DNA of 64,000 bases. It comes from Pseudeuparius sepicola (taxonomy: Eukaryota > Arthropoda > Insecta > Coleoptera > Anthribidae). The number at the start of each line of letters is the position of its first letter. Position 1 is the first letter of the stretch. Location of the stretch: positions 11,757,153 through 11,821,152 of the forward strand of contig OY987305.1 in NCBI GenBank assembly GCA_963920635.1. Reading direction: 5' to 3'. The notes beneath the pieces were generated by a model. That model saw only the letters and a list, made by a program, of their open reading frames with translations. It did no database searches and was not told the origin of the DNA. This document shows positions 1 to 64,000 of the stretch, piece by piece. A program made the position numbers and the translations under genes.

Positions 1-1615
1 GTTTAAGTTGTTGTTCGTACCTACTTCAATAAGAAACAACTATATATGCGTTTTAATTAGTTCCCAGGAAATTGTTTATTTTTAATTTATCCCCACCTCA
101 CCACAGTCTGATCATTTACTATTGAAATTTGCTCACGTTCCCCCAGCTAAATGTACTGTGCAAAATTAAGAGCTCTAGGCGTTTATATTTGCGGTTTTTT
201 CAATGTAATTATTATTTAACTTTTTAAAGTCCCTTCACCTTCACTGACAACAAATAATAGTGTGTTGAAATTAATAAACTTTTTAGATTACCTGTTGTCA
301 TTCGTCATTCGATTTAAATCAATGGTGTAAGTCGGGTACATTTTGAAGTAGGTACTCCAAAATTATATTATGGTACTACTTCGTTGAATGGACCGTGCGG
401 TGCTCCATGTTAAAAATCTGAATAGCTCCCAAAACGGTAAATTCCCTTTAAAAGTGTTGGACATAGTTAAATAAATACAACCACCAATTAGACCGTTTTG
501 TACCACACCAGTTGTTGGGTGTGTTAAATGTCGACAGCGGAACTTTGGATATCGTATGTGGATTTCCATTTAACAGCTTAAACGACGACTGTTGTTGATC
601 GGAAAATTCCACTATACTTAAAATAATTTACCTGAACTGTGTTTCGTGAGGGAATCCTCCTATCATTTTAATATTTTCGGATATAATTTTAGATAATGGC
701 CAGAGATAGTCGATTTGTGCGCAAATAATGACTTGTCAGGAGCGCTTTGCTCAGAATAATGTAATTTTGATTTTGGCCGGGACAACCTTCATGTCCGATT
801 GGGAACCAAGATAGGAAACTTTACAAAGCAACATAGAATTTATATCGAAACGTTATAACTAAAATAAATTGAACAATATACATATTGTGCATTGTAATTT
901 GACTGATTATAACAATAAACAGTAAGTTAGGCAAGAGCGATAATATAGATCATAGCGTTGAGTGAAGGATTATTCCTCACTCAACGATCATAGGTACGAC
1001 CATCTGCCCGTAATATTGGTCATGGGTGTACCCTGTGTAAAATCACATTAATTAAGAAAATTGATAGTCAATGGTCAGTACAAAAAGCGCTAATGCGCCA
1101 TTGTTGCGGTAGAAGCACTTCCGTCCGTCATTGTTATTGGATATGACCAGCAGTAGGTATACCGCTTCGCATCTGACATTTGCCAGATGAAAATTCAACA
1201 GTATATTCAATTAAATACGAAGTTATATCGAGAAGTGCGGAAGTGCAATTTGTATAAAATATGTTGTGCACATTATTCATTATTTCTTATGGTCCCTATA
1301 CTACTAGTAGGTATTAATGCAAGATATTAAACAAGAGTTACATATAATATCTACAAACAAAATGAATATTTAGTTTTAAAATAATATCTATATCTTAAAG
1401 TGCATACAACAATTCAAAAATGTAGAACAATGAGACAAATCCACTTAATTTTTAATTGGGTTTTTCGCCACAGAAACATGAACCAAACCGATTAAAAGAC
1501 AACTTTTTCAAGTTGCCACGAAAATTCATAAATGCCTTACGCCTTACATTAAAAGAACGAAAGTTTGAACGCCAACTCAAAAAATTAACTTGAACAAGTT
1601 TGTTTTCTGAGCTTT
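1..1615. other. AT-rich intergenic DNA, nothing recognised
   Basis: I see no convincing exon, RNA gene or full element here. Short open frames, such as the one on the minus strand near 363-569, have no recognisable domain. A small inverted pair (tgagtgaaggat / atcctcactcaac) lies near 958-985. Upstream exons of the rost gene could lie here or beyond the left edge, but I could not identify them. Confidence 0.5.
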
Positions 1616-1619
1616 CGGA

Positions 1620-2760
1620 GAATAAAATCTTCCTCCTTTATCAAAGATATTGTCAAGTCAAAGTGAAATGACAGAATGATAAATGTCAAGTCGAAGTCTC
1701 ATGACAACGGAACAAATGATATTGTACCCTGTGTTATCTATACTAACTTCTCTTTCGAATAACTGAATTCCACTTAACATTCAGCAACACAATTGTCTGT
1801 ATTTCCTAGACCAAATGCCGATTCCTGATTATTATTAAAAGAGTATTCACATATTTTTGACTCTGAAATTTGATTTTGTCTGATATAATTTTTATGCCCT
1901 TTTAAACGAACGTTAAATGGCCTACAAGTCTCCCCAATAACTTTTCACATTCACAAAGAATTTTAAAAATGCAATTTTTTGAACTTTGTACCTCATTAAA
2001 TGGTTTCGTTTTAACTAGCATCGATCTTAATCTATTTTTGGTTTTAAATACTGTCCTGGCGATAAAAAGATTTCCTATGCGTTTTAACTTACCCGATAGT
2101 TCAGGAATATAAGGAATAATTAAATTTATTGGTCGGTCCACCAGATTTATTTCTCTAATTCTATTAGCACTGTTGTTTTGTTGGCAATCCTGCAAAACTT
2201 GCTCCACAAATTCAATAGGATAACTGTTCTCCTTAAGAACTTGCTTGATATGTTTAATATTTCCTCCTCGAGTTTTGTGTTATTCTAAAATTATTTTGAC
2301 CTGACTTTAAATTCATGACCTAGTTCCTCAGATAATGCCTGAATTGTTTCCTCTACCGTACCTATGTCAAGCTTGAAAATTTTTTGTCAATAAGAGAAAA
2401 ATTTAACTTTTTTGACAAAACTAACTTTTCTGAAATTGTAAGTTCTCTGTTTGATAAATTAATTACAGTTCAGTTGACGAAAATATCGTCTATTCGATTT
2501 AATTCCTCGCACCTTCCATAATATTTTCATGTATTTTATTTATATCCCCCCATAATATATGTTTATGTTACTCCTTTGGTTTTGAATTCTGTCTCTTATC
2601 AGAAACTTTTGCAAAAGTGAGAACAGAATTTGAAAATACAGACTCTATTATTCTCTTGGGACTAATGGTGCTCGGTTCGAAGATCGAATTTAAAAAATTC
2701 AGATAATAATTTACTCTGGGAGGGAACTTATGACAGAAAAGGAAGTTTTAAAAAAGATAG
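1620..2760 (-). mobile_element. Penelope-like retroelement remnant (RT C-terminus plus GIY-YIG start)
   Basis: Read on the minus strand, 2207-1902 is an open frame containing INLIIPYIPELSGKLKRIG followed by RTVFKTKNRLRSMLVKTK. This is the linker between reverse transcriptase and GIY-YIG endonuclease typical of Penelope-like elements. A frameshift near 1935 is followed in another frame by GETCRPFNVRLKGHKN, the start of the GIY-YIG domain. Upstream (2207-2290) another frame reads HIKQVLKENSYPIEFVEQVL, also typical of the family. Further upstream, 2300-2760 gives weaker RT-like peptides with stops. The copy is dead: there are several frameshifts and stops, no complete RT catalytic core, and no clear ends or target duplication. 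The family assignment rests on remembered motif patterns, not a search. Confidence 0.7.
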
Positions 2761-4614
2761 AATACATGAGTCTCGGCGATTTTTAAAATTTATTTTCATT
2801 ACCGAAATATTAAGGGTGACTAGTTTTCAAACGAACACACTGTATAATACCTACATAAGTAAATATTATCAATATGATTATATTTTCCATAAGTACCTAG
2901 TTAATAGTTAAATACAAAATAATAGAATGCCGTAATTGACGATGGTGGTGCGACTGTAAAATTCAGATTTGTACCTAAACTTGTAATGTGTGTTTCTCAT
3001 ATTACGGAAGAATTCAAACGGCTTGAATTACATAGGTACTAAAACTAGTTAGACAGGATATTTGCTTGCAAAATATTGGACGTGATGAGAAAGTCAGATC
3101 AGGATTTCTCGAATACGACAATTTAGATTGAGCCAAAAGGCGTTAAGCACATCGTTTGAGCAGGCTTAATATTTTGTAAGCATAGGGAAGTATGCGAAAC
3201 AACAGCAAAGCTTCATAATTTTGCAACTGAACACCTTGTATGTATCTTGCATAGTATATACCTACCTATCAATCAGCAAAATTAAGTTTGATTAGTTTTT
3301 TTTAATTGCTTTGAGATTTGTTATTACCGTGTCATCAATGTGCGGAAGGATCATTGAAAAACCACTCAAGTACTGCATAAATATAAATAACTTCTTCTTT
3401 CCCTAGAAAAAGGAAGACAGAAGACAGAATTTTATTTTGTGCATAAAGTAGTACCTACATACTACCAACTACTACTACTAAGTGCGCAACATAACTTTGT
3501 TTTGAACGGTAGTACTAATTTATAATGAATTTCTAGGTTTGCATATGATTTTATAACATCTACTTAAATAGGAGTTGTAATTAAAAGTTTGACAGGTTCA
3601 AAACCTATAATTTTCGACTTAAAGCACGTTCCCATTCGGTTAATTTTTAATTCGTTGAATCTACCTACTTTTAATGTGAAAAACTTTTTGACAAAAACAC
3701 TTGTTATGCATTTAAAAAGTATGAAGAAATAAGGAATTCAAAGCAATTTGTTTTACCAACGAACTAACATTGTTGGATATGTCACGTGCAGGCGATATCG
3801 TCAAGTACCTAATGATAGATTCACTCCATATTAAGGAGTGCAAGTAGTTTTCAAGTCAAGGTCAAAGAAAATTTGCATGTAGATTTCATTTATTACCTTT
3901 TACTTGTATATTATTGCATTTTTTGATTCTAGGCATCATTTTGGAACAAAAACATGCAATATGTCCTATGTCTAAATCCAACCGTTTTTTGAGATATTTG
4001 CATTTTTCCGAAAAAAATTACAGGTGCAGACCTAAAGTCAATTAGCAATTTATACGAGGAAACCGCGAAATTTCAAAACGAATTTTTGGCATCGTGTAAC
4101 AGTGATCTCTGCTGAGAAATAAATCCGTTCTTATACAAAAAAAAAAGATTATGTATCCCACGTTCTTTATATTACTTTGTTGCATTCTCCGTAGATAATA
4201 AACAAATTTAGATAATCTTCGTTTGTGTTATTTAAGCGCGCCGGCATTAATGTTGACAATAATTTATAAACCAAGTGACATTTCCTCAGCCGCGATTGTC
4301 TTTTCAACGTCCACGGCTAATATGATTTTCCCGTATTTTATGGGCGAAAAGTGCGTTTTTCGTAAATTAATCGAAAATTACTGCATTTAAGGGCCACCCT
4401 GTAGAGAAATACCACATATTTTTACTTTTTTAGACTTTCATCCCCTAGTAGCCATTCTCATTTACTTTATTTTTGCAAACAGTCGCGTAGACATCTGTCT
4501 AAATAAAATACTTTTACAAAATTTCCAGTATTTTTCATTCATTTAACAGTTTTCTTGTTTGCCTTACTTCACTTTTTGTCGCAATCAGTTGATGAAATGT
4601 CCACTCTTTTTCAG
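2761..4614. other. AT-rich non-coding DNA upstream of the rost exon
   Basis: No gene recognised. It contains scattered GTACCTAC words and a single ACCCTGTAG end near 4396-4405, which resembles the CAGGGT terminus shared by several mariner-like MITEs in this window. I found no matching partner end. If the exon at 4615 is internal, this is intron sequence. Confidence 0.4.
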
Positions 4615-4798
4615 CTGGCGAGAAGCCGATGACGACGATGAACGTGTTCGTCCACGCCGTCAACTCGGTGCTGATGTTCTTCGACCTCTGGGTCGTATGC
4701 CATCCAGTCAGGATCCTGCACCTCGTGTACCCTGTGGCGCTGGGCCTAACCTACACTGTATTTAGTATAATTTATTACAGTGCCGGTGGAACCGGAAG
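4615..4798 (+). CDS. rost: rolling stone family protein, penultimate coding exon
   Basis: This internal exon of a rolling stone (rost) family protein has a polypyrimidine tract plus TTTTTCAG at its 3' acceptor and the donor AG|GTGAGT at its end. The correct frame carries in two bases and reads GEKPMTTMNVFVHAVNSVL, then a membrane segment around FFDLWVVCHPVRILHLVYPV and a second around LGLTYTVFSIIYYSAGGTGR. The pattern of HAVNS, a D-rich start of the helix, HPVR, YP and the terminal YY-AGGT is that of the insect rolling stone family. Drosophila Rost is a multi-pass membrane protein implicated in myoblast fusion. The last codon is split (AG|A) and is completed by the exon at 7661. The upstream exons, which should hold the N-terminal membrane segments, were not found in the window, so the gene is partial here. 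Confidence 0.85.
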
Positions 4799-5049
4799 GT
4801 GAGTATTACGTGGTGCAAGGTCTGGCGCAATTGCTACCTGGGAGTAATTGAAGTACCAGTACCAATTACCGCTCGGGGTAATTGCGCGGCCGATTATCGT
4901 GTAGTTGGGGTTCATAGGAGAAACAGTAGTGTAAAGAGATGAAGAGTGAACGCGTAGTTAGACAACGAAAAGTAATAGCTTGATGAAACTTTGGCAAAAA
5001 TTACAAAATACACGTCTTGGCACTAACACGGTTGCCTGACCAATGATAT

Positions 5050-6060
5050 ACCACCAATATGTGGCGTTACGCAAACAATTCAACTAATGTTCACCAACGT
5101 CTTCGTGGTGGTCCAAGCCGGTCTCACTAAGATCACTGACGACATCCTGGTGGAGAATGTATACGGTTTCATCCTATCCTCCGAGCATCCCCTTTATAGG
5201 GCTATCTTGATCGGTTGCTCCCCTTCAGCTTTCCAATCATGTAACTATCCCAGTTCAGAACCTTGGTGATTATAAATGGGCCTACCATCATCCGAAGTAG
5301 CTTCCTTTCTAATAACCACCTGCTGGCCAACGGAATAACACTTATAAGGGACACAACGTTTTCTATCGAAAAGAGTCAGACGGCAGTGTTGTTAAAAACT
5401 CAGAATAGAGTCCAGGTGTCCCATGATTCAGCCTGCCATTTTGTCCCTATATAACATTATTTTTCTTAACAAGGAAGCATAGTCTTGAGATGGAAATGTT
5501 TTGATAATGAGAGATTTATAATCATCCCATGACCGATTGTATGACTCGAAGCCATTATACCAACTCCTGGCTAAACCTCCTAAAGGGCTCTACATGTAGT
5601 AAATAGTCGTTTTCTCATCCCAACCGTTATTAATCTCGGTCAAATGATTTTTATTTATCCATCCAAATTTCCAGACTCAAATAATGGAACACAATTAGAT
5701 TTGATATTACTTCGAAAGGTTTGTTGCCGACGTTCGCTGCTGTTAACGCTACCGCTTCGAATCACTTGCGTTAGAACGTTTTCCGACATTTCCAATCTGC
5801 TGCAGTAGGACTTGAAGGTTGGCGACGCCTTTGGTAGTTTTCTGGACTCCGTAGAATTCGAGATCGAGCTTTTCTCCTAGATATTAACGCTGACCTTGAC
5901 CTGCTACGTCTAGATCGTTGCCTTGCATTTCGCCTGGTAAAACTCATCGTTGATTTATCCCTTCTTAGAGAACGGCTTCGCCGTCAACCATCTATATCAA
6001 TACCTGCATCACTTCTCGAGTTTCGAAATAGGCTTGGAGACTATCCTGCCGCGGCACTGT
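5050..6060 (-). mobile_element. Ty3/Gypsy-like retrotransposon remnant, gag joined to integrase tail
   Basis: On the minus strand, 5640-5490 gives peptides such as GLARSWYNGFESYNRSWDDY and KTFPSQDYAS. These match the W-rich core of a retrotransposon Gag. Further along the same strand, 5380-5130 gives VGPFIITKVLNWDSYMIGKL followed by KGSNRSR, the barrel found at the C-terminal end of Ty3/Gypsy-type integrase. Protease, RT, RNase H and the integrase core are absent between them, so this is an internally deleted copy with stops and frameshifts. No LTRs were identified. The plus-strand open frames at 5087 and 5263 are antisense shadows of this remnant. Confidence 0.6.
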
Positions 6061-6639
6061 AAGGAGATGAAAAATAAACTGCAAGTTCAAAAACGAAATA
6101 AAAATTTAAAAAAATAGTAGTAGTTGTTGGCGTTTGAATATAAACGGCAAATGGTGCCTATTAGGTATGGTGACACAAATCTACAGATTCCACATAGAGT
6201 TCTGAGCATATTTTTCGACATTTTTGTTGACAATTCAGATGTGCGTTTTCTCGCGATCTTTTTTAAAGTTTTCGATGTACATTGTAGGATTGTTGTAGCA
6301 ACAGTTAGTTGATTTCGCTTCATGTTGTTCATTAATCTTAGTATCATGTTTCATAAAGCAGCTAATTTTTTAGAGAAATTATCATGAATATATATAGAGT
6401 GCCCCCGGTTTCTGTATGCATTTAGGCATACTTTGACATTTTGTAGAAAAAGTCATTTTGGAAAAAACCGTTCCCATAAACACGCGTGTATAATCTCTTA
6501 GTTCGGTATGTACTAATATTTTTTCAAGACCCACAGGCGCTATTCATTTGTCCCCTTTCATTTCCCACAAAAAAGTATTCCCCATATTTTTTCGTATCTG
6601 CTACGGTTTCGTGGTAACTTCAATTTTTTAAATTTAATA

Positions 6640-7235
6640 TACATAGAATCTCCAGGTGGACCGAGAAACCAATCCAAAATGGGCCTTTCTCTATATGTTA
6701 AGACCACTGCGAGGATAATCGGTCCATCGGGGGCGGACCTGTATACTCAATAATAGAAAGCATCATTTACGGATTAAATAAGGTATTTGGATAATTTTTA
6801 ATATGCTGTAACACTGCCTTCGTTATTTTGCCCATAATTTTTATTTATTAACCGAATGATTGTTGTACAATTACTACAGAAAAAATAAACTATTAAAAAC
6901 TTAAAAATGGCTTATTTTTTGAATTTCAAGATGATGGCCATACTAGAAAATCTTTCCTTTGAAATAACGTTTTCTATTATTGCTATAGCGCCGTCGCCGA
7001 TGGACCGATTTTCCTCGCAATAGTCTTGGAATGTAGAATTTACTTTTTGCGTTGGTTGCATTATTCTTGCATTTTTTCTTCAAAAAAAGTTAGCCCAAAC
7101 GAAAGGCTAAATTTTAAAGTTTTCTGTCAAAAATTTAAACATCATTATTTTTACATTATTTTATATATTTTATATATTATACAATATCGGCCATTAAGAA
7201 AAAAGTGCAAACATTTTTCGGCCCACCCTGTATCT
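6640..7235. mobile_element. Foldback MITE-like segment
   Basis: Inverted arms are visible at about 6700-6760 and 6975-7030, both containing TCGGTCCATCG beside GCGAGGA and AATAATAGAAA. The right end reads GGCCCACCCTGTA, that is TACAGGGTGGGCC inward, a terminus type shared with other mariner-like MITEs here. The left end is not resolved. Confidence 0.45.
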
Positions 7236-7660
7236 GAAAAGTAAAAATAAATATGCTTTCTACTATATACTCTATTAAAAACATTCTCTTATTAGATTTT
7301 AGTCCTCTATTTTCCAAAAAGGGTTTTCTTTTCATATCATTTTATGTACATTAAATTTAAAAAAATATATTATGTCATGTCTGACTGGATTTCTAGGTAA
7401 TAAATTTGGTTTAAGTATTTTTGACATACTTGAATCGAACATCAGAAACGTAAGAAACCATGTTATCTAGTATGAAAAAATTTTGGTAATAACTTTTTTA
7501 TCGACCCCGAGTAGGTACACCTTCGAATTCCCCTTAATTTGTACTGCAAAATCGTTTTTTGAATGCCGATTTTTGTTAACCTGTCTCCAGATAACATAAC
7601 TTTTCTGCTTGGATGGTCCACCCTGTACCTACTGCATTAATTTTGTTTGTCTATTTTCAG

Positions 7661-7889
7661 AAATTCGTCTCCATACATATACCCAATCCTGAAGTGGGAC
7701 GAGCCATTGAGAACCTCCCTGATCTGCTTAGGGGTGGTAGGATTCGTGTTAGTGCTCCATCTATTCACCTTCTTCATCTACATAATTAGAACAAGACTGG
7801 CCGAACGGCTCTTCAGACCAAAGGAAACTGAACTGAAACTGGAACAGACAGGATATGAAAATACAGCTTTGGCGACCGAAAACGTCTAG
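7661..7889 (+). CDS. rost: rolling stone family protein, last coding exon
   Basis: This exon follows TATTTTCAG and completes the split arginine codon of the exon ending at 4798, giving GGTGR then NSSPYIYPILKWDEPLRTSL. The N-PYIYP-LDW-like motif directly after the AGGT motif is characteristic of rolling stone proteins. A last membrane helix follows (about LICLGVVGFVLVLHLFTFFI), then a basic and acidic cytosolic tail ending KPETEL-like and TALATENV before the TAG stop at 7887-7889. Together the two exons supply about 137 codons, roughly the C-terminal half of a family usually around 250-300 residues. The reading frame is intact across both exons, so the gene appears functional. Confidence 0.87.
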
Positions 7890-7997
7890 TTACATCATCG
7901 TTTACTGATAATTTGTTCCTGTCCTAAGTATTGTCGTCCGATAGTATTATTGTATGTAAATATAGTTTTATACGGACCTTTGTGTTTTTTTTATGGT

Positions 7998-8003
7998 AAT
8001 AAA
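7998..8003 (+). promoter_or_regulatory. Polyadenylation signal of rost
   Basis: AATAAA lies 109 bp after the rost stop codon, in AT-rich 3' sequence. This is the first canonical signal downstream and makes a short 3' UTR plausible. Confidence 0.6.
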
Positions 8004-8618
8004 TTGATCAGTCACGCAGAGAACCACCATTCTTCCCGACGGCGTCACTAATTTCTTGACTGGCTGAGTTTTTACATAAAGTTAAACTACTAAGTACCTA
8101 TGTCTTATTTGAGATCCGATTGACAGACGATCCAACCAAATTAATTACGCAGCTCTATCGAGATAGTGGATACCTCATACCTCAGACAAATAATAAACAT
8201 GACTATACGCTGAATTGTAATAAGCCATCATAAAAAATGCATACTCAAAACAAAAACAACAAATTTGACCCTTAAGCCTGCATCATATATGATAACCAGA
8301 GTTTCCGTTTCCTATGCCACAAATCCAACACTTTACCTTCCCATCGTTCTTAAAACTGCATTAATTCACTAATTAATAACTTAACTATATGTCTTTTGTC
8401 CAATAACCCCAAAATCTCCTCAAAAAAAAAACAAGCATAACGCAAAAGTAAACACTCGAAACATATCAACGCAAACCGGCGAAATCTCAACGAATTCTGG
8501 ATGTCTGCATCAGCTGCTGTTGGGGCATAATAAAGCAAATGCGCATCGATCGCAAAGAGCTCGTGCAACGTTGCCACGTTAGCCAGAATAAGCAATTTAT
8601 TAAGGATATATATAGACC
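8004..8618. other. Intergenic DNA downstream of rost
   Basis: No gene, RNA or complete element recognised. The minus-strand open frames near 8350-8741 are low-complexity and overlap the end of the neighbouring inverted-repeat element, so I do not treat them as genes. Confidence 0.4.
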
Positions 8619-8622
8619 AAAT

Positions 8623-9821
8623 GAGGAGGGTTCATGCAAAAGCAGACATGTCCATTTTTTATAAACTCGAGAAAAACGCCAAAAAGTTGTTTGCAAAAAG
8701 TCGGTAGATTTGGGAAAAATGGTTGAAGTAAATCTGTACAAAATGATTCCACCAATATATTAAAGAAGAAAATTTACAAAAAAAATATTATTTCTAGGAG
8801 ATATTTGACACAAAAAAATGGATATGTCTCCTTTTGCATGAACACAACGGATATGTCTGGTTTTGTTTGAACACAAGGTGGAGGTGTCTGGATCCGTTTG
8901 GATACAGTAAAACAAAATAATATTTAGCATTATATTTTATTTTAGAAACTTAAGAACGAAATACAAAACGTGAAATGTATTATTTAAATATGCAATTCCT
9001 TATCATCCTCAAGGCAATCACAGGTCTCATCGAGGGTCTCAGACTCTTCTTCTTGTTACTCCTCTAAATTCCCAGTTCTTTCAAAATATTTTTAAAAAAC
9101 TATAATGATGGAAGATTTTGCCATTGAATATGTTCGTGCCTCAAAAACAGCTAAAGCACCGTCAAACACGGCTTGTTTCGTTTGTCACATCCGCTGACTA
9201 AACGAGCAGACTGATTAAATTGCACAGTCTTCGCAATCTAGTCGGCAAAACGAAACAAACTGAAGTAGTAAGTAAGCCACTTCAGAGCAGATTGACCTTT
9301 GACCTTTGGAATTTGACCTCTAGACCCCGCCCCGCACGCTTTGACGCACGGATTGACGTTTTGACGCACGGATTGACGTTTTGACACATGCTTTGACGCA
9401 CGTCAAAATGTGCTTCAAAACGTCAATCCGTGCGTCAAAACGTCAATCCGTGCGTCAAAGCGTGCGGGGCGGGGCCTAGAGGTAAAATTCCAAAGGTCAA
9501 AGGTCAATCTGCTCTGAAGTGGCTTACTTACTACTAACCGATTAAAATTGTATGGGGATATGTCTTGTTTTGAAATAAAACTGTTAACTCAACGAACAAG
9601 TGTAATGGGATTTGTCTTGTTTTGATTAGTTTAGAATTTCATTTGGATATGTCTTGTTTTGATTGAACTCTGCAGGTTTCAATGCCCAATAACAGTGGAT
9701 CTGTCTAGTTTTGCAAGGATCTCATTAAGGCAAGCCGTCGAAATCGTATCAAAGAGAACAAATCTCGAAAAAATCGATTTGTGTAAAAATGGACATGTCT
9801 GCGTTTGCATGAACCCTCCTC
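8623..9821. mobile_element. Inverted-repeat element with internal GGATATGTCT words
   Basis: Termini GAGGAGGGTTCATGCAAA (8623 inward) and its inverse (ending 9821) form imperfect inverted repeats of about 37 bp that continue through GCAGACATGTCCATTTTT. Both ends are flanked by AAAT (8619-8622 and 9822-9825), a possible 4-bp target duplication. Between the ends a word close to GGATATGTCTTGTTTTG recurs at about 8820, 8849, 8879, 9556, 9608, 9645, 9700 and 9789. The subterminal and internal words are therefore related to the termini. No coding capacity is evident. A separate 270-bp hairpin is inserted at 9265-9534. Confidence 0.65.
9265..9534. repeat. 270-bp near-perfect hairpin with TTGACGCACGGA repeats
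   Basis: GTAGTAAGTAAGCCAC at 9265 is matched by its exact inverse ending at 9534, and the arms stay nearly identical inward for about 120 bp. Each arm contains TTTGACCTTTGG, a GC-rich CCCCGCCCCGCACG segment and two tandem copies of TTTGACGCACGGATTGACG. The loop is only a few tens of bases around 9380-9410. It is probably a foldback MITE inserted into the surrounding element. No clear target duplication was seen. Confidence 0.75.
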
Positions 9822-9825
9822 AAAT

Positions 9826-10155
9826 AGGATTAGTAAATACACAAAATCGGTAAAATTTATTGTTAAATGGTAACTGTCCAACTTTTTACTAGGTATATGT
9901 AGACTATAGATATCAACTAATTGTTCCAAACTGTGTAACTAAACATTTTTTTATCTTGGCATTGTCTGTATTGTATTGAATTATTAGTCTATGTTTATTA
10001 TTTGTCTGAGGTGGATACAATGTCACCAATGGGATTCATCATCAGATGAATTTTGAATGATGAATAGTTTTTGAATGAAAAGTGCCGAAAAGGATGTTAT
10101 TTGTCAAAGTTTGCAAAACACTTACGTACGTTTGGAACATTCATTTGAGCCTTAT
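9826..10155. other. Intergenic DNA, nothing recognised
   Basis: AT-rich sequence without a recognisable exon, RNA or element end. Confidence 0.4.
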
Positions 10156-10886
10156 TAGACAAGAAAAGAGAGAGGACACCTAACAGCACTCGTGGCCGTG
10201 TTACCGACTGCCACATCACACGACAGGCCAGTGGCGTAGCATCAAACGCGTTCTTAGCCAATATCACAAAAAGGTTAAAAATGAAAAGGTAGTTAATTTT
10301 GACTTACATTTAATTGAAATATTGGTATTTATTTGCAGATAATTTACCAAATGTAAAGCTAGTGTCAAGTGATGAAATATATTTATTTGCGGCGATTTAG
10401 AATCAATCAAAATAAAATAAATAATGCACGCCCATGGAAACCAGCCCATATTTTATGAAACTGTTATAATCAACTAAGAACATTTCAATAAAAACGATGT
10501 TAAAAAATAATTATATTGGTCCTATTTACAAACAAAACAATGCAGTTTATCATACAAAAAGTAGAAGGAATTTGAAGAAGTTATATTGAGAAAAGTTTTA
10601 GGGCATCTTTCAAAGGTAGCTTAAATATTTACCTGTGAAACGAAATCCCGGGCTTTTGCTTTTCACTTCTGCTTTTGCAACCAAACGCTGAACAATTCAC
10701 CATCGTAAGAGTATATTTTCACCTTAATCACTGTTACTTTTAATTCACAAATCCACGAAATTAACCCACAACGTACTCGCTTTGTCTGCCACATATAAAA
10801 TGGCCGCCGTTCAAAATGACGTAACAAAATATATACACGCGGCAGGGTAGGCAAACGCGGTGTCCTCTCTCTTTCCTTGTCTAAGA
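10156..10886. mobile_element. MITE-like element with TTAGACAAG termini
   Basis: TTAGACAAGAAAAGAGAGAG at the left and the inverse of TTAGACAAGGAAAGAGAGAG at the right bound about 730 bp. After the termini both sides continue with GACACC. The interior has a moderately CpG-rich stretch near 10790-10860 but no convincing gene. The target duplication is unresolved. Confidence 0.5.
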
Positions 10887-11751
10887 TTTCAGCGGTTTTT
10901 TAATATATTTTGTCCGCGGAATTTGACATTGCATTGCGCATTAGTGGAATTTGAAGCTATTGTACACTGTTGATAGCAACGCTAATTTGAGGCGGAGGTA
11001 GGTATAAAGGTGGGAATCTGACAAACAATATTTTCGATATTTAAAGTGTAAATCGCGAGTTAAGATTTTAGTATCTATGTGTTGACCGTATATAATATTG
11101 TCGATATCTACTTCGTCACTACACCATCTTTATACTAACCTGTCGAAACCTGTCAATAAAATAATTTACTTTTTTTTATCAAATGTGATTGTGTCAAGTA
11201 GCAAAAGTAATGTAGGCATGAATGATTTAAACAACTTAAATTGCAGATCTTACCTGCAATTTGAAGTATAACGTATACAACTCGTTGAGCAATGCATATC
11301 GCTTGCTCGCCCACAACATGTGCGTAATCGCATGCAACATGACTCATTGCTTAACTTGTTGCACAATATACCATTTTAGTTGGTTTTAAAACGATACATT
11401 ATAATAGGCAAAATTAGTTTTTTGATAAACGCCATAGAACGATGACGTGACGGCAGTTCAAGTTCAGTATAGATTGCTAATTAATATGTTAAGGTCGAAT
11501 CGTAGAACAATTTTGTAATTTGATTCGCGTTTGCGGCATACGCGGCGCAGTTATAAGTAAGTGTTGTGTAAAAAGTGTTTTAAATTTGCAACGTGTGCAC
11601 CGCACGCGCCCGGCAGGGCGGCAAACGTTGGTTCATTCTGCACTTAAAACGTATAGTTTTTTTTTAAGTTTGTAATTCATACTCTTATTATTTTGTTTTT
11701 TTATTGGCATCTGTTTTTGTAATAAACTTTTATAATTTATTTTTTATATTG
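10887..11751. other. Intergenic DNA with small GC-rich patches
   Basis: No gene recognised. A CpG-rich patch at 11525-11640 (for example GCGTTTGCGGCATACGCGG) could be a promoter or 5' exon of an unseen gene, but no splice-site pair or start codon context supports that. Confidence 0.3.
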
Positions 11752-12536
11752 CAGGATGACTTTTTGGAACTATACCACCGCGATTTTCTCGCTTATTTTG
11801 CGCCCTATAAAAAAATGAAAGGAACAAAAATGTGGCAATTTTAGACAGCTAAGTGGTGCTGTACAAGAAATCGGCATCCATGGCCATCTTGACGCGCAAT
11901 ATAAAAAACACCTTAAATTTAACAAAACAATTAATAGCCGTAGCATGTTTATTTTAAGAGATAGAGCAAATCGTTCAGATTAAAAATTGATGGCACTAAG
12001 AAACTTTATACAACTGGGTGCTCACATAGTTTCAGAAAAATACACAGGGTCTTCGGCTCTCTTGAGGCTATGAATATTTTTTGTTTATTTCTCATTAAGC
12101 GATTTTCTCGGTTATTTTGGGCAGCACAGAAAATAGGTAAGAAAATAAAATATGCAAATTTTGGAGAGCCAGGTGACGTTAAAAAAGAAATGGACATTCA
12201 TGCCCAATTTTCGCTAAAAAAAATTTGCATGCCCTCAAGAGAGCCGAAGACCCTGTGTAATTTGTTGAAACTATCTGAGTACGTGGATGAATAAAGCTTC
12301 TCATTGACATAAATTTTCAATATAAAAGTTTTCCTATGTCTCTTAAAATAAACATTCCAAGGTTATAGTAATAGATTTGCTCAATTTGAAGTTTTTTTAT
12401 ATTGCGCGACAAGTTGACCATGGATGCCGATTTCTTTTTCAGCACCACTTAGCTGTCCAAAATTGCCACATTTTTGTTCCTTACGTTTCTTTTTTAGGAC
12501 GCAAAAGAAGGGAGAAAATCGTGGTTGTATAGTTAA
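11752..12536. mobile_element. Foldback MITE, copy 1 of a family also at the window's right end
   Basis: Long inverted arms run from ACCACCGCGATTTTCTCGC on the left to its near inverse at the right end, through shared blocks such as AGCTAAGTGGTGCTG, AAATCGGCATCCATGG and CAGGGTCTTCGGCTCTC. Arms are roughly 300 bp, so the whole unit is nearly one long hairpin. A second copy begins at 63345. No transposase is encoded, and open frames at 12006-12294 are by-products of the palindrome. Confidence 0.75.
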
Positions 12537-12729
12537 CTTTATTTTTTTGTTAGATTTAGAGAAGTATTGATTTGTTTTTTATTTATGGAATAAATGTTTT
12601 TTATTTAAATGATCAACATCATTTTAATTTTTCTATTCGGGGGGGGGGGTGCCAATTTTATTTCGCACGCGGGCGGTCAACTCCCTTGCGGGGGCCCCGT
12701 ACTGACAGCATATTTTTTGCGGGGAGAGA
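12537..12729. other. AT-rich spacer ending in a G run and GC-rich patch
   Basis: AT-rich DNA followed by a 10-G run at 12641-12650 and the GC-rich word GCGGGGGCCCCG. Similar G runs sit at hAT-type termini elsewhere in this window, but no matching inverted end was found. Confidence 0.3.
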
Positions 12730-13005
12730 TGGCGCCGCGCAGAGAATGTATCATGAAGAATTTCCAGAAAAGTATACTGTAAATGCGTGAACTTTTGCCG
12801 TGAACAAACCGCTCGAGTAAGACACTTAGAGCCTCAAATTTTAGAGGCAATTGAAGAAACTCCTGGAACGAGCACAAGAAGATTGGCCGCCAGATTCGAC
12901 TTTCGCACATGACACATGTTTTCCACATTTTGAAAGTTCAACGTCTTTCAAAGTGGAAGATTTTCGAAGAAGAGTAGCGTTTTGTGTATATAGGCAAAAG
13001 TGCAC
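12730..13005 (+). pseudogene. Transposase N-terminal helix-turn-helix fragment (DUF4817 type)
   Basis: One frame gives MYHEEFPEKYTVNA, the start of the DUF4817-type DNA-binding region seen in many insect mariner-like transposases. After a frameshift, the next frame gives LEPQILEAIEETPGTSTRRL followed by AARFDF, the classic helix-turn-helix with the PGTSTRRLAA signature. A third frame later gives FRRRVAFC. The DDE catalytic region is not present downstream. At least two frameshifts are needed, so this is a dead relic. Function in the ancestor was DNA binding to transposon ends. The family call is from motif memory only. Confidence 0.6.
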
Positions 13006-15330
13006 TGCAAATGATAATTTTGGCAAAAATGTTTAGGTCATTAAGAAGTTGTGTCGTGAAACTATAGTGAAAAGTGAAAACAAATGCTAGGTTACACCCG
13101 CTTAAAAAAAGTAACGCGCCGCTACTATACCCCATGGGTGGTGTGGAAATTTGCAAATATTTACAGACATTTTCAAAGAATTATCTGACCGTATGGCAAC
13201 ACCGTATAGTAGGAAGCCATCGCTTCAGTAATGAAGCGACCTTGCGACCAGTGGCCTTCAAACTGTCTCTAAAATTCGGGAAAAATTTTAAAAGCCAGAT
13301 TAAAACAATACTTTCATGGGCGTGATTTTGGGGTCGAAACCTACCGCCAGTTAAATTTCTGTGATCTCTGCTAATCAAAGTTACACCCTGTATAAGCCAT
13401 CCGGTATATGAATTAATTTCTTATATTAATTGCAAAATAAGTGTGGTACCAATTACCTAATATTATACAAGTATTATACCGACCATGTTATCTAAACCTA
13501 AATTTGTTGTCTCCAAGTTTTGTAGGCAGCTCATCTTTCGCAGCACACTATTTTTAGGTACAGTTAGCCTATATCATCAAAACTCATTTCACTAATCCTT
13601 TATTTTGGTCTCAGTAAGGTGTCAATGTGTGTACCTATTCTTTTTTCTTCCAACTTGACATTTTACTACCTAATTAGTTCACATCTGTGTCGTTAACCTA
13701 GATGCATTTATTAAAACGGGAATAACAACAATATCAAGAAGTCTAAGTATTAGATATATCGTTGTGCCATTGCACTCTAATCCGACTCGTTTGTTTGGAA
13801 GCATAGTAACGTAAGAGTTTAAGGGTGTGCCTGCTAGTAAGAAAACCGTAAATACTACGTCTGAAGTCAACGATACCATAAACTTAGAACATTTTTAAAT
13901 GCAACTGTAAATTGTAAAGGTAAATATTTCTAATTAACGCTCATTCAAGCGGCTGTCTACTTAATACTTACTGATGCATCCGGAAAGTAATATAACTCTT
14001 TAGTTCGTAATTTATTTTGTTCGGAGGCTGGTGGACGCTGGCTCAACAAATGAGATAAGCTTAATAATTTTGAAAAATATTTACACGGCGTGTGTGTTCC
14101 GCGCTGTACAAGATCAATGCGATCACTAAGTTAAATTTCAAATAGAAGAACGGTTTACCAATTAACCTGGCGTTTTCCTGATTGAAAACTTCAACAGTAT
14201 CTTAAGGTACTTCCAGGTACTACTTGATGAAGTCAACATTCAGACTTTTACCCACAATAATATATATACATATTAACTAATTTCAAATTGTAACCAAAAT
14301 AGTTGTTAGTTGAAAGCATTTTTGACAGGGGTTAATTTGAAAATAGTCAATATATGTCCTTTTCTATGTTTAGGCGTCAAGAAAGAATCTAATTTTGGCA
14401 TTATTCGAAGAAAAATGTAAAAAATTCAAAAAATGTCAATGTGGCAGTTTCTGTATTGTGTGAAACTAATGAATTTAAGAAAAAAATAGTGGAAGTAGTG
14501 GTTCCATTGACAGTTTTTATACCTAACATTTAACGACAATTTCTGAGGGATTGATATGTCGTTTTGTGGAAAAACATCTAAATAATAAGATTTTTTCTGA
14601 GTACGCTTTCAATCACTGCAGAAAAATCAACACGGGACCACTTAAAATACAGTGTGCGACCTTTCAAGGGTCTCGCAAGAGGATTTGCGCACTTTCACAA
14701 ATGAGGATTCCAGATAAATAATATTTTAAAATATTGCAATAATTAATATGATTATGCAAAAATATCAGTTTATATGGTAATAGTCAGACGTGGGTGAACT
14801 AGATCACGTAATTTGCACAAGGTTGGCATTTTGACTGCAGATAACGGTATAGTTTGCCAACAGCAGGTCCAACAAAAAGTATTAACATAACTTATTGATA
14901 GCGAGGAAGCAAAAAATTAAACGTAATGGTTGAAAGTAAAACACATTATACCCACAGCCTATTCAAAATCACCTTGTATGATTTTGCAAAAATGACCGGA
15001 GCTGGTGTATTAATAAAAGTCAGAGAGAAATATTTTCCTTGAAACCTACGCATTCTAAAAATCAGTTTACAGGATATTCATGATTGGCTTGACCATCTTT
15101 TTGGTTAATATTAGTTGTAAGTATTTCAAATACACATATTATAGTATTCAAAATGAATAAATTATTGTCTACCATATACCTAATTTGTCTATATGCGGGG
15201 TATCTTATTGACTGATTCCTTAATTGAAAATTGTTTGGCCAGGGCATAGAACAATGGAATTAATAAATTCGAAGCTACGGCATGTTTACGGAAAATACAA
15301 ATTATAACTGGCACATTCTACAGTGTGTAA
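13006..15330. other. Intergenic DNA, mostly unexplained
   Basis: AT-rich DNA with no recognised exon. One TTACACCCTGTATA end occurs near 13380-13394, again of the TACAGGGT type, and a loosely matching GGTTACACCCGC lies at about 13090, so a degenerate MITE of about 300 bp may be present. Nothing further is supported. Confidence 0.4.
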
Positions 15331-15409
15331 GTGAAACAAGCTGAAAGAAAGACAAAAATTACGGGGTCCTGCCCCGCTACTTTTTGTCATATTTTCAATT
15401 TCGAAAATC

Positions 15410-15620
15410 AAAGTAGGCGGCATGAAGAAAAAACATTTTCTGCCCACGTAAAGTGCCTTTTCTGTGCAAGATACGGGAAAATTTTACTAAGAAAAGTTGC
15501 TCAGAATACAATCATTTATTCTGAACAACTTTCCCAAGTAAAATTTTCTCGTATTTTGCACAAAAAGATACAAGACTAAAAATGCTTTTTCCCTCACTCT
15601 GAGGCCTACTTTGATGTTTC
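15410..15620. repeat. Short imperfect hairpin repeat
   Basis: AAAGTAGGCGGCATGAAG near 15410 and its degenerate inverse (GAGGCCTACTTTGATG) near 15600 bound arms that share GGAAAATTTTACT and TTGTTCAGAAT around a centre at about 15515. It looks like an old foldback MITE. Confidence 0.5.
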
Positions 15621-15624
15621 CATT

Positions 15625-15780
15625 TAATTTAATTTAATTTTATTTAATTTTATTTAATTTTATTTAATAAATAAAGTACTGTAGGGGAGTACTTAAATTA
15701 ATTAATAATTAAAATACAAGTACTGTAGCGGAGTAGGTACTTAAATTAATTATTAATTAAAATATTAAGAAATTATTTAA
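15625..15780. repeat. Low-complexity TTTAATTTTA repeats and a duplicated 50-bp block
   Basis: A run of ATTTAATTTT units at 15625-15668 is followed by two direct copies of AAGTACTGTAGSGGAGTA plus CTTAAATTAATTA, about 50 bp apart. This is simple tandem duplication adjoining the next MITE. Confidence 0.6.
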
Positions 15781-15812
15781 AAATAAGTAGTTTGGTATTT
15801 TAAAAATACCTA

Positions 15813-16210
15813 TTGTAAAATAAAAAAAACTTTTTAAAAACAAGCTTTTATTTAAGCCAAAACGAATAAAATAGGTTTAGATTTTCGTTAAGATAATTCA
15901 ATTCCAAATTGTGACAAGTTTTTGCAAATTGAAAAGCTTGTCGCGCGAAATGTATAGATGAAATAAGTAGGTACCTACCTATTAATTTTACTGGACAGTG
16001 ATTGATTGGTTGATAAGGAAGTAGGTACCTATTTGCCAAAGGATGCATTTTTTTCTTTATATAGGTAATTCGCGCGACAAGCTTTTCAATTTGCAAAAAC
16101 TTGTCGCAATTTGTAATTTAATTATTTTAACAAAAACTTAAACTTATTTTATTTGTTTCAGTACATGGCTTAAATAAAAGCTTGTTTTTAAAAAGGTTTT
16201 TTATTTTCAA
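15813..16210. mobile_element. Foldback MITE, about 130-bp arms
   Basis: TTTTTAAAAACAAGCTTTTA on the left is mirrored at the right end, and the inner part of each arm contains TTTGCAAATTGAAAAGCTTG with TCGCGCGAA. The centre (about 15960-16070) is unique and rich in GGTACCTAC. No coding capacity. Confidence 0.75.
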
Positions 16211-16235
16211 TTTTATTTTGTGCTTTTTAACTTTT

Positions 16236-16800
16236 TAGTACCTATTTGATTCCCATGTCACGAGAGTGGTAAAGAAATTTAGTCCGCCATCTTGGGGCGG
16301 CCGCCATATTGGATTTTGTATGAAGTCATTCACCTTATTGTTTTCTGTACGTCGAGCCCTTTCATTTGATACCCATATGTTGGGTATCAAATAGGTAATC
16401 CGCCATCTTTGAGCGGCGGCCATACCTATTGAATTTAGTGTGATGTCACTAACTTTATTGTTTTCTACTTTTCAAGCCCTTTCATTTGATACCCATATTA
16501 AGGGGGTTGAAAAGAAAATGTAATCCGCCATCTTGGAGCGGCGGCCATATTGAATTTAGTGTGATGTCACTAACTTTTTCGTTTTCTACTCTTCAAGCCC
16601 TTTCATTCGATACCCATATTTAAGGGGGTTGACAAAAAATACATCATCCGCCATCTTGAAGCGGCGGCCATTTTGAAAGTATTACAATATTGAGTATTGC
16701 ATATTGTATTGTCACCGGAACTGAAGGTGTATGCAAAATTTCAGCTCAATCGGATGTCAGGAAGTGGTTCTAATCCAGCTTGCAAGATTCGACCCGCACA
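16236..16800. repeat. Four tandem 116-125-bp units and a retroelement-like 3' tail
   Basis: The core CCGCCATCTTG with a GCGGCGGCC box starts at 16283, 16399, 16524 and 16648. Each unit also has a GCCCTTTCATTTGATACCCA block. After the fourth unit comes TTTCAGCTCAATCGGA, GGAAGTGGTTC, GCAAGATTCGACCC and a short ACAT repeat. This is the kind of 3' region and ACAT tail I associate with insect RTE-type LINE or SINE copies, but no coding part is present. Assignment is tentative, the tandem structure is certain. Confidence 0.65.
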
Positions 16801-16867
16801 TACATACCTACTACAGGTGAAGTTAAATATTAGCTTGTAAAAATACGGTTTCTCTAATATAGTCCGT

Positions 16868-17446
16868 CAGATAGTGACAGATTAAGGTGCCTAATTTTCG
16901 CATACAAGCCTCGAAGAGGGTTAAAAAGTACATCGATGCTGAGTAGAATGAAGGGAAATTTACGAGTGGCCCCTGGGAATAACATATGGAAAATTCAATT
17001 TTCCTATATATATAATAATATTATATATAACATGTTAATTATATAGAATATGTTTTTTTATGTTTTTCGGGCTAGTGACGATGTACATTTTCATACTTTC
17101 GATTTCGATGGGCTTGTGTGGAAGAATCGGCAATATCTCGATTTTTCCTTACAAGATTACGCCCTTATTTCAACCCTTTAGCCACCAGCAACAATCAAGC
17201 CTTTAGTTTTCCGAAGCCAGGTTCTATTAATTAATAATTTAATTAGTGAACACGGCTTGCTCGAAAATATGGGCAACAGCCACCTTTTATTTCTGTTAGG
17301 TAAGGAAAATCGAATTTTCCATTATGTTATCCCCATAGGGGCCATTGGTAAATTTTTCTTCATTCTACTCAACATCGATGTACTTTTCAACCCTCTTCGT
17401 GGCTTGTATACGAAAATGGGCACCTAAATCTGTTAGATACTATAAA
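16868..17446. mobile_element. Foldback MITE
   Basis: The left arm has GTGACAGATTAAGGTGCC, TACAAGCCTCGAAGAGGG and AAGTACATCGATGCTGAGTA. All three recur inverted at 17355-17446. Inner segments GGGAAATTTACGAGTGGCCC and the mirrored GGGGCCATTGGTAAATTT extend the arms to about 170 bp. The centre is unique AT-rich DNA. Confidence 0.7.
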
Positions 17447-17555
17447 TGTTGGTCTTATAAAATAGCACCCGATAAAATTTTAAGCAACAAGGTTTTTGCT
17501 CTATGCGATCGTTGAAATTTCCAGATTTTAAAATTATATTATTTAAGCAAAATTT

Positions 17556-17563
17556 GATACACG
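17556..17563. repeat. Left target-site duplication of hAT MITE
   Basis: GATACACG, repeated exactly at 18501-18508. Eight bases is the expected hAT target duplication. Confidence 0.9.
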
Positions 17564-18500
17564 CAGTGCCGGTTTAAGGTAGTTCGCCGCCCGGTGCTGC
17601 CACAGACATAATGCCCCATCCGGATATTTTAATGCATGGGGATGGGATGGCCCATCCCATCCCCATGCATTAAAATATTTCTAATTTTTTTGAACCGTCA
17701 CGAAATAAGAAAGGAACTTTGTAACATATTTATATAAAATAAAAAACGAAAAATTATAAACAAAACAAAAAAAAATCTTTATTCTTTGATTTAAATAAGG
17801 AATATTAGATTATATTAGATACTAAAAATTAATTAAAATCACTAAATAAAAAATAAAACAGTATTCTTTGGTTTAAATAAACAACAGGTTCGAAGAAAAA
17901 CTAAATAAAAATACTATCTAAAAAATAAAACATTATTCTTTGGTTTAAAATAATAAGAAACACCAATCACAATTCTATTTTAACACACGTTCATAAATTA
18001 TTCAATGTGTATAACAATAATTTAATAAAAATTAAAAATACCTTTTTATTAGAGTAAAGTCGACTATATTGTTAAATACTAATAATTAAATATTAAATGA
18101 GGTATTTAGGTATTACAAAAATTAAGAATGTGCTAGCTTACCGTGTTTGTGTGTATTTTTAAAACGAATTTTCAGTTAGACAAATGGACTACCCGGGAGT
18201 TGTAGCACTAGCACACAAGTCACACACAACAAAACAAGTAGATTTTAGTAAATCTGTTGTTTTTGTGGCGCATACATGCAATGCAACCTTGCAACCTGCA
18301 ACTCAAGTCTCAACTTGTTGTAGCAGCGGGCGGCGGGCGGCGGGCGGCGGGCGCGAATCGTAGGGTGCAGTGTCGCATTTTAAGAAATAAATGTTTATTT
18401 TTAAGTTTTTCTCAGAGAGCGGTAGCGCGCGTACCGCCCTCAAAAAGTTTACCGCCCGGTGCTATTGCGCCCAAAAAACCCCTCTTTTAAACCGGCACTG
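17564..18500. mobile_element. Non-autonomous hAT element, 937 bp
   Basis: Perfect terminal inverted repeat CAGTGCCGGTTTAA at both ends, continuing imperfectly through CCGCCCGGTGC, with exact 8-bp flanking duplication GATACACG. The inside lacks a transposase. It holds a 55-bp near-perfect palindrome (17624-17678), three direct copies of a block around ATTCTTTGGTTTAAATAA, and a GC-rich GGCGGGCGGCGGGCGGC run near the right end. Perfect duplication implies a relatively recent insertion. Confidence 0.92.
17624..17678. repeat. 55-bp palindrome inside the hAT MITE
   Basis: ATATTTTAATGCATGGGGAT with GGGATGG is followed directly by its inverse. The two 26-base arms match perfectly, with only the central three bases unpaired. 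A cruciform could form here. Confidence 0.85.
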
Positions 18501-18508
18501 GATACACG

Positions 18509-18730
18509 ATAATATAACTGATTATTAGAAAGACCCCAGGCATTCAGTGGCTAAATTAAAATATAATAACAAAATCTTAGTAGCCATTTTGATTTTTTAT
18601 ATAATGATGTTACGATACATATTTATTTTACTCCAATAATACATCACTAAATGGAAATGAAAATCGGGGGTTGAAAACGTTTACTATTTAATTTTTCCTG
18701 ATGCAATAGTTTAGTTAGTTTAGAGAAGAA
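18509..18730. other. Short spacer, nothing recognised
   Basis: AT-rich DNA between the hAT MITE and the transposase relic. Confidence 0.4.
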
Positions 18731-19110
18731 CTGTATTTAAATGCACTGTTTTGTTTTCCCTGCTTACTGTTTTATAGAGAAGGGCTAGAATATTATGAGT
18801 ATATTAAAAATTAAAAATGAAAAAATAATAAACACGAGTTTTCTGTTCGGCACATGAATTGTTCTACAGAACTAGCAAGTTCAAGGGTAGGTATATATCA
18901 AAAACGGTGCAAAATGAAATTTCGAACAGCATGATGGAAGTTTATATACCAGAAATTCGCGAGCAAATAAACATTTCGAATCATTGTCAAATGGTAATGA
19001 TATTTAGAAAATTACATAATGGAAATGTTTGCGTTATTAATTTTTTTAAAAAAAACGAGCGAATTATAATTATGCAAAAATATGTTATTACTAATAAAAA
19101 TAAAAAATAA
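18731..19110 (+). pseudogene. hAT transposase relic (zf-TTF / DUF4371 type)
   Basis: From 18731 one frame reads LYLNALFCFPCLLFYREGLE and, after stops, KNNKHEFSVRHMN. This is the CFPC and H-S-H-N pattern of the TTF-type zinc finger at the N-terminus of ZMYM-like hAT transposases. The next frame (from 18859) reads ISKTVQNEISNSMMEVYIPE followed by HCQMVMIFRKLHNGNVC, which resembles the DUF4371 region. The stretch that normally carries the first catalytic acidic residue (an ADETTD-like motif) between these two parts appears deleted. The relic is not flanked by identifiable termini. It is inactive because of stops, a frameshift and missing C-terminal domains. Confidence 0.6.
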
Positions 19111-20028
19111 AAGTAGAAGTAGGTACCCACCTCGATACTCACCTATTTCCTTTTTTAATTGACCAAGAGTGTGTTCTCTTCTCTTTTCAAAACGTAGCCT
19201 TCCCTGTGCGTTATTGACCTTCGAGCCGCCACTGCTTTATCTAAGTATATACGTATTTTGACTCGGCCAACAAATTACATATTTTTTACATTACAAACAC
19301 CGACCAAGCCTATAAAAAAATCCATAAAACATCGCTGAAGGCCAAGAGCGGTGGGCAAAATATAGATTTACTCTATTATAGCTTTATCTGTATGTGTTCG
19401 CACTTATTAGTGTATACACTCATTGTAATTGCTATGGTTTGCATTTTACAAAATTAGAACTCGGTATTTGAACATTATTAGACAGCGATTTTAACTATAC
19501 GAACACAAAATTAGGCGATCTTGAATTGTATTCATATCTATCACAGATTCATGGCAAACGTGATTTTTATGAATATAGGTATTTAAATTTAAAAAACATA
19601 AGTTTGGTTTTTACCGCGTTTACGGAACACCCTGTATTAATTTCAATAAGACCACGGAAACGCCCACCAAAAATCCTAAAACTTTTATCTCTATTTTTTT
19701 TACTTGAGAAATAACGATGTTAATGGTGGGTAATACCATCAAATAGTATTTGGGCATTTTATATTTAATCACTGCATCACTGGGACGAGAAAAACGCACA
19801 AAAATATATAATTATTGTGTATTTTATTTTAAAAAAGATGAAGCCAGTGCACCGTTGTGACTGACATAATACGAACGAGGAATCTGAGGTATTGTACACA
19901 AAACATGTTTCGCCATTTGTGTGTTATTTGGTTGTGCTGTTTCACTGTTTCACTTACTCAACGTTTCGCTGCCAGTTTTGTCTCGCTAGACTCCTTCCTC
20001 CTATTTAAAGGCGCAATAGATGTGCCGC
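19111..20028. other. Intergenic DNA with fragmentary repeats
   Basis: No gene recognised. The segment at 19150-19190 (ATTGACCAAGAGTGTGTTC) resembles 30081-30105 (ATTGACCATAGAGTGTGTTC), so both are probably pieces of one dispersed repeat. An ACACCCTGTATT end lies at 19627-19638. Confidence 0.4.
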
Positions 20029-20894
20029 TAGAGGAAAGTACCCTAATATGAGACCATATTACATTTTGTTATGTATTTTGTCCTATAATATATTATAATG
20101 CGCAAACTTAGGTCGAATACGTTTAATATAGTCTTTATTTTCACTGCAGTTTATGTAGGATTGCCAAATATTAACAGTTGTTGCGTAAATGAGAATTATG
20201 AAAAAAAGTTAAATCTTCAATTTTTAAAATTGGGTGCCTATGAGATTCTCATACTCATATCCAGGTTTAACAGAAACACTACTTGCCACAAAATAATTTT
20301 TGTTTCAAAAACTTTAAAAGAATATCAAATTAAACTAGTATAGATACAACAATTTAGTTACATCACACTTGACACACTTAACAGGTTCCTAATATGAGAC
20401 AGTCTCATATTAAGGTTTGACAAAAATGCTACTTACCACAAAACAATTTTTATTTCAAAAACATTAAATGAATATAAACTTAACACAGTACAAGTACATC
20501 TCTTTAAATATATAACACTTGACATTCTATTCAAATTATTAGTAATCTAAATTGATGAAGGGGGTCTCCTTATTATGAGATATCTCATATTAGGAACACT
20601 GGGGTGTCTCATATTAGGAATCCGATGTACATATCATAGAATTTTTCAAATGTTATTAAATGCGTTATGTCACTACTCTAATTATAAAGTAACTTTTAAT
20701 CAATACAAGAAGCTACAAAAATATATTAAACACTTACCACGTTATTCAGAATTACACGGTAACCGAAGCTCTTTAAAAGTTTGTGCACGTACGGTTGAAG
20801 TAAACAATGCCGTTCTTAACCTAAAAATTTAGATGAGCTAGACACTGCAGGGCATGTGGCGACTTATACCATTAGTGATTGTTTGAGACATTAC

Positions 20895-21466
20895 TTTAGG
20901 AGTTAGTGTGGAGTCTCGTATTGGTAGTGATGGGCAGAATCGAATATTTTTGAGAATCGAGTAGGTACTTAGTATGCGAGTACTTTTAAGAATCGAACAA
21001 GTATCGATTACAAGTAAGTACTCAAACTTTTTTAGAAGAGGAGGAAAAATAAAACCAACGATACATGCGTGGATGCTTGTATCGTGACCAGAGATATAGA
21101 GGGGGGAGAATGCTTGTCAACGTGCGCAAGACTGCTAATTTTTCTACCGCCATTTTAACCCACGAAAGCTAGTTGGAGACTTTAGGAGTTAGTGTGGAGT
21201 CTCATATTGGTAGTGATTGGGCAGAATCGAATATTTTTGAGAATCGAGTACTTAGTATACGAGTACTTTTCAGAATCGAATAAGTATCGATTACAAGTAC
21301 TCAAACTTTTTTAGAAGAGGAGGAAAAATAAAACCAACGATACATACGTGGATGCGTGTATCGTGACCAGAGATATAGAGGGGGGAGAATGCTTGTCAAC
21401 GTACGCAAGACTGCTAATTTTTCTACCGCCATTTTAACCCACGAAAGTGCGACAAAATAATTTGCT
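20895..21466. repeat. Tandem duplication with 286-bp period
   Basis: TTTAGGAGTTAGTGTGGAGT begins at 20895 and again at 21181, and the two units match closely over their length, including GATACATRCGTGGATGC and GTATCGTGACCAGAGATATA. Each unit contains host-element DNA, the hAT target sequence and about 240 bp of hAT left end. Confidence 0.9.
21203..21210. repeat. Left target-site duplication of nested hAT
   Basis: CATATTGG, identical to 23968-23975. The upstream tandem copy has CGTATTGG at 20917-20924, one transition away. Confidence 0.85.
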
Positions 21467-21653
21467 TTTTCAAATTTTTGTTGCATTTATTTACGTTTAG
21501 GTATAATTTTATATTGATGTGGAAGCAACTTTAGTCAAAAAAGTTTATTTTTACCTGGACCGTTTTCGGCGAATCTGCCTTGGTGCCTCATTAGGAGAAA
21601 TCATTGAATCTGTTGAAGTTGAAGCTTGTGGTAGGCTCGGACCACTTTGTTGT

Positions 21654-21661
21654 TGGTCAGA
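21654..21661. repeat. Left target-site duplication of third-level element
   Basis: TGGTCAGA, repeated exactly at 23400-23407. Confidence 0.88.
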
Positions 21662-23399
21662 CAAGGGCGTAGATAGCTTTTTCTTCCGGGGGGGGGGGGG
21701 GGTAATGGTAATACCTAATATTTATAGTTCGTCTGTTCCCAATTTTTAGGTTTTATTGCGATTTTATAGGTGGGTAGGGGATAGGTATGCATAAGTAAAG
21801 ACTGTTATAAAGCCAAATAAAACGAACACTAGTAATATATTGAATAACAATATGAATAGGTACTATATACTTAAAACAAAGAACAATGAAACAAACTCAA
21901 AATAAAAAATGATAAAAAATATAAAAATAAAATATATACTTTTTCTTTGATGAAAACAGAATCAAAACAAAAAAATAACAAGAAAAAAAATCAGTCTTTA
22001 AGAAATTTAATCTTAAAAAACATTTATAAACTAAAAAAAAATCAGTCAAAATATAAAAATATATCCACACATAAACCAGTTTTTATAGAATTAAATCTAA
22101 AATCCTTTTGTTACTATTATTGGCAAATCTGTTTAGTACTGCTTCAGGGCAAGGTTTTATATCCCTGTGAATATGTAAAAGCGTCAACCCTACAAGCCTC
22201 TCTTGTCCCATAGTGGACCTCAACCAAGATTTGAGTCTTTTTAAAGATGAAAAACTTCTTTTGGACCGGGAGATAGTGACAGATTTTTGGACGTGATTTT
22301 ACTCAGTATGCCTTGCAAAGGGCATTATGTGGCACATATTCTCACAATAATAAGGTATGAATCAGAGAGTCATCCTGGGTTCTTCATGTGAAAAACTGAG
22401 TTTTCAATTATTCGAAAAATATGCGTTTTGATATAATTTTATACAGGCTGCCATGTTTTTTATAATGAAGTTCAAATAGAAAATTCCTCGGAAAACCATA
22501 GGCATACCGTTAGGGTGGGTCCAAAGGGCTATTATTGCCACGTGGTCTTGTATTTTAATAATTAATTTTTCCACGTTTCTGAACAGGCTGCCAATGAGAA
22601 GTATGCAAGTTCTTATTATGAAAATGCTGAAAAAAGGATGGCATACCTTTCGCGCATGTCCAAGTACACTTTACATCGAATAACTCGTTTAAATGATTAA
22701 ATAACATTCAATTTAAACAGTACTTGGACATGCGCGAAAGGTATGCCATCCTTTTTTCAGCATTTTCATAATAAGAACTTGCATACTTCTCATTGGCAGC
22801 CTGTTCAGAAACGTGGAAAAATTAATTATTAAAATACAAGATCACGTGACAATAATAGCCCTTTGGACCCACCCTAACGGTATGCCTATGGTTTTCCGAG
22901 GAATTTTCTATTTGAACTTCATTATAAAAAACATGGCAGCCTGTATAAAATCATATCAAAACGCATATTTTTCGAATAATTGAAAACTCAGTTTTTCACA
23001 TGAAGAACCCAGGATGACTCTCTGATTCATACCCTATTATTGTGAGAATATGTGCCACATAATGCCCTTTGCAAGGCATACTGAGTAAAATCACGTCCAA
23101 AAATCTGTCACTATCTCCCGGTCTATTTCTCCGAGGCTACCCTTACAGGCAGTGTACACAGAATTTTCAAAAGTTCATATATTTTTGGATATATATTAGG
23201 GTCACACAAAGGTAATGTTTCAGAAGCGGAATTTGGCAGACTTTCTTTGCTAATTTTTTTTTGCGTTTTTTTACAGAGTTCATTATAAAAATTAATACAA
23301 TATTTTTATTTTCGTGGTAATAGCCCAGTGGTTAAGGTTCTGGTTTTCTTGGGGGGGGGGGTAATTACCCCCTCTACCCCCCCCGTATCTACGCCCTTG
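21662..23399. mobile_element. hAT-like MITE, third level of the nest
   Basis: Terminal inverted repeats CAAGGGCGTAGATA, followed on each side by a run of G (left) or C and G (right), and exact 8-bp flanking duplication TGGTCAGA. Contains no transposase. It carries a large foldback unit at 22264-23123. Long G runs (13 G at about 21690, 11 G at about 23351) lie just inside the ends. Confidence 0.88.
22264..23123. mobile_element. Near-perfect 860-bp foldback, fourth level of the nest
   Basis: GACCGGGAGATAGTGACAGA starts the left arm and its inverse ends the right arm at 23123. The arms are about 400 bp and differ at only scattered bases. Shared blocks include GGATGGCATACCTTTCGCGC and CCCACCCTAACGGTATGCC. 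The loop is about 50-60 bp around 22665-22722. No open frame of interest. Target duplication not found. Confidence 0.85.
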
Positions 23400-24021
23400 T
23401 GGTCAGATTCATTTTCCGACGGTATAGAAGTTGATTGGAGGCATTTCTTATTGCCCACCAATTTGTGCATGTTCTTACAGAGCAAGACATGTTAATGAAC
23501 ACAACACGATTACAAAAACACGCCAGAAAAAACGCTAAACACACGAAAAAGACCTTAAAAAAGCAATTAAGAAGTAAGCACGTCAAAACGTGAACAAACA
23601 AACAAACTAGACTGGGTTAAAATGGCGGCGATCTAAGCGCCCTCTGTATCTCTGATCGTGACTCGTGACCTAACCTAACTTTTGTGTTTTTGCTTACTTT
23701 TCTTAAGTTTTGTCTTTGTCGTCCACGAGAGTATATTGTGCCGAGAACCCGAGAGTCGAGTACAGGAAGACCAAACACTGGCAAACACCATAAAATAAAC
23801 CCTAATAACGCTGAACCTCTATGTTTTGTGTTTTCGATACTGTATTCGTTGTTCAATAGCAATACTGAGTACTCGTACTCGGTACTCGTACACCAGTACT
23901 CGAATACTACGAGTACTTTAAAGAATCGAGTAGTATCGATACTTTTACTCGATTCTGCCCATCACTACATATTGGGAACTGTCTCATATTAGGGTACTTT
24001 CCTCTACATTCGGCAAAACAT

Positions 24022-24436
24022 TTATTTCCTCCCTTCCATGGGTGCCATCGTTTCATCTCCTCCGGTACCGCCGGGGGTTGGGTACCCGAATCTTCGTCCG
24101 GAGGAGTCCGTCCTGCGTGACCCCGTTCCCGCAGGGACCCGCCTTCCGCCGGCGCGGCTGCAGCGGCGGGCCGCCAGTAGTGCAGCCGCAGTGCATCGGT
24201 TCGCGCCGATGGATTCGTTCACCCCGGCGGTCCGGGCGTAGCGCCGCCAGCGGCCACCGGACGGTACCCGCGCGACCAGCCGGTACCCGCGGTCGCGGTA
24301 GTGCCGCAGCGGCAGCCGGCCTAGCAACAGCGTGAGCGCCGCGGTCGGCGGACGACGGGACACGCGGCCGCGTTCGGGAACGGCGTGCAAGTGTCGCGGA
24401 AGTCGGGCCGGACATTCGGGAGATCTGTGAACTTCG
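24022..24436 (+). other. CpG-rich block with splice donor, probable 5' exon or promoter
   Basis: About 400 bp of strongly GC- and CpG-rich DNA in an AT-rich landscape, ending in ACTTCG|GTTAGT, a good plus-strand splice donor at 24437. The same composition and the same GTTAGT donor type recur at the exon 47690-47998, so this may be the noncoding first exon and promoter of that gene. Open frames occur on both strands (up to 158 codons on the minus strand), but long frames are expected in GC-rich DNA and none shows a domain. The transcription start is not defined. Confidence 0.45.
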
Positions 24437-24537
24437 GTTAGTACTTATTCGTTGTAATTTATTTTGTACCGGGTGCGCCAAATTGGGCACTTTTAAGGGG
24501 AAACTCTTATTTTTGACGGAGATAGACAAAAACTGAT

Positions 24538-24545
24538 ATCGGTGT
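24538..24545. repeat. Left target-site duplication of hAT MITE
   Basis: ATCGGTGT, repeated exactly at 25410-25417. Confidence 0.9.
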
Positions 24546-25409
24546 CAGTAACGTAGCTAGGGGTCTTGGGGCCCCGGTGCAGAATCCTGCATGGGGGCCC
24601 TCCTTCTTGTAGTCAAGTAACGATATAATTTTTCAAATGAAAAAATTGCGGGAAAGTAATTTTTTAAGGTTATTCCTTGTTTCCTGAGTATCCAACCAAA
24701 AGATCACACTTTAGACCATTGTTATAGAGCTTGCAAAAGGGATGGTTTCTTATTATTTTTAACAAAGAAAAACGCTAATAAAAATTACAGATAATAAAGT
24801 TATCTACAACTTTGCTTTATGAATTTCTTTTATAACTTTATTATTTTACAAGTTAGGGGTTCATTAAGCGGCGCTTTCTTCTAAAACTCGTAAAATAAAA
24901 AGTTACAAACAAAAAAAAAATTAGGGAATTAAATTACTTATAGCTAACAGCTTTTGTCAACATATTTTTTTGTTAAAAAAATAAATATGAAACCACCTCT
25001 ATTGCATCCTTCATTACGGGGGTTTGGCTTTGAGTGTCATAATTTGGTTGGAAGACAATCCAAGAACAATTCTGTAAAATCAGCTGATGGTCCGCAATAG
25101 TTTTTACTGAGTATTAATATTGATATACACACGTAATATAATAATAATCGCTACTGAGAGTTGAACAAAACGACTTTGTGACTGTTGTGTCTTAAAAGTG
25201 ATGACGTAGAAATTTGCCTCTCAAACCGTACGCAATCAGGATTGCCTGCATTTTTAATAAATGTTTTTACCTTTTTGACGATTAAAAAAATATATATTCC
25301 GGGAGAGAATTATTGTCAAGTACAAAAAGAATGTCAAGGATTAAGGGGCCCTAAACCCGCGGGGCCCCGGGGCGACGCCCCGAATTGCCCTAGCATAGCT
25401 ACGCCACTG
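24546..25409. mobile_element. Non-autonomous hAT element, 864 bp
   Basis: Terminal repeats CAGTAACGTAGCTAGGG and the inverse of CAGTGGCGTAGCTATGC with exact 8-bp duplication ATCGGTGT. Removing the element restores the left arm of the mariner-like MITE, which continues seamlessly into CTGAGGCTCATTTTTTATGA and pairs with the right arm. Both ends have a GGGGCCCC-rich segment just inside the terminus. No transposase. Confidence 0.92.
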
Positions 25410-26810
25410 ATCGGTGTCTGAGGCTCATTTTTTATGATAAACTTAATGGCGAAAACCGCAAATCCGTTCTTGAGTTGCAGGGCGTTTTTCGAAAATGTGC
25501 GTTTTCGAAAAGTGGCCGTAAGTTTTTTCGGGTTGAAAATTTTGTATTTTTGTAAAAACATTCCTAAAGCACTTTTTACGTAGAATAATCCAATGCTGCT
25601 ATACTACATTTTTTTCAAGTCAATGGTTTAAGAGTTACCAATGAAAAATATTATTTTTTAAATGGAAATGCCTTGTATATTTTTGCATTTTTTAATAGAG
25701 CAAAAAATTACCATTCCAACACTTAATGATTTTTACTTGGTAGTTATCAATTACTAATAGATAGCTTTTATGATTTCATGTGTATAATTGGAAGCGCGCC
25801 CTTTCAACCAGTACCTAAGCTTTGGACGGTGAGACAATAAAACAACCGTGGAAAAATATTTACCTACTGTTACCTCTCAAATTTTCAGTTAAGCTGTTTA
25901 GGCAGCGTTTTTATTTTTGTGTAATTTATAAACTTTATAACATACGAAATTTGAAAGTTATGAAAAATGGGATATGGTTTAAGAGTTACCGGTGATATTT
26001 TTTTTAAATGGAACATCCTGTATAGTTTTGCATCTTTTAATGGAGCAAAAAATTACAATTCCAAAAATATATGACACTTAATGATTTACTTAAGTAGTTA
26101 TCAATTATAATGAAATTTGAAAGTTATGAAAAAATGGGATATGATAGTCTGTTTTATACAATCCAGGGAAAATGCCTATCTCTGTTTAACTCGTACCTTT
26201 TCGGCCTATCCTTTTCAAAATGCCCACTATTAATCAAATTGTGTCGCAATCTTGAAAAATGTCCTTGATAGATACCTAGATACGATACCGCTCGTAGTAT
26301 AAATTGCTCGTTGCATCTGCATTTAGGTACCCGGGATTGTATAAAACAGACTATCATATCCCATTTTTTCATAACTTTCAAATTTCATTGTAATTGATAA
26401 CTACTTAAGTAAATCATTAAGTGTCATATATTTTTGGAATGGTAATTTTTTGCTCCATTAAAAGATGCAAAACTATACAGGATGTTCCATTAAAAAAAAA
26501 TTCACCGGTAACTCTTAAACCATTGACTTGAAAAAAAAGTAACAGCATTGGATTCTACGTATAAAAGTGCTTTAGGAATGTTTTTACAGAAACACTAAAT
26601 TTTCAACCCGAAAAACGTTACGGCCACTTTTCGAAACCGCAAATTTTCGAAAAACGCCCTGTATGAAGAACGGTGAAAGATATCTATTTGCGGTTTTCGC
26701 CATTAAGTTTATCATAAAAAATGAGCCTCAGACACAGATATCAGTTTTCGTCTATATCCGTTATAAATAGGAGTTTTCCTTTAAAAGTGTCTAATTTGGC
26801 CGACCCTGTA

Positions 26811-28205
26811 GGTACAAATAATGGTTGGCTTTTAAGATAATTTTCTTTAAGAAACACTTCGCAATCGTCACCTGGAAAGAGTGTTTGTATTTTTCTACTA
26901 CGAGGTTGGTGTTCATTTTTTTTTTAATATTTTAAATTCTCAAAAATGTTAACCTTTTATTTTTATTTTTCCAACTGCTGAATAGGTGTATATTAAAATG
27001 AAATTTACTACACTGCAGGCATTGATCAATTGTCATAAAATGTGATAATATCAAGTTCCTGAAATAACCAGTATCGGATATATAGGTACAGTGTATTTAT
27101 TACAGGCAAATGGAATAAATTCAACATGTTCATATTTTGGCACATTTCAAGGAAATGACGAAACACATTAATTTTAGATAATAAAATGACATAGTACAAC
27201 GTAAAAATTTCATCCCTAAATTCAACCTCCTTCAAGTGGCAGCTACAACTCGCAAATTTTTAAATTGGAAGTAAGAGTTTGTGATACCTCATTTGATAGG
27301 CCTTTTCATTCTCTTTTCGCAAATACTAGGTAGGATATATATGGTTTTAAAATTTATTAGATTAAATAGATTAGGTACCGATTCGTTCTTGATACTAATA
27401 AAACGAGCAAAAGGAGTCCAGCGACCTTTTTCGACAGTACCTATAAATAGAAACAAATTATCAACATTCTCCAAAATTTAGGCATTGTTAGTTTTGTTAA
27501 AAACGCAGCAGAAACTGCTTTCTGTTTGCTTGCGGTAGTAAGATTGGGATGCTGTCAAGATTTTCGAGGGGCGCATTTTGAAAATCATTTACATTGAAAG
27601 TGATTTGTTTTATTTACATTATCAAGAATTATATAATAATTTTCACTTTGTTTACCCCTGACCAAATAAAAATCTGAAGGTGTCATTTTTTCAAATTAAA
27701 TACTAATAATTTTGTAAATAATTGGTGTATACCAATATATCTCCGCCACTGTCTTTGTATTATCCTCCGTATTATCACATTTTGTGACAATCAGTGCATG
27801 CTACTGATATCACAAAATAGTATTATTATATATGATTTTCTTTCACATCTTGAAGTATACCAGTACAAAACTGAATCACCCTGTATAATGTGATTTAGAT
27901 AGAAGAAACATTATTGTTAATTTTCATAAAGAAGAACTCGTAACTGACAAAGTTAAATAAAGAAAATTAAAGAATTAATTTAATTTTTAATGGTTGTCGA
28001 TTCGTTTAAAAATTATATAATAGATTCTCTAATTCTCTCGTAAATTTAATAGTACTTATTCGTCGTGGGTAATTCATTTTGAAAAATCAGTGAAAATGTC
28101 GAATAATCTTATTAAGATTTTGCACCCAATACTTATATATTTCAATTTTTGTCTATTCGGACAAACTTATTTTACGGTGTTTTTTCGAATATAAAAATGA
28201 ATATT
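26811..28205. other. Presumed intronic DNA, nothing recognised
   Basis: AT-rich, without recognisable element ends or exons. A short palindromic stretch occurs at 27775-27822 (TTTTGTGACAATCAGTGC / CTACTGATATCACAAAAT). Confidence 0.4.
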
Positions 28206-28209
28206 ATAT

Positions 28210-28800
28210 GTATGTACAGGGTGAGTTACGTAGGCCGCGGTGGTCTATATATTCTACATTGTAAATGCTAGAAAAAAAAGTATAGACAAAACTTGTAGAG
28301 AAACATGAGTACTACATTCCGAAAATATTTTCCAATATACAGGGTGATCCAATAAGTAGTGGCGACCCAAAATTATGTTTTTTAAATAGAACACCCCGTA
28401 TTTTGCTACATTTTTAGAAAGCTCCTAAAGAGTATGTTCTTTTTTGTACAGGATATTAAGGGTCTATCTTTAAAGGTTAGGGAGTTATTTTAATTTAAAA
28501 CGAAAAAAGGGGCCACTTTTGGAAATGTATTACTCAAAAACCAAATAAGATTTTGGGCTATAACTTTGACCGGAGATTGCCGGGTACGCCTAGTTAACAA
28601 TTTTGGACCGATATTGAAATACAGTTCGGAAGAACATACCGGGCGATTAACTTACGCAAATCCTAAGTTTACTAGCTAATTTTAAATGGAACATCCTATA
28701 TTTTATTACATTTTTGAGATACTTAGATACTTTTATAGGGTATTATGGGTCTAACTTTAAAGGTTAGGGAGTTATTTCCATTTTATTCTAAGAAAAGGCT
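28210..28800. repeat. TACAGGGTG-headed repeat with a 299-bp direct duplication
   Basis: TACAGGGTGAGTTACG at 28216 and TACAGGGTGATCCAATAA at 28339 are two mariner-MITE-like left ends in the same orientation. Downstream, a block with AAAGGTTAGGGAGTTATTT preceded by a TATTACATTTTT-type segment occurs twice, ending at about 28494 and 28778. It looks like a degraded short tandem version of such an element. No inverted partner end was found. Confidence 0.5.
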
Positions 28801-29002
28801 TCAAAAGCGCCGATTACATGATTAGGGTGTCAAAATAGCAGTTTTAAAGCTGCACGGGGGCACAGAAAAACAGCAATGCTGGTTTTCTATGGTGGGGGCT
28901 ATGCTCCCACATATAGGATTCGTAGGTGTTTTTGCTTGAAATTTGTGCAGCCAGCCTGCGAGACACTCAACCACTCAACTTTTCTTAAAATATCAGGCAC
29001 TC

Positions 29003-29777
29003 AGTGGCGCACCCAGAAAATATGATTGGGGGGGGGGGCAACTACTCAGGGCCATCAGACACAAACTTCAGGCACGGCAAATGACTTTCGAGTCAGGAAA
29101 TACACATTTGAGAAGTGAGGGAGAGGTACAGGGCGGTACGGAGAGGGGGGGGGGTAAAAAAAGGAATTTAACTTTCGATATTACAAATCGCGCCGCAGGC
29201 AAAAATTTGTGAAATTTTCAAGGTCAAAAATAATATGAACATACAATTTGACGCCAAAGGTTTTTTTTTTAAGCGGACACTAAAAGTGTACTTAGAGGTG
29301 TCTGCACACTAAAATGCGCCGCAGGCATTTTTTTTTTAAGGAAATTTAAGGGCAAATTCAGTTTAGATGAAGTATAATAAATAAAAAATCATCATGATGT
29401 ATCTTTTCCTCGTTTTTTTTTTCTCAATGGAGCAGCGCCTTATCTACGGCTCTGATGAGGTGAACTTGTGGCTCAGGGAGGGTAACGCCCTGCCTGCCCC
29501 CCCCTGGCTACGGCCCTGGGCCGACTTAAAAAGTTTGACGTACCTATTACATAAAAAATATTTTATGATTCAAAGAAATTTACATTTTTTTTATAAAGGC
29601 AGGTACCTATATTACAAAATAAGAAAAAAGATCAGATATTAGCCAGTCAGTGCGCAATAATTGCCGAGGGTCGCACCGCGGACAGTACATGTACGATACC
29701 AAATTCGAGAATTTTTAAAATATGGAAGGTCTGGGGGGGCGAGGCCCCCTGCCCCCCCCCCCCCTGGGTGCGCCACT
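29003..29777. mobile_element. hAT-like MITE with GTGGCGCACCCAG termini
   Basis: AGTGGCGCACCCAG at 29003 and its exact inverse ending at 29777 bound about 775 bp, with long G/C runs just inside each end. The interior contains two copies of CGCCGCAGGCA and a second hAT-like end, CAGGGCCGTAGCCAGG inverted near 29520, so another partial element may be inside. A clean 8-bp target duplication was not seen, which lowers confidence in the exact limits. Confidence 0.6.
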
Positions 29778-29789
29778 CACTATCCAATT

Positions 29790-31910
29790 TCCGTGTAGGG
29801 CACACTTTATTTAAAAGTACAATAGAAGGTATAAACGGAGTTAATTTGGATGCAGTAGCAAAAAATGAGTTTATTAAAAAAACTGAAATGATAAGAAACA
29901 CAATTATTTATGTGAATTAGGTGTTTTTCTAGAATTAGTTACTTTAGTGTGCATGCAAATTTTAATAAAATATTATTCTTCATTTTCACCCTTGTTGCTT
30001 TTCGTGTTTTACATTTTCCTTGCCTTTGCTCCCACGCAGTTTTTGAAAACCCTCTGCCTATGGTACCTACCTATTTTATTTTAATTGACCATAGAGTGTG
30101 TTCTTTTCCAAAGAATGTTTCACATATGCCTAATTTCATATAAATTGGTAATTTTGAAGGTTTTTTACATAATTCCTTATGAATTTTAAATTTTACAATC
30201 TTTACCACTCGGGGTTACTAAAAGTGTCACTAGCGGTACATATTATTTGCGTTCTTCTATTTGAGCACCAAATTATTATTTCCACCTTTTTCAAGAAAAA
30301 CTTGCTTGTTGGATGCATCTTATTCCAAACAATTTTTCAATGGTAATAGCATTTTTACGATGTTATTCTAATAGCATTTCTTAATAACCACCGTCACCAT
30401 CTAAAAGTTAATGTATGATGTCAAATATAAGATTCCCTTTTCCAAAGATTTGTTAAAAATTAAAGAAGGCGAAGTGTGATGCAGTAGTAAAATACAGAAT
30501 ATATTTTTTAAATTCTCAAAAAGATTCATCTGGTTTTATGCTCAAAATAATGAATTACTAAAGTGAAAGATACCAACTTGCAAAAATATTGTTCTTGGGA
30601 CCGGTACGTCAACCAATTCAGAATAAAATCGATAAAATTGTTTCAAACTAGCAAGATATGCAAAATAATAGCTAATACTAGTATAATATAATACCTACTT
30701 GGCTGCTCATGCTAATAATCATACATAAAACTATATTTATCGTCAATCTTCTCTGAAGAATTTCTGATACTACGAATCTTCTGTTCTTAAGTTATAAAAT
30801 ATGTTCATCACAAAGAACAATAAAATTTTTTAATGTAGGTCCTCTTAAATTGACGAAAATACTAACGATTCTTTAAGTGTCCGGCATTCAGGGCTTTGTC
30901 CGTATCAGGTGTTCCAAGCAGTCGATTTATTTAAAAAATCATGGAAATTCCCGTCGCAATAATAATCGAGATGAGTGTTCTTACCTACATCAAGGGTATA
31001 CAGGGTATTTCGAATAAATGAGGCACAATGCGACACATCACCGGACAGGATTATGAGAAATTTCTAAAATTCAAATCTAAAAAACGCAACAGAGTATTAA
31101 TTACATTGTAGGGTTCAGTGAAGAATATAGGAAGAGAAACGACGGGTCTCATTTATAGGTACAAAACGCAGAAGTAGTAAAAAGCATACAACATAATAAC
31201 GTTGATGTATTTTGTTTTTCCTAATGAATCGCAAATTTATAAGGTAGGTATTCAAACTTCATCTCTAATGGTGCCTAATTTTGTCCTTCAGAAACTTCTC
31301 ATTTCGGTAGAAAGTACCTAGTTCCCTTGGGAATATAGGTAACTAACCTAGTCCCTATATTTATATTCGTGATCCTGATTAACCCCGAGATTAACCCAGT
31401 AACAAATTTCCACTGCTCCTATAATTTCTCTTTATTTTCTTATCACCGTGCAGATCTTGTTCATTATAATAGGTTGTAATAGACAGAATAAATTTCGCTC
31501 TGACTTTCCTGCCGAACATTGAATAATTCGTCGACTGAAATGAACAGGGCACTACACACAGCCAACAGTTATTGCACATCACTATTTAGGTGGATTGATA
31601 GTGGAATGCGATAATTAGTTAATAACTTAATGTCACTTTCACTTGGATTCGTTTTTTGCTATTTTCCTGTATTTTAATTGCAATAAATAAATTTATTTTT
31701 CTAGGTAGATAAAACGCCCGTGATATGTAGAAAGTTCATATATCGGCAAAACAGTAAAGCAAAGATATATATAATATAAGCTGATTTGACCCACGTTGAC
31801 CTTTGTTGTTATTGTTTTACCACGCCAGTCACCAACACTATAGAGACTAATTTTTTTAGGTATATTAGCAATGGCATTCCATCGCTGCATATACTATATT
31901 ACTGCATTTT
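29790..31910. other. Presumed intronic DNA with scattered repeat fragments
   Basis: No gene recognised. There is one TACAGGGTATTTCGAATA left-type end at about 31010 without a partner and the dispersed-repeat fragment at 30081-30105. Confidence 0.4.
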
Positions 31911-31919
31911 GATATCCGT
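31911..31919. repeat. 9-bp target-site duplication, left of the giant foldback element
   Basis: GATATCCGT, repeated exactly at 41872-41880, directly abutting both termini. Confidence 0.95.
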
Positions 31920-32017
31920 ATGAGTGTGAAAGCAGCAACGAGTTTTCTAGCAACGACTTCCCCGGGCGGCCCTCGGGTACAGCTTGCACGGATGGTTTTA
32001 CTTCAAAGATAGCAATA

Positions 32018-35000
32018 GGGAAAACCGCCGTTTTCACTTGCATGACTTTTCTTTTAACGGAAATTAGTTTAAGGCCACCTATTCTAACTATCCACGAAGA
32101 ATCAGAATTTGCGAACCTCGTCTTCACCCCTTTCCACCCTCAAGACCGAAAAACGTAAAAAAATCGGGGAAACCGCCGTTTTCACTTGCATGACTTTTCT
32201 TTTCACGGAAATTAGTTTAAGGCCACCTATTCTAACTATCCACAAATAATCAGAATTTGCGAACCTCGTCTTCACACCTTTCCACCCCCAAGACCGAAAA
32301 ACGTAAAAAAATCGGGGAAACCGCCGTTTTCACTTGCATGACTTAGTTTAAGGCCACCTATTCTAACTATCCACGAAGAATCAGAATTTGCGAACCTCGT
32401 CTTCACCCCTTTCCACCCCCAAAACCGAAAAACTTAAAAAAATCGGGAAAACCGCCGTTTTCACTTGCATGACTTTTCTTTTCACGGAAATTAGTTTAAG
32501 GCCACCTATTCTAACTATCCGCAAAGAATCAGAATTTGCGAACCTCGTCTTCACCCCTTTCCACCCCCAAGACCGAAAAACCTAAAAAAATCGGGAAAAC
32601 GGCCGTTTTCACTTGCATGACTTTTCTTTTAACGGAAATTAGTTTAAGGCCACCTATTCTAACTATCCACGAAGAATCAGAATTTGCGAACCTCGTCTTC
32701 ACCCCTTTCCACCCCCAAGACCGAAAAACGTAAAAAAATCGGGGAAACCGCCGTTTTCACTTGCATGACTTTTCTTTTCACGGAAATTAGTTTAAGGCCA
32801 CCTATTCTAACTATCCACGAAGAATCAGAATTTGCGAACCTCGTCTTCACCCCTTTCCACCCTCAAGACCGAAAAACGTAAAAAAATCGGGGAAACCGCC
32901 GTTTTCACTTGCATGACTTTTCTTTTCACGGAAATTAGTTTAAGGCCACCTATTCTAACTATCCACAAATAATCAGAATTTGCGAACCTCGTCTTCACCC
33001 CTTTCCACCCCCAAGACCGAAAAACGTAAAAAAATCGGGGAAACCGCCGTTTTCACTTGCATGACTTAGTTTAAGGCCACCTATTCTAACTATCCACGAA
33101 GAATCAGAATTTGCGAACCTCGTCTTCACCCCTTTCCACCCCCAAGACCGAAAAACGTAAAAAAATCGGGGAAACCGCCGTTTTCACTTGCATGACTTTT
33201 CTTTTCACGGAAATTAGTTTAAGGCCACCTATTCTAACTATCCACAAAGAATCAGAATTTGCGAACCTCGTCTTCACCCCTTTCCACCCCCAAAACCGAA
33301 AAACTTAAAAAAATCGGGAAAACCGCCGTTTTCACTTGCATGACTTTTCTTTTCACGGAAATTAGTTTAAGGCCACCTATTCTAACTATCCGCAAAGAAT
33401 CAGAATTTGCGAACCTCGTCTTCACCCCTTTCCACCCCCAAGACCGAAAAACCTAAAAAAATCGGGAAAACGGCCGTTTTCACTTGCATGACTTTTATTT
33501 TCACGGAAATTAGTTTAAGGCCACCTATTCTAACTATCCACAAAGAATCAGAATTTGCGAACCTCGTCTTCACCCCTTTCCACCCCCAAGACCGAAAAAC
33601 TTTAAAAAATCGGGAAAACCGCCGTTTTCACTTGCATGACTTTTCTTTTCACGGAAATTAGTTTAAGGCCACCTATTCTAACTATCCACAAAGAATCAGA
33701 ATTTGCGAACCTCGTCTTCACCCCTTTCCACCCCCAAGACCGAAAAACTTTAAAAAATCGGGAAAACCGCCGTTTTCACTTGCATGACTTTTCTTTTCAC
33801 GGAAATTAGTTTAAGGCCACCTATTCTAACTATCCACAAAGAATCAGAATTTGCGAACCTCGTCTTCACCCCTTTCCACCCCCAAGACCGAAAAACCTAA
33901 AAAAATCGGGAAAACGGCCGTTTTCACTTGCATGACTTTTATTTTCACGGAAATTAGTTTAAGGCCACCTATTCTAACTATCCACAAAGAATCAGAATTT
34001 GCGAACCTCGTCTTCACCCCTTTCCACCCCCAAGACCGAAAAACTTTAAAAAATCGGGAAAACCGCCGTTTTCACTTGCATGACTTTTCTTTTCAGGGAA
34101 ATTAGTTTAAGGCCACCTATTCTAACTATCCACGAAGAATCAGAATTTGCGAACCTCGTCTTCACCCCTTTCCATCCCCAAGACCGAAAAACGTAAAAAA
34201 ATCGGGAAAACGGCCGTTTTCACTTGCATGACTTTTATTTTCACGGAAATTAGTTTAAGGCCACCTATTCTAACTATCCACAAATAATCAGAATTTGCGA
34301 ACCTCGTCTTCACCCCTTTCCACCCCCAAGACCGAAAAACGTAAAAAAATCGGGGAAACCGCCGTTTTCACTTGCATGACTTTTCTTTTCAGGGAAATTA
34401 GTTTAAGGCCACCTATTCTAACTATCCACGAAGAATCAGAATTTGCGAACCTCGTCTTCACCCCTTTCCATCCCCAAGACCGAAAAACGTAAAAAAATCG
34501 GGAAAACGGCCGTTTTCACTTGCATGACTTTTATTTTCACGGAAATTAGTTTAAGGCCACCTATTCTAACTATCCACAAATAATCAGAATTTGCGAACCT
34601 CGTCTTCACCCCTTTCCACCCCCAAGACCGAAAAACGTAAAAAAATCGGGGAAACCGCCGTTTTCACTTGCATGACTTTTCTTTTCACGGAAATTAGTTT
34701 AAGGCCACCTATTCTAACTATTCACGAAGAGTCAGAATTTGCGAACCTCGTCTTCACCCCTTTCCACCCCCAAGAACGAAAAACTTAAAAAAATCGGGAA
34801 AACCGCCGTTTTCACTTGCATGACTTTTCTTTTCACGGAAATTAGTTTAAGGCCACCTATTCTAACTATCCACAAAGAATCAGAATTTGCGAACCTCGTC
34901 TTCACCCCTTTCCACCCCCAAGACCGAAAAACGTAAAAAAATCGGGGAAACCGCCGTTTTCACTTGCATGACTTTTCTTTTCACGGAAATTAGTTTAAGG

Positions 35001-38000
35001 CCACCTATTCTAACTATCCACGAAGAATCAGAATTTGCGAACCTCGTCTTCACCCCTTTCCACCCTCAAGACCGAAAAACGTAAAAAATCGGGGAAACCG
35101 CCGTTTTCACTTGCATGACTTTTCTTTTCACGGAAATTAGTTTAAGGCCACCTATTCTAACTATCCACAAAGAATCAGAATTTGCGAACCTCGTCTTCAC
35201 CCCTTTCCACCCCCAAGACCGAAAAACTTTAAAAAATCGGGAAAACCGCCGTTTTCACTTGCATGACTTTTCTTTTCACGGAAATTAATTTAAGGCCACC
35301 TATTCTAACTATCCACAAATAATCAGAATTTGCGAACCTCGTCTTCACCCCTTTCCACCCCCAAGACCGAAAAACGTAAAAAAATCGGGGAAACCGCCGT
35401 TTTCACTTGCATGACTTTTCTTTTCACGGAAATTAGTTTAAGGCCACCTATTCTAACTATCCACAAAGAATCAGAATTTGCGAACCTCGTCTTCACCCCT
35501 TTCCACCCCCAAGACCGAAAAACTTAAAAAAATCGGGAAAACCGCCGTTTTCACTTGCATGACTTTTCTTTTCACGGAAATTAGTTTAAGGCCACCTATT
35601 CTAACTATCTACAAAGAATCAGAATTTGCGAACCTCGTCTTCACCCCTTTCCACCCCCAAGACCGAAAAACCTAAAAAAATCGGGAAAACGGCCGTTTTC
35701 ACTTGCATGACTTTTATTTTCACGGAAATTAGTTTAAGGCCACCTATTCTAACTATCCACAAAGAATCAGAATTTGCGAACCTCGTCTTCACCCCTTTCC
35801 ACCCCAAGACCGAAAAACTTTAAAAAATCGGGAAAACCGCCGTTTTCACTTGCATGACTTTTCTTTTCACGGAAATTAGTTTAAGGCCACCTATTCTAAC
35901 TATCCACAAAGAATCAGAATTTGCGAACCTCGTCTTCACCCCTTTCCACCCCCAAGACCGAAAAACTTAAAAAAATCGGGAAAACCGCCGTTTTCACTTG
36001 CATGACTTTTCTTTTCACGGAAATTAGTTTAAGGCCACCTATTCTAACTATCCACAAAGAATCAGAATTTGCGAACCTCGTCTTCACCCCTTTCCACCCC
36101 CAAGACCGAAAAACCTAAAAAAATCGGGAAAACGGCCGTTTTCACTTGCATGACTTTTATTTTCACGGAAATTAGTTTAAGGCCACCTATTCTAACTATC
36201 CACAAAGAATCAGAATTTGCGAACCTCGTCTTCACCCCTTTCCACCCCCAAGACCGAAAAACTTTAAAAAATCGGGAAAACCGCCGTTTTCACTTGCATG
36301 ACTTTTCTTTTCAGGGAAATTAGTTTAAGGCCACCTATTCTAACTATCCACGAAGAATCAGAATTTGCGAACCTCGTCTTCACCCCTTTCCACCCCCAAG
36401 ACCGAAAAACTTTAAAAAATCGGGGAAAACCGCCGTTTTCACTTGCATGACTTTTCTTTTCACGGAAATTAGTTTAAGGCCACCTATTCTAACTATCCAC
36501 AAAGAATCAGAATTTGCGAACCTCGTCTTCACCCCTTTCCACCCCCAAGACCGAAAAACTTTAAAAAATCGGGAAAACCGCCGTTTTCACTTGCATGACT
36601 TTTCTTTTCACGGAAATTAATTTAAGGCCACCTATTCTAACTATCCACAAATAATCAGAATTTGCGAACCTCGTCTTCACCCCTTTCCACCCCCAAGACC
36701 GAAAAACGTAAAAAAATCGGGGAAACCGCCGTTTTCACTTGCATGACTTTTCTTTTCACGGAAATTAGTTTAAGGCCACCTATTCTAACTATCCACAAAG
36801 AATCAGAATTTGCGAACCTCGTCTTCACCCCTTTCCACCCCCAAGACCGAAAAACTTAAAAAAATCGGGAAAACCGCCGTTTTCACTTGCATGACTTTTC
36901 TTTTCACGGAAATTAGTTTAAGGCCACCTATTCTAACTATCCACAAAGAATCAGAATTTGCGAACCTCGTCTTCACCCCTTTCCACCCCCAAGACCGAAA
37001 AACCTAAAAGAATCGGGAAAACGGCCGTTTTCACTTGCATGACTTTTATTTTCACGGAAATTAGTTTAAGGCCACCTATTCTAACTATCCACAAAGAATC
37101 AGAATTTGCGAACCTCGTCTTCACCCCTTTCCACCCCCAAGACCGAAAAACTTTAAAAAATCGGGAAAACCGCCGTTTTCACTTGCATGACTTTTCTTTT
37201 CACGGAAATTAGTTTAAGGCCACCTATTCTAACTATCCACAAAGAATCAGAATTTGCGAACCTCGTCTTCACCCCTTTCCACCCCTAAGACCGAAAAACT
37301 TAAAAAAATCGGGAAAACCGCCGTTTTCAATTGCATGACTTTTCTTTTCACGGAAATTAGTTTAAGGCCACCTATTCTAACTATCCACAAAGAATCAGAA
37401 TTTGCGAACCTCGTCTTCACCCCTTTCCACCCCCAAGACCGAAAAACCTAAAAAAATCGGGAAAACGGCCGTTTTCACTTGCATGACTTTTCTTTTAACG
37501 GAAATTAGTTTAAGGCCACCTATTCTAACTATCCACGAAGAATCAGAATTTGCGAACCTCGTCTTCACCCCTTTCCACCCCCAAGACCGAAAAACGTAAA
37601 AAAATCGGGGAAACCGCCGTTTTCACTTGCATGACTTTTCTTTTCACGGAAATTAGTTTAAGGCCACCTATTCTAACTATCCACGAAGAATCAGAATTTG
37701 CGAACCTCGTCTTCACCCCTTTCCACCCTCAAGACCGAAAAACGTAAAAAAATCGGGGAAACCGCCGTTTTCACTTGCATGACTTTTCTTTTCACGGAAA
37801 TTAGTTTAAGGCCACCTATTCTAACTATCCACAAATAATCAGAATTTGCGAACCTCGTCTTCACCCCTTTCCACCCCCAAGACCGAAAAACGTAAAATAA
37901 TCGGGGAAACCGCCGTTTTCACTTGCATGACTTTTCTTTTCACGGAAATTAGTTTAAGGCCACCTATTCTAACTATCCACGAAGAATCAGAATTTGCGAA

Positions 38001-39500
38001 CCTCGTCTTCACCCCTTTCCACCCCCAAGACCGAAAAACGTAAAAAAATCGGGGAAACCGCCGTTTTCACTTGCATGACTTTTCTTTTCACGGAAATTAG
38101 TTTAAGGCCACCTATTCTAACTATCCACGAAGAATCAGAATTTGCGAACCTCGTCTTCACCCCTTTCCACCCCCAAGACCGAAAAACGTAAAAAAATCGG
38201 GGAAACCGCCGTTTTCACTTGCATGACTTTTCTTTTCACGGAAATTAGTTTAAGGCCACCTATTCTAACTATCCACGAAGAATCAGAATTTGCGAACCTC
38301 GTCTTCACCCCTTTCCACCCCCAAGACCGAAAAACGTAAAAAAATCGGGGAAACCGCCGTTTTCACTTGCATGACTTTTCTTTTCACGGAAATTAGTTTA
38401 AGGCCACCTATTCTAACTATCCGCAAAGAATCAGAATTTGCGAACCTCGTCTTCACCCCTTTCCACCCCCAAGACCGAAAAACCTAAAAAAATCGGGAAA
38501 ACGGCCGTTTTCACTTGCATGACTTTTATTTTCACGGAAATTAGTTTAAGGCCACCTATTCTAACTATCCACAAAGAATCAGAATTTGCGAACCTCGTCT
38601 TCACCCCTTTCCACCCCCAAGACCGAAAAACTTTAAAAAATCGGGAAAACCGCCGTTTTCACTTGCATGACTTTTCTTTTCACGGAAATTAGTTTAAGGC
38701 CACCTATTCTAACTATCCACGAAGAATCAGAATTTGCGAACCTCGTCTTCACCCCTTTCCACCCCCAAGACCGAAAAACGTAAAAAAATCGGGAAAACGG
38801 CCGTTTTCACTTGCATGACTTTTATTTTCACGGAAATTAGTTTAAGGCCACCTATTCTAACTATCCACAAATAATCAGAATTTGCGAACCTCGTCTTCAC
38901 CCCTTTCCACCCCCAAGACCGAAAAACGTAAAAAAATCGGGGAAACCGCCGTTTTCACTTGCATGACTTTTCTTTTCACGGAAATTAGTTTAAGGCCACC
39001 TATTCTAACTATTCACGAAGAATCAGAATTTGCGAACCTCGTCTTCACCCCTTTCCACCCCCAAGAACGAAAAACTTAAAAAAATCGGGAAAACCGCCGT
39101 TTTCACTTGCATGACTTTTCTTTTCACGGAAATTAGTTTAAGGCCACCTATTCTAACTATCCACAAAGAATCAGAATTTGCGAACCTCGTCTTCACCCCT
39201 TTCCACCCCCAAGACCGAAAAACGTAAAAAAATCGGGGAAACCGCCGTTTTCACTTGCATGACTTTTCTTTTCACGGAAATTAGTTTAAGGCCACCTATT
39301 CTAACTATCCACAAAGAATCAGAATTTGCGAACCTCGTCTTCACCCCTTTCCACCCCCAAGACCGAAAAACTTTAAAAAATCGGGAAAACCGCCGTTTTC
39401 ACTTGCATGACTTTTCTTTTCACGGAAATTAGTTTAAGGCCACCTATTCTAACTATCCACAAATAATCAGAATTTGCGAACCTCGTCTTCACCCCTTTCC
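32018..39500 (+). repeat. Forward array of 148-bp monomer, about 50 copies
   Basis: Each monomer carries ACCGCCGTTTTCACTTGCAT, GGCCACCTATTCTAACTATC, AATTTGCGAACCTCGTCTTC and ACCCCTTTCCACCCCCAAGA. Monomers differ at a few linked positions: the A-rich junction after CGAAAAAC (G, C, T or TT next), CCGCCG versus CGGCCG, and CTTTTC versus TTTTAT. Two monomers near 32345 and 33067 share a short deletion that joins GACTTAG to TTTAAGG. The period of 148 is not a multiple of three, and the repeated open frames of 65 or 84 codons are by-products. Confidence 0.95.
39436..39500. repeat. Inversion point (65-nt spacer) between the two arrays
   Basis: The forward array stops inside a monomer at CACCCCTTTCC (39500) and the inverted array starts at AAACTAATTTCCGTG (39501). 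Pairing of the arms begins with GGAAATTAGTTT ending at 39435, leaving a 65-base unpaired segment that is itself monomer sequence. Confidence 0.9.
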
Positions 39501-41773
39501 AAACTAATTTCCGTGAAAAGAAAAGTCATGCAAGTGAAAACGGCGGTTTTCCCGATTTTTTAAAGTTTTTCGGTCTTGGGGGTGGAAAGGGGTGAAGACG
39601 AGGTTCGCAAATTCTGATTCTTTGTGGATAGTTAGAATAGGTGGCCTTAAACTAATTTCCGTGAAAAGAAAAGTCATGCAAGTGAAAACGGCGGTTTCCC
39701 CGATTTTTTTACGTTTTTCGGTCTTGAGGGTGGAAAGGGGTGAAGACGAGGTTCGCAAATTCTGATTCTTCGTGGATAGTTAGAATAGGTGGCCTTAAAC
39801 TAATTTCCGTGAAAAGAAAAGTCATGCAAGTGAAAACGGCGGTTTCCCCGATTTTTTTACGTTTTTCGGTCTTGGGGGTGGAAAGAAGTGAAGACGAGGT
39901 TCGCAAATTCTGATTCTTTGTGGATAGTTAAAATAGGTGGCCTTAAACTAATTTCCGTGAAAAGAAAAGTCATGCAAGTGAAAACGGCGGTTTTCCCGAT
40001 TTTTTTAAGTTTTTCGGTCTTGGGGGTGGAAAGGGGTGAAGACGAGGTTCGCAAATTCTGATTCTTTGTGGATAGTTAGAATAGGTGGCCTTAAACTAAT
40101 TTCCGTTAAAAGAAAAGTCATGCAAGTGAAAACGGCGGTTTTCCCGATTTTTTAAAGTTTTTCGGTCTTGGGGGTGGAAAGGGGTGAAGACGAGGTTCGC
40201 AAATTCTGATTCTTTGTGGATAGTTAGAATAGGTGGCCTTAAACTAATTTCCGTGAAAAGAAAAGTCATGCAAGTGAAAACGGCGGTTTTCCCGATTTTT
40301 TAAAGTTTTTCGGTCTTGGGGGTGGAAAGGGGTGAAGACGAGGTTCACAAATTCTGATTCTTTGTGGATAGTTAGAATAGGTGGCCTTAAACTAATTTCC
40401 GTGAAAATAAAAGTCATGCAAGTGAAAACGGCCGTTTTCCCGATTTTTTTAGGTTTTTCGGTCTTGGGGGTGGAAAGGGGTGAAGACGAGGTTCGCAAAT
40501 TCTGATTCTTTGTGGATAGTTAGAATAGGTGGCCTTAAACTAATTTCCGTGAAAAGAAAAGTCATGCAAGTGAAAACGGCGGTTTTCCCGATTTTTTAAA
40601 GTTTTTCGGTCTTGGGGGTGGAAAGGGGTGAAGACGAGGTTCGCAAATTCTGATTCTTTGTGGATAGTTAGAATAGGTGGCCTTAAACTAATTTCCGTGA
40701 AAATAAAAGTCATGCAAGTGAAAACGGCCGTTTTCCCGATTTTTTTAGGTTTTTCGGTCTTGGGGGTGGAAAGGGGCGAAGACGAGGTTCGCAAATTCTG
40801 ATTCTTTGTGGATAGTTAGAATAGGTGGCCTTAAACTAATTTCCGTGAAAAGAAAAGTCATGCAAGTGAAAACGGCGGTTTTCCCGATTTTTTTAAGTTT
40901 TTCGGTCTTGGGGGTGGAAAGGGGTGAAGACGAGGTTCGCAAATTCTGATTCTTTGTGGATAGTTAGAATAGGTGGCCTTAAACTAATTTCCGTGAAAAG
41001 AAAAGTCATGCAAGTGAAAACGGCGGTTTCCCCGATTTTTTTACGTTTTTCGGTCTTGGGGGTGGAAAGGGGTGAAGACGAGGTTCGCAAATTCTGATTA
41101 TTTGTGGATAGTTAGAATAGGTGGCCTTAAACTAATTTCCGTGAAAAGAAAAGTCATGCAAGTGAAAACGGCGGTTTTCCCGATTTTTTAAAGTTTTTCG
41201 GTCTTGGGGGTGGAAAGGGGTGAAGACGAGGTTCGCAAATTCTGATTCTTTGTGGATAGTTAGAATAGGTGGCCTTAAACTAATTTCCGTGAAAAGAAAA
41301 GTCATGCAAGTGAAAACGGCGGTTTCCCCGATTTTTTAAAGTTTTTCGGTCTTGGGGGTGGAAAGGGGTGAAGACGAGGTTCGCAAATTCTGATTCTTTG
41401 TGGATAGTTAGAATAGGTGGCCTTAAACTAATTTCCGTGAAAATAAAAGTCATGCAAGTGAAAACGGCCGTTTTCCCGATTTTTTTAGGTTTTTCGGTCT
41501 TGGGGGTGGAAAGGGGTGAAGACGAGGTTCGCAAATTCTGATTCTTTGTGGATAGTTAGAATAGGTGGCCTTAAACTAATTTCCGTGAAAAGAAAAGTCA
41601 TGCAAGTGAAAACGGCGGTTTTCCCGATTTTTTTAGGTTTTTCGGTCTTGGGGGTGGAAAGGGGTGAAGACGAGGTTCGCAAATTCTGATTCTTTGTGGA
41701 TAGTTAGAATAGGTGGCCTTAAACTAATTTCCGTGAAAATAAAAGTCATGCAAGTGAAAACGGCGGTTTTCCC
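39501..41773 (-). repeat. Inverted array of 148-bp monomer, about 15 copies
   Basis: Same monomer and same variant classes as the forward array, on the opposite strand. It is much shorter than the forward arm, so the foldback is strongly asymmetric. Confidence 0.95.
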
Positions 41774-41880
41774 TATTGCTATCTTTGAAGTAAAACCATC
41801 CGTGCAAGCTGTACCCGAGGGCCGCCCGGGGAAGTCGTTGCTAGAAAACTCGTTGCTGCTTTCACACTCATGATATCCGT

Positions 41881-42782
41881 TTACAAATGATGGTGTCGGT
41901 GAACCTTTTTATTTTGAATTAAACTGAATTAAATTAGTGAAGTGCAAAGCGCTATTGTCTATTTTAAAAGTAAGTGTAAACCAAGGTTAGTTTATAGGAA
42001 GGTTAGGACATTCGACGGCTTGGAAGGGAAGAAGGGGTGAGAGAGGCAAGGGGACGTAAGGGTGAATTTAAGTTGGTAGCATTTTCACGTAAATTGGCGA
42101 TTTAGTAACTCCCTAACCATTTAACCTTCTAGCCATAGGCGCACACAGACGTTTTTGGCATATTAACTTGACGCTTGCTGTCAAAGGCGTGTTTCTTGTT
42201 TACTTTAGTTTACACGTAAATTTTTTATATTGCTTTGGACATTTTCCCTCTTGAAATGTCTCGGTGTTCGTTTATTTCCGACTTTCGGTAACTGCGTTAC
42301 CCTTCCTGATACGCCACTGGTATCAAACTGTGAGAAAGTTTGGTTTTATTTAAGAGTGGGGGAATGTCCCAACCTTCCTATAAACTACACTGAAATAATT
42401 ACTTTGCTACGGTTAGTAAGAACCCAATTACCGCAGCAAATAATATCTGCATTAAATAGGCGCCGAGTGAGTTACTTCGTTACCGCAGCAAAGCACGCTT
42501 TGCTAAAGACAACTCAATTGCAGTAATTAGTAATCAGATTTGTTGAAAATCACTATGCTGTTATAATTCGATCTTGTATTAAAGCAAGTGAGTCAGCAGT
42601 CAGCTCACAAGTTAGTTGCTTAACTACCTACCGTAGCACTAGCACTAGCCACAAGTGAGTTGCTTACCTACCATAGCAAATAATTTATTTGTGGTTGTAT
42701 TAATTTTTGTTGCTGTAAATGAGTCCAGTCAGTAATGGTAATTGAATTGCTTAGCTACTTCTACTCCAGCAAAGCCAACGAG
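41881..42782. other. Presumed intronic DNA with degenerate GAGTTGCTTA repeats
   Basis: Words like GTGAGTTGCTTACCTACC and ACCGCAGCAAA recur irregularly at about 42460, 42605, 42650 and 42745, suggesting an old short tandem repeat. The open frame at 42230-42526 has no recognisable domain. Confidence 0.4.
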
Positions 42783-42957
42783 TTTGCTTAACTCCACACA
42801 CCAAAACTTTGTTTTTTGCACTCGACGCGCGTTTCGCAAACCATCAGGAGATGATTAAGACTTAATCATCTCCTGATGATAGTGATGATGCTAAAATTGT
42901 TAGCGAAACGCACGTAGAGTGCAAAAAACAAAGTTTTGGTGTGTGGAGTTAAGCAAA
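42783..42957. repeat. 175-bp hairpin
   Basis: TTTGCTTAACTCCACACACC and its exact inverse bound arms of about 55 bp that also share CAAAACTTTGTTTTTTGCAC. A second small hairpin (AGGAGATGATTAAG / CTTAATCATCTCCT) sits in the centre. Probably a small foldback MITE. Confidence 0.8.
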
Positions 42958-43000
42958 AGAAATATTTTCTAAGTGCTAAAGGTTCTAAAGGATATAAAGA

Positions 43001-44706
43001 TATGTTATATGTTTGCTCTAGTAGTTTGCACAAAATCGTCCTTTGAGTTATTGAATGTCGGATGACAAAATCAAAATTACCATGGAAAATTCAAAAGAAC
43101 TATTATGAGAATCAGAGCTTGACTTTGACAGTTTGTATCAGGTGTGTTACCACATGGTGCTGTGAAAATGGTATATTATTGTTATAATATTAGTGAAAAA
43201 AAAAACAACATTGTTGAATGTTGTGTTTCTTATTTGCGAAAAGAATGCGAAGCGTGCAAGGAGTGAATACGCACGAATATACCCAGGGAGAGTCCTACTG
43301 GACGCTGGTCCTACCTCATCACACTTATTTCATATATATTTATAACAAATTGAGAATTACTGGAAGTTTAAAGAATAAAGAAAAGAGAAATAAACCACAT
43401 CTTTTTACTGGAAATATGCAGGAAGCAGTCTCACTATACTTCGTGGAAAATCCGAGACATTCTATTAAAGATGCATCGAGATATTTGCAAATATCATGGA
43501 GCGCAGTCCAGAGAGTGTTGAGAAAATGCATATAAGTTTAGACCATAGATATTGTTATCGCCCAGTTCAAAAACTGTACGAAAATTATAATTATAGAAGG
43601 CGAGAATATTGCCGTTTAGTGTTGAAGAGGCAAGCGGAAAATGATCAGTTTATAGGCGCGTATTTTTATCACTTGTAAATTATCACTATAAAGATTACAC
43701 TATACTACTATTAATTAACTATTACTAGACATTACTATTCTATTACTACTCCTACGGTTATTACTATTACAGATTCTATGTAATATATTGTGGACTGATT
43801 CCACTTTTACAACATGCGGCGTTTTTAATAGAAAAAACACTCACTATTGGTCATCAGAAAATATACGATAGTTTATTTCAATTCAACGACAAGGTCGAAC
43901 TTCAATAAATGTTTGGTGTGGTATTTTTCGGAATCACATAATTGGTCCAGTATGTTTTAAAGGTGGGTTAACTGAACTAAAATATTTACAGCTCTTAAAA
44001 GGAGAAATTTCTGATCTATTGAATCTATTGAATTTTTCTGATCTATTGAATCTAATGAGCCGAATATTGTTTGGCAGCAAGACTGTGCTCCAGCACATAA
44101 ATCAAATGCTGTCTAGAGATATTTAGATGACAGTTTTATAGAGTGGATTGGTTCAAGTGCAACTATTTTATGGCCTGCCAGAAGCCCAGACTTGACCCCA
44201 CTCGATTTCTTTCTGTAGGGTCCTTTGAAGGACCGGGTATATGCGGAGAGGTCAAATAAATAATAAAGAAAAAATATCTCAGGAGATCAGAGAGATCAAC
44301 GAGGCAGGTATCGTGGCTCGTGGCTAACTACATGATAAGTTTATTAAGAAGGTATGTTCTCTGCGTTGCACAAAATGGAACACATTATACACCTTCTATG
44401 TATAATTATTTAATTTAATTTATTTCATAATAATGTATCACGTTCCATCTATAAATATGCCTTTTATTAAGACTAAACTGACAGGAAGAACAAAATATAA
44501 CTTATGGAAAATGTCCACAGCAGTATTGGCTTTGTTGAATTTTTAATTGTGGGAATACAACAATTGTAAACTGTCAAATCTCCATTTGTAATATTCTCGT
44601 AATAACTGTTTTGAATTTTCCATGTCAATTTTGATTTTGTCCGAGATTCAATAATTCAAACAAAGGACGATTTTGTGCAAACCACTAGATCAAACATATA
44701 ACATAT
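43001..44706 (+). mobile_element. Tc1/mariner-like element with dead transposase
   Basis: Imperfect inverted repeats of more than 100 bp start with ATATGTTATATGTTTG on both sides and share GTTTGCACAAAATCGTCCTT and CAAAATCAAAATT. A TA-type target is plausible but is hidden in the AT-rich ends. The total length of about 1.7 kb is normal for a mariner-like element. It contains the transposase pseudogene at 43218-44300. Confidence 0.82.
43218..44300 (+). pseudogene. Mariner-like transposase pseudogene
   Basis: The N-terminal frame contains SLYFVENPRHSIKDASRYLQ followed by ISWSAVQRVLRKC, a helix-turn-helix that binds the terminal repeats. After a frameshift near 43510 come YRRREYCRLVLKRQAENDQF, then INVWCGIFRNHIIGPV, NIVWQQDCAPAHKSNAV and WPARSPDLTPLDFF. 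The last two hold the second and third catalytic acidic residues of the DDE/D triad in their normal context. The first catalytic region near 43680-43800 is damaged by stops and a gap. There is also a direct duplication of TTCTGATCTATTGAAT near 44010-44050. At least three frame disruptions make it inactive. Confidence 0.8.
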
Positions 44707-45232
44707 ATATATCGTCGAAACCAGAAAAATGTGTAGATTTCGAAAATCGAGAAATATACAGGGTGTTCTATCTAAAAAACATAAGTTAGGTCTATATCTC
44801 CGAAACGCGACATTCATTTGTTTTTTGAATACATACCCTGAAATCGCAAGAAAATTGTATACAATTGAGGCGTATATTTGAAAAACAACACATGTAAAAA
44901 AAGAATTTTCGGAAAATCAAGAAAAACTGCTTGTCTTTATACTGTTAAGGATTTTGATTTTATTGTTTTTATAATTAAATGTGAAATAAAGAAACAACTT
45001 TTGACTTTAATTTTTGTTTATTTTGCACACAAAACCAAAAAATATTAAAAAAATTAAAATATTGGAAAAGTAACACTTGTCCCCATGTCCATTTTAGCGA
45101 AATTTTTGGCTTGGGATTTTTTAAAAATAAGTATTTAAAACTTTCATCCATTAGAAACCATCCGGAGTCTATTCCAGCATTCACTACATTAAATGGAGAT
45201 GGTTTGGACCTTGCCTGTCGAATTAGTTCATT

Positions 45233-45263
45233 CGGGGCCCACGGAAACTTACCGTGGGCCCCG
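45233..45263. repeat. 12-bp perfect GC-rich stem-loop
   Basis: CGGGGCCCACGG, loop AAACTTA, then the perfect inverse CCGTGGGCCCCG. Function unknown. Confidence 0.8.
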
Positions 45264-45443
45264 GTTCATTCCATTCTTCTGAAACGTTCAGAACTACTTT
45301 TTTGCAGTCGAAATTAGGCTAAAGTCACTATCACAGGGTAAATATGAATGTCCCCGCATAGGATATACGTGTGTCACTTTAGATGCCAACATTAGTAGGT
45401 ACATGCACAAGGATATATGAAAAGTGAATAAACACATAGATAC

Positions 45444-45770
45444 TTAGTTCTTGTTTTGGTCTGGGCAGCCATCAGAAAATAACCAGATTTCATCAATTTG
45501 GCTTGGTAAATGTTCCCTAAGATAATGAAATATCTTGAAAGTGACTTCATTTTGACCACGTTTGGCCATTCTCTGATGATATGTATACATATTGACATCA
45601 TTGCTTCCGATCTCGTGTATTCCAAACACATAATGCCAAAGCTGATGTCTACTATAAAACACTTTGTTGCTCGTTAAATTAGGTAGAGGAAGATTTTGCA
45701 TAAAATCGAACGCAATGGCCGTTACTTTAGGAGAACTTTGGCATTTAGCTTTAACCTTCCGTTTTATATC
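45444..45770 (-). pseudogene. Transposon-derived RNase H-like ORF fragment (SDGC-QNKN type)
   Basis: The minus-strand frame reads VTAIAFDFMQNLPLPNLTSN, then YVFGIHEIG, MYTYHQRMAKRGQNEVTFKI and LPSQIDEIWLFSDGCPDQNK before a stop. The spacing of an FDF aspartate and a later SDGC aspartate followed by QNKN is like that of a large family of insect transposon-derived proteins with an RNase H-like nuclease fold. I remember the pattern but cannot name its superfamily with certainty. The N- and C-terminal parts are missing here. It may be the residual cargo of the surrounding 44759-47628 element. Confidence 0.5.
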
Positions 45771-45990
45771 TTAAAAAGCTTTTGCCACTATTAGGCAAGC
45801 TGTCAGACTGAACCGCCGTTGAAGTGAACACGTGGAATATGTGGACAACTGTTGTTTTTACAACAATGCACTGGGACATCTGTTTTTTTTTTTCCAAAAC
45901 AAGCCGAATTTGGGAATTAATTCTAAGTCGGACCACTGAGGTTTTTACACTATTTGATGTTTGGAAGTGTGTATATGGTATTTTACTATA

Positions 45991-47486
45991 CAGGGTGAGT
46001 TTTTTTCGATGCCCACTATGGCGATCTCGGAAACTAGCCGAGCTAAAACAAAGGTTAAATGGGGAAAGAATTGCGGTTTTGATTGCTCAACCTAATGCCT
46101 AATGCCCCTTTTGGATTTTTAAAAAAGTTCATGGCTCACTAGATATTTTGAAAAGAGTGATTTTTACTAGTTAATCAGATCTCTGTTACTCCGTTATTTC
46201 TGATTATACAGAAAAACTGCAGAGACAAAAATTGTAGATAATTTTGGGCTTAATAAGACAATCTAATCCAATTTTTTATGTTGTTTGTGCTTTTTGACAT
46301 AAACTTGTGTTTTTTAAATGTAAATCATAGTTGGCTGTGGCCTTATAAAATCGGCCATTTTTTGAGCTTTCCAAAGATATAATACTCGGCATAGTTATTA
46401 TAAAAAATAAAAGAACTATGGCTAATTTTCTGATTTTTTAGCCATGGAATATTTTCAAAATTACGTTCTATTTTATAATAAGACATACTTCAAACTTTCA
46501 AATATTTTATTTTTAGCTGGTAACAAAATGTAACAAAATAAAACAAAAATTATCATGATGGGGCTCCACCACATAATTATTTGCCCGTAAGAAATTACCT
46601 AGATCAGCTCGATCCAAATAGTTGGATAGGGAGAAATAGACTTATTGCCTGGCAGCCCCGATCCCCCAATTTGTCTGTTTTGGATTTATTTTTGTGGGGA
46701 ACAGTACAAAATAAAGTATGAGGCAATTGTTGAATTAAGAGCAGCTGTTTTAGAAGCAATTGCCAGTATTGATTGAAAGGCGACAAAAATTCAGTTTTAA
46801 AAAGATGCAATATTTGCATAAATAATAATGGTGGATTGTTTGAACACCTTTTTTATTTTAAAAGGTGAGCTTTTAAAATAATAATAATTTGAATTTGAGT
46901 TTTTTTATTTTTGTTTTAATTTGTTACATTTTGTTACCAGCTAAAAACAAAATATTAGAAAGTTTGAAGTATCTCTAATTATAAAATAGAATGTAATTAT
47001 GAAAATATTTCATGGCTAACTATGTGAAAATTAAAAAAAAAACAGAAAATTAGCCATAGCTCTTTTATTTTTTATAATAACTATGCAGAGTATTATATTT
47101 CTGGAAAGCTCAGAAAATTACCGATTTTATAAGGCCACAGCCAACTATGATTTACATTATAAAAAACACAAGTTTATGTCATATCTCAAAAATCACAAAC
47201 AACATAAAAAATTGAATTAGATTATCTTATTAAGCCCAAAATTATCTACAATTTTTGTCTTTACAGTTTTTCTGTACAATCAGAAATTACGGAGCTACAG
47301 AGATCTGATGAAATAGCAAAAAATCACTCTCTTCAAAATATAAAGTGAGCCATGAACTTCTTTAAAAATCCAAAAGGGGCATTAGAATGACCATTCAAAA
47401 CTGCAATTCTTTTCCCATTTAACCTTTGTTCTAGCTCTGCTAGTTTCCGAGATCCCTATAGTGGGCATCGAAAAAAACTCACCCTG
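45991..47486. mobile_element. Mariner-like element with about 560-bp inverted repeats
   Basis: TA-flanked CAGGGTGAGTTTTTTTCGAT at 45991 and its inverse ending at 47486. The arms match, with a few differences, for more than 500 bp, through CCCACTATNGNGATCTCGGA, TTTTCTGTANAATCAGAAAT, GGCTGTGGCCTTATAAAATC and TAGCTGGTAACAAAATGTAA. The remaining centre (46557-46860) is the tail of a transposase. The element seems to have arisen when the long arms were retained and most of the coding region was lost. Confidence 0.85.
46557..46860 (+). pseudogene. Mariner-like transposase C-terminal fragment
   Basis: Reads DGAPPHNYLPVRNYLDQLDP, NSWIGRNRLIAWQPRSP and NLSVLDLFLWGTVQNKV, then a TGA at 46719-46721, with the frame continuing after a one-base shift as EAIVELRAAVLEAIASID. 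The DGAPPH and W-PRSP-L--LD-FLWG motifs surround the second and third catalytic residues of mariner-like transposases. The aspartate expected after RSP is asparagine here. Everything upstream of DGAPPH is missing, so the fragment cannot be active. Confidence 0.8.
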
Positions 47487-47689
47487 TATAAATCTGCATA
47501 AAGTCGATTTTCGGTTAAAATGTACATGTGTTGTTTTTCAAATAAACGCCTCAATTTCTTGTTTACATTTTTTCCAAAATTAAAAACAAAAAAGTTAAGG
47601 GGGGTAGAATGTCATGCGAATGACCCTGTACTATGGGTGGAATTTGATTGTGAACATCCCGGTATAAGAAAATTTGATGCTCGTTTCAG

Positions 47690-47998
47690 GCGAACAGGGA
47701 CGGGCCGAGGTCCGCGTGCCGCTCGCGCCATGCGGCGGGCGGCGCTGGCGCCGGCGCACTGATTGATGCGCATTGATGCGCGGCGGCGCATGCGCGGTGC
47801 GCGACCTCGCCGCGCGGCACGCCGGCGAGCCGCCCGCTACCACCGCCGCCGTTGGGGGTGGCGCCGCCCCGCCTGACCAGCAGCCGACCGCCGCCGCCGG
47901 CATGATGGTCTACCCCGGGCCCGAGCCGCCGCAGTGGAGCTGCTCCTCCGCCTCGGCGGCGCCCATGCTCCAGCTGTACGACGACGTCGGGTACAGAG
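47690..47998 (+). CDS. GC-rich first coding exon of an unidentified gene
   Basis: The exon is bounded by CTCGTTTCAG|GCGAAC and GTACAGAG|GTTAGT, both good splice sites on the plus strand. From the ATG at 47776 the frame is open for 74 codons to the donor and ends with one base carried over. An in-frame ATGATG at 47902 is an alternative start. The first part is alanine-, glycine- and proline-rich (VGGGAAPPDQQPTAAAG). The part after MMVYPGPEPPQWSCSSASAA, ending MLQLYDDVGYRG-like, looks less biased and may be conserved. No domain is recognisable. N-termini like this are common in transcription factors, but that is only a guess. Upstream of the ATG is about 86 bp of 5' UTR. The downstream exons lie beyond the window. 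Confidence 0.6.
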
Positions 47999-48004
47999 GT
48001 TAGT

Positions 48005-48210
48005 CGGTCGGTTGGGTCTTGGGTCAGAACGGCCAGGCGCATTTGCCAACTTTTTTGTAACACTTTTGTCCTTTTCGCTTTTGGTAAACAATGACCAAAC
48101 AACCCGGGAGGCGTTGAGTCTCGGAGATTGCGCAATAGAGAAACGAGAAACCATTACTGTCAACCCAAGAATAGTGTCTAGTATTCTTGCTGTCAACCTT
48201 TGATTGCGAA
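48005..48210. other. Start of the downstream intron
   Basis: Non-coding sequence after the GTTAGT donor, with no recognisable element. Confidence 0.4.
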
Positions 48211-48404
48211 CACTAGCCGATTTTAGGCGATCGTCTGGTTTTAACCGCGGTTATCTTTCTGGTTGTCCTTGGTTTTAGCCCTTGAATAACCAACAAATGT
48301 CACCATTGAAACTCGCCTAAATGTGTATGGTCAACCCAAAAGTAATTTAGGCGAATAACCAAGGAGAAATGTCATACTACTACCGCTACCCGTCTATAAC
48401 CTCA

Positions 48405-48432
48405 CTTAAAATAATAACAATAATAATAATAT
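48405..48432. repeat. AAT microsatellite, 3' tail of the LINE
   Basis: AATAATAACAATAATAATAA lies exactly at the 3' side of the antisense LINE and fits a TTA/ATT-type tail. Confidence 0.7.
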
Positions 48433-48779
48433 TTATTTAATCCACATTGTTTGCATTATTTATAATAGTATTTAATGTATTTTAAATAAATATATAGTAA
48501 TGTTGAAGAACCTTAATAATCTACGCGTATACATATATACTAGTTTTAGGTGAATCAGGAGAGGCAATAAGTTTATAGCAAATAACTTGTCCGTCTCTCT
48601 AGAACCACATTACTTTTTATTCATCGTACTTATCCATGATAAATACCAACCATATCTTATGTCAAAAGAAAAGAAAATATATATAACAAAGAGAAAATTT
48701 ATGAAAAAAGAGAAAAACAGAGAAAAAAGAAAACAAACTAAAATTGTAAATAAAATAAAAAATAAAAAAATTATCTTTT

Positions 48780-51356
48780 TGTGACATAATTTTCATTTTG
48801 ATTTAGCCACCGAGTCAGAATACCTTTGAAATTCTTTGAATATCTCATATTCTTTATCTCCACCGGAAGGGTATTGAAAAACCTTGTTCCAACATAGCTA
48901 AATGATTGTTGTCCTTTTGTTGTTTGAGCTTTAGATGTGGCTATATTTTCAGCTTTTCTGGACCTTGTTTTATATTCATGTGTTGCATTTGTCTATCATA
49001 TTTTTTTTAACCATATGTAATAGTGAAGCTTTATAAAATAAAGCTTGTATATTTAATATTTGTATATGCTGATATATCTGATTTAATGGAAATCGGGGAT
49101 TTAACCTGTATATAATTTTAATTAATTTTTTCTGGAGGACCTCAATAGGATTTATGTGGCATTGGTATGTTCCACCCCAACCTACAATTCCGTATTGTAG
49201 TTGAGACTGTATAAGAGCAAAATACAAACTTCTCAACTGATTTATACTAAGAATGCCAGTTATTTGTTTAAACAGATATAAAAGCGATCTTAATTTTTTT
49301 GCTAAATATTGGCAGTGTAGATCCCATTTTATATGGGTATCCAGTATTATTCCGAGATATTTTGCATGTTTAGATGTATTTAGAGTCCATATAGCGTTCC
49401 TATGTGGAATGTTGATGTTTATTTTGTTATTTTTTGGTAATTTAATTTTATTGTTAGAAAAGGGTAGGTAGATCGTCTTGTCGGTATTTAACGTTAGGAG
49501 ATTAATATCTAACCAGCATGCTATTTTTTATAGGTCTTGAGTTAGGAGCCGTTCGACATCTTCCCATGTCCTTCCCTCTATGAACAAAACAGTGTCATCA
49601 GAAAACGATATAAGTGTTCCTGAACAATTTATTGAAAGTAATTGGTTTATGTATAGCAGAAATAGAATTGGCCCAATGACCGTACCTTGTGGAATGCCAC
49701 ATTTAACTAATGTTCTTTTGCTGCGGATTTTGTCGATTTCCACTATTTGATATCTATTTTTTAAATAATCTTCTACAAGGTTTTGGGCAACACCACGGAG
49801 ACCCATAACCCACAATCTTTCTAAGAGTTTTTTATGATTCACCGTATCAAATGCCTTGGCAAGGTCTAAAAAAATTGCTGCGCATGGTTTACTTGCATCG
49901 ATGTTTTGATGTATTTTACTAACAAGGTAGGCAATGGCGTCAGAGGTCCCTTTGTTTTTTTTTGAAAGCCGTATTGTTGTTGTGAAATTATGCTATGTTT
50001 TTCTAAATAGCTGACAATTCTAGCTTTAAATGCTTTTTCAAATATTTTGGATATATTCGACGTAAGACTTATGGGTCTATCATTGTTAACTTTATCCCTT
50101 TCTTCTTTTTTAAAAATGGGTTTTATTATGGTTGTTTTAAAATGGTTTGGACATACGCCAGTTAAAAATATTGTGTTGATGATGTAGGTTAGTGGCTTTA
50201 AAATAAATGGTGATATTTGTTTTAATGTGTAAGATGTTACTTCATCAAATCCAGGACTAGAATTATTTCTTAAATTGATTATTAGTTTTTTTATTTCCGA
50301 TTCAGTTACTGGATGAAGAAATAACGAATCAATTATAGTACTCTGAGGATATGAATATATTTCGGTATTACTTTGTATTTGGTTGTGAATGTCGTTTGCC
50401 ATTTTTCCTCCAATTTCCGAAAAGTAATTGTTAAATATCTCGACAATATCTGTGACGTTGGTTTCTTTTTCATTTTGTTTATTTATGATTTCCGATATTT
50501 TGTTATTTGTTGTATTTAGATTGTTATTATATTCTTTGAGAATTTGCCACATTTTCTTGCTGTTGGTAGAATTGTTATTTATAATTTTTCTATAATATTG
50601 CTGCTTTAGTTTTTTAGCTAAATTGTTTGCTTTATTTCTGTAATCCTTATATTGTTGTTTGCTTAGTGCATTGTTGTCTTTATTATATTGTTTATGATAT
50701 TTGTCTCGAAGTTTTATAAGATGTACTAGATTGCTGTTAACCCATGGCTTTTTATTACTTTTTTTCTTGTAAGTTTTTTTGTATGTTGAGTTTTCTATAC
50801 CGTTTTTTATGACTTGTACCAACTTGTTAGTAACATAATTCACATCTCTGCTATTATAAATTTGGTTAAAATTTTGTTTCCTTAGGTAGTTATTAATTTT
50901 ATCATAATTTATATATTCTTTTATAATGGTAGATTCTTCATATATTTCTGTCAATGTGTCATAAACTAGTATAATGGGATAGTGATCTGTAATTTTGGAA
51001 TGTGATATTATTGGTAACAATTCATCTTGTTTTATATTTTTCGATTTTATAAATATATGATCAAGACAACTTTTTGCGTTTCCTTCTACCCTTGTATATT
51101 TGTTTATCAATGATTTGTAACCACTTTCGTATAAGACATTTAAATAATCTTCACAGTTGTCAGACAGATTTAAGATGTTTATATTGATGTCACCAATTAA
51201 AATTTCTGTGTTCTTCTTTGCTTGTAATGAAGTGTACATTTGTAATTCTGTGATGAATTCATTTATGTTCACTTCATGCGGTCTATAAATTGCAGTTAGT
51301 CCTATCTCTTCTTTACTTAACTTAAGAATGACGCGAATACAATTAATGCTTGCCAC
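48780..51356 (-). pseudogene. Endonuclease / reverse transcriptase polyprotein, nearly intact
   Basis: The endonuclease part has IGLTAIYRPHEVNINEF, EILIGDININILN and AKSCLDHIFIKS with KITDHYPI near its end. The N-terminal catalytic segment of the AP-type endonuclease is missing, because the frame begins in mid-domain at 51356. The RT part has NSSPGFDEVTSYTLK, HFKTTIIKPIFKKEERDKVN, RPISLTSNISKIFEK and QQYGFQ. A frameshift in the A-run near 49965 moves it to the next frame, which has the motif A sequence AAIFLDLAKAFDTVNHKKL, then KCGIPQGTVIGPILFLLYIN and FSDDTVLF, where alanine would be usual before DD. Further frames carry QLQYGIVGWGGTYQ and RYSKNFKGILTRWL. The few lesions point to moderate age. 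Confidence 0.82.
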
Positions 51357-51746
51357 ATATTTATATTTGTGTATGTTGGGTTTTGTTTAAATTTGTTACA
51401 AAAATGAATAAAAGCATGTAATAAAATTACATTTAACAGAAGATTTGCTATTTTCATATCTCCGACTTCAACCTGGAATCTGGACATCTTCACACTCTTC
51501 ACCTTCAGCCTTCAACGTTTACACAAAAGAGAGATTTTTGCTCCCGTTCATTTTTTTTTAAATTTATGGATCTACATGAGAAATCACTACACTTGCCTAT
51601 ATACCGCGGTTATTGTCGGTTATAACGATGACGTATGAAGGGCTTCTTTGTGACGTCAGAGAGCTATAACCAACAATAACCGAATCGCGTAAACGTGTTT
51701 GGCATTTACCGGTTATTAATGGTTATTCGCCTAAAATCGACTAATG

Positions 51747-52031
51747 TCTGTCGTAGGTTTTCTAAACCATTTTTTATTCAAGACTAGAAACATATTATCC
51801 AGCGTCGCACTAAGATGAGAGAATGGTATCAATCTGGGATCATGTTATTATGTGTTAGGTTTAGCATTTTAAAAAGTACAGTACTTCTTTTTAACTTCTT
51901 TTTAATTTTTGAATCTACAAAACTTTCAAGGGTATAGTTTATTTTATATGATCATCTTTAATTTAATTGTAAGTAGTTAATATAGGATAAATTGGCTTTA
52001 TGTCAGTTTTGCACTGTTTGTTATATCTACA
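51747..52031. other. Presumed intronic DNA, nothing recognised
   Basis: AT-rich sequence between two elements, without recognisable features. Confidence 0.4.
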
Positions 52032-52335
52032 TACAGTGTGTCCCACTTAAGGACTGACCACCCCTGTAAAATTTTGACTTATATCTCGATTTTCATAAAC
52101 TTTTTTTTGTTTTGTGGAGCTTCAAAAATGGCATTAAATGCATAATTCAGGTGCCTCGTGTGTTAAATTCATGGCCCACTGAGACGGTGTTTTAGTGTTG
52201 ACATTTCGATAAGTACTATTAGGGATTTTCTTAGAGGAAAATTAATGCCGGATTCTTGTTCAGCGTTGTTTGAAAACCAATCGTACCAATTTGCATTACC
52301 GTAGCTCTACAGGGTGTTTCAAAATTTTGACTGAA

Positions 52336-52440
52336 ATTTGAGTTTATGTTATGTTGTGTTGTTTGTTCATGTATTTGTTGATACTAATAATTAAAAAATG
52401 ATTATTTTGTTGCCTAAGAAAATTAATTACAAATTGGTAC
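52336..52440. other. Unique spacer between the arms of the 8.3-kb element
   Basis: TTTGAGTTTATGTTATGTTG and following AT-rich sequence occurs once and separates the single left arm from the tandem right arm, as the loop of the ancestral MITE. Confidence 0.65.
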
Positions 52441-52489
52441 GTTTTTGTTCGAAACATCTCACTGCGTATAAGAATCCGGCCTTACTTTT

Positions 52490-55400
52490 CCTTGTAAATT
52501 TTTTTGGAACCCCCTATAGAGCTGCGTATGTTTGGGTTTCGAACAACGCTGAATAATAATTCAGCATTAATTTTTTTCTAAAAAATCCCTAATTGTACTT
52601 CTTGAGATTTCAGCACTAAAACACCGTCTCAGTGGGCCATGAATTTAACGCACGAGGCACCTGAATTATGCATTTAATGCAATTTTTTAAACTCTATCCG
52701 CAAAAAAAATCGAGCGATAAATAAAAATTTTACAAGGGTGGTCAGTCTTAAGTGGGGAACTAAAAATTTTGAAACGCCCTGTAGAGCTACGATAATTCAA
52801 ATTGGTACGTTTGGGTTTCGAACAACGCTGAATAAGAATCCGGCATTGATTTGGCTCTAAAAAATCCCTAATAGTACTTTTCGAAATTTCAGCACTAAAA
52901 TACCGTCTCAGTGGGCCATGAATTTAAGGCACGAGGCACCTGAATTATGCATTTAATGCAATTTTTTAAACTCTATCCACAAAAAAAATCGAGCGATAAA
53001 TAAAAATTTTACAAGGGTGGTCAGTCTTAAGTGGGGAACTAAAAATTTTGAAACGCCCTGTAGAGCTACGATAATTCAAATTGGTACGTTTGGGTTTCGA
53101 ACAACGCTGAATAAGAATCCGGCATTGATTTGGCTCTAAAAAATCCCTAATAGTACTTTTCGAAATTTCAGCACTAAAATACCGTCTCAGTGGGCCATGA
53201 ATTTAAGGCACGAGGCACCTGAATTATGCATTTAATGCAATTTTTTAAACTCTATCCACAAAAAAAATCGAGCGATAAATAAAAATTTTACAAGGGTGGT
53301 CAGTCTTAAGTGGGGAACTAAAAATTTTGAAACGCCCTGTAGAGCTACGATAATTCAAATTGGTACGTTTGGGTTTCGAACAACGCTGAATAAGAATCCG
53401 GCATTGATTTGGCTCTAAAAAATCCCTAATAGTACTTTTCGAAATTTCAGCACTAAAATACCGTCTCAGTGGGCCATGAATTTAAGGCACGAGGCACCTG
53501 AATTATGCATTTAATGCAATTTTTTAAACTCTATCCACAAAAAAAATCGAGCGATAAATAAAAATTTTACAAGGGTGGTCAGTCTTAAGTGGGGAACTAA
53601 AAATTTTGAAACGCCCTGTAGAGCTACGATAATTCAAATTGGTACGTTTGGGTTTCGAACAACGCTGAATAAGAATCCGGCATTGATTTGGCTCTAAAAA
53701 ATCCCTAATAGTACTTTTCGAAATTTCAGCACTAAAATACCGTCTCAGTGGGCCATGAATTTAAGGCACGAGGCACCTGAATTATGCATTTAATGCAATT
53801 TTTTAAACTCTATCCACAAAAAAAATCGAGCGATAAATAAAAATTTTACAAGGGTGGTCAGTCTTAAGTGGGGAACTAAAAATTTTGAAACGCCCTGTAG
53901 AGCTACGATAATTCAAATTGGTACGTTTGGGTTTCGAACAACGCTGAATAAGAATCCGGCATTGATTTGGCTCTAAAAAATCCCTAATAGTACTTTTCGA
54001 AATTTCAGCACTAAAATACCGTCTCAGTGGGCCATGAATTTAAGGCACGAGGCACCTGAATTATGCATTTAATGCAATTTTTTAAACTCTATCCACAAAA
54101 AAAATCGAGCGATAAATAAAAATTTTACAAGGGTGGTCAGTCTTAAGTGGGGAACTAAAAATTTTGAAACGCCCTGTAGAGCTACGATAATTCAAATTGG
54201 TACGTTTGGGTTTCGAACAACGCTGAATAAGAATCCGGCATTGATTTGGCTCTAAAAAATCCCTAATAGTACTTTTCGAAATTTCAGCACTAAAATACCG
54301 TCTCAGTGGGCCATGAATTTAAGGCACGAGGCACCTGAATTATGCATTTAATGCAATTTTTTAAACTCTATCCACAAAAAAAATCGAGCGATAAATAAAA
54401 ATTTTACAAGGGTGGTCAGTCTTAAGTGGGGAACTAAAAATTTTGAAACGCCCTGTAGAGCTACGATAATTCAAATTGGTACGTTTGGGTTTCGAACAAC
54501 GCTGAATAAGAATCCGGCATCGATTTGGCTCTAAAAAATCCCTAATAGTACTTTTCGAAATTTCAGCACTAAAATACCGTCTCAGTGGGCCATGAATTTA
54601 AGGCACGAGGCACCTGAATTATGCATTTAATGCAATTTTTTAAACTCTATCCACAAAAAAAATCGAGCGATAAATAAAAATTTTACAAGGGTGGTCAGTC
54701 TTAAGTGGGGAACTAAAAATTTTGAAACGCCCTGTAGAGCTACGATAATTCAAATTGGTACGTTTGGGTTTCGAACAACGCTGAATAAGAATCCGGCATC
54801 GATTTGGCTCTAAAAAATCCCTAATAGTACTTTTCGAAATTTCAGCACTAAAATACCGTCTCAGTGGGCCATGAATTTAAGGCACGAGGCACCTGAATTA
54901 TGCATTTAATGCAATTTTTTAAACTCTATCCACAAAAAAAATCGAGCGATAAATAAAAATTTTACAAGGGTGGTCAGTCTTAAGTGGGGAACTAAAAATT
55001 TTGAAACGCCCTGTAGAGCTACGATAATTCAAATTGGTACGTTTGGGTTTCGAACAACGCTGAATAAGAATCCGGCATTGATTTGGCTCTAAAAAATCCC
55101 TAATAGTACTTTTCGAAATTTCAGCACTAAAATACCGTCTCAGTGGGCCATGAATTTAAGGCACGAGGCACCTGAATTATGCATTTAATGCAATTTTTTA
55201 AACTCTATCCACAAAAAAAATCGAGCGATAAATAAAAATTTTACAAGGGTGGTCAGTCTTAAGTGGGGAACTAAAAATTTTGAAACGCCCTGTAGAGCTA
55301 CGATAATTCAAATTGGTACGTTTGGGTTTCGAACAACGCTGAATAAGAATCCGGCATCGATTTGGCTCTAAAAAATCCCTAATAGTACTTTTCGAAATTT

Positions 55401-58400
55401 CAGCACTAAAATACCGTCTCAGTGGGCCATGAATTTAAGGCACGAGGCACCTGAATTATGCATTTAATGCAATTTTTTAAACTCTATCCACAAAAAAAAT
55501 CGAGCGATAAATAAAAATTTTACAAGGGTGGTCAGTCTTAAGTGGGGAACTAAAAATTTTGAAACGCCCTGTAGAGCTACGATAATTCAAATTGGTACGT
55601 TTGGGTTTCGAACAACGCTGAATAAGAATCCGGCATCGATTTGGCTCTAAAAAATCCCTAATAGTACTTTTCGAAATTTCAGCACTAAAATACCGTCTCA
55701 GTGGGCCATGAATTTAAGGCACGAGGCACCTGAATTATGCATTTAATGCAATTTTTTAAACTCTATCCACAAAAAAAATCGAGCGATAAATAAAAATTTT
55801 ACAAGGGTGGTCAGTCTTAAGTGGGGAACTAAAAATTTTGAAACGCCCTGTAGAGCTACGATAATTCAAATTGGTACGTTTGGGTTTCGAACAACGCTGA
55901 ATAAGAATCCGGCATCGATTTGGCTCTAAAAAATCCCTAATAGTACTTTTCGAAATTTCAGCACTAAAATACCGTCTCAGTGGGCCATGAATTTAAGGCA
56001 CGAGGCACCTGAATTATGCATTTAATGCAATTTTTTAAACTCTATCCACAAAAAAAATCGAGCGATAAATAAAAATTTTACAAGGGTGGTCAGTCTTAAG
56101 TGGGGAACTAAAAATTTTGAAACGCCCTGTAGAGCTACGATAATTCAAATTGGTACGTTTGGGTTTCGAACAACGCTGAATAAGAATCCGGCATCGATTT
56201 GGCTCTAAAAAATCCCTAATAGTACTTTTCGAAATTTCAGCACTAAAATACCGTCTCAGTGGGCCATGAATTTAAGGCACGAGGCACCTGAATTATGCAT
56301 TTAATGCAATTTTTTAAACTCTATCCACAAAAAAAATCGAGCGATAAATAAAAATTTTACAAGGGTGGTCAGTCTTAAGTGGGGAACTAAAAATTTTGAA
56401 ACGCCCTGTAGAGCTACGATAATTCAAATTGGTACGTTTGGGTTTCGAACAACGCTGAATAAGAATCCGGCATCGATTTGGCTCTAAAAAATCCCTAATA
56501 GTACTTTTCGAAATTTCAGCACTAAAATACCGTCTCAGTGGGCCATGAATTTAAGGCACGAGGCACCTGAATTATGCATTTAATGCAATTTTTTAAACTC
56601 TATCCACAAAAAAAATCGAGCGATAAATAAAAATTTTACAAGGGTGGTCAGTCTTAAGTGGGGAACTAAAAATTTTGAAACGCCCTGTAGAGCTACGATA
56701 ATTCAAATTGGTACGTTTGGGTTTCGAACAACGCTGAATAAGAATCCGGCATCGATTTGGCTCTAAAAAATCCCTAATAGTACTTTTCGAAATTTCAGCA
56801 CTAAAATACCGTCTCAGTGGGCCATGAATTTAAGGCACGAGGCACCTGAATTATGCATTTAATGCAATTTTTTAAACTCTATCCACAAAAAAAATCGAGC
56901 GATAAATAAAAATTTTACAAGGGTGGTCAGTCTTAAGTGGGGAACTAAAAATTTTGAAACGCCCTGTAGAGCTACGATAATTCAAATTGGTACGTTTGGG
57001 TTTCGAACAACGCTGAATAAGAATCCGGCATTGATTTGGCTCTAAAAAATCCCTAATAGTACTTTTCGAAATTTCAGCACTAAAATACCGTCTCAGTGGG
57101 CCATGAATTTAAGGCACGAGGCACCTGAATTATGCATTTAATGCAATTTTTTAAACTCTATCCACAAAAAAAATCGAGCGATAAATAAAAATTTTACAAG
57201 GGTGGTCAGTCTTAAGTGGGGAACTAAAAATTTTGAAACGCCCTGTAGAGCTACGATAATTCAAATTGGTACGTTTGGGTTTCGAACAACGCTGAATAAG
57301 AATCCGGCATTGATTTGGCTCTAAAAAATCCCTAATAGTACTTTTCGAAATTTCAGCACTAAAATACCGTCTCAGTGGGCCATGAATTTAAGGCACGAGG
57401 CACCTGAATTATGCATTTAATGCAATTTTTTAAACTCTATCCACAAAAAAAATCGAGCGATAAATAAAAATTTTACAAGGGTGGTCAGTCTTAAGTGGGG
57501 AACTAAAAATTTTGAAACGCCCTGTAGAGCTACGATAATTCAAATTGGTACGTTTGGGTTTCGAACAACGCTGAATAAGAATCCGGCATCGATTTGGCTC
57601 TAAAAAATCCCTAATAGTACTTTTCGAAATTTCAGCACTAAAATACCGTCTCAGTGGGCCATGAATTTAAGGCACGAGGCACCTGAATTATGCATTTAAT
57701 GCAATTTTTTAAACTCTATCCACAAAAAAAATCGAGCGATAAATAAAAATTTTACAAGGGTGGTCAGTCTTAAGTGGGGAACTAAAAATTTTGAAACGCC
57801 CTGTAGAGCTACGATAATTCAAATTGGTACGTTTGGGTTTCGAACAACGCTGAATAAGAATCCGGCATTGATTTGGCTCTAAAAAATCCCTAATAGTACT
57901 TTTCGAAATTTCAGCACTAAAATACCGTCTCAGTGGGCCATGAATTTAAGGCACGAGGCACCTGAATTATGCATTTAATGCAATTTTTTAAACTCTATCC
58001 ACAAAAAAAATCGAGCGATAAATAAAAATTTTACAAGGGTGGTCAGTCTTAAGTGGGGAACTAAAAATTTTGAAACGCCCTGTAGAGCTACGATAATTCA
58101 AATTGGTACGTTTGGGTTTCGAACAACGCTGAATAAGAATCCGGCATCGATTTGGCTCTAAAAAATCCCTAATAGTACTTTTCGAAATTTCAGCACTAAA
58201 ATACCGTCTCAGTGGGCCATGAATTTAAGGCACGAGGCACCTGAATTATGCATTTAATGCAATTTTTTAAACTCTATCCACAAAAAAAATCGAGCGATAA
58301 ATAAAAATTTTACAAGGGTGGTCAGTCTTAAGTGGGGAACTAAAAATTTTGAAACGCCCTGTAGAGCTACGATAATTCAAATTGGTACGTTTGGGTTTCG

Positions 58401-60170
58401 AACAACGCTGAATAAGAATCCGGCATTGATTTGGCTCTAAAAAATCCCTAATAGTACTTTTCGAAATTTCAGCACTAAAATACCGTCTCAGTGGGCCATG
58501 AATTTAAGGCACGAGGCACCTGAATTATGCATTTAATGCAATTTTTTAAACTCTATCCACAAAAAAAATCGAGCGATAAATAAAAATTTTACAAGGGTGG
58601 TCAGTCTTAAGTGGGGAACTAAAAATTTTGAAACGCCCTGTAGAGCTACGATAATTCAAATTGGTACGTTTGGGTTTCGAACAACGCTGAATAAGAATCC
58701 GGCATCGATTTGGCTCTAAAAAATCCCTAATAGTACTTTTCGAAATTTCAGCACTAAAATACCGTCTCAGTGGGCCATGAATTTAAGGCACGAGGCACCT
58801 GAATTATGCATTTAATGCAATTTTTTAAACTCTATCCACAAAAAAAATCGAGCGATAAATAAAAATTTTACAAGGGTGGTCAGTCTTAAGTGGGGAACTA
58901 AAAATTTTGAAACGCCCTGTAGAGCTACGATAATTCAAATTGGTACGTTTGGGTTTCGAACAACGCTGAATAAGAATCCGGCATTGATTTGGCTCTAAAA
59001 AATCCCTAATAGTACTTTTCGAAATTTCAGCACTAAAATACCGTCTCAGTGGGCCATGAATTTAAGGCACGAGGCACCTGAATTATGCATTTAATGCAAT
59101 TTTTTAAACTCTATCCACAAAAAAAATCGAGCGATAAATAAAAATTTTACAAGGGTGGTCAGTCTTAAGTGGGGAACTAAAAATTTTGAAACGCCCTGTA
59201 GAGCTACGATAATTCAAATTGGTACGTTTGGGTTTCGAACAACGCTGAATAAGAATCCGGCATTGATTTGGCTCTAAAAAATCCCTAATAGTACTTTTCG
59301 AAATTTCAGCACTAAAATACCGTCTCAGTGGGCCATGAATTTAAGGCACGAGGCACCTGAATTATGCATTTAATGCAATTTTTTAAACTCTATCCACAAA
59401 AAAAATCGAGCGATAAATAAAAATTTTACAAGGGTGGTCAGTCTTAAGTGGGGAACTAAAAATTTTGAAACGCCCTGTAGAGCTACGATAATTCAAATTG
59501 GTACGTTTGGGTTTCGAACAACGCTGAATAAGAATCCGGCATTGATTTGGCTCTAAAAAATCCCTAATAGTACTTTTCGAAATTTCAGCACTAAAATACC
59601 GTCTCAGTGGGCCATGAATTTAAGGCACGAGGCACCTGAATTATGCATTTAATGCAATTTTTTAAACTCTATCCACAAAAAAAATCGAGCGATAAATAAA
59701 AATTTTACAAGGGTGGTCAGTCTTAAGTGGGGAACTAAAAATTTTGAAACGCCCTGTAGAGCTACGATAATTCAAATTGGTACGTTTGGGTTTCGAACAA
59801 CGCTGAATAAGAATCCGGCATTGATTTGGCTCTAAAAAATCCCTAATAGTACTTTTCGAAATTTCAGCACTAAAATACCGTCTCAGTGGGCCATGAATTT
59901 AAGGCACGAGGCACCTGAATTATGCATTTAATGCAATTTTTTAAACTCTATCCACAAAAAAAATCGAGCGATAAATAAAAATTTTACAAGGGTGGTCAGT
60001 CTTAAGTGGGGAACTAAAAATTTTGAAACGCCCTGTAGAGCTACGATAATTCAAATTGGTACGTTTGGGTTTCGAACAACGCTGAATAAGAATCCGGCAT
60101 TGATTTGGCTCTAAAAAATCCCTAATAGTACTTTTCGAAATTTCAGCACTAAAATACCGTCTCAGTGGGA
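52490..60170 (+). repeat. 279-bp tandem array, 27 near-identical monomers
   Basis: The word CGGCAT recurs from 52841 to 60095, exactly 26 periods of 279 bp. Monomers contain GTACGTTTGGGTTTCGAACA, ACGCTGAATAAGAATCCGGC, CAGTGGGCCATGAATTTAAG, CTGAATTATGCATTTAATGC and TTGAAACGCCCTGTAGAGCT. They look identical apart from one T/C site after CGGCA. A diverged first unit (52490-52780) and a diverged last unit with the true terminus (after 60165) flank them. Each monomer retains a degenerate terminus (GTCAGTCTTAAGTGGGGAAC), so the repeat unit is the MITE arm itself. Confidence 0.95.
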
Positions 60171-60311
60171 CATGAATTTAAAGCACAAGGTACCTGAATT
60201 ATGAATTTAATGCCATTTTTGAAGCTCTATCCAACCAAAAAAGTTTATGAAAATCGAGCTATAAATAAAAATTTTACAGGGGTGGTCAGTCCTTAAGTGG
60301 GACACAATGTA

Positions 60312-61735
60312 TAAATTTTTTCTTTCACATTGAAAATTTAATAATTTTCCACCTCCGTTTTACCTGCCGGCCTGGCATTAACAACCTGTCAGATCTAAAA
60401 ATAAATATTAAAACATAGGTAAAGGTAGGTTATGTATAGAACATTTTCAGTAAGAAAGTTATCTATAAAGAGGCTTTAATATGTATAGCTAGGAAGAGGT
60501 TTTATTATAAAAACAAACTATAAGGATTCAACAAAGATATACTATGGAATTACGCAGTTTAGGTACCTATGTATATTCTTTGAAGTTAGCCGCCTTGTAT
60601 AACTTAGCATTTTCGTTTCACTTCGTTTATTTTTCTCACGCATTTAAAATCAGAATACATCAAATGGAAACCATTAAATCAGCCACTGAGACTTGCACGG
60701 GACGTCCTGCCTGGTAGCTTCATTCGAAGTTTCAACTTTGTTTCGTTGACCTCTTAAAAATATCTGGATTCTATAGGTATTCGTCATCCTGATGCAAGTT
60801 TCAGCTGACTCTTTTATGACTCATTTGGTTGTGGTTGAGCTATAGAGATTACATATAGGTACCTACAGACATTGTCGCTTCTTTTCATACAGACGCTTTA
60901 TTTAATGTCTAGACCGAGGTGTTCCCTTTTGTATAACTGAAAGTTATAAAACAGACAAGAAAAATTGGTTTTATTTGCACTTTAAAGTAACAATGTATTA
61001 TTTTATAAACTCGTTGACCTCGACGTCACACTATTACTATATCCGAATTTACAGTCATCTCTTGGTCATCACTTTTTTATATGTTTTGAGTTATGTAAGT
61101 GATAAAACTGCTTTTTCCACTAAGAGGCAATAAACATCCATTTGTGGCTACTATGATGCTCGTAAAATCTCTTATGAAATAAATAATATAAATAGACTTT
61201 GTTGTACGATATAATGTATCTACTTTTAATATGGATGGCCCAAATTATTCATAGAATGTCCGTGCAGGGTTTATCTTCAATGTTACCTGTTGTTGCTATA
61301 GGAATCGGCAGGCTAATCACAACACAATAGATTTACAATGCATCGTGCATATTGCAATATTACAACATTTATTGCTACACGTTTTGCATAAATTATAAGC
61401 ATTGTAAAGCGTGCTACAAAGTAAGTTTGAAAGGAAAAACGGTTAAAATATTGTATAATGATATTTGATATGATTTTCGGCGAGGAGCGAAGAGCCAATA
61501 ATATTAGTAATAATATTAGTAGCACCTAATTTATCTTTTGTTATATTGGAATTGCCTCTATCCTTCTGATCACCAGACCAACCGACAGTGCAATCGTTGA
61601 AAAGGATTTTTTTCGTGAATTTAATAAAATAGTAGTAGTGTAGTAGTAGTAGTAGTACCCAGTAGTAGAAATACTTAACAGCCAACCTAATGGGATGATC
61701 ACCTTGCGAAATAATCACTTGATCTGCCATCTGTA
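60312..61735. other. Presumed intronic DNA, nothing recognised
   Basis: AT-rich, with a TAG/AGT microsatellite at 61629-61669 and scattered GGTACCTAC words. Open frames at 61313-61730 on the minus strand read through the microsatellite and are low-complexity. Confidence 0.4.
61629..61669. repeat. Imperfect TAG microsatellite
   Basis: TAGTAGTAGTGTAGTAGTAG continuing with TAGTAGTACCCAGTAGTAG. Confidence 0.85.
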
Positions 61736-61737
61736 TA

Positions 61738-62582
61738 CAGTGTTGTGATTTAAGTGTGCAACATATGGGACTTTTTTATTAATTGCACAACCAAAAAGTC
61801 AGATATTGCCGAAAGTTGATGCATGTTCAATAATCATATTAGGTGCACAGAATGGTTGCAAGTTAAACCGCATACACGGTAGGTCAAAAAATCAAAAAAT
61901 TCAGCAAAAGTTTATAAAGAAAAATTGTTTGGAATTAGAAGCTATGCCTAAATACCAAAACATAGCCTCCTAAGAAAAACATTTTTTCCGTTTCTTAATA
62001 AATATTTAAAATAAAAATTTTGCACCTTAAATGAGAGTTTTTTAATATACACATTATCATTACTAATGTTTTACCTTGTTCAGAAGAATGTTTGCGAAAT
62101 TTTAAAGTTTTGTTTAATATCGTTGCAACAAACATGAAGTTTGTGATTCCCTAAAAAATTAAAAATCTAAGTTAATTTTACAAATATGCTTGAATTTGGA
62201 TAAAGTTATGCGAAATTGATTTAATTTTGATTGATTTATGAGTTTAGGGTGAATATTAAAACAATTTTTTTAGGAAATTATTAATGTTTTTCAAAAATAT
62301 ATTTTTTTGTCTTAGGAGGCCAAGTTTTGGTATTTAGGCATAACTTTTAATTCTACACAACTTTTCTGAATAACATTTTGCTGAATTTTCTGAAATAAGG
62401 GTACTTTACTCTTCTACAATTTTTTAATTTTTTTACCTACCCTGTATGCTGTTTGACTTGCAATCATTCTAAATACGTCTAATATGATTATCGAACATGC
62501 GCCAACTTTCGGGAATATTTGTATTTTCGTTGTGCAATTAATAAAAAAAAATCCCATATATTGCACACTTAAATGACCACGC
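61738..62582. mobile_element. Foldback mariner-like MITE, 845 bp
   Basis: Inverted arms share ATTTAAGTGTGCAA, ATGGGA, TTTATTAATTGCACAAC, CGAAAGTTG, AATAATCATATTAG, TTTGGTATTTAGGCATA in inverse, and GGCCTCCTAAG-like blocks. The outer ends are CAGTGTTGTGATTTAAG and the inverse of GCGTGGTCATTTAAG, both next to TA. Arms are about 300 bp. No coding capacity. Confidence 0.75.
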
Positions 62583-62590
62583 TATATATA

Positions 62591-63327
62591 CAGTGGCCGG
62601 TAAAAAGTACGCACCATATGGTTTTTTATTTTACATTTATCAGAAAATTTTATTCTTGATAAACGTTTGTGCATCCCTCAAAACTCAAAACGCAGTTTTC
62701 AAAAAGCTCAAAAGCAAAAGCAAAGCACCCTTATTTTTATTTTAAGAGAATATGTATTATGAAAAGTTGTTTAGAATTAAAAAGGTCAGCCCAAAAAATG
62801 AAGTTTCAAGTTTCTATTCGATAAAACACCTTTTCGGCATTTTTTATAATTTACCCCATATAGAAAGTAAAACCACTTTATTTAATATGAGAGTTCCGTT
62901 TCAAAGAGGACTTTTCATTTATAAACGTGAATGCCATAAAAAGCAATTTGTTTGAACAGTAGTTATGGCTCCTACAAAATAAAAACGAAAAAATACTCTA
63001 GTTTTTTTTTTGGTGCAAACATAAAAACAAATCCTAATTTGTATGGCACTCACGTTTATAGATGATAAATCCTCTTTGAAACGAAACTGGCATATTGAAT
63101 AAAGTGGTTTTATTTTCTATACTTACTCCGTATAGAAAATAAAACCACAAACAATAAAAATAAGGTTGCTTTACTCTTGAGTCTTCTTCATATTTTCGAA
63201 CTTCCTTTTGAAAACTGCGTTTTGAGTTTTGGGGAATGCACAAACATTTATCTTATCAAGAATAAAATTTTCTGATAAATAAAAAAGAATCCCATACCAT
63301 ATGGTGCGTACTTTCTGCCGGTTACTG
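62591..63327. mobile_element. Tc1/mariner-like foldback MITE, 737 bp
   Basis: TA-flanked CAGTGGCCGGTAAAAAGTAC and the inverse of CAGTAACCGGCAGAAAGTAC, both followed by GCACCATATGG. The arms continue through AGAAAATTTTATTCTTGATA, AAACTGCGTTTTGAG-type and TTCAAAGAGGA-type blocks. TA at 62589-62590 and 63328-63329. It inserted 8 bp from the preceding MITE's end. Confidence 0.85.
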
Positions 63328-63344
63328 TATAATCTGTATATGTA

Positions 63345-64000
63345 CAGGATGATTTTTTTAGGTCTACCACCGCGATTTTCTCGCTCATTTTGCGGCCTAC
63401 AAAAAAAAATGCAAGAAACAAAAATGTAGCAATTTTGGACAGCTAAGTGGTGCTGCAAAAGAAATCGGCATCCATGGTCAACTTGTCGCGCATTATTAAA
63501 AAACCTCAAATTGAGCAAAACTATTAATGGCCGTGGAATGTTTATTTTAAGAGACAGAGAAAAACTTTTATATTGAAAATTGATGGTACTAAAAAGCTTT
63601 ACGCAAAAGGGTACTCAGATAGTTTCAGAAAATTACACAGGGTCTTCGGCTCTCTTGAGGCTATGATTTTTTTTTGTTTATTTCTTATTAAGCGATTTTC
63701 TCGCTTATTTTGGGCCGCACAGAAAATATGTAAGAAAACAAAATATGGCAATTTTGGTCAGCGAGGCGACATTAAAAAAGGAATAGGCCTCCATATCCAA
63801 CTTTTCGCGGTGTACTAAAAAAACCTAAAATCGACAAAAATTTTCATGGTCTCAAGAGAGCCGAAGACCCTGTGTAATTTGCTGAAACTATCAGAGCACC
63901 TGGGTGAATAAAGCTTCTCAGTGCCATCAATTTTCAATATAAAAGTTTTCCTCTGTCTCTTAAAATAAACATTCCATGGCCATTAATAGTTTTGCTCAAT
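63345..64000. mobile_element. Foldback MITE, copy 2, cut by the window end
   Basis: Same family as 11752-12536: begins CAGGATGATTTTTTTAGG after TA, then ACCACCGCGATTTTCTCGCT, AGCTAAGTGGTGCTG, AAATCGGCATCCATGGTC and CAGGGTCTTCGGCTCTCTTG. The right arm has begun to mirror these when the window ends, so about 120 bp are missing. Confidence 0.8.

Follow-up and report, generated by a model that had tools for sequence, protein, structure and literature searches.

Tandemly repeated satellite DNA within the inverted termini of a transposable element has precedents, here summarized from the accessible portions of the papers cited. In Tribolium castaneum, the inverted termini of the 9.5-kb element Rehavkus-1_TC contain tandem copies of a 164-bp satellite (PMC10218199); this satellite is apparently TCsat23, which occurs there mostly as 5 and 8 monomers (PMC10218199, PMC6446971). 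The Rehavkus group is characterized by 9-bp duplications, ends of 26-400 bp, and a minisatellite, is hosted by arthropods or annelids, and possesses one ORF, for a transposase with a PHD finger (PMC6446971). Tetris, from Drosophila virilis, is a non-autonomous foldback element in which a flanking domain (up to 866 bp, sharing 37 bp with the repeat) is followed by tandem repeats of ~220 bp and by a middle domain; fibre-FISH shows long internal arrays between two flanking domains, target duplications are 8-10 bp, and, as far as the available text of the source extends, a transposase was not found (PMC4079207). Tetris goes unmentioned in PMC10783647, and figures in PMC12910113 merely as a reference.

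More distant comparisons are provided by Tm1 and Galileo. The Tm1 Mutator/Foldback family of root-knot nematodes has ends with a variable number of tandem repeats (13-15 bp each) and mostly 9-bp duplications; described elements measure 1.1 and 2.6 kb, and one group encodes a MULE-like transposase (PMC3169594). Galileo, a P superfamily element of Drosophila, has long, internally repetitive inverted ends and 7-bp duplications; some copies consist almost wholly of two ends, and the F subfamily has two or three repeats of ~210 bp (PMC3573991, PMC3688188). Secondary transposase sites lie in the end repeats of one Galileo subfamily, a property described as untested for Foldback and Phantom elements in the accessible part of PMC3688188. 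In the portion available of an arthropod MULE survey (PMC13359780), the terms foldback and tandem repeat are absent.

The insert described here is, in our assessment, likely to be a non-autonomous foldback DNA transposon that arrived as one unit, most plausibly through a Mutator/Rehavkus-type transposase encoded elsewhere.

Boundaries and ends of the insertion

The window (the whole stretch of DNA analyzed, 64 kb long, 35.6% G+C, with zero N) contains an insert of 9,952 bp, at 31920-41871, flanked on both sides by exact copies of GATATCCGT (Table 1). A whole-window search of both strands recovers this 9-mer at 31911 and 41872 and nowhere else, its reverse complement included, confirming the original prediction of an exact 9-bp duplication at both edges. 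Two given 9-mers would agree by chance with a probability of ~8e-6 at the base composition of the window, and the GATATCCGT match additionally coincides exactly with the limits of a perfect 131-bp inverted repeat. By eye, a 10-bp direct repeat, TGATATCCGT from 31910, is an alternative reading, with a T before each copy; the 9-bp reading is preferred because it leaves the inverted ends symmetrical.

Table 1. Features of the insertion, in window coordinates.
Feature	Position	Strand	Basis
Left target site duplication, GATATCCGT	31911..31919	+	Exact-match search; 10 bp possible from 31910
Left 98-bp terminal domain, outside the satellite	31920..32017	+	Inverted-repeat and BLAST comparison
Left satellite arm, ~51 units of 148 bp, array entry at consensus phase 45	32018..39501	+	TRF, anchor count, alignment
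Junction of the opposed arrays, one shared base (A), without a unique middle	39501..39501		Alignment
Right satellite arm, ~15 units, opposite orientation, array entry at phase 45	39501..41773	-	TRF, anchor count, alignment
Right 98-bp terminal domain, same sequence as the left one, inverted	41774..41871	-	Inverted-repeat and BLAST comparison
Right target site duplication, GATATCCGT	41872..41880	+	Exact-match search

The perfect inverted repeat that forms the termini of the insert comprises the 98-bp terminal domain and the first 33 bp of the array. The ends are thus identical, as had been predicted, but the predicted length of 98 bp applies to the part outside the array, the perfect inverted end being 131 bp. 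The terminal sequence starts ATGAG. Within the 64-kb window the 98-bp domain yields 2 BLAST matches, the two insert ends, and hence one pair only. Its G+C content of 50% exceeds that of the element (42%) and of the 10 kb on the left-hand side of the element (35%). The 98-bp end shows no similarity to the 148-bp monomer above that of shuffled sequences (one strand gives a score of 13, which 144 of 200 shuffles attain, and the other a score of 12, attained by 194 of 200). A role for this domain as a structured DNA end was considered and rejected, as 172 of 200 shuffles fold at least as well; likewise, a search of 31800-42000 for structured RNA gave no Rfam match at the gathering threshold.

The longest open frame in the insert spans 98 codons from stop to stop, and the insert therefore cannot encode a transposase. 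Exact-match searches of IMG/VR recovered neither a 21-mer of the end nor a 27-mer of the monomer. Among GTDB contigs the 21-mer of the end had one hit, in Macrococcus (L001), which we take to be a chance match because the adjoining base differs on both sides (by eye).

Satellite arms and monomer history

The two opposed arrays measure 50.8 (left) and 15.4 (right) units of 148 bp by TRF, with 94% and 97% matches, respectively, and 51 and 15 units by an anchor count (14-mer, at most 2 substitutions); the "about 65 copies" originally predicted are therefore right. Three longer anchor words gave fewer units (48 + 13, 22 + 11, and 19 + 9), those skipped lying mostly at multiples of 148. Because the left and right arms alike pass from terminal domain to array at element position 99, in consensus phase 45, domain and array form one module. 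The 2,371 bp of the right arm align over their whole length with the outermost 2,337 bp of the left, at 95.8% identity; at the tip, ~65 nt of left-arm monomer lie past the pairing point of the right arm's inner end and have no inverted partner. Beyond the insert, BLAST finds no match to the monomer in the window.

The comparison covered 64 complete monomers, each delimited by successive anchors (50 from the left arm and 14 from the right), and left out partial units at the ends and junction. The mean number of differences is 4.16 for left-left pairs, 3.62 for right-right pairs, and 3.91 for left-right pairs; identical pairs number 18 of 700 left-right and 39 of 1225 left-left. The variant types of 10 of the 14 right monomers are also present in the left arm. 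At no column of the 64 complete monomers is there a fixed difference between arms; 10 columns are polymorphic in both arms, 4 in the right only, and 27 in the left only; of the latter, as many as 17 represent a single 17-bp deletion counted per column. Since fixed differences are absent, and since shuffled arm labels equal the observed differentiation in 636 of 2000 trials, the arms behave as one pool. Their common variants could reflect either exchange between the arms or a recent common origin.

A monomer order common to both arms is weakly supported. Left-arm monomers L30-L34 match right-arm monomers R03-R07 in variant order, in a local alignment equalled by 31 of 1000 order shuffles and scoring 9, versus 7 for the reversed-order control. 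The longest exact left-right run is four variant types (equalled in 41 of 2000 shuffles), and the best fixed register, at offset 42, joins 8 pairs with 2.25 differences (14 of 500 shuffles); the registers of best agreement have no single common offset. Within the left arm, L24-L28 repeats L09-L13 as a block duplication (1 of 200 shuffles does as well), a run of four types recurs exactly elsewhere (2 of 1000 shuffles), and L00-L01 and L05-L06 have 1 difference in 279 bases. Neighbouring left monomers are not more alike than random left pairs (4.29 versus 4.16 differences), and one-by-one slippage is accordingly rejected as the main mode of growth. These block duplications, together with the lack of closer resemblance between neighbours, suggest growth in multi-monomer blocks.

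Other repeats and relics in the window

Foldback-like DNA is abundant in the window. A second satellite-bearing structure occupies 52031-60312, where TRF identifies a 279-bp unit repeated 27.8 times at 99% (52526-60301), and where one inverted copy, 82-90% identical to the array units, lies left of the array at 52031-52328. Its ends are ATACAGTGTGTCCCAC and a near inverse; a clear target duplication was not found by eye, and the window self-comparison yields no match between this structure and the 148-bp element. A different 279-bp unit is present twice, at 94% (TRF), at 20893-21447, and the self-comparison likewise does not match it to the 279-bp satellite of 52.5-60.3 kb. Further, an 862-bp near-perfect palindrome at 22264-23123 is 96.5% identical to its own reverse complement, with no 9-bp duplication seen by eye at its edges, and an inverted-repeat element at 45987-47490 has arms of ~590 bp at 87% and ends, TATACAGGGTGAG, that are consistent, by eye, with a TA duplication. 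Self-comparison recovers more palindromic or inverted-repeat units at 9264-9535, 15812-16211, 25410-26739, 42783-42957, 61734-62588, and 62859-63121.

The window also holds a retrotransposon relic, in three overlapping or adjacent frames on the minus strand at 48976-51386; the middle frame (49528-49992) contains a reverse-transcriptase domain (Pfam RVT_1, E 6.8e-19), and the other two have no Pfam match above the cut-off. The frame at 49866-51386, 8 kb from the element, has 83 database relatives at E <=0.001 among 7997 candidates scored. Eleven of these relatives bear organism names (25-47% identity across the 11), 6 being beetles (Callosobruchus, Molorchus, Zophobas) and the others Colias, Parnassius, Aphis, Uroleucon, and Hydractinia. 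The host is thus likely to be an insect and may be a beetle, and the insect origin originally predicted is plausible. A 125-aa frame on the minus strand at 1902-2279, which we take to resemble part of a Penelope-like reverse transcriptase, has only a sub-threshold Pfam match, to PDDEXK.

Origin of the element and relation to known systems

The insert is read as a foldback element because exact 9-bp duplications adjoin perfect inverted ends. It displays the long inverted ends with tandem subrepeats expected of such elements and, at this one insertion, a target site duplication of the size (~9 bp) expected of the Mutator type. Mutator duplications are 8-11 bp, a range that includes the one observed here and a feature common to some other superfamilies. 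The 9-bp duplications, ends of 26-400 bp, and minisatellite near the end that mark the Rehavkus group are likewise all found when the 131-bp perfect end is taken as the end; if the arms count as ends, the length is 2.37 kb. By analogy, a link to the Mutator/MULE superfamily is probable from the length of the target duplication and the architecture of the one insertion examined, and the element probably works like a Mutator-type foldback. Of the FB/MULE element originally predicted, the foldback architecture, single insertion, and non-autonomous character are supported by the 9-bp duplication, inverted ends, opposed arrays, and lack of any frame above 98 codons, whereas the MULE affiliation is an extrapolation from the duplication and architecture just described. 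That the element moved recently, as also predicted, is weakly supported by its intact ends, because exchange between arms can also keep ends perfect.

It is conceivable that the inverted second arm is an artefact of long reads or of assembly, created by a hairpin read or a false join. The single shared base at the junction of the opposed arrays would fit this, since artefacts of this kind can show inverted junctions in tandem arrays with 1 bp of common sequence. A hairpin read is nonetheless unlikely because the right arm at the junction is no mirror copy of the inner left arm. Monomers paired in the mirror register (offset 36) differ at 4.2 positions on average, compared with 3.9 over all left-right pairs, and offsets 18 and 27 bring the mean down to 2.6 and 2.8, respectively; the data therefore do not support mirror copying at the junction as it now stands. 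Moreover, the outer ends adjoin different flanks, with the 9-bp duplication, and altogether we find an artefactual origin barely credible. It is also highly improbable that a satellite array simply grew at this locus and that its inverted ends are incidental. Homogeneous arrays (94% and 97% TRF matches) do make up most of the insert, but on either side they give way, in the same phase, to identical 98-bp domains and then to the 9-bp duplication. Array growth after insertion of a shorter copy is compatible with the foldback explanation.

An alternative that deserves more weight, while still unlikely, retains the same non-autonomous foldback element and assigns its mobilization to a transposase from a different superfamily (Merlin, P/Galileo-like, or unnamed) that makes duplications of similar size. 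Foldback ends with tandem repeats also occur in Galileo, of the P superfamily (PMC3573991), and Merlin elements have 8-9 bp duplications and can carry tandem repeats (PMC8101967). However, in the accessible descriptions Galileo duplications are 7 bp (PMC3573991), as opposed to 9 (or 10) bp here, and Merlin ends start 5'-GG (PMC8101967), as opposed to ATGAG.

If the insert is a foldback transposon of Mutator/Rehavkus affinity, a transposase acting in trans, most likely from that group, would recognize the 98-bp ends and perhaps also sites repeated in the monomers, and the element would be cut out and joined to its target with a 9-bp stagger. The arms, which consist of tandem 148-bp repeats, would have grown in blocks of several monomers, and the one pool of variants that they exhibit may have been produced by common descent, or by unequal exchange and conversion between arms. 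A former middle may have been lost, or the arms may derive from an inverted duplication, leaving the two arrays directly joined.

We tentatively propose, as a possibility still open to considerable doubt, that the element amounts to two 98-bp end signals plus satellite, such that the transposase moves the ~10 kb array as a unit, the monomers perhaps offering putative sites, and exchange between arms keeps one pool. If true, this would make the element a vehicle by which long satellite arrays are set down at new genomic sites in one step. The spread of satellite DNA to new places is an open question, and the element offers a concrete case: a complete, single-insertion foldback in which carrier, boundaries, and monomer history are all readable, and in which one can examine whether long arrays are moved intact or lengthen once inserted.

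The original prediction that a single-unit insertion with opposed satellite arrays is unusual was overstated, for Tetris and Rehavkus-1_TC share the general plan. So far as the available descriptions extend, Galileo resembles the present element in its long repetitive inverted ends, but differs in its P superfamily membership, 7-bp duplications, and few repeats. Tm1 has foldback ends, tandem repeats, and 9-bp duplications in common with it, but the repeats of Tm1 are 13-15 bp rather than 148 bp. The likeness to Tetris is closer, with a flanking domain and tandem repeats in each inverted end and duplications of 8-10 bp, although the end here is 98 bp, there is no middle, and end and monomer show no similarity above shuffles. 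Rehavkus-1_TC, likened by description rather than by sequence, is similar in length and in the satellite of its inverted termini; in comparison with Rehavkus and TCsat23, the element has no frame above 98 codons and has 51 + 15 monomers of 148 bp. The element is a further example of a type known from flies and beetles rather than a new kind of element, and what distinguishes it within that type is the 51:15 asymmetry, the absent middle, and the undifferentiated arms.
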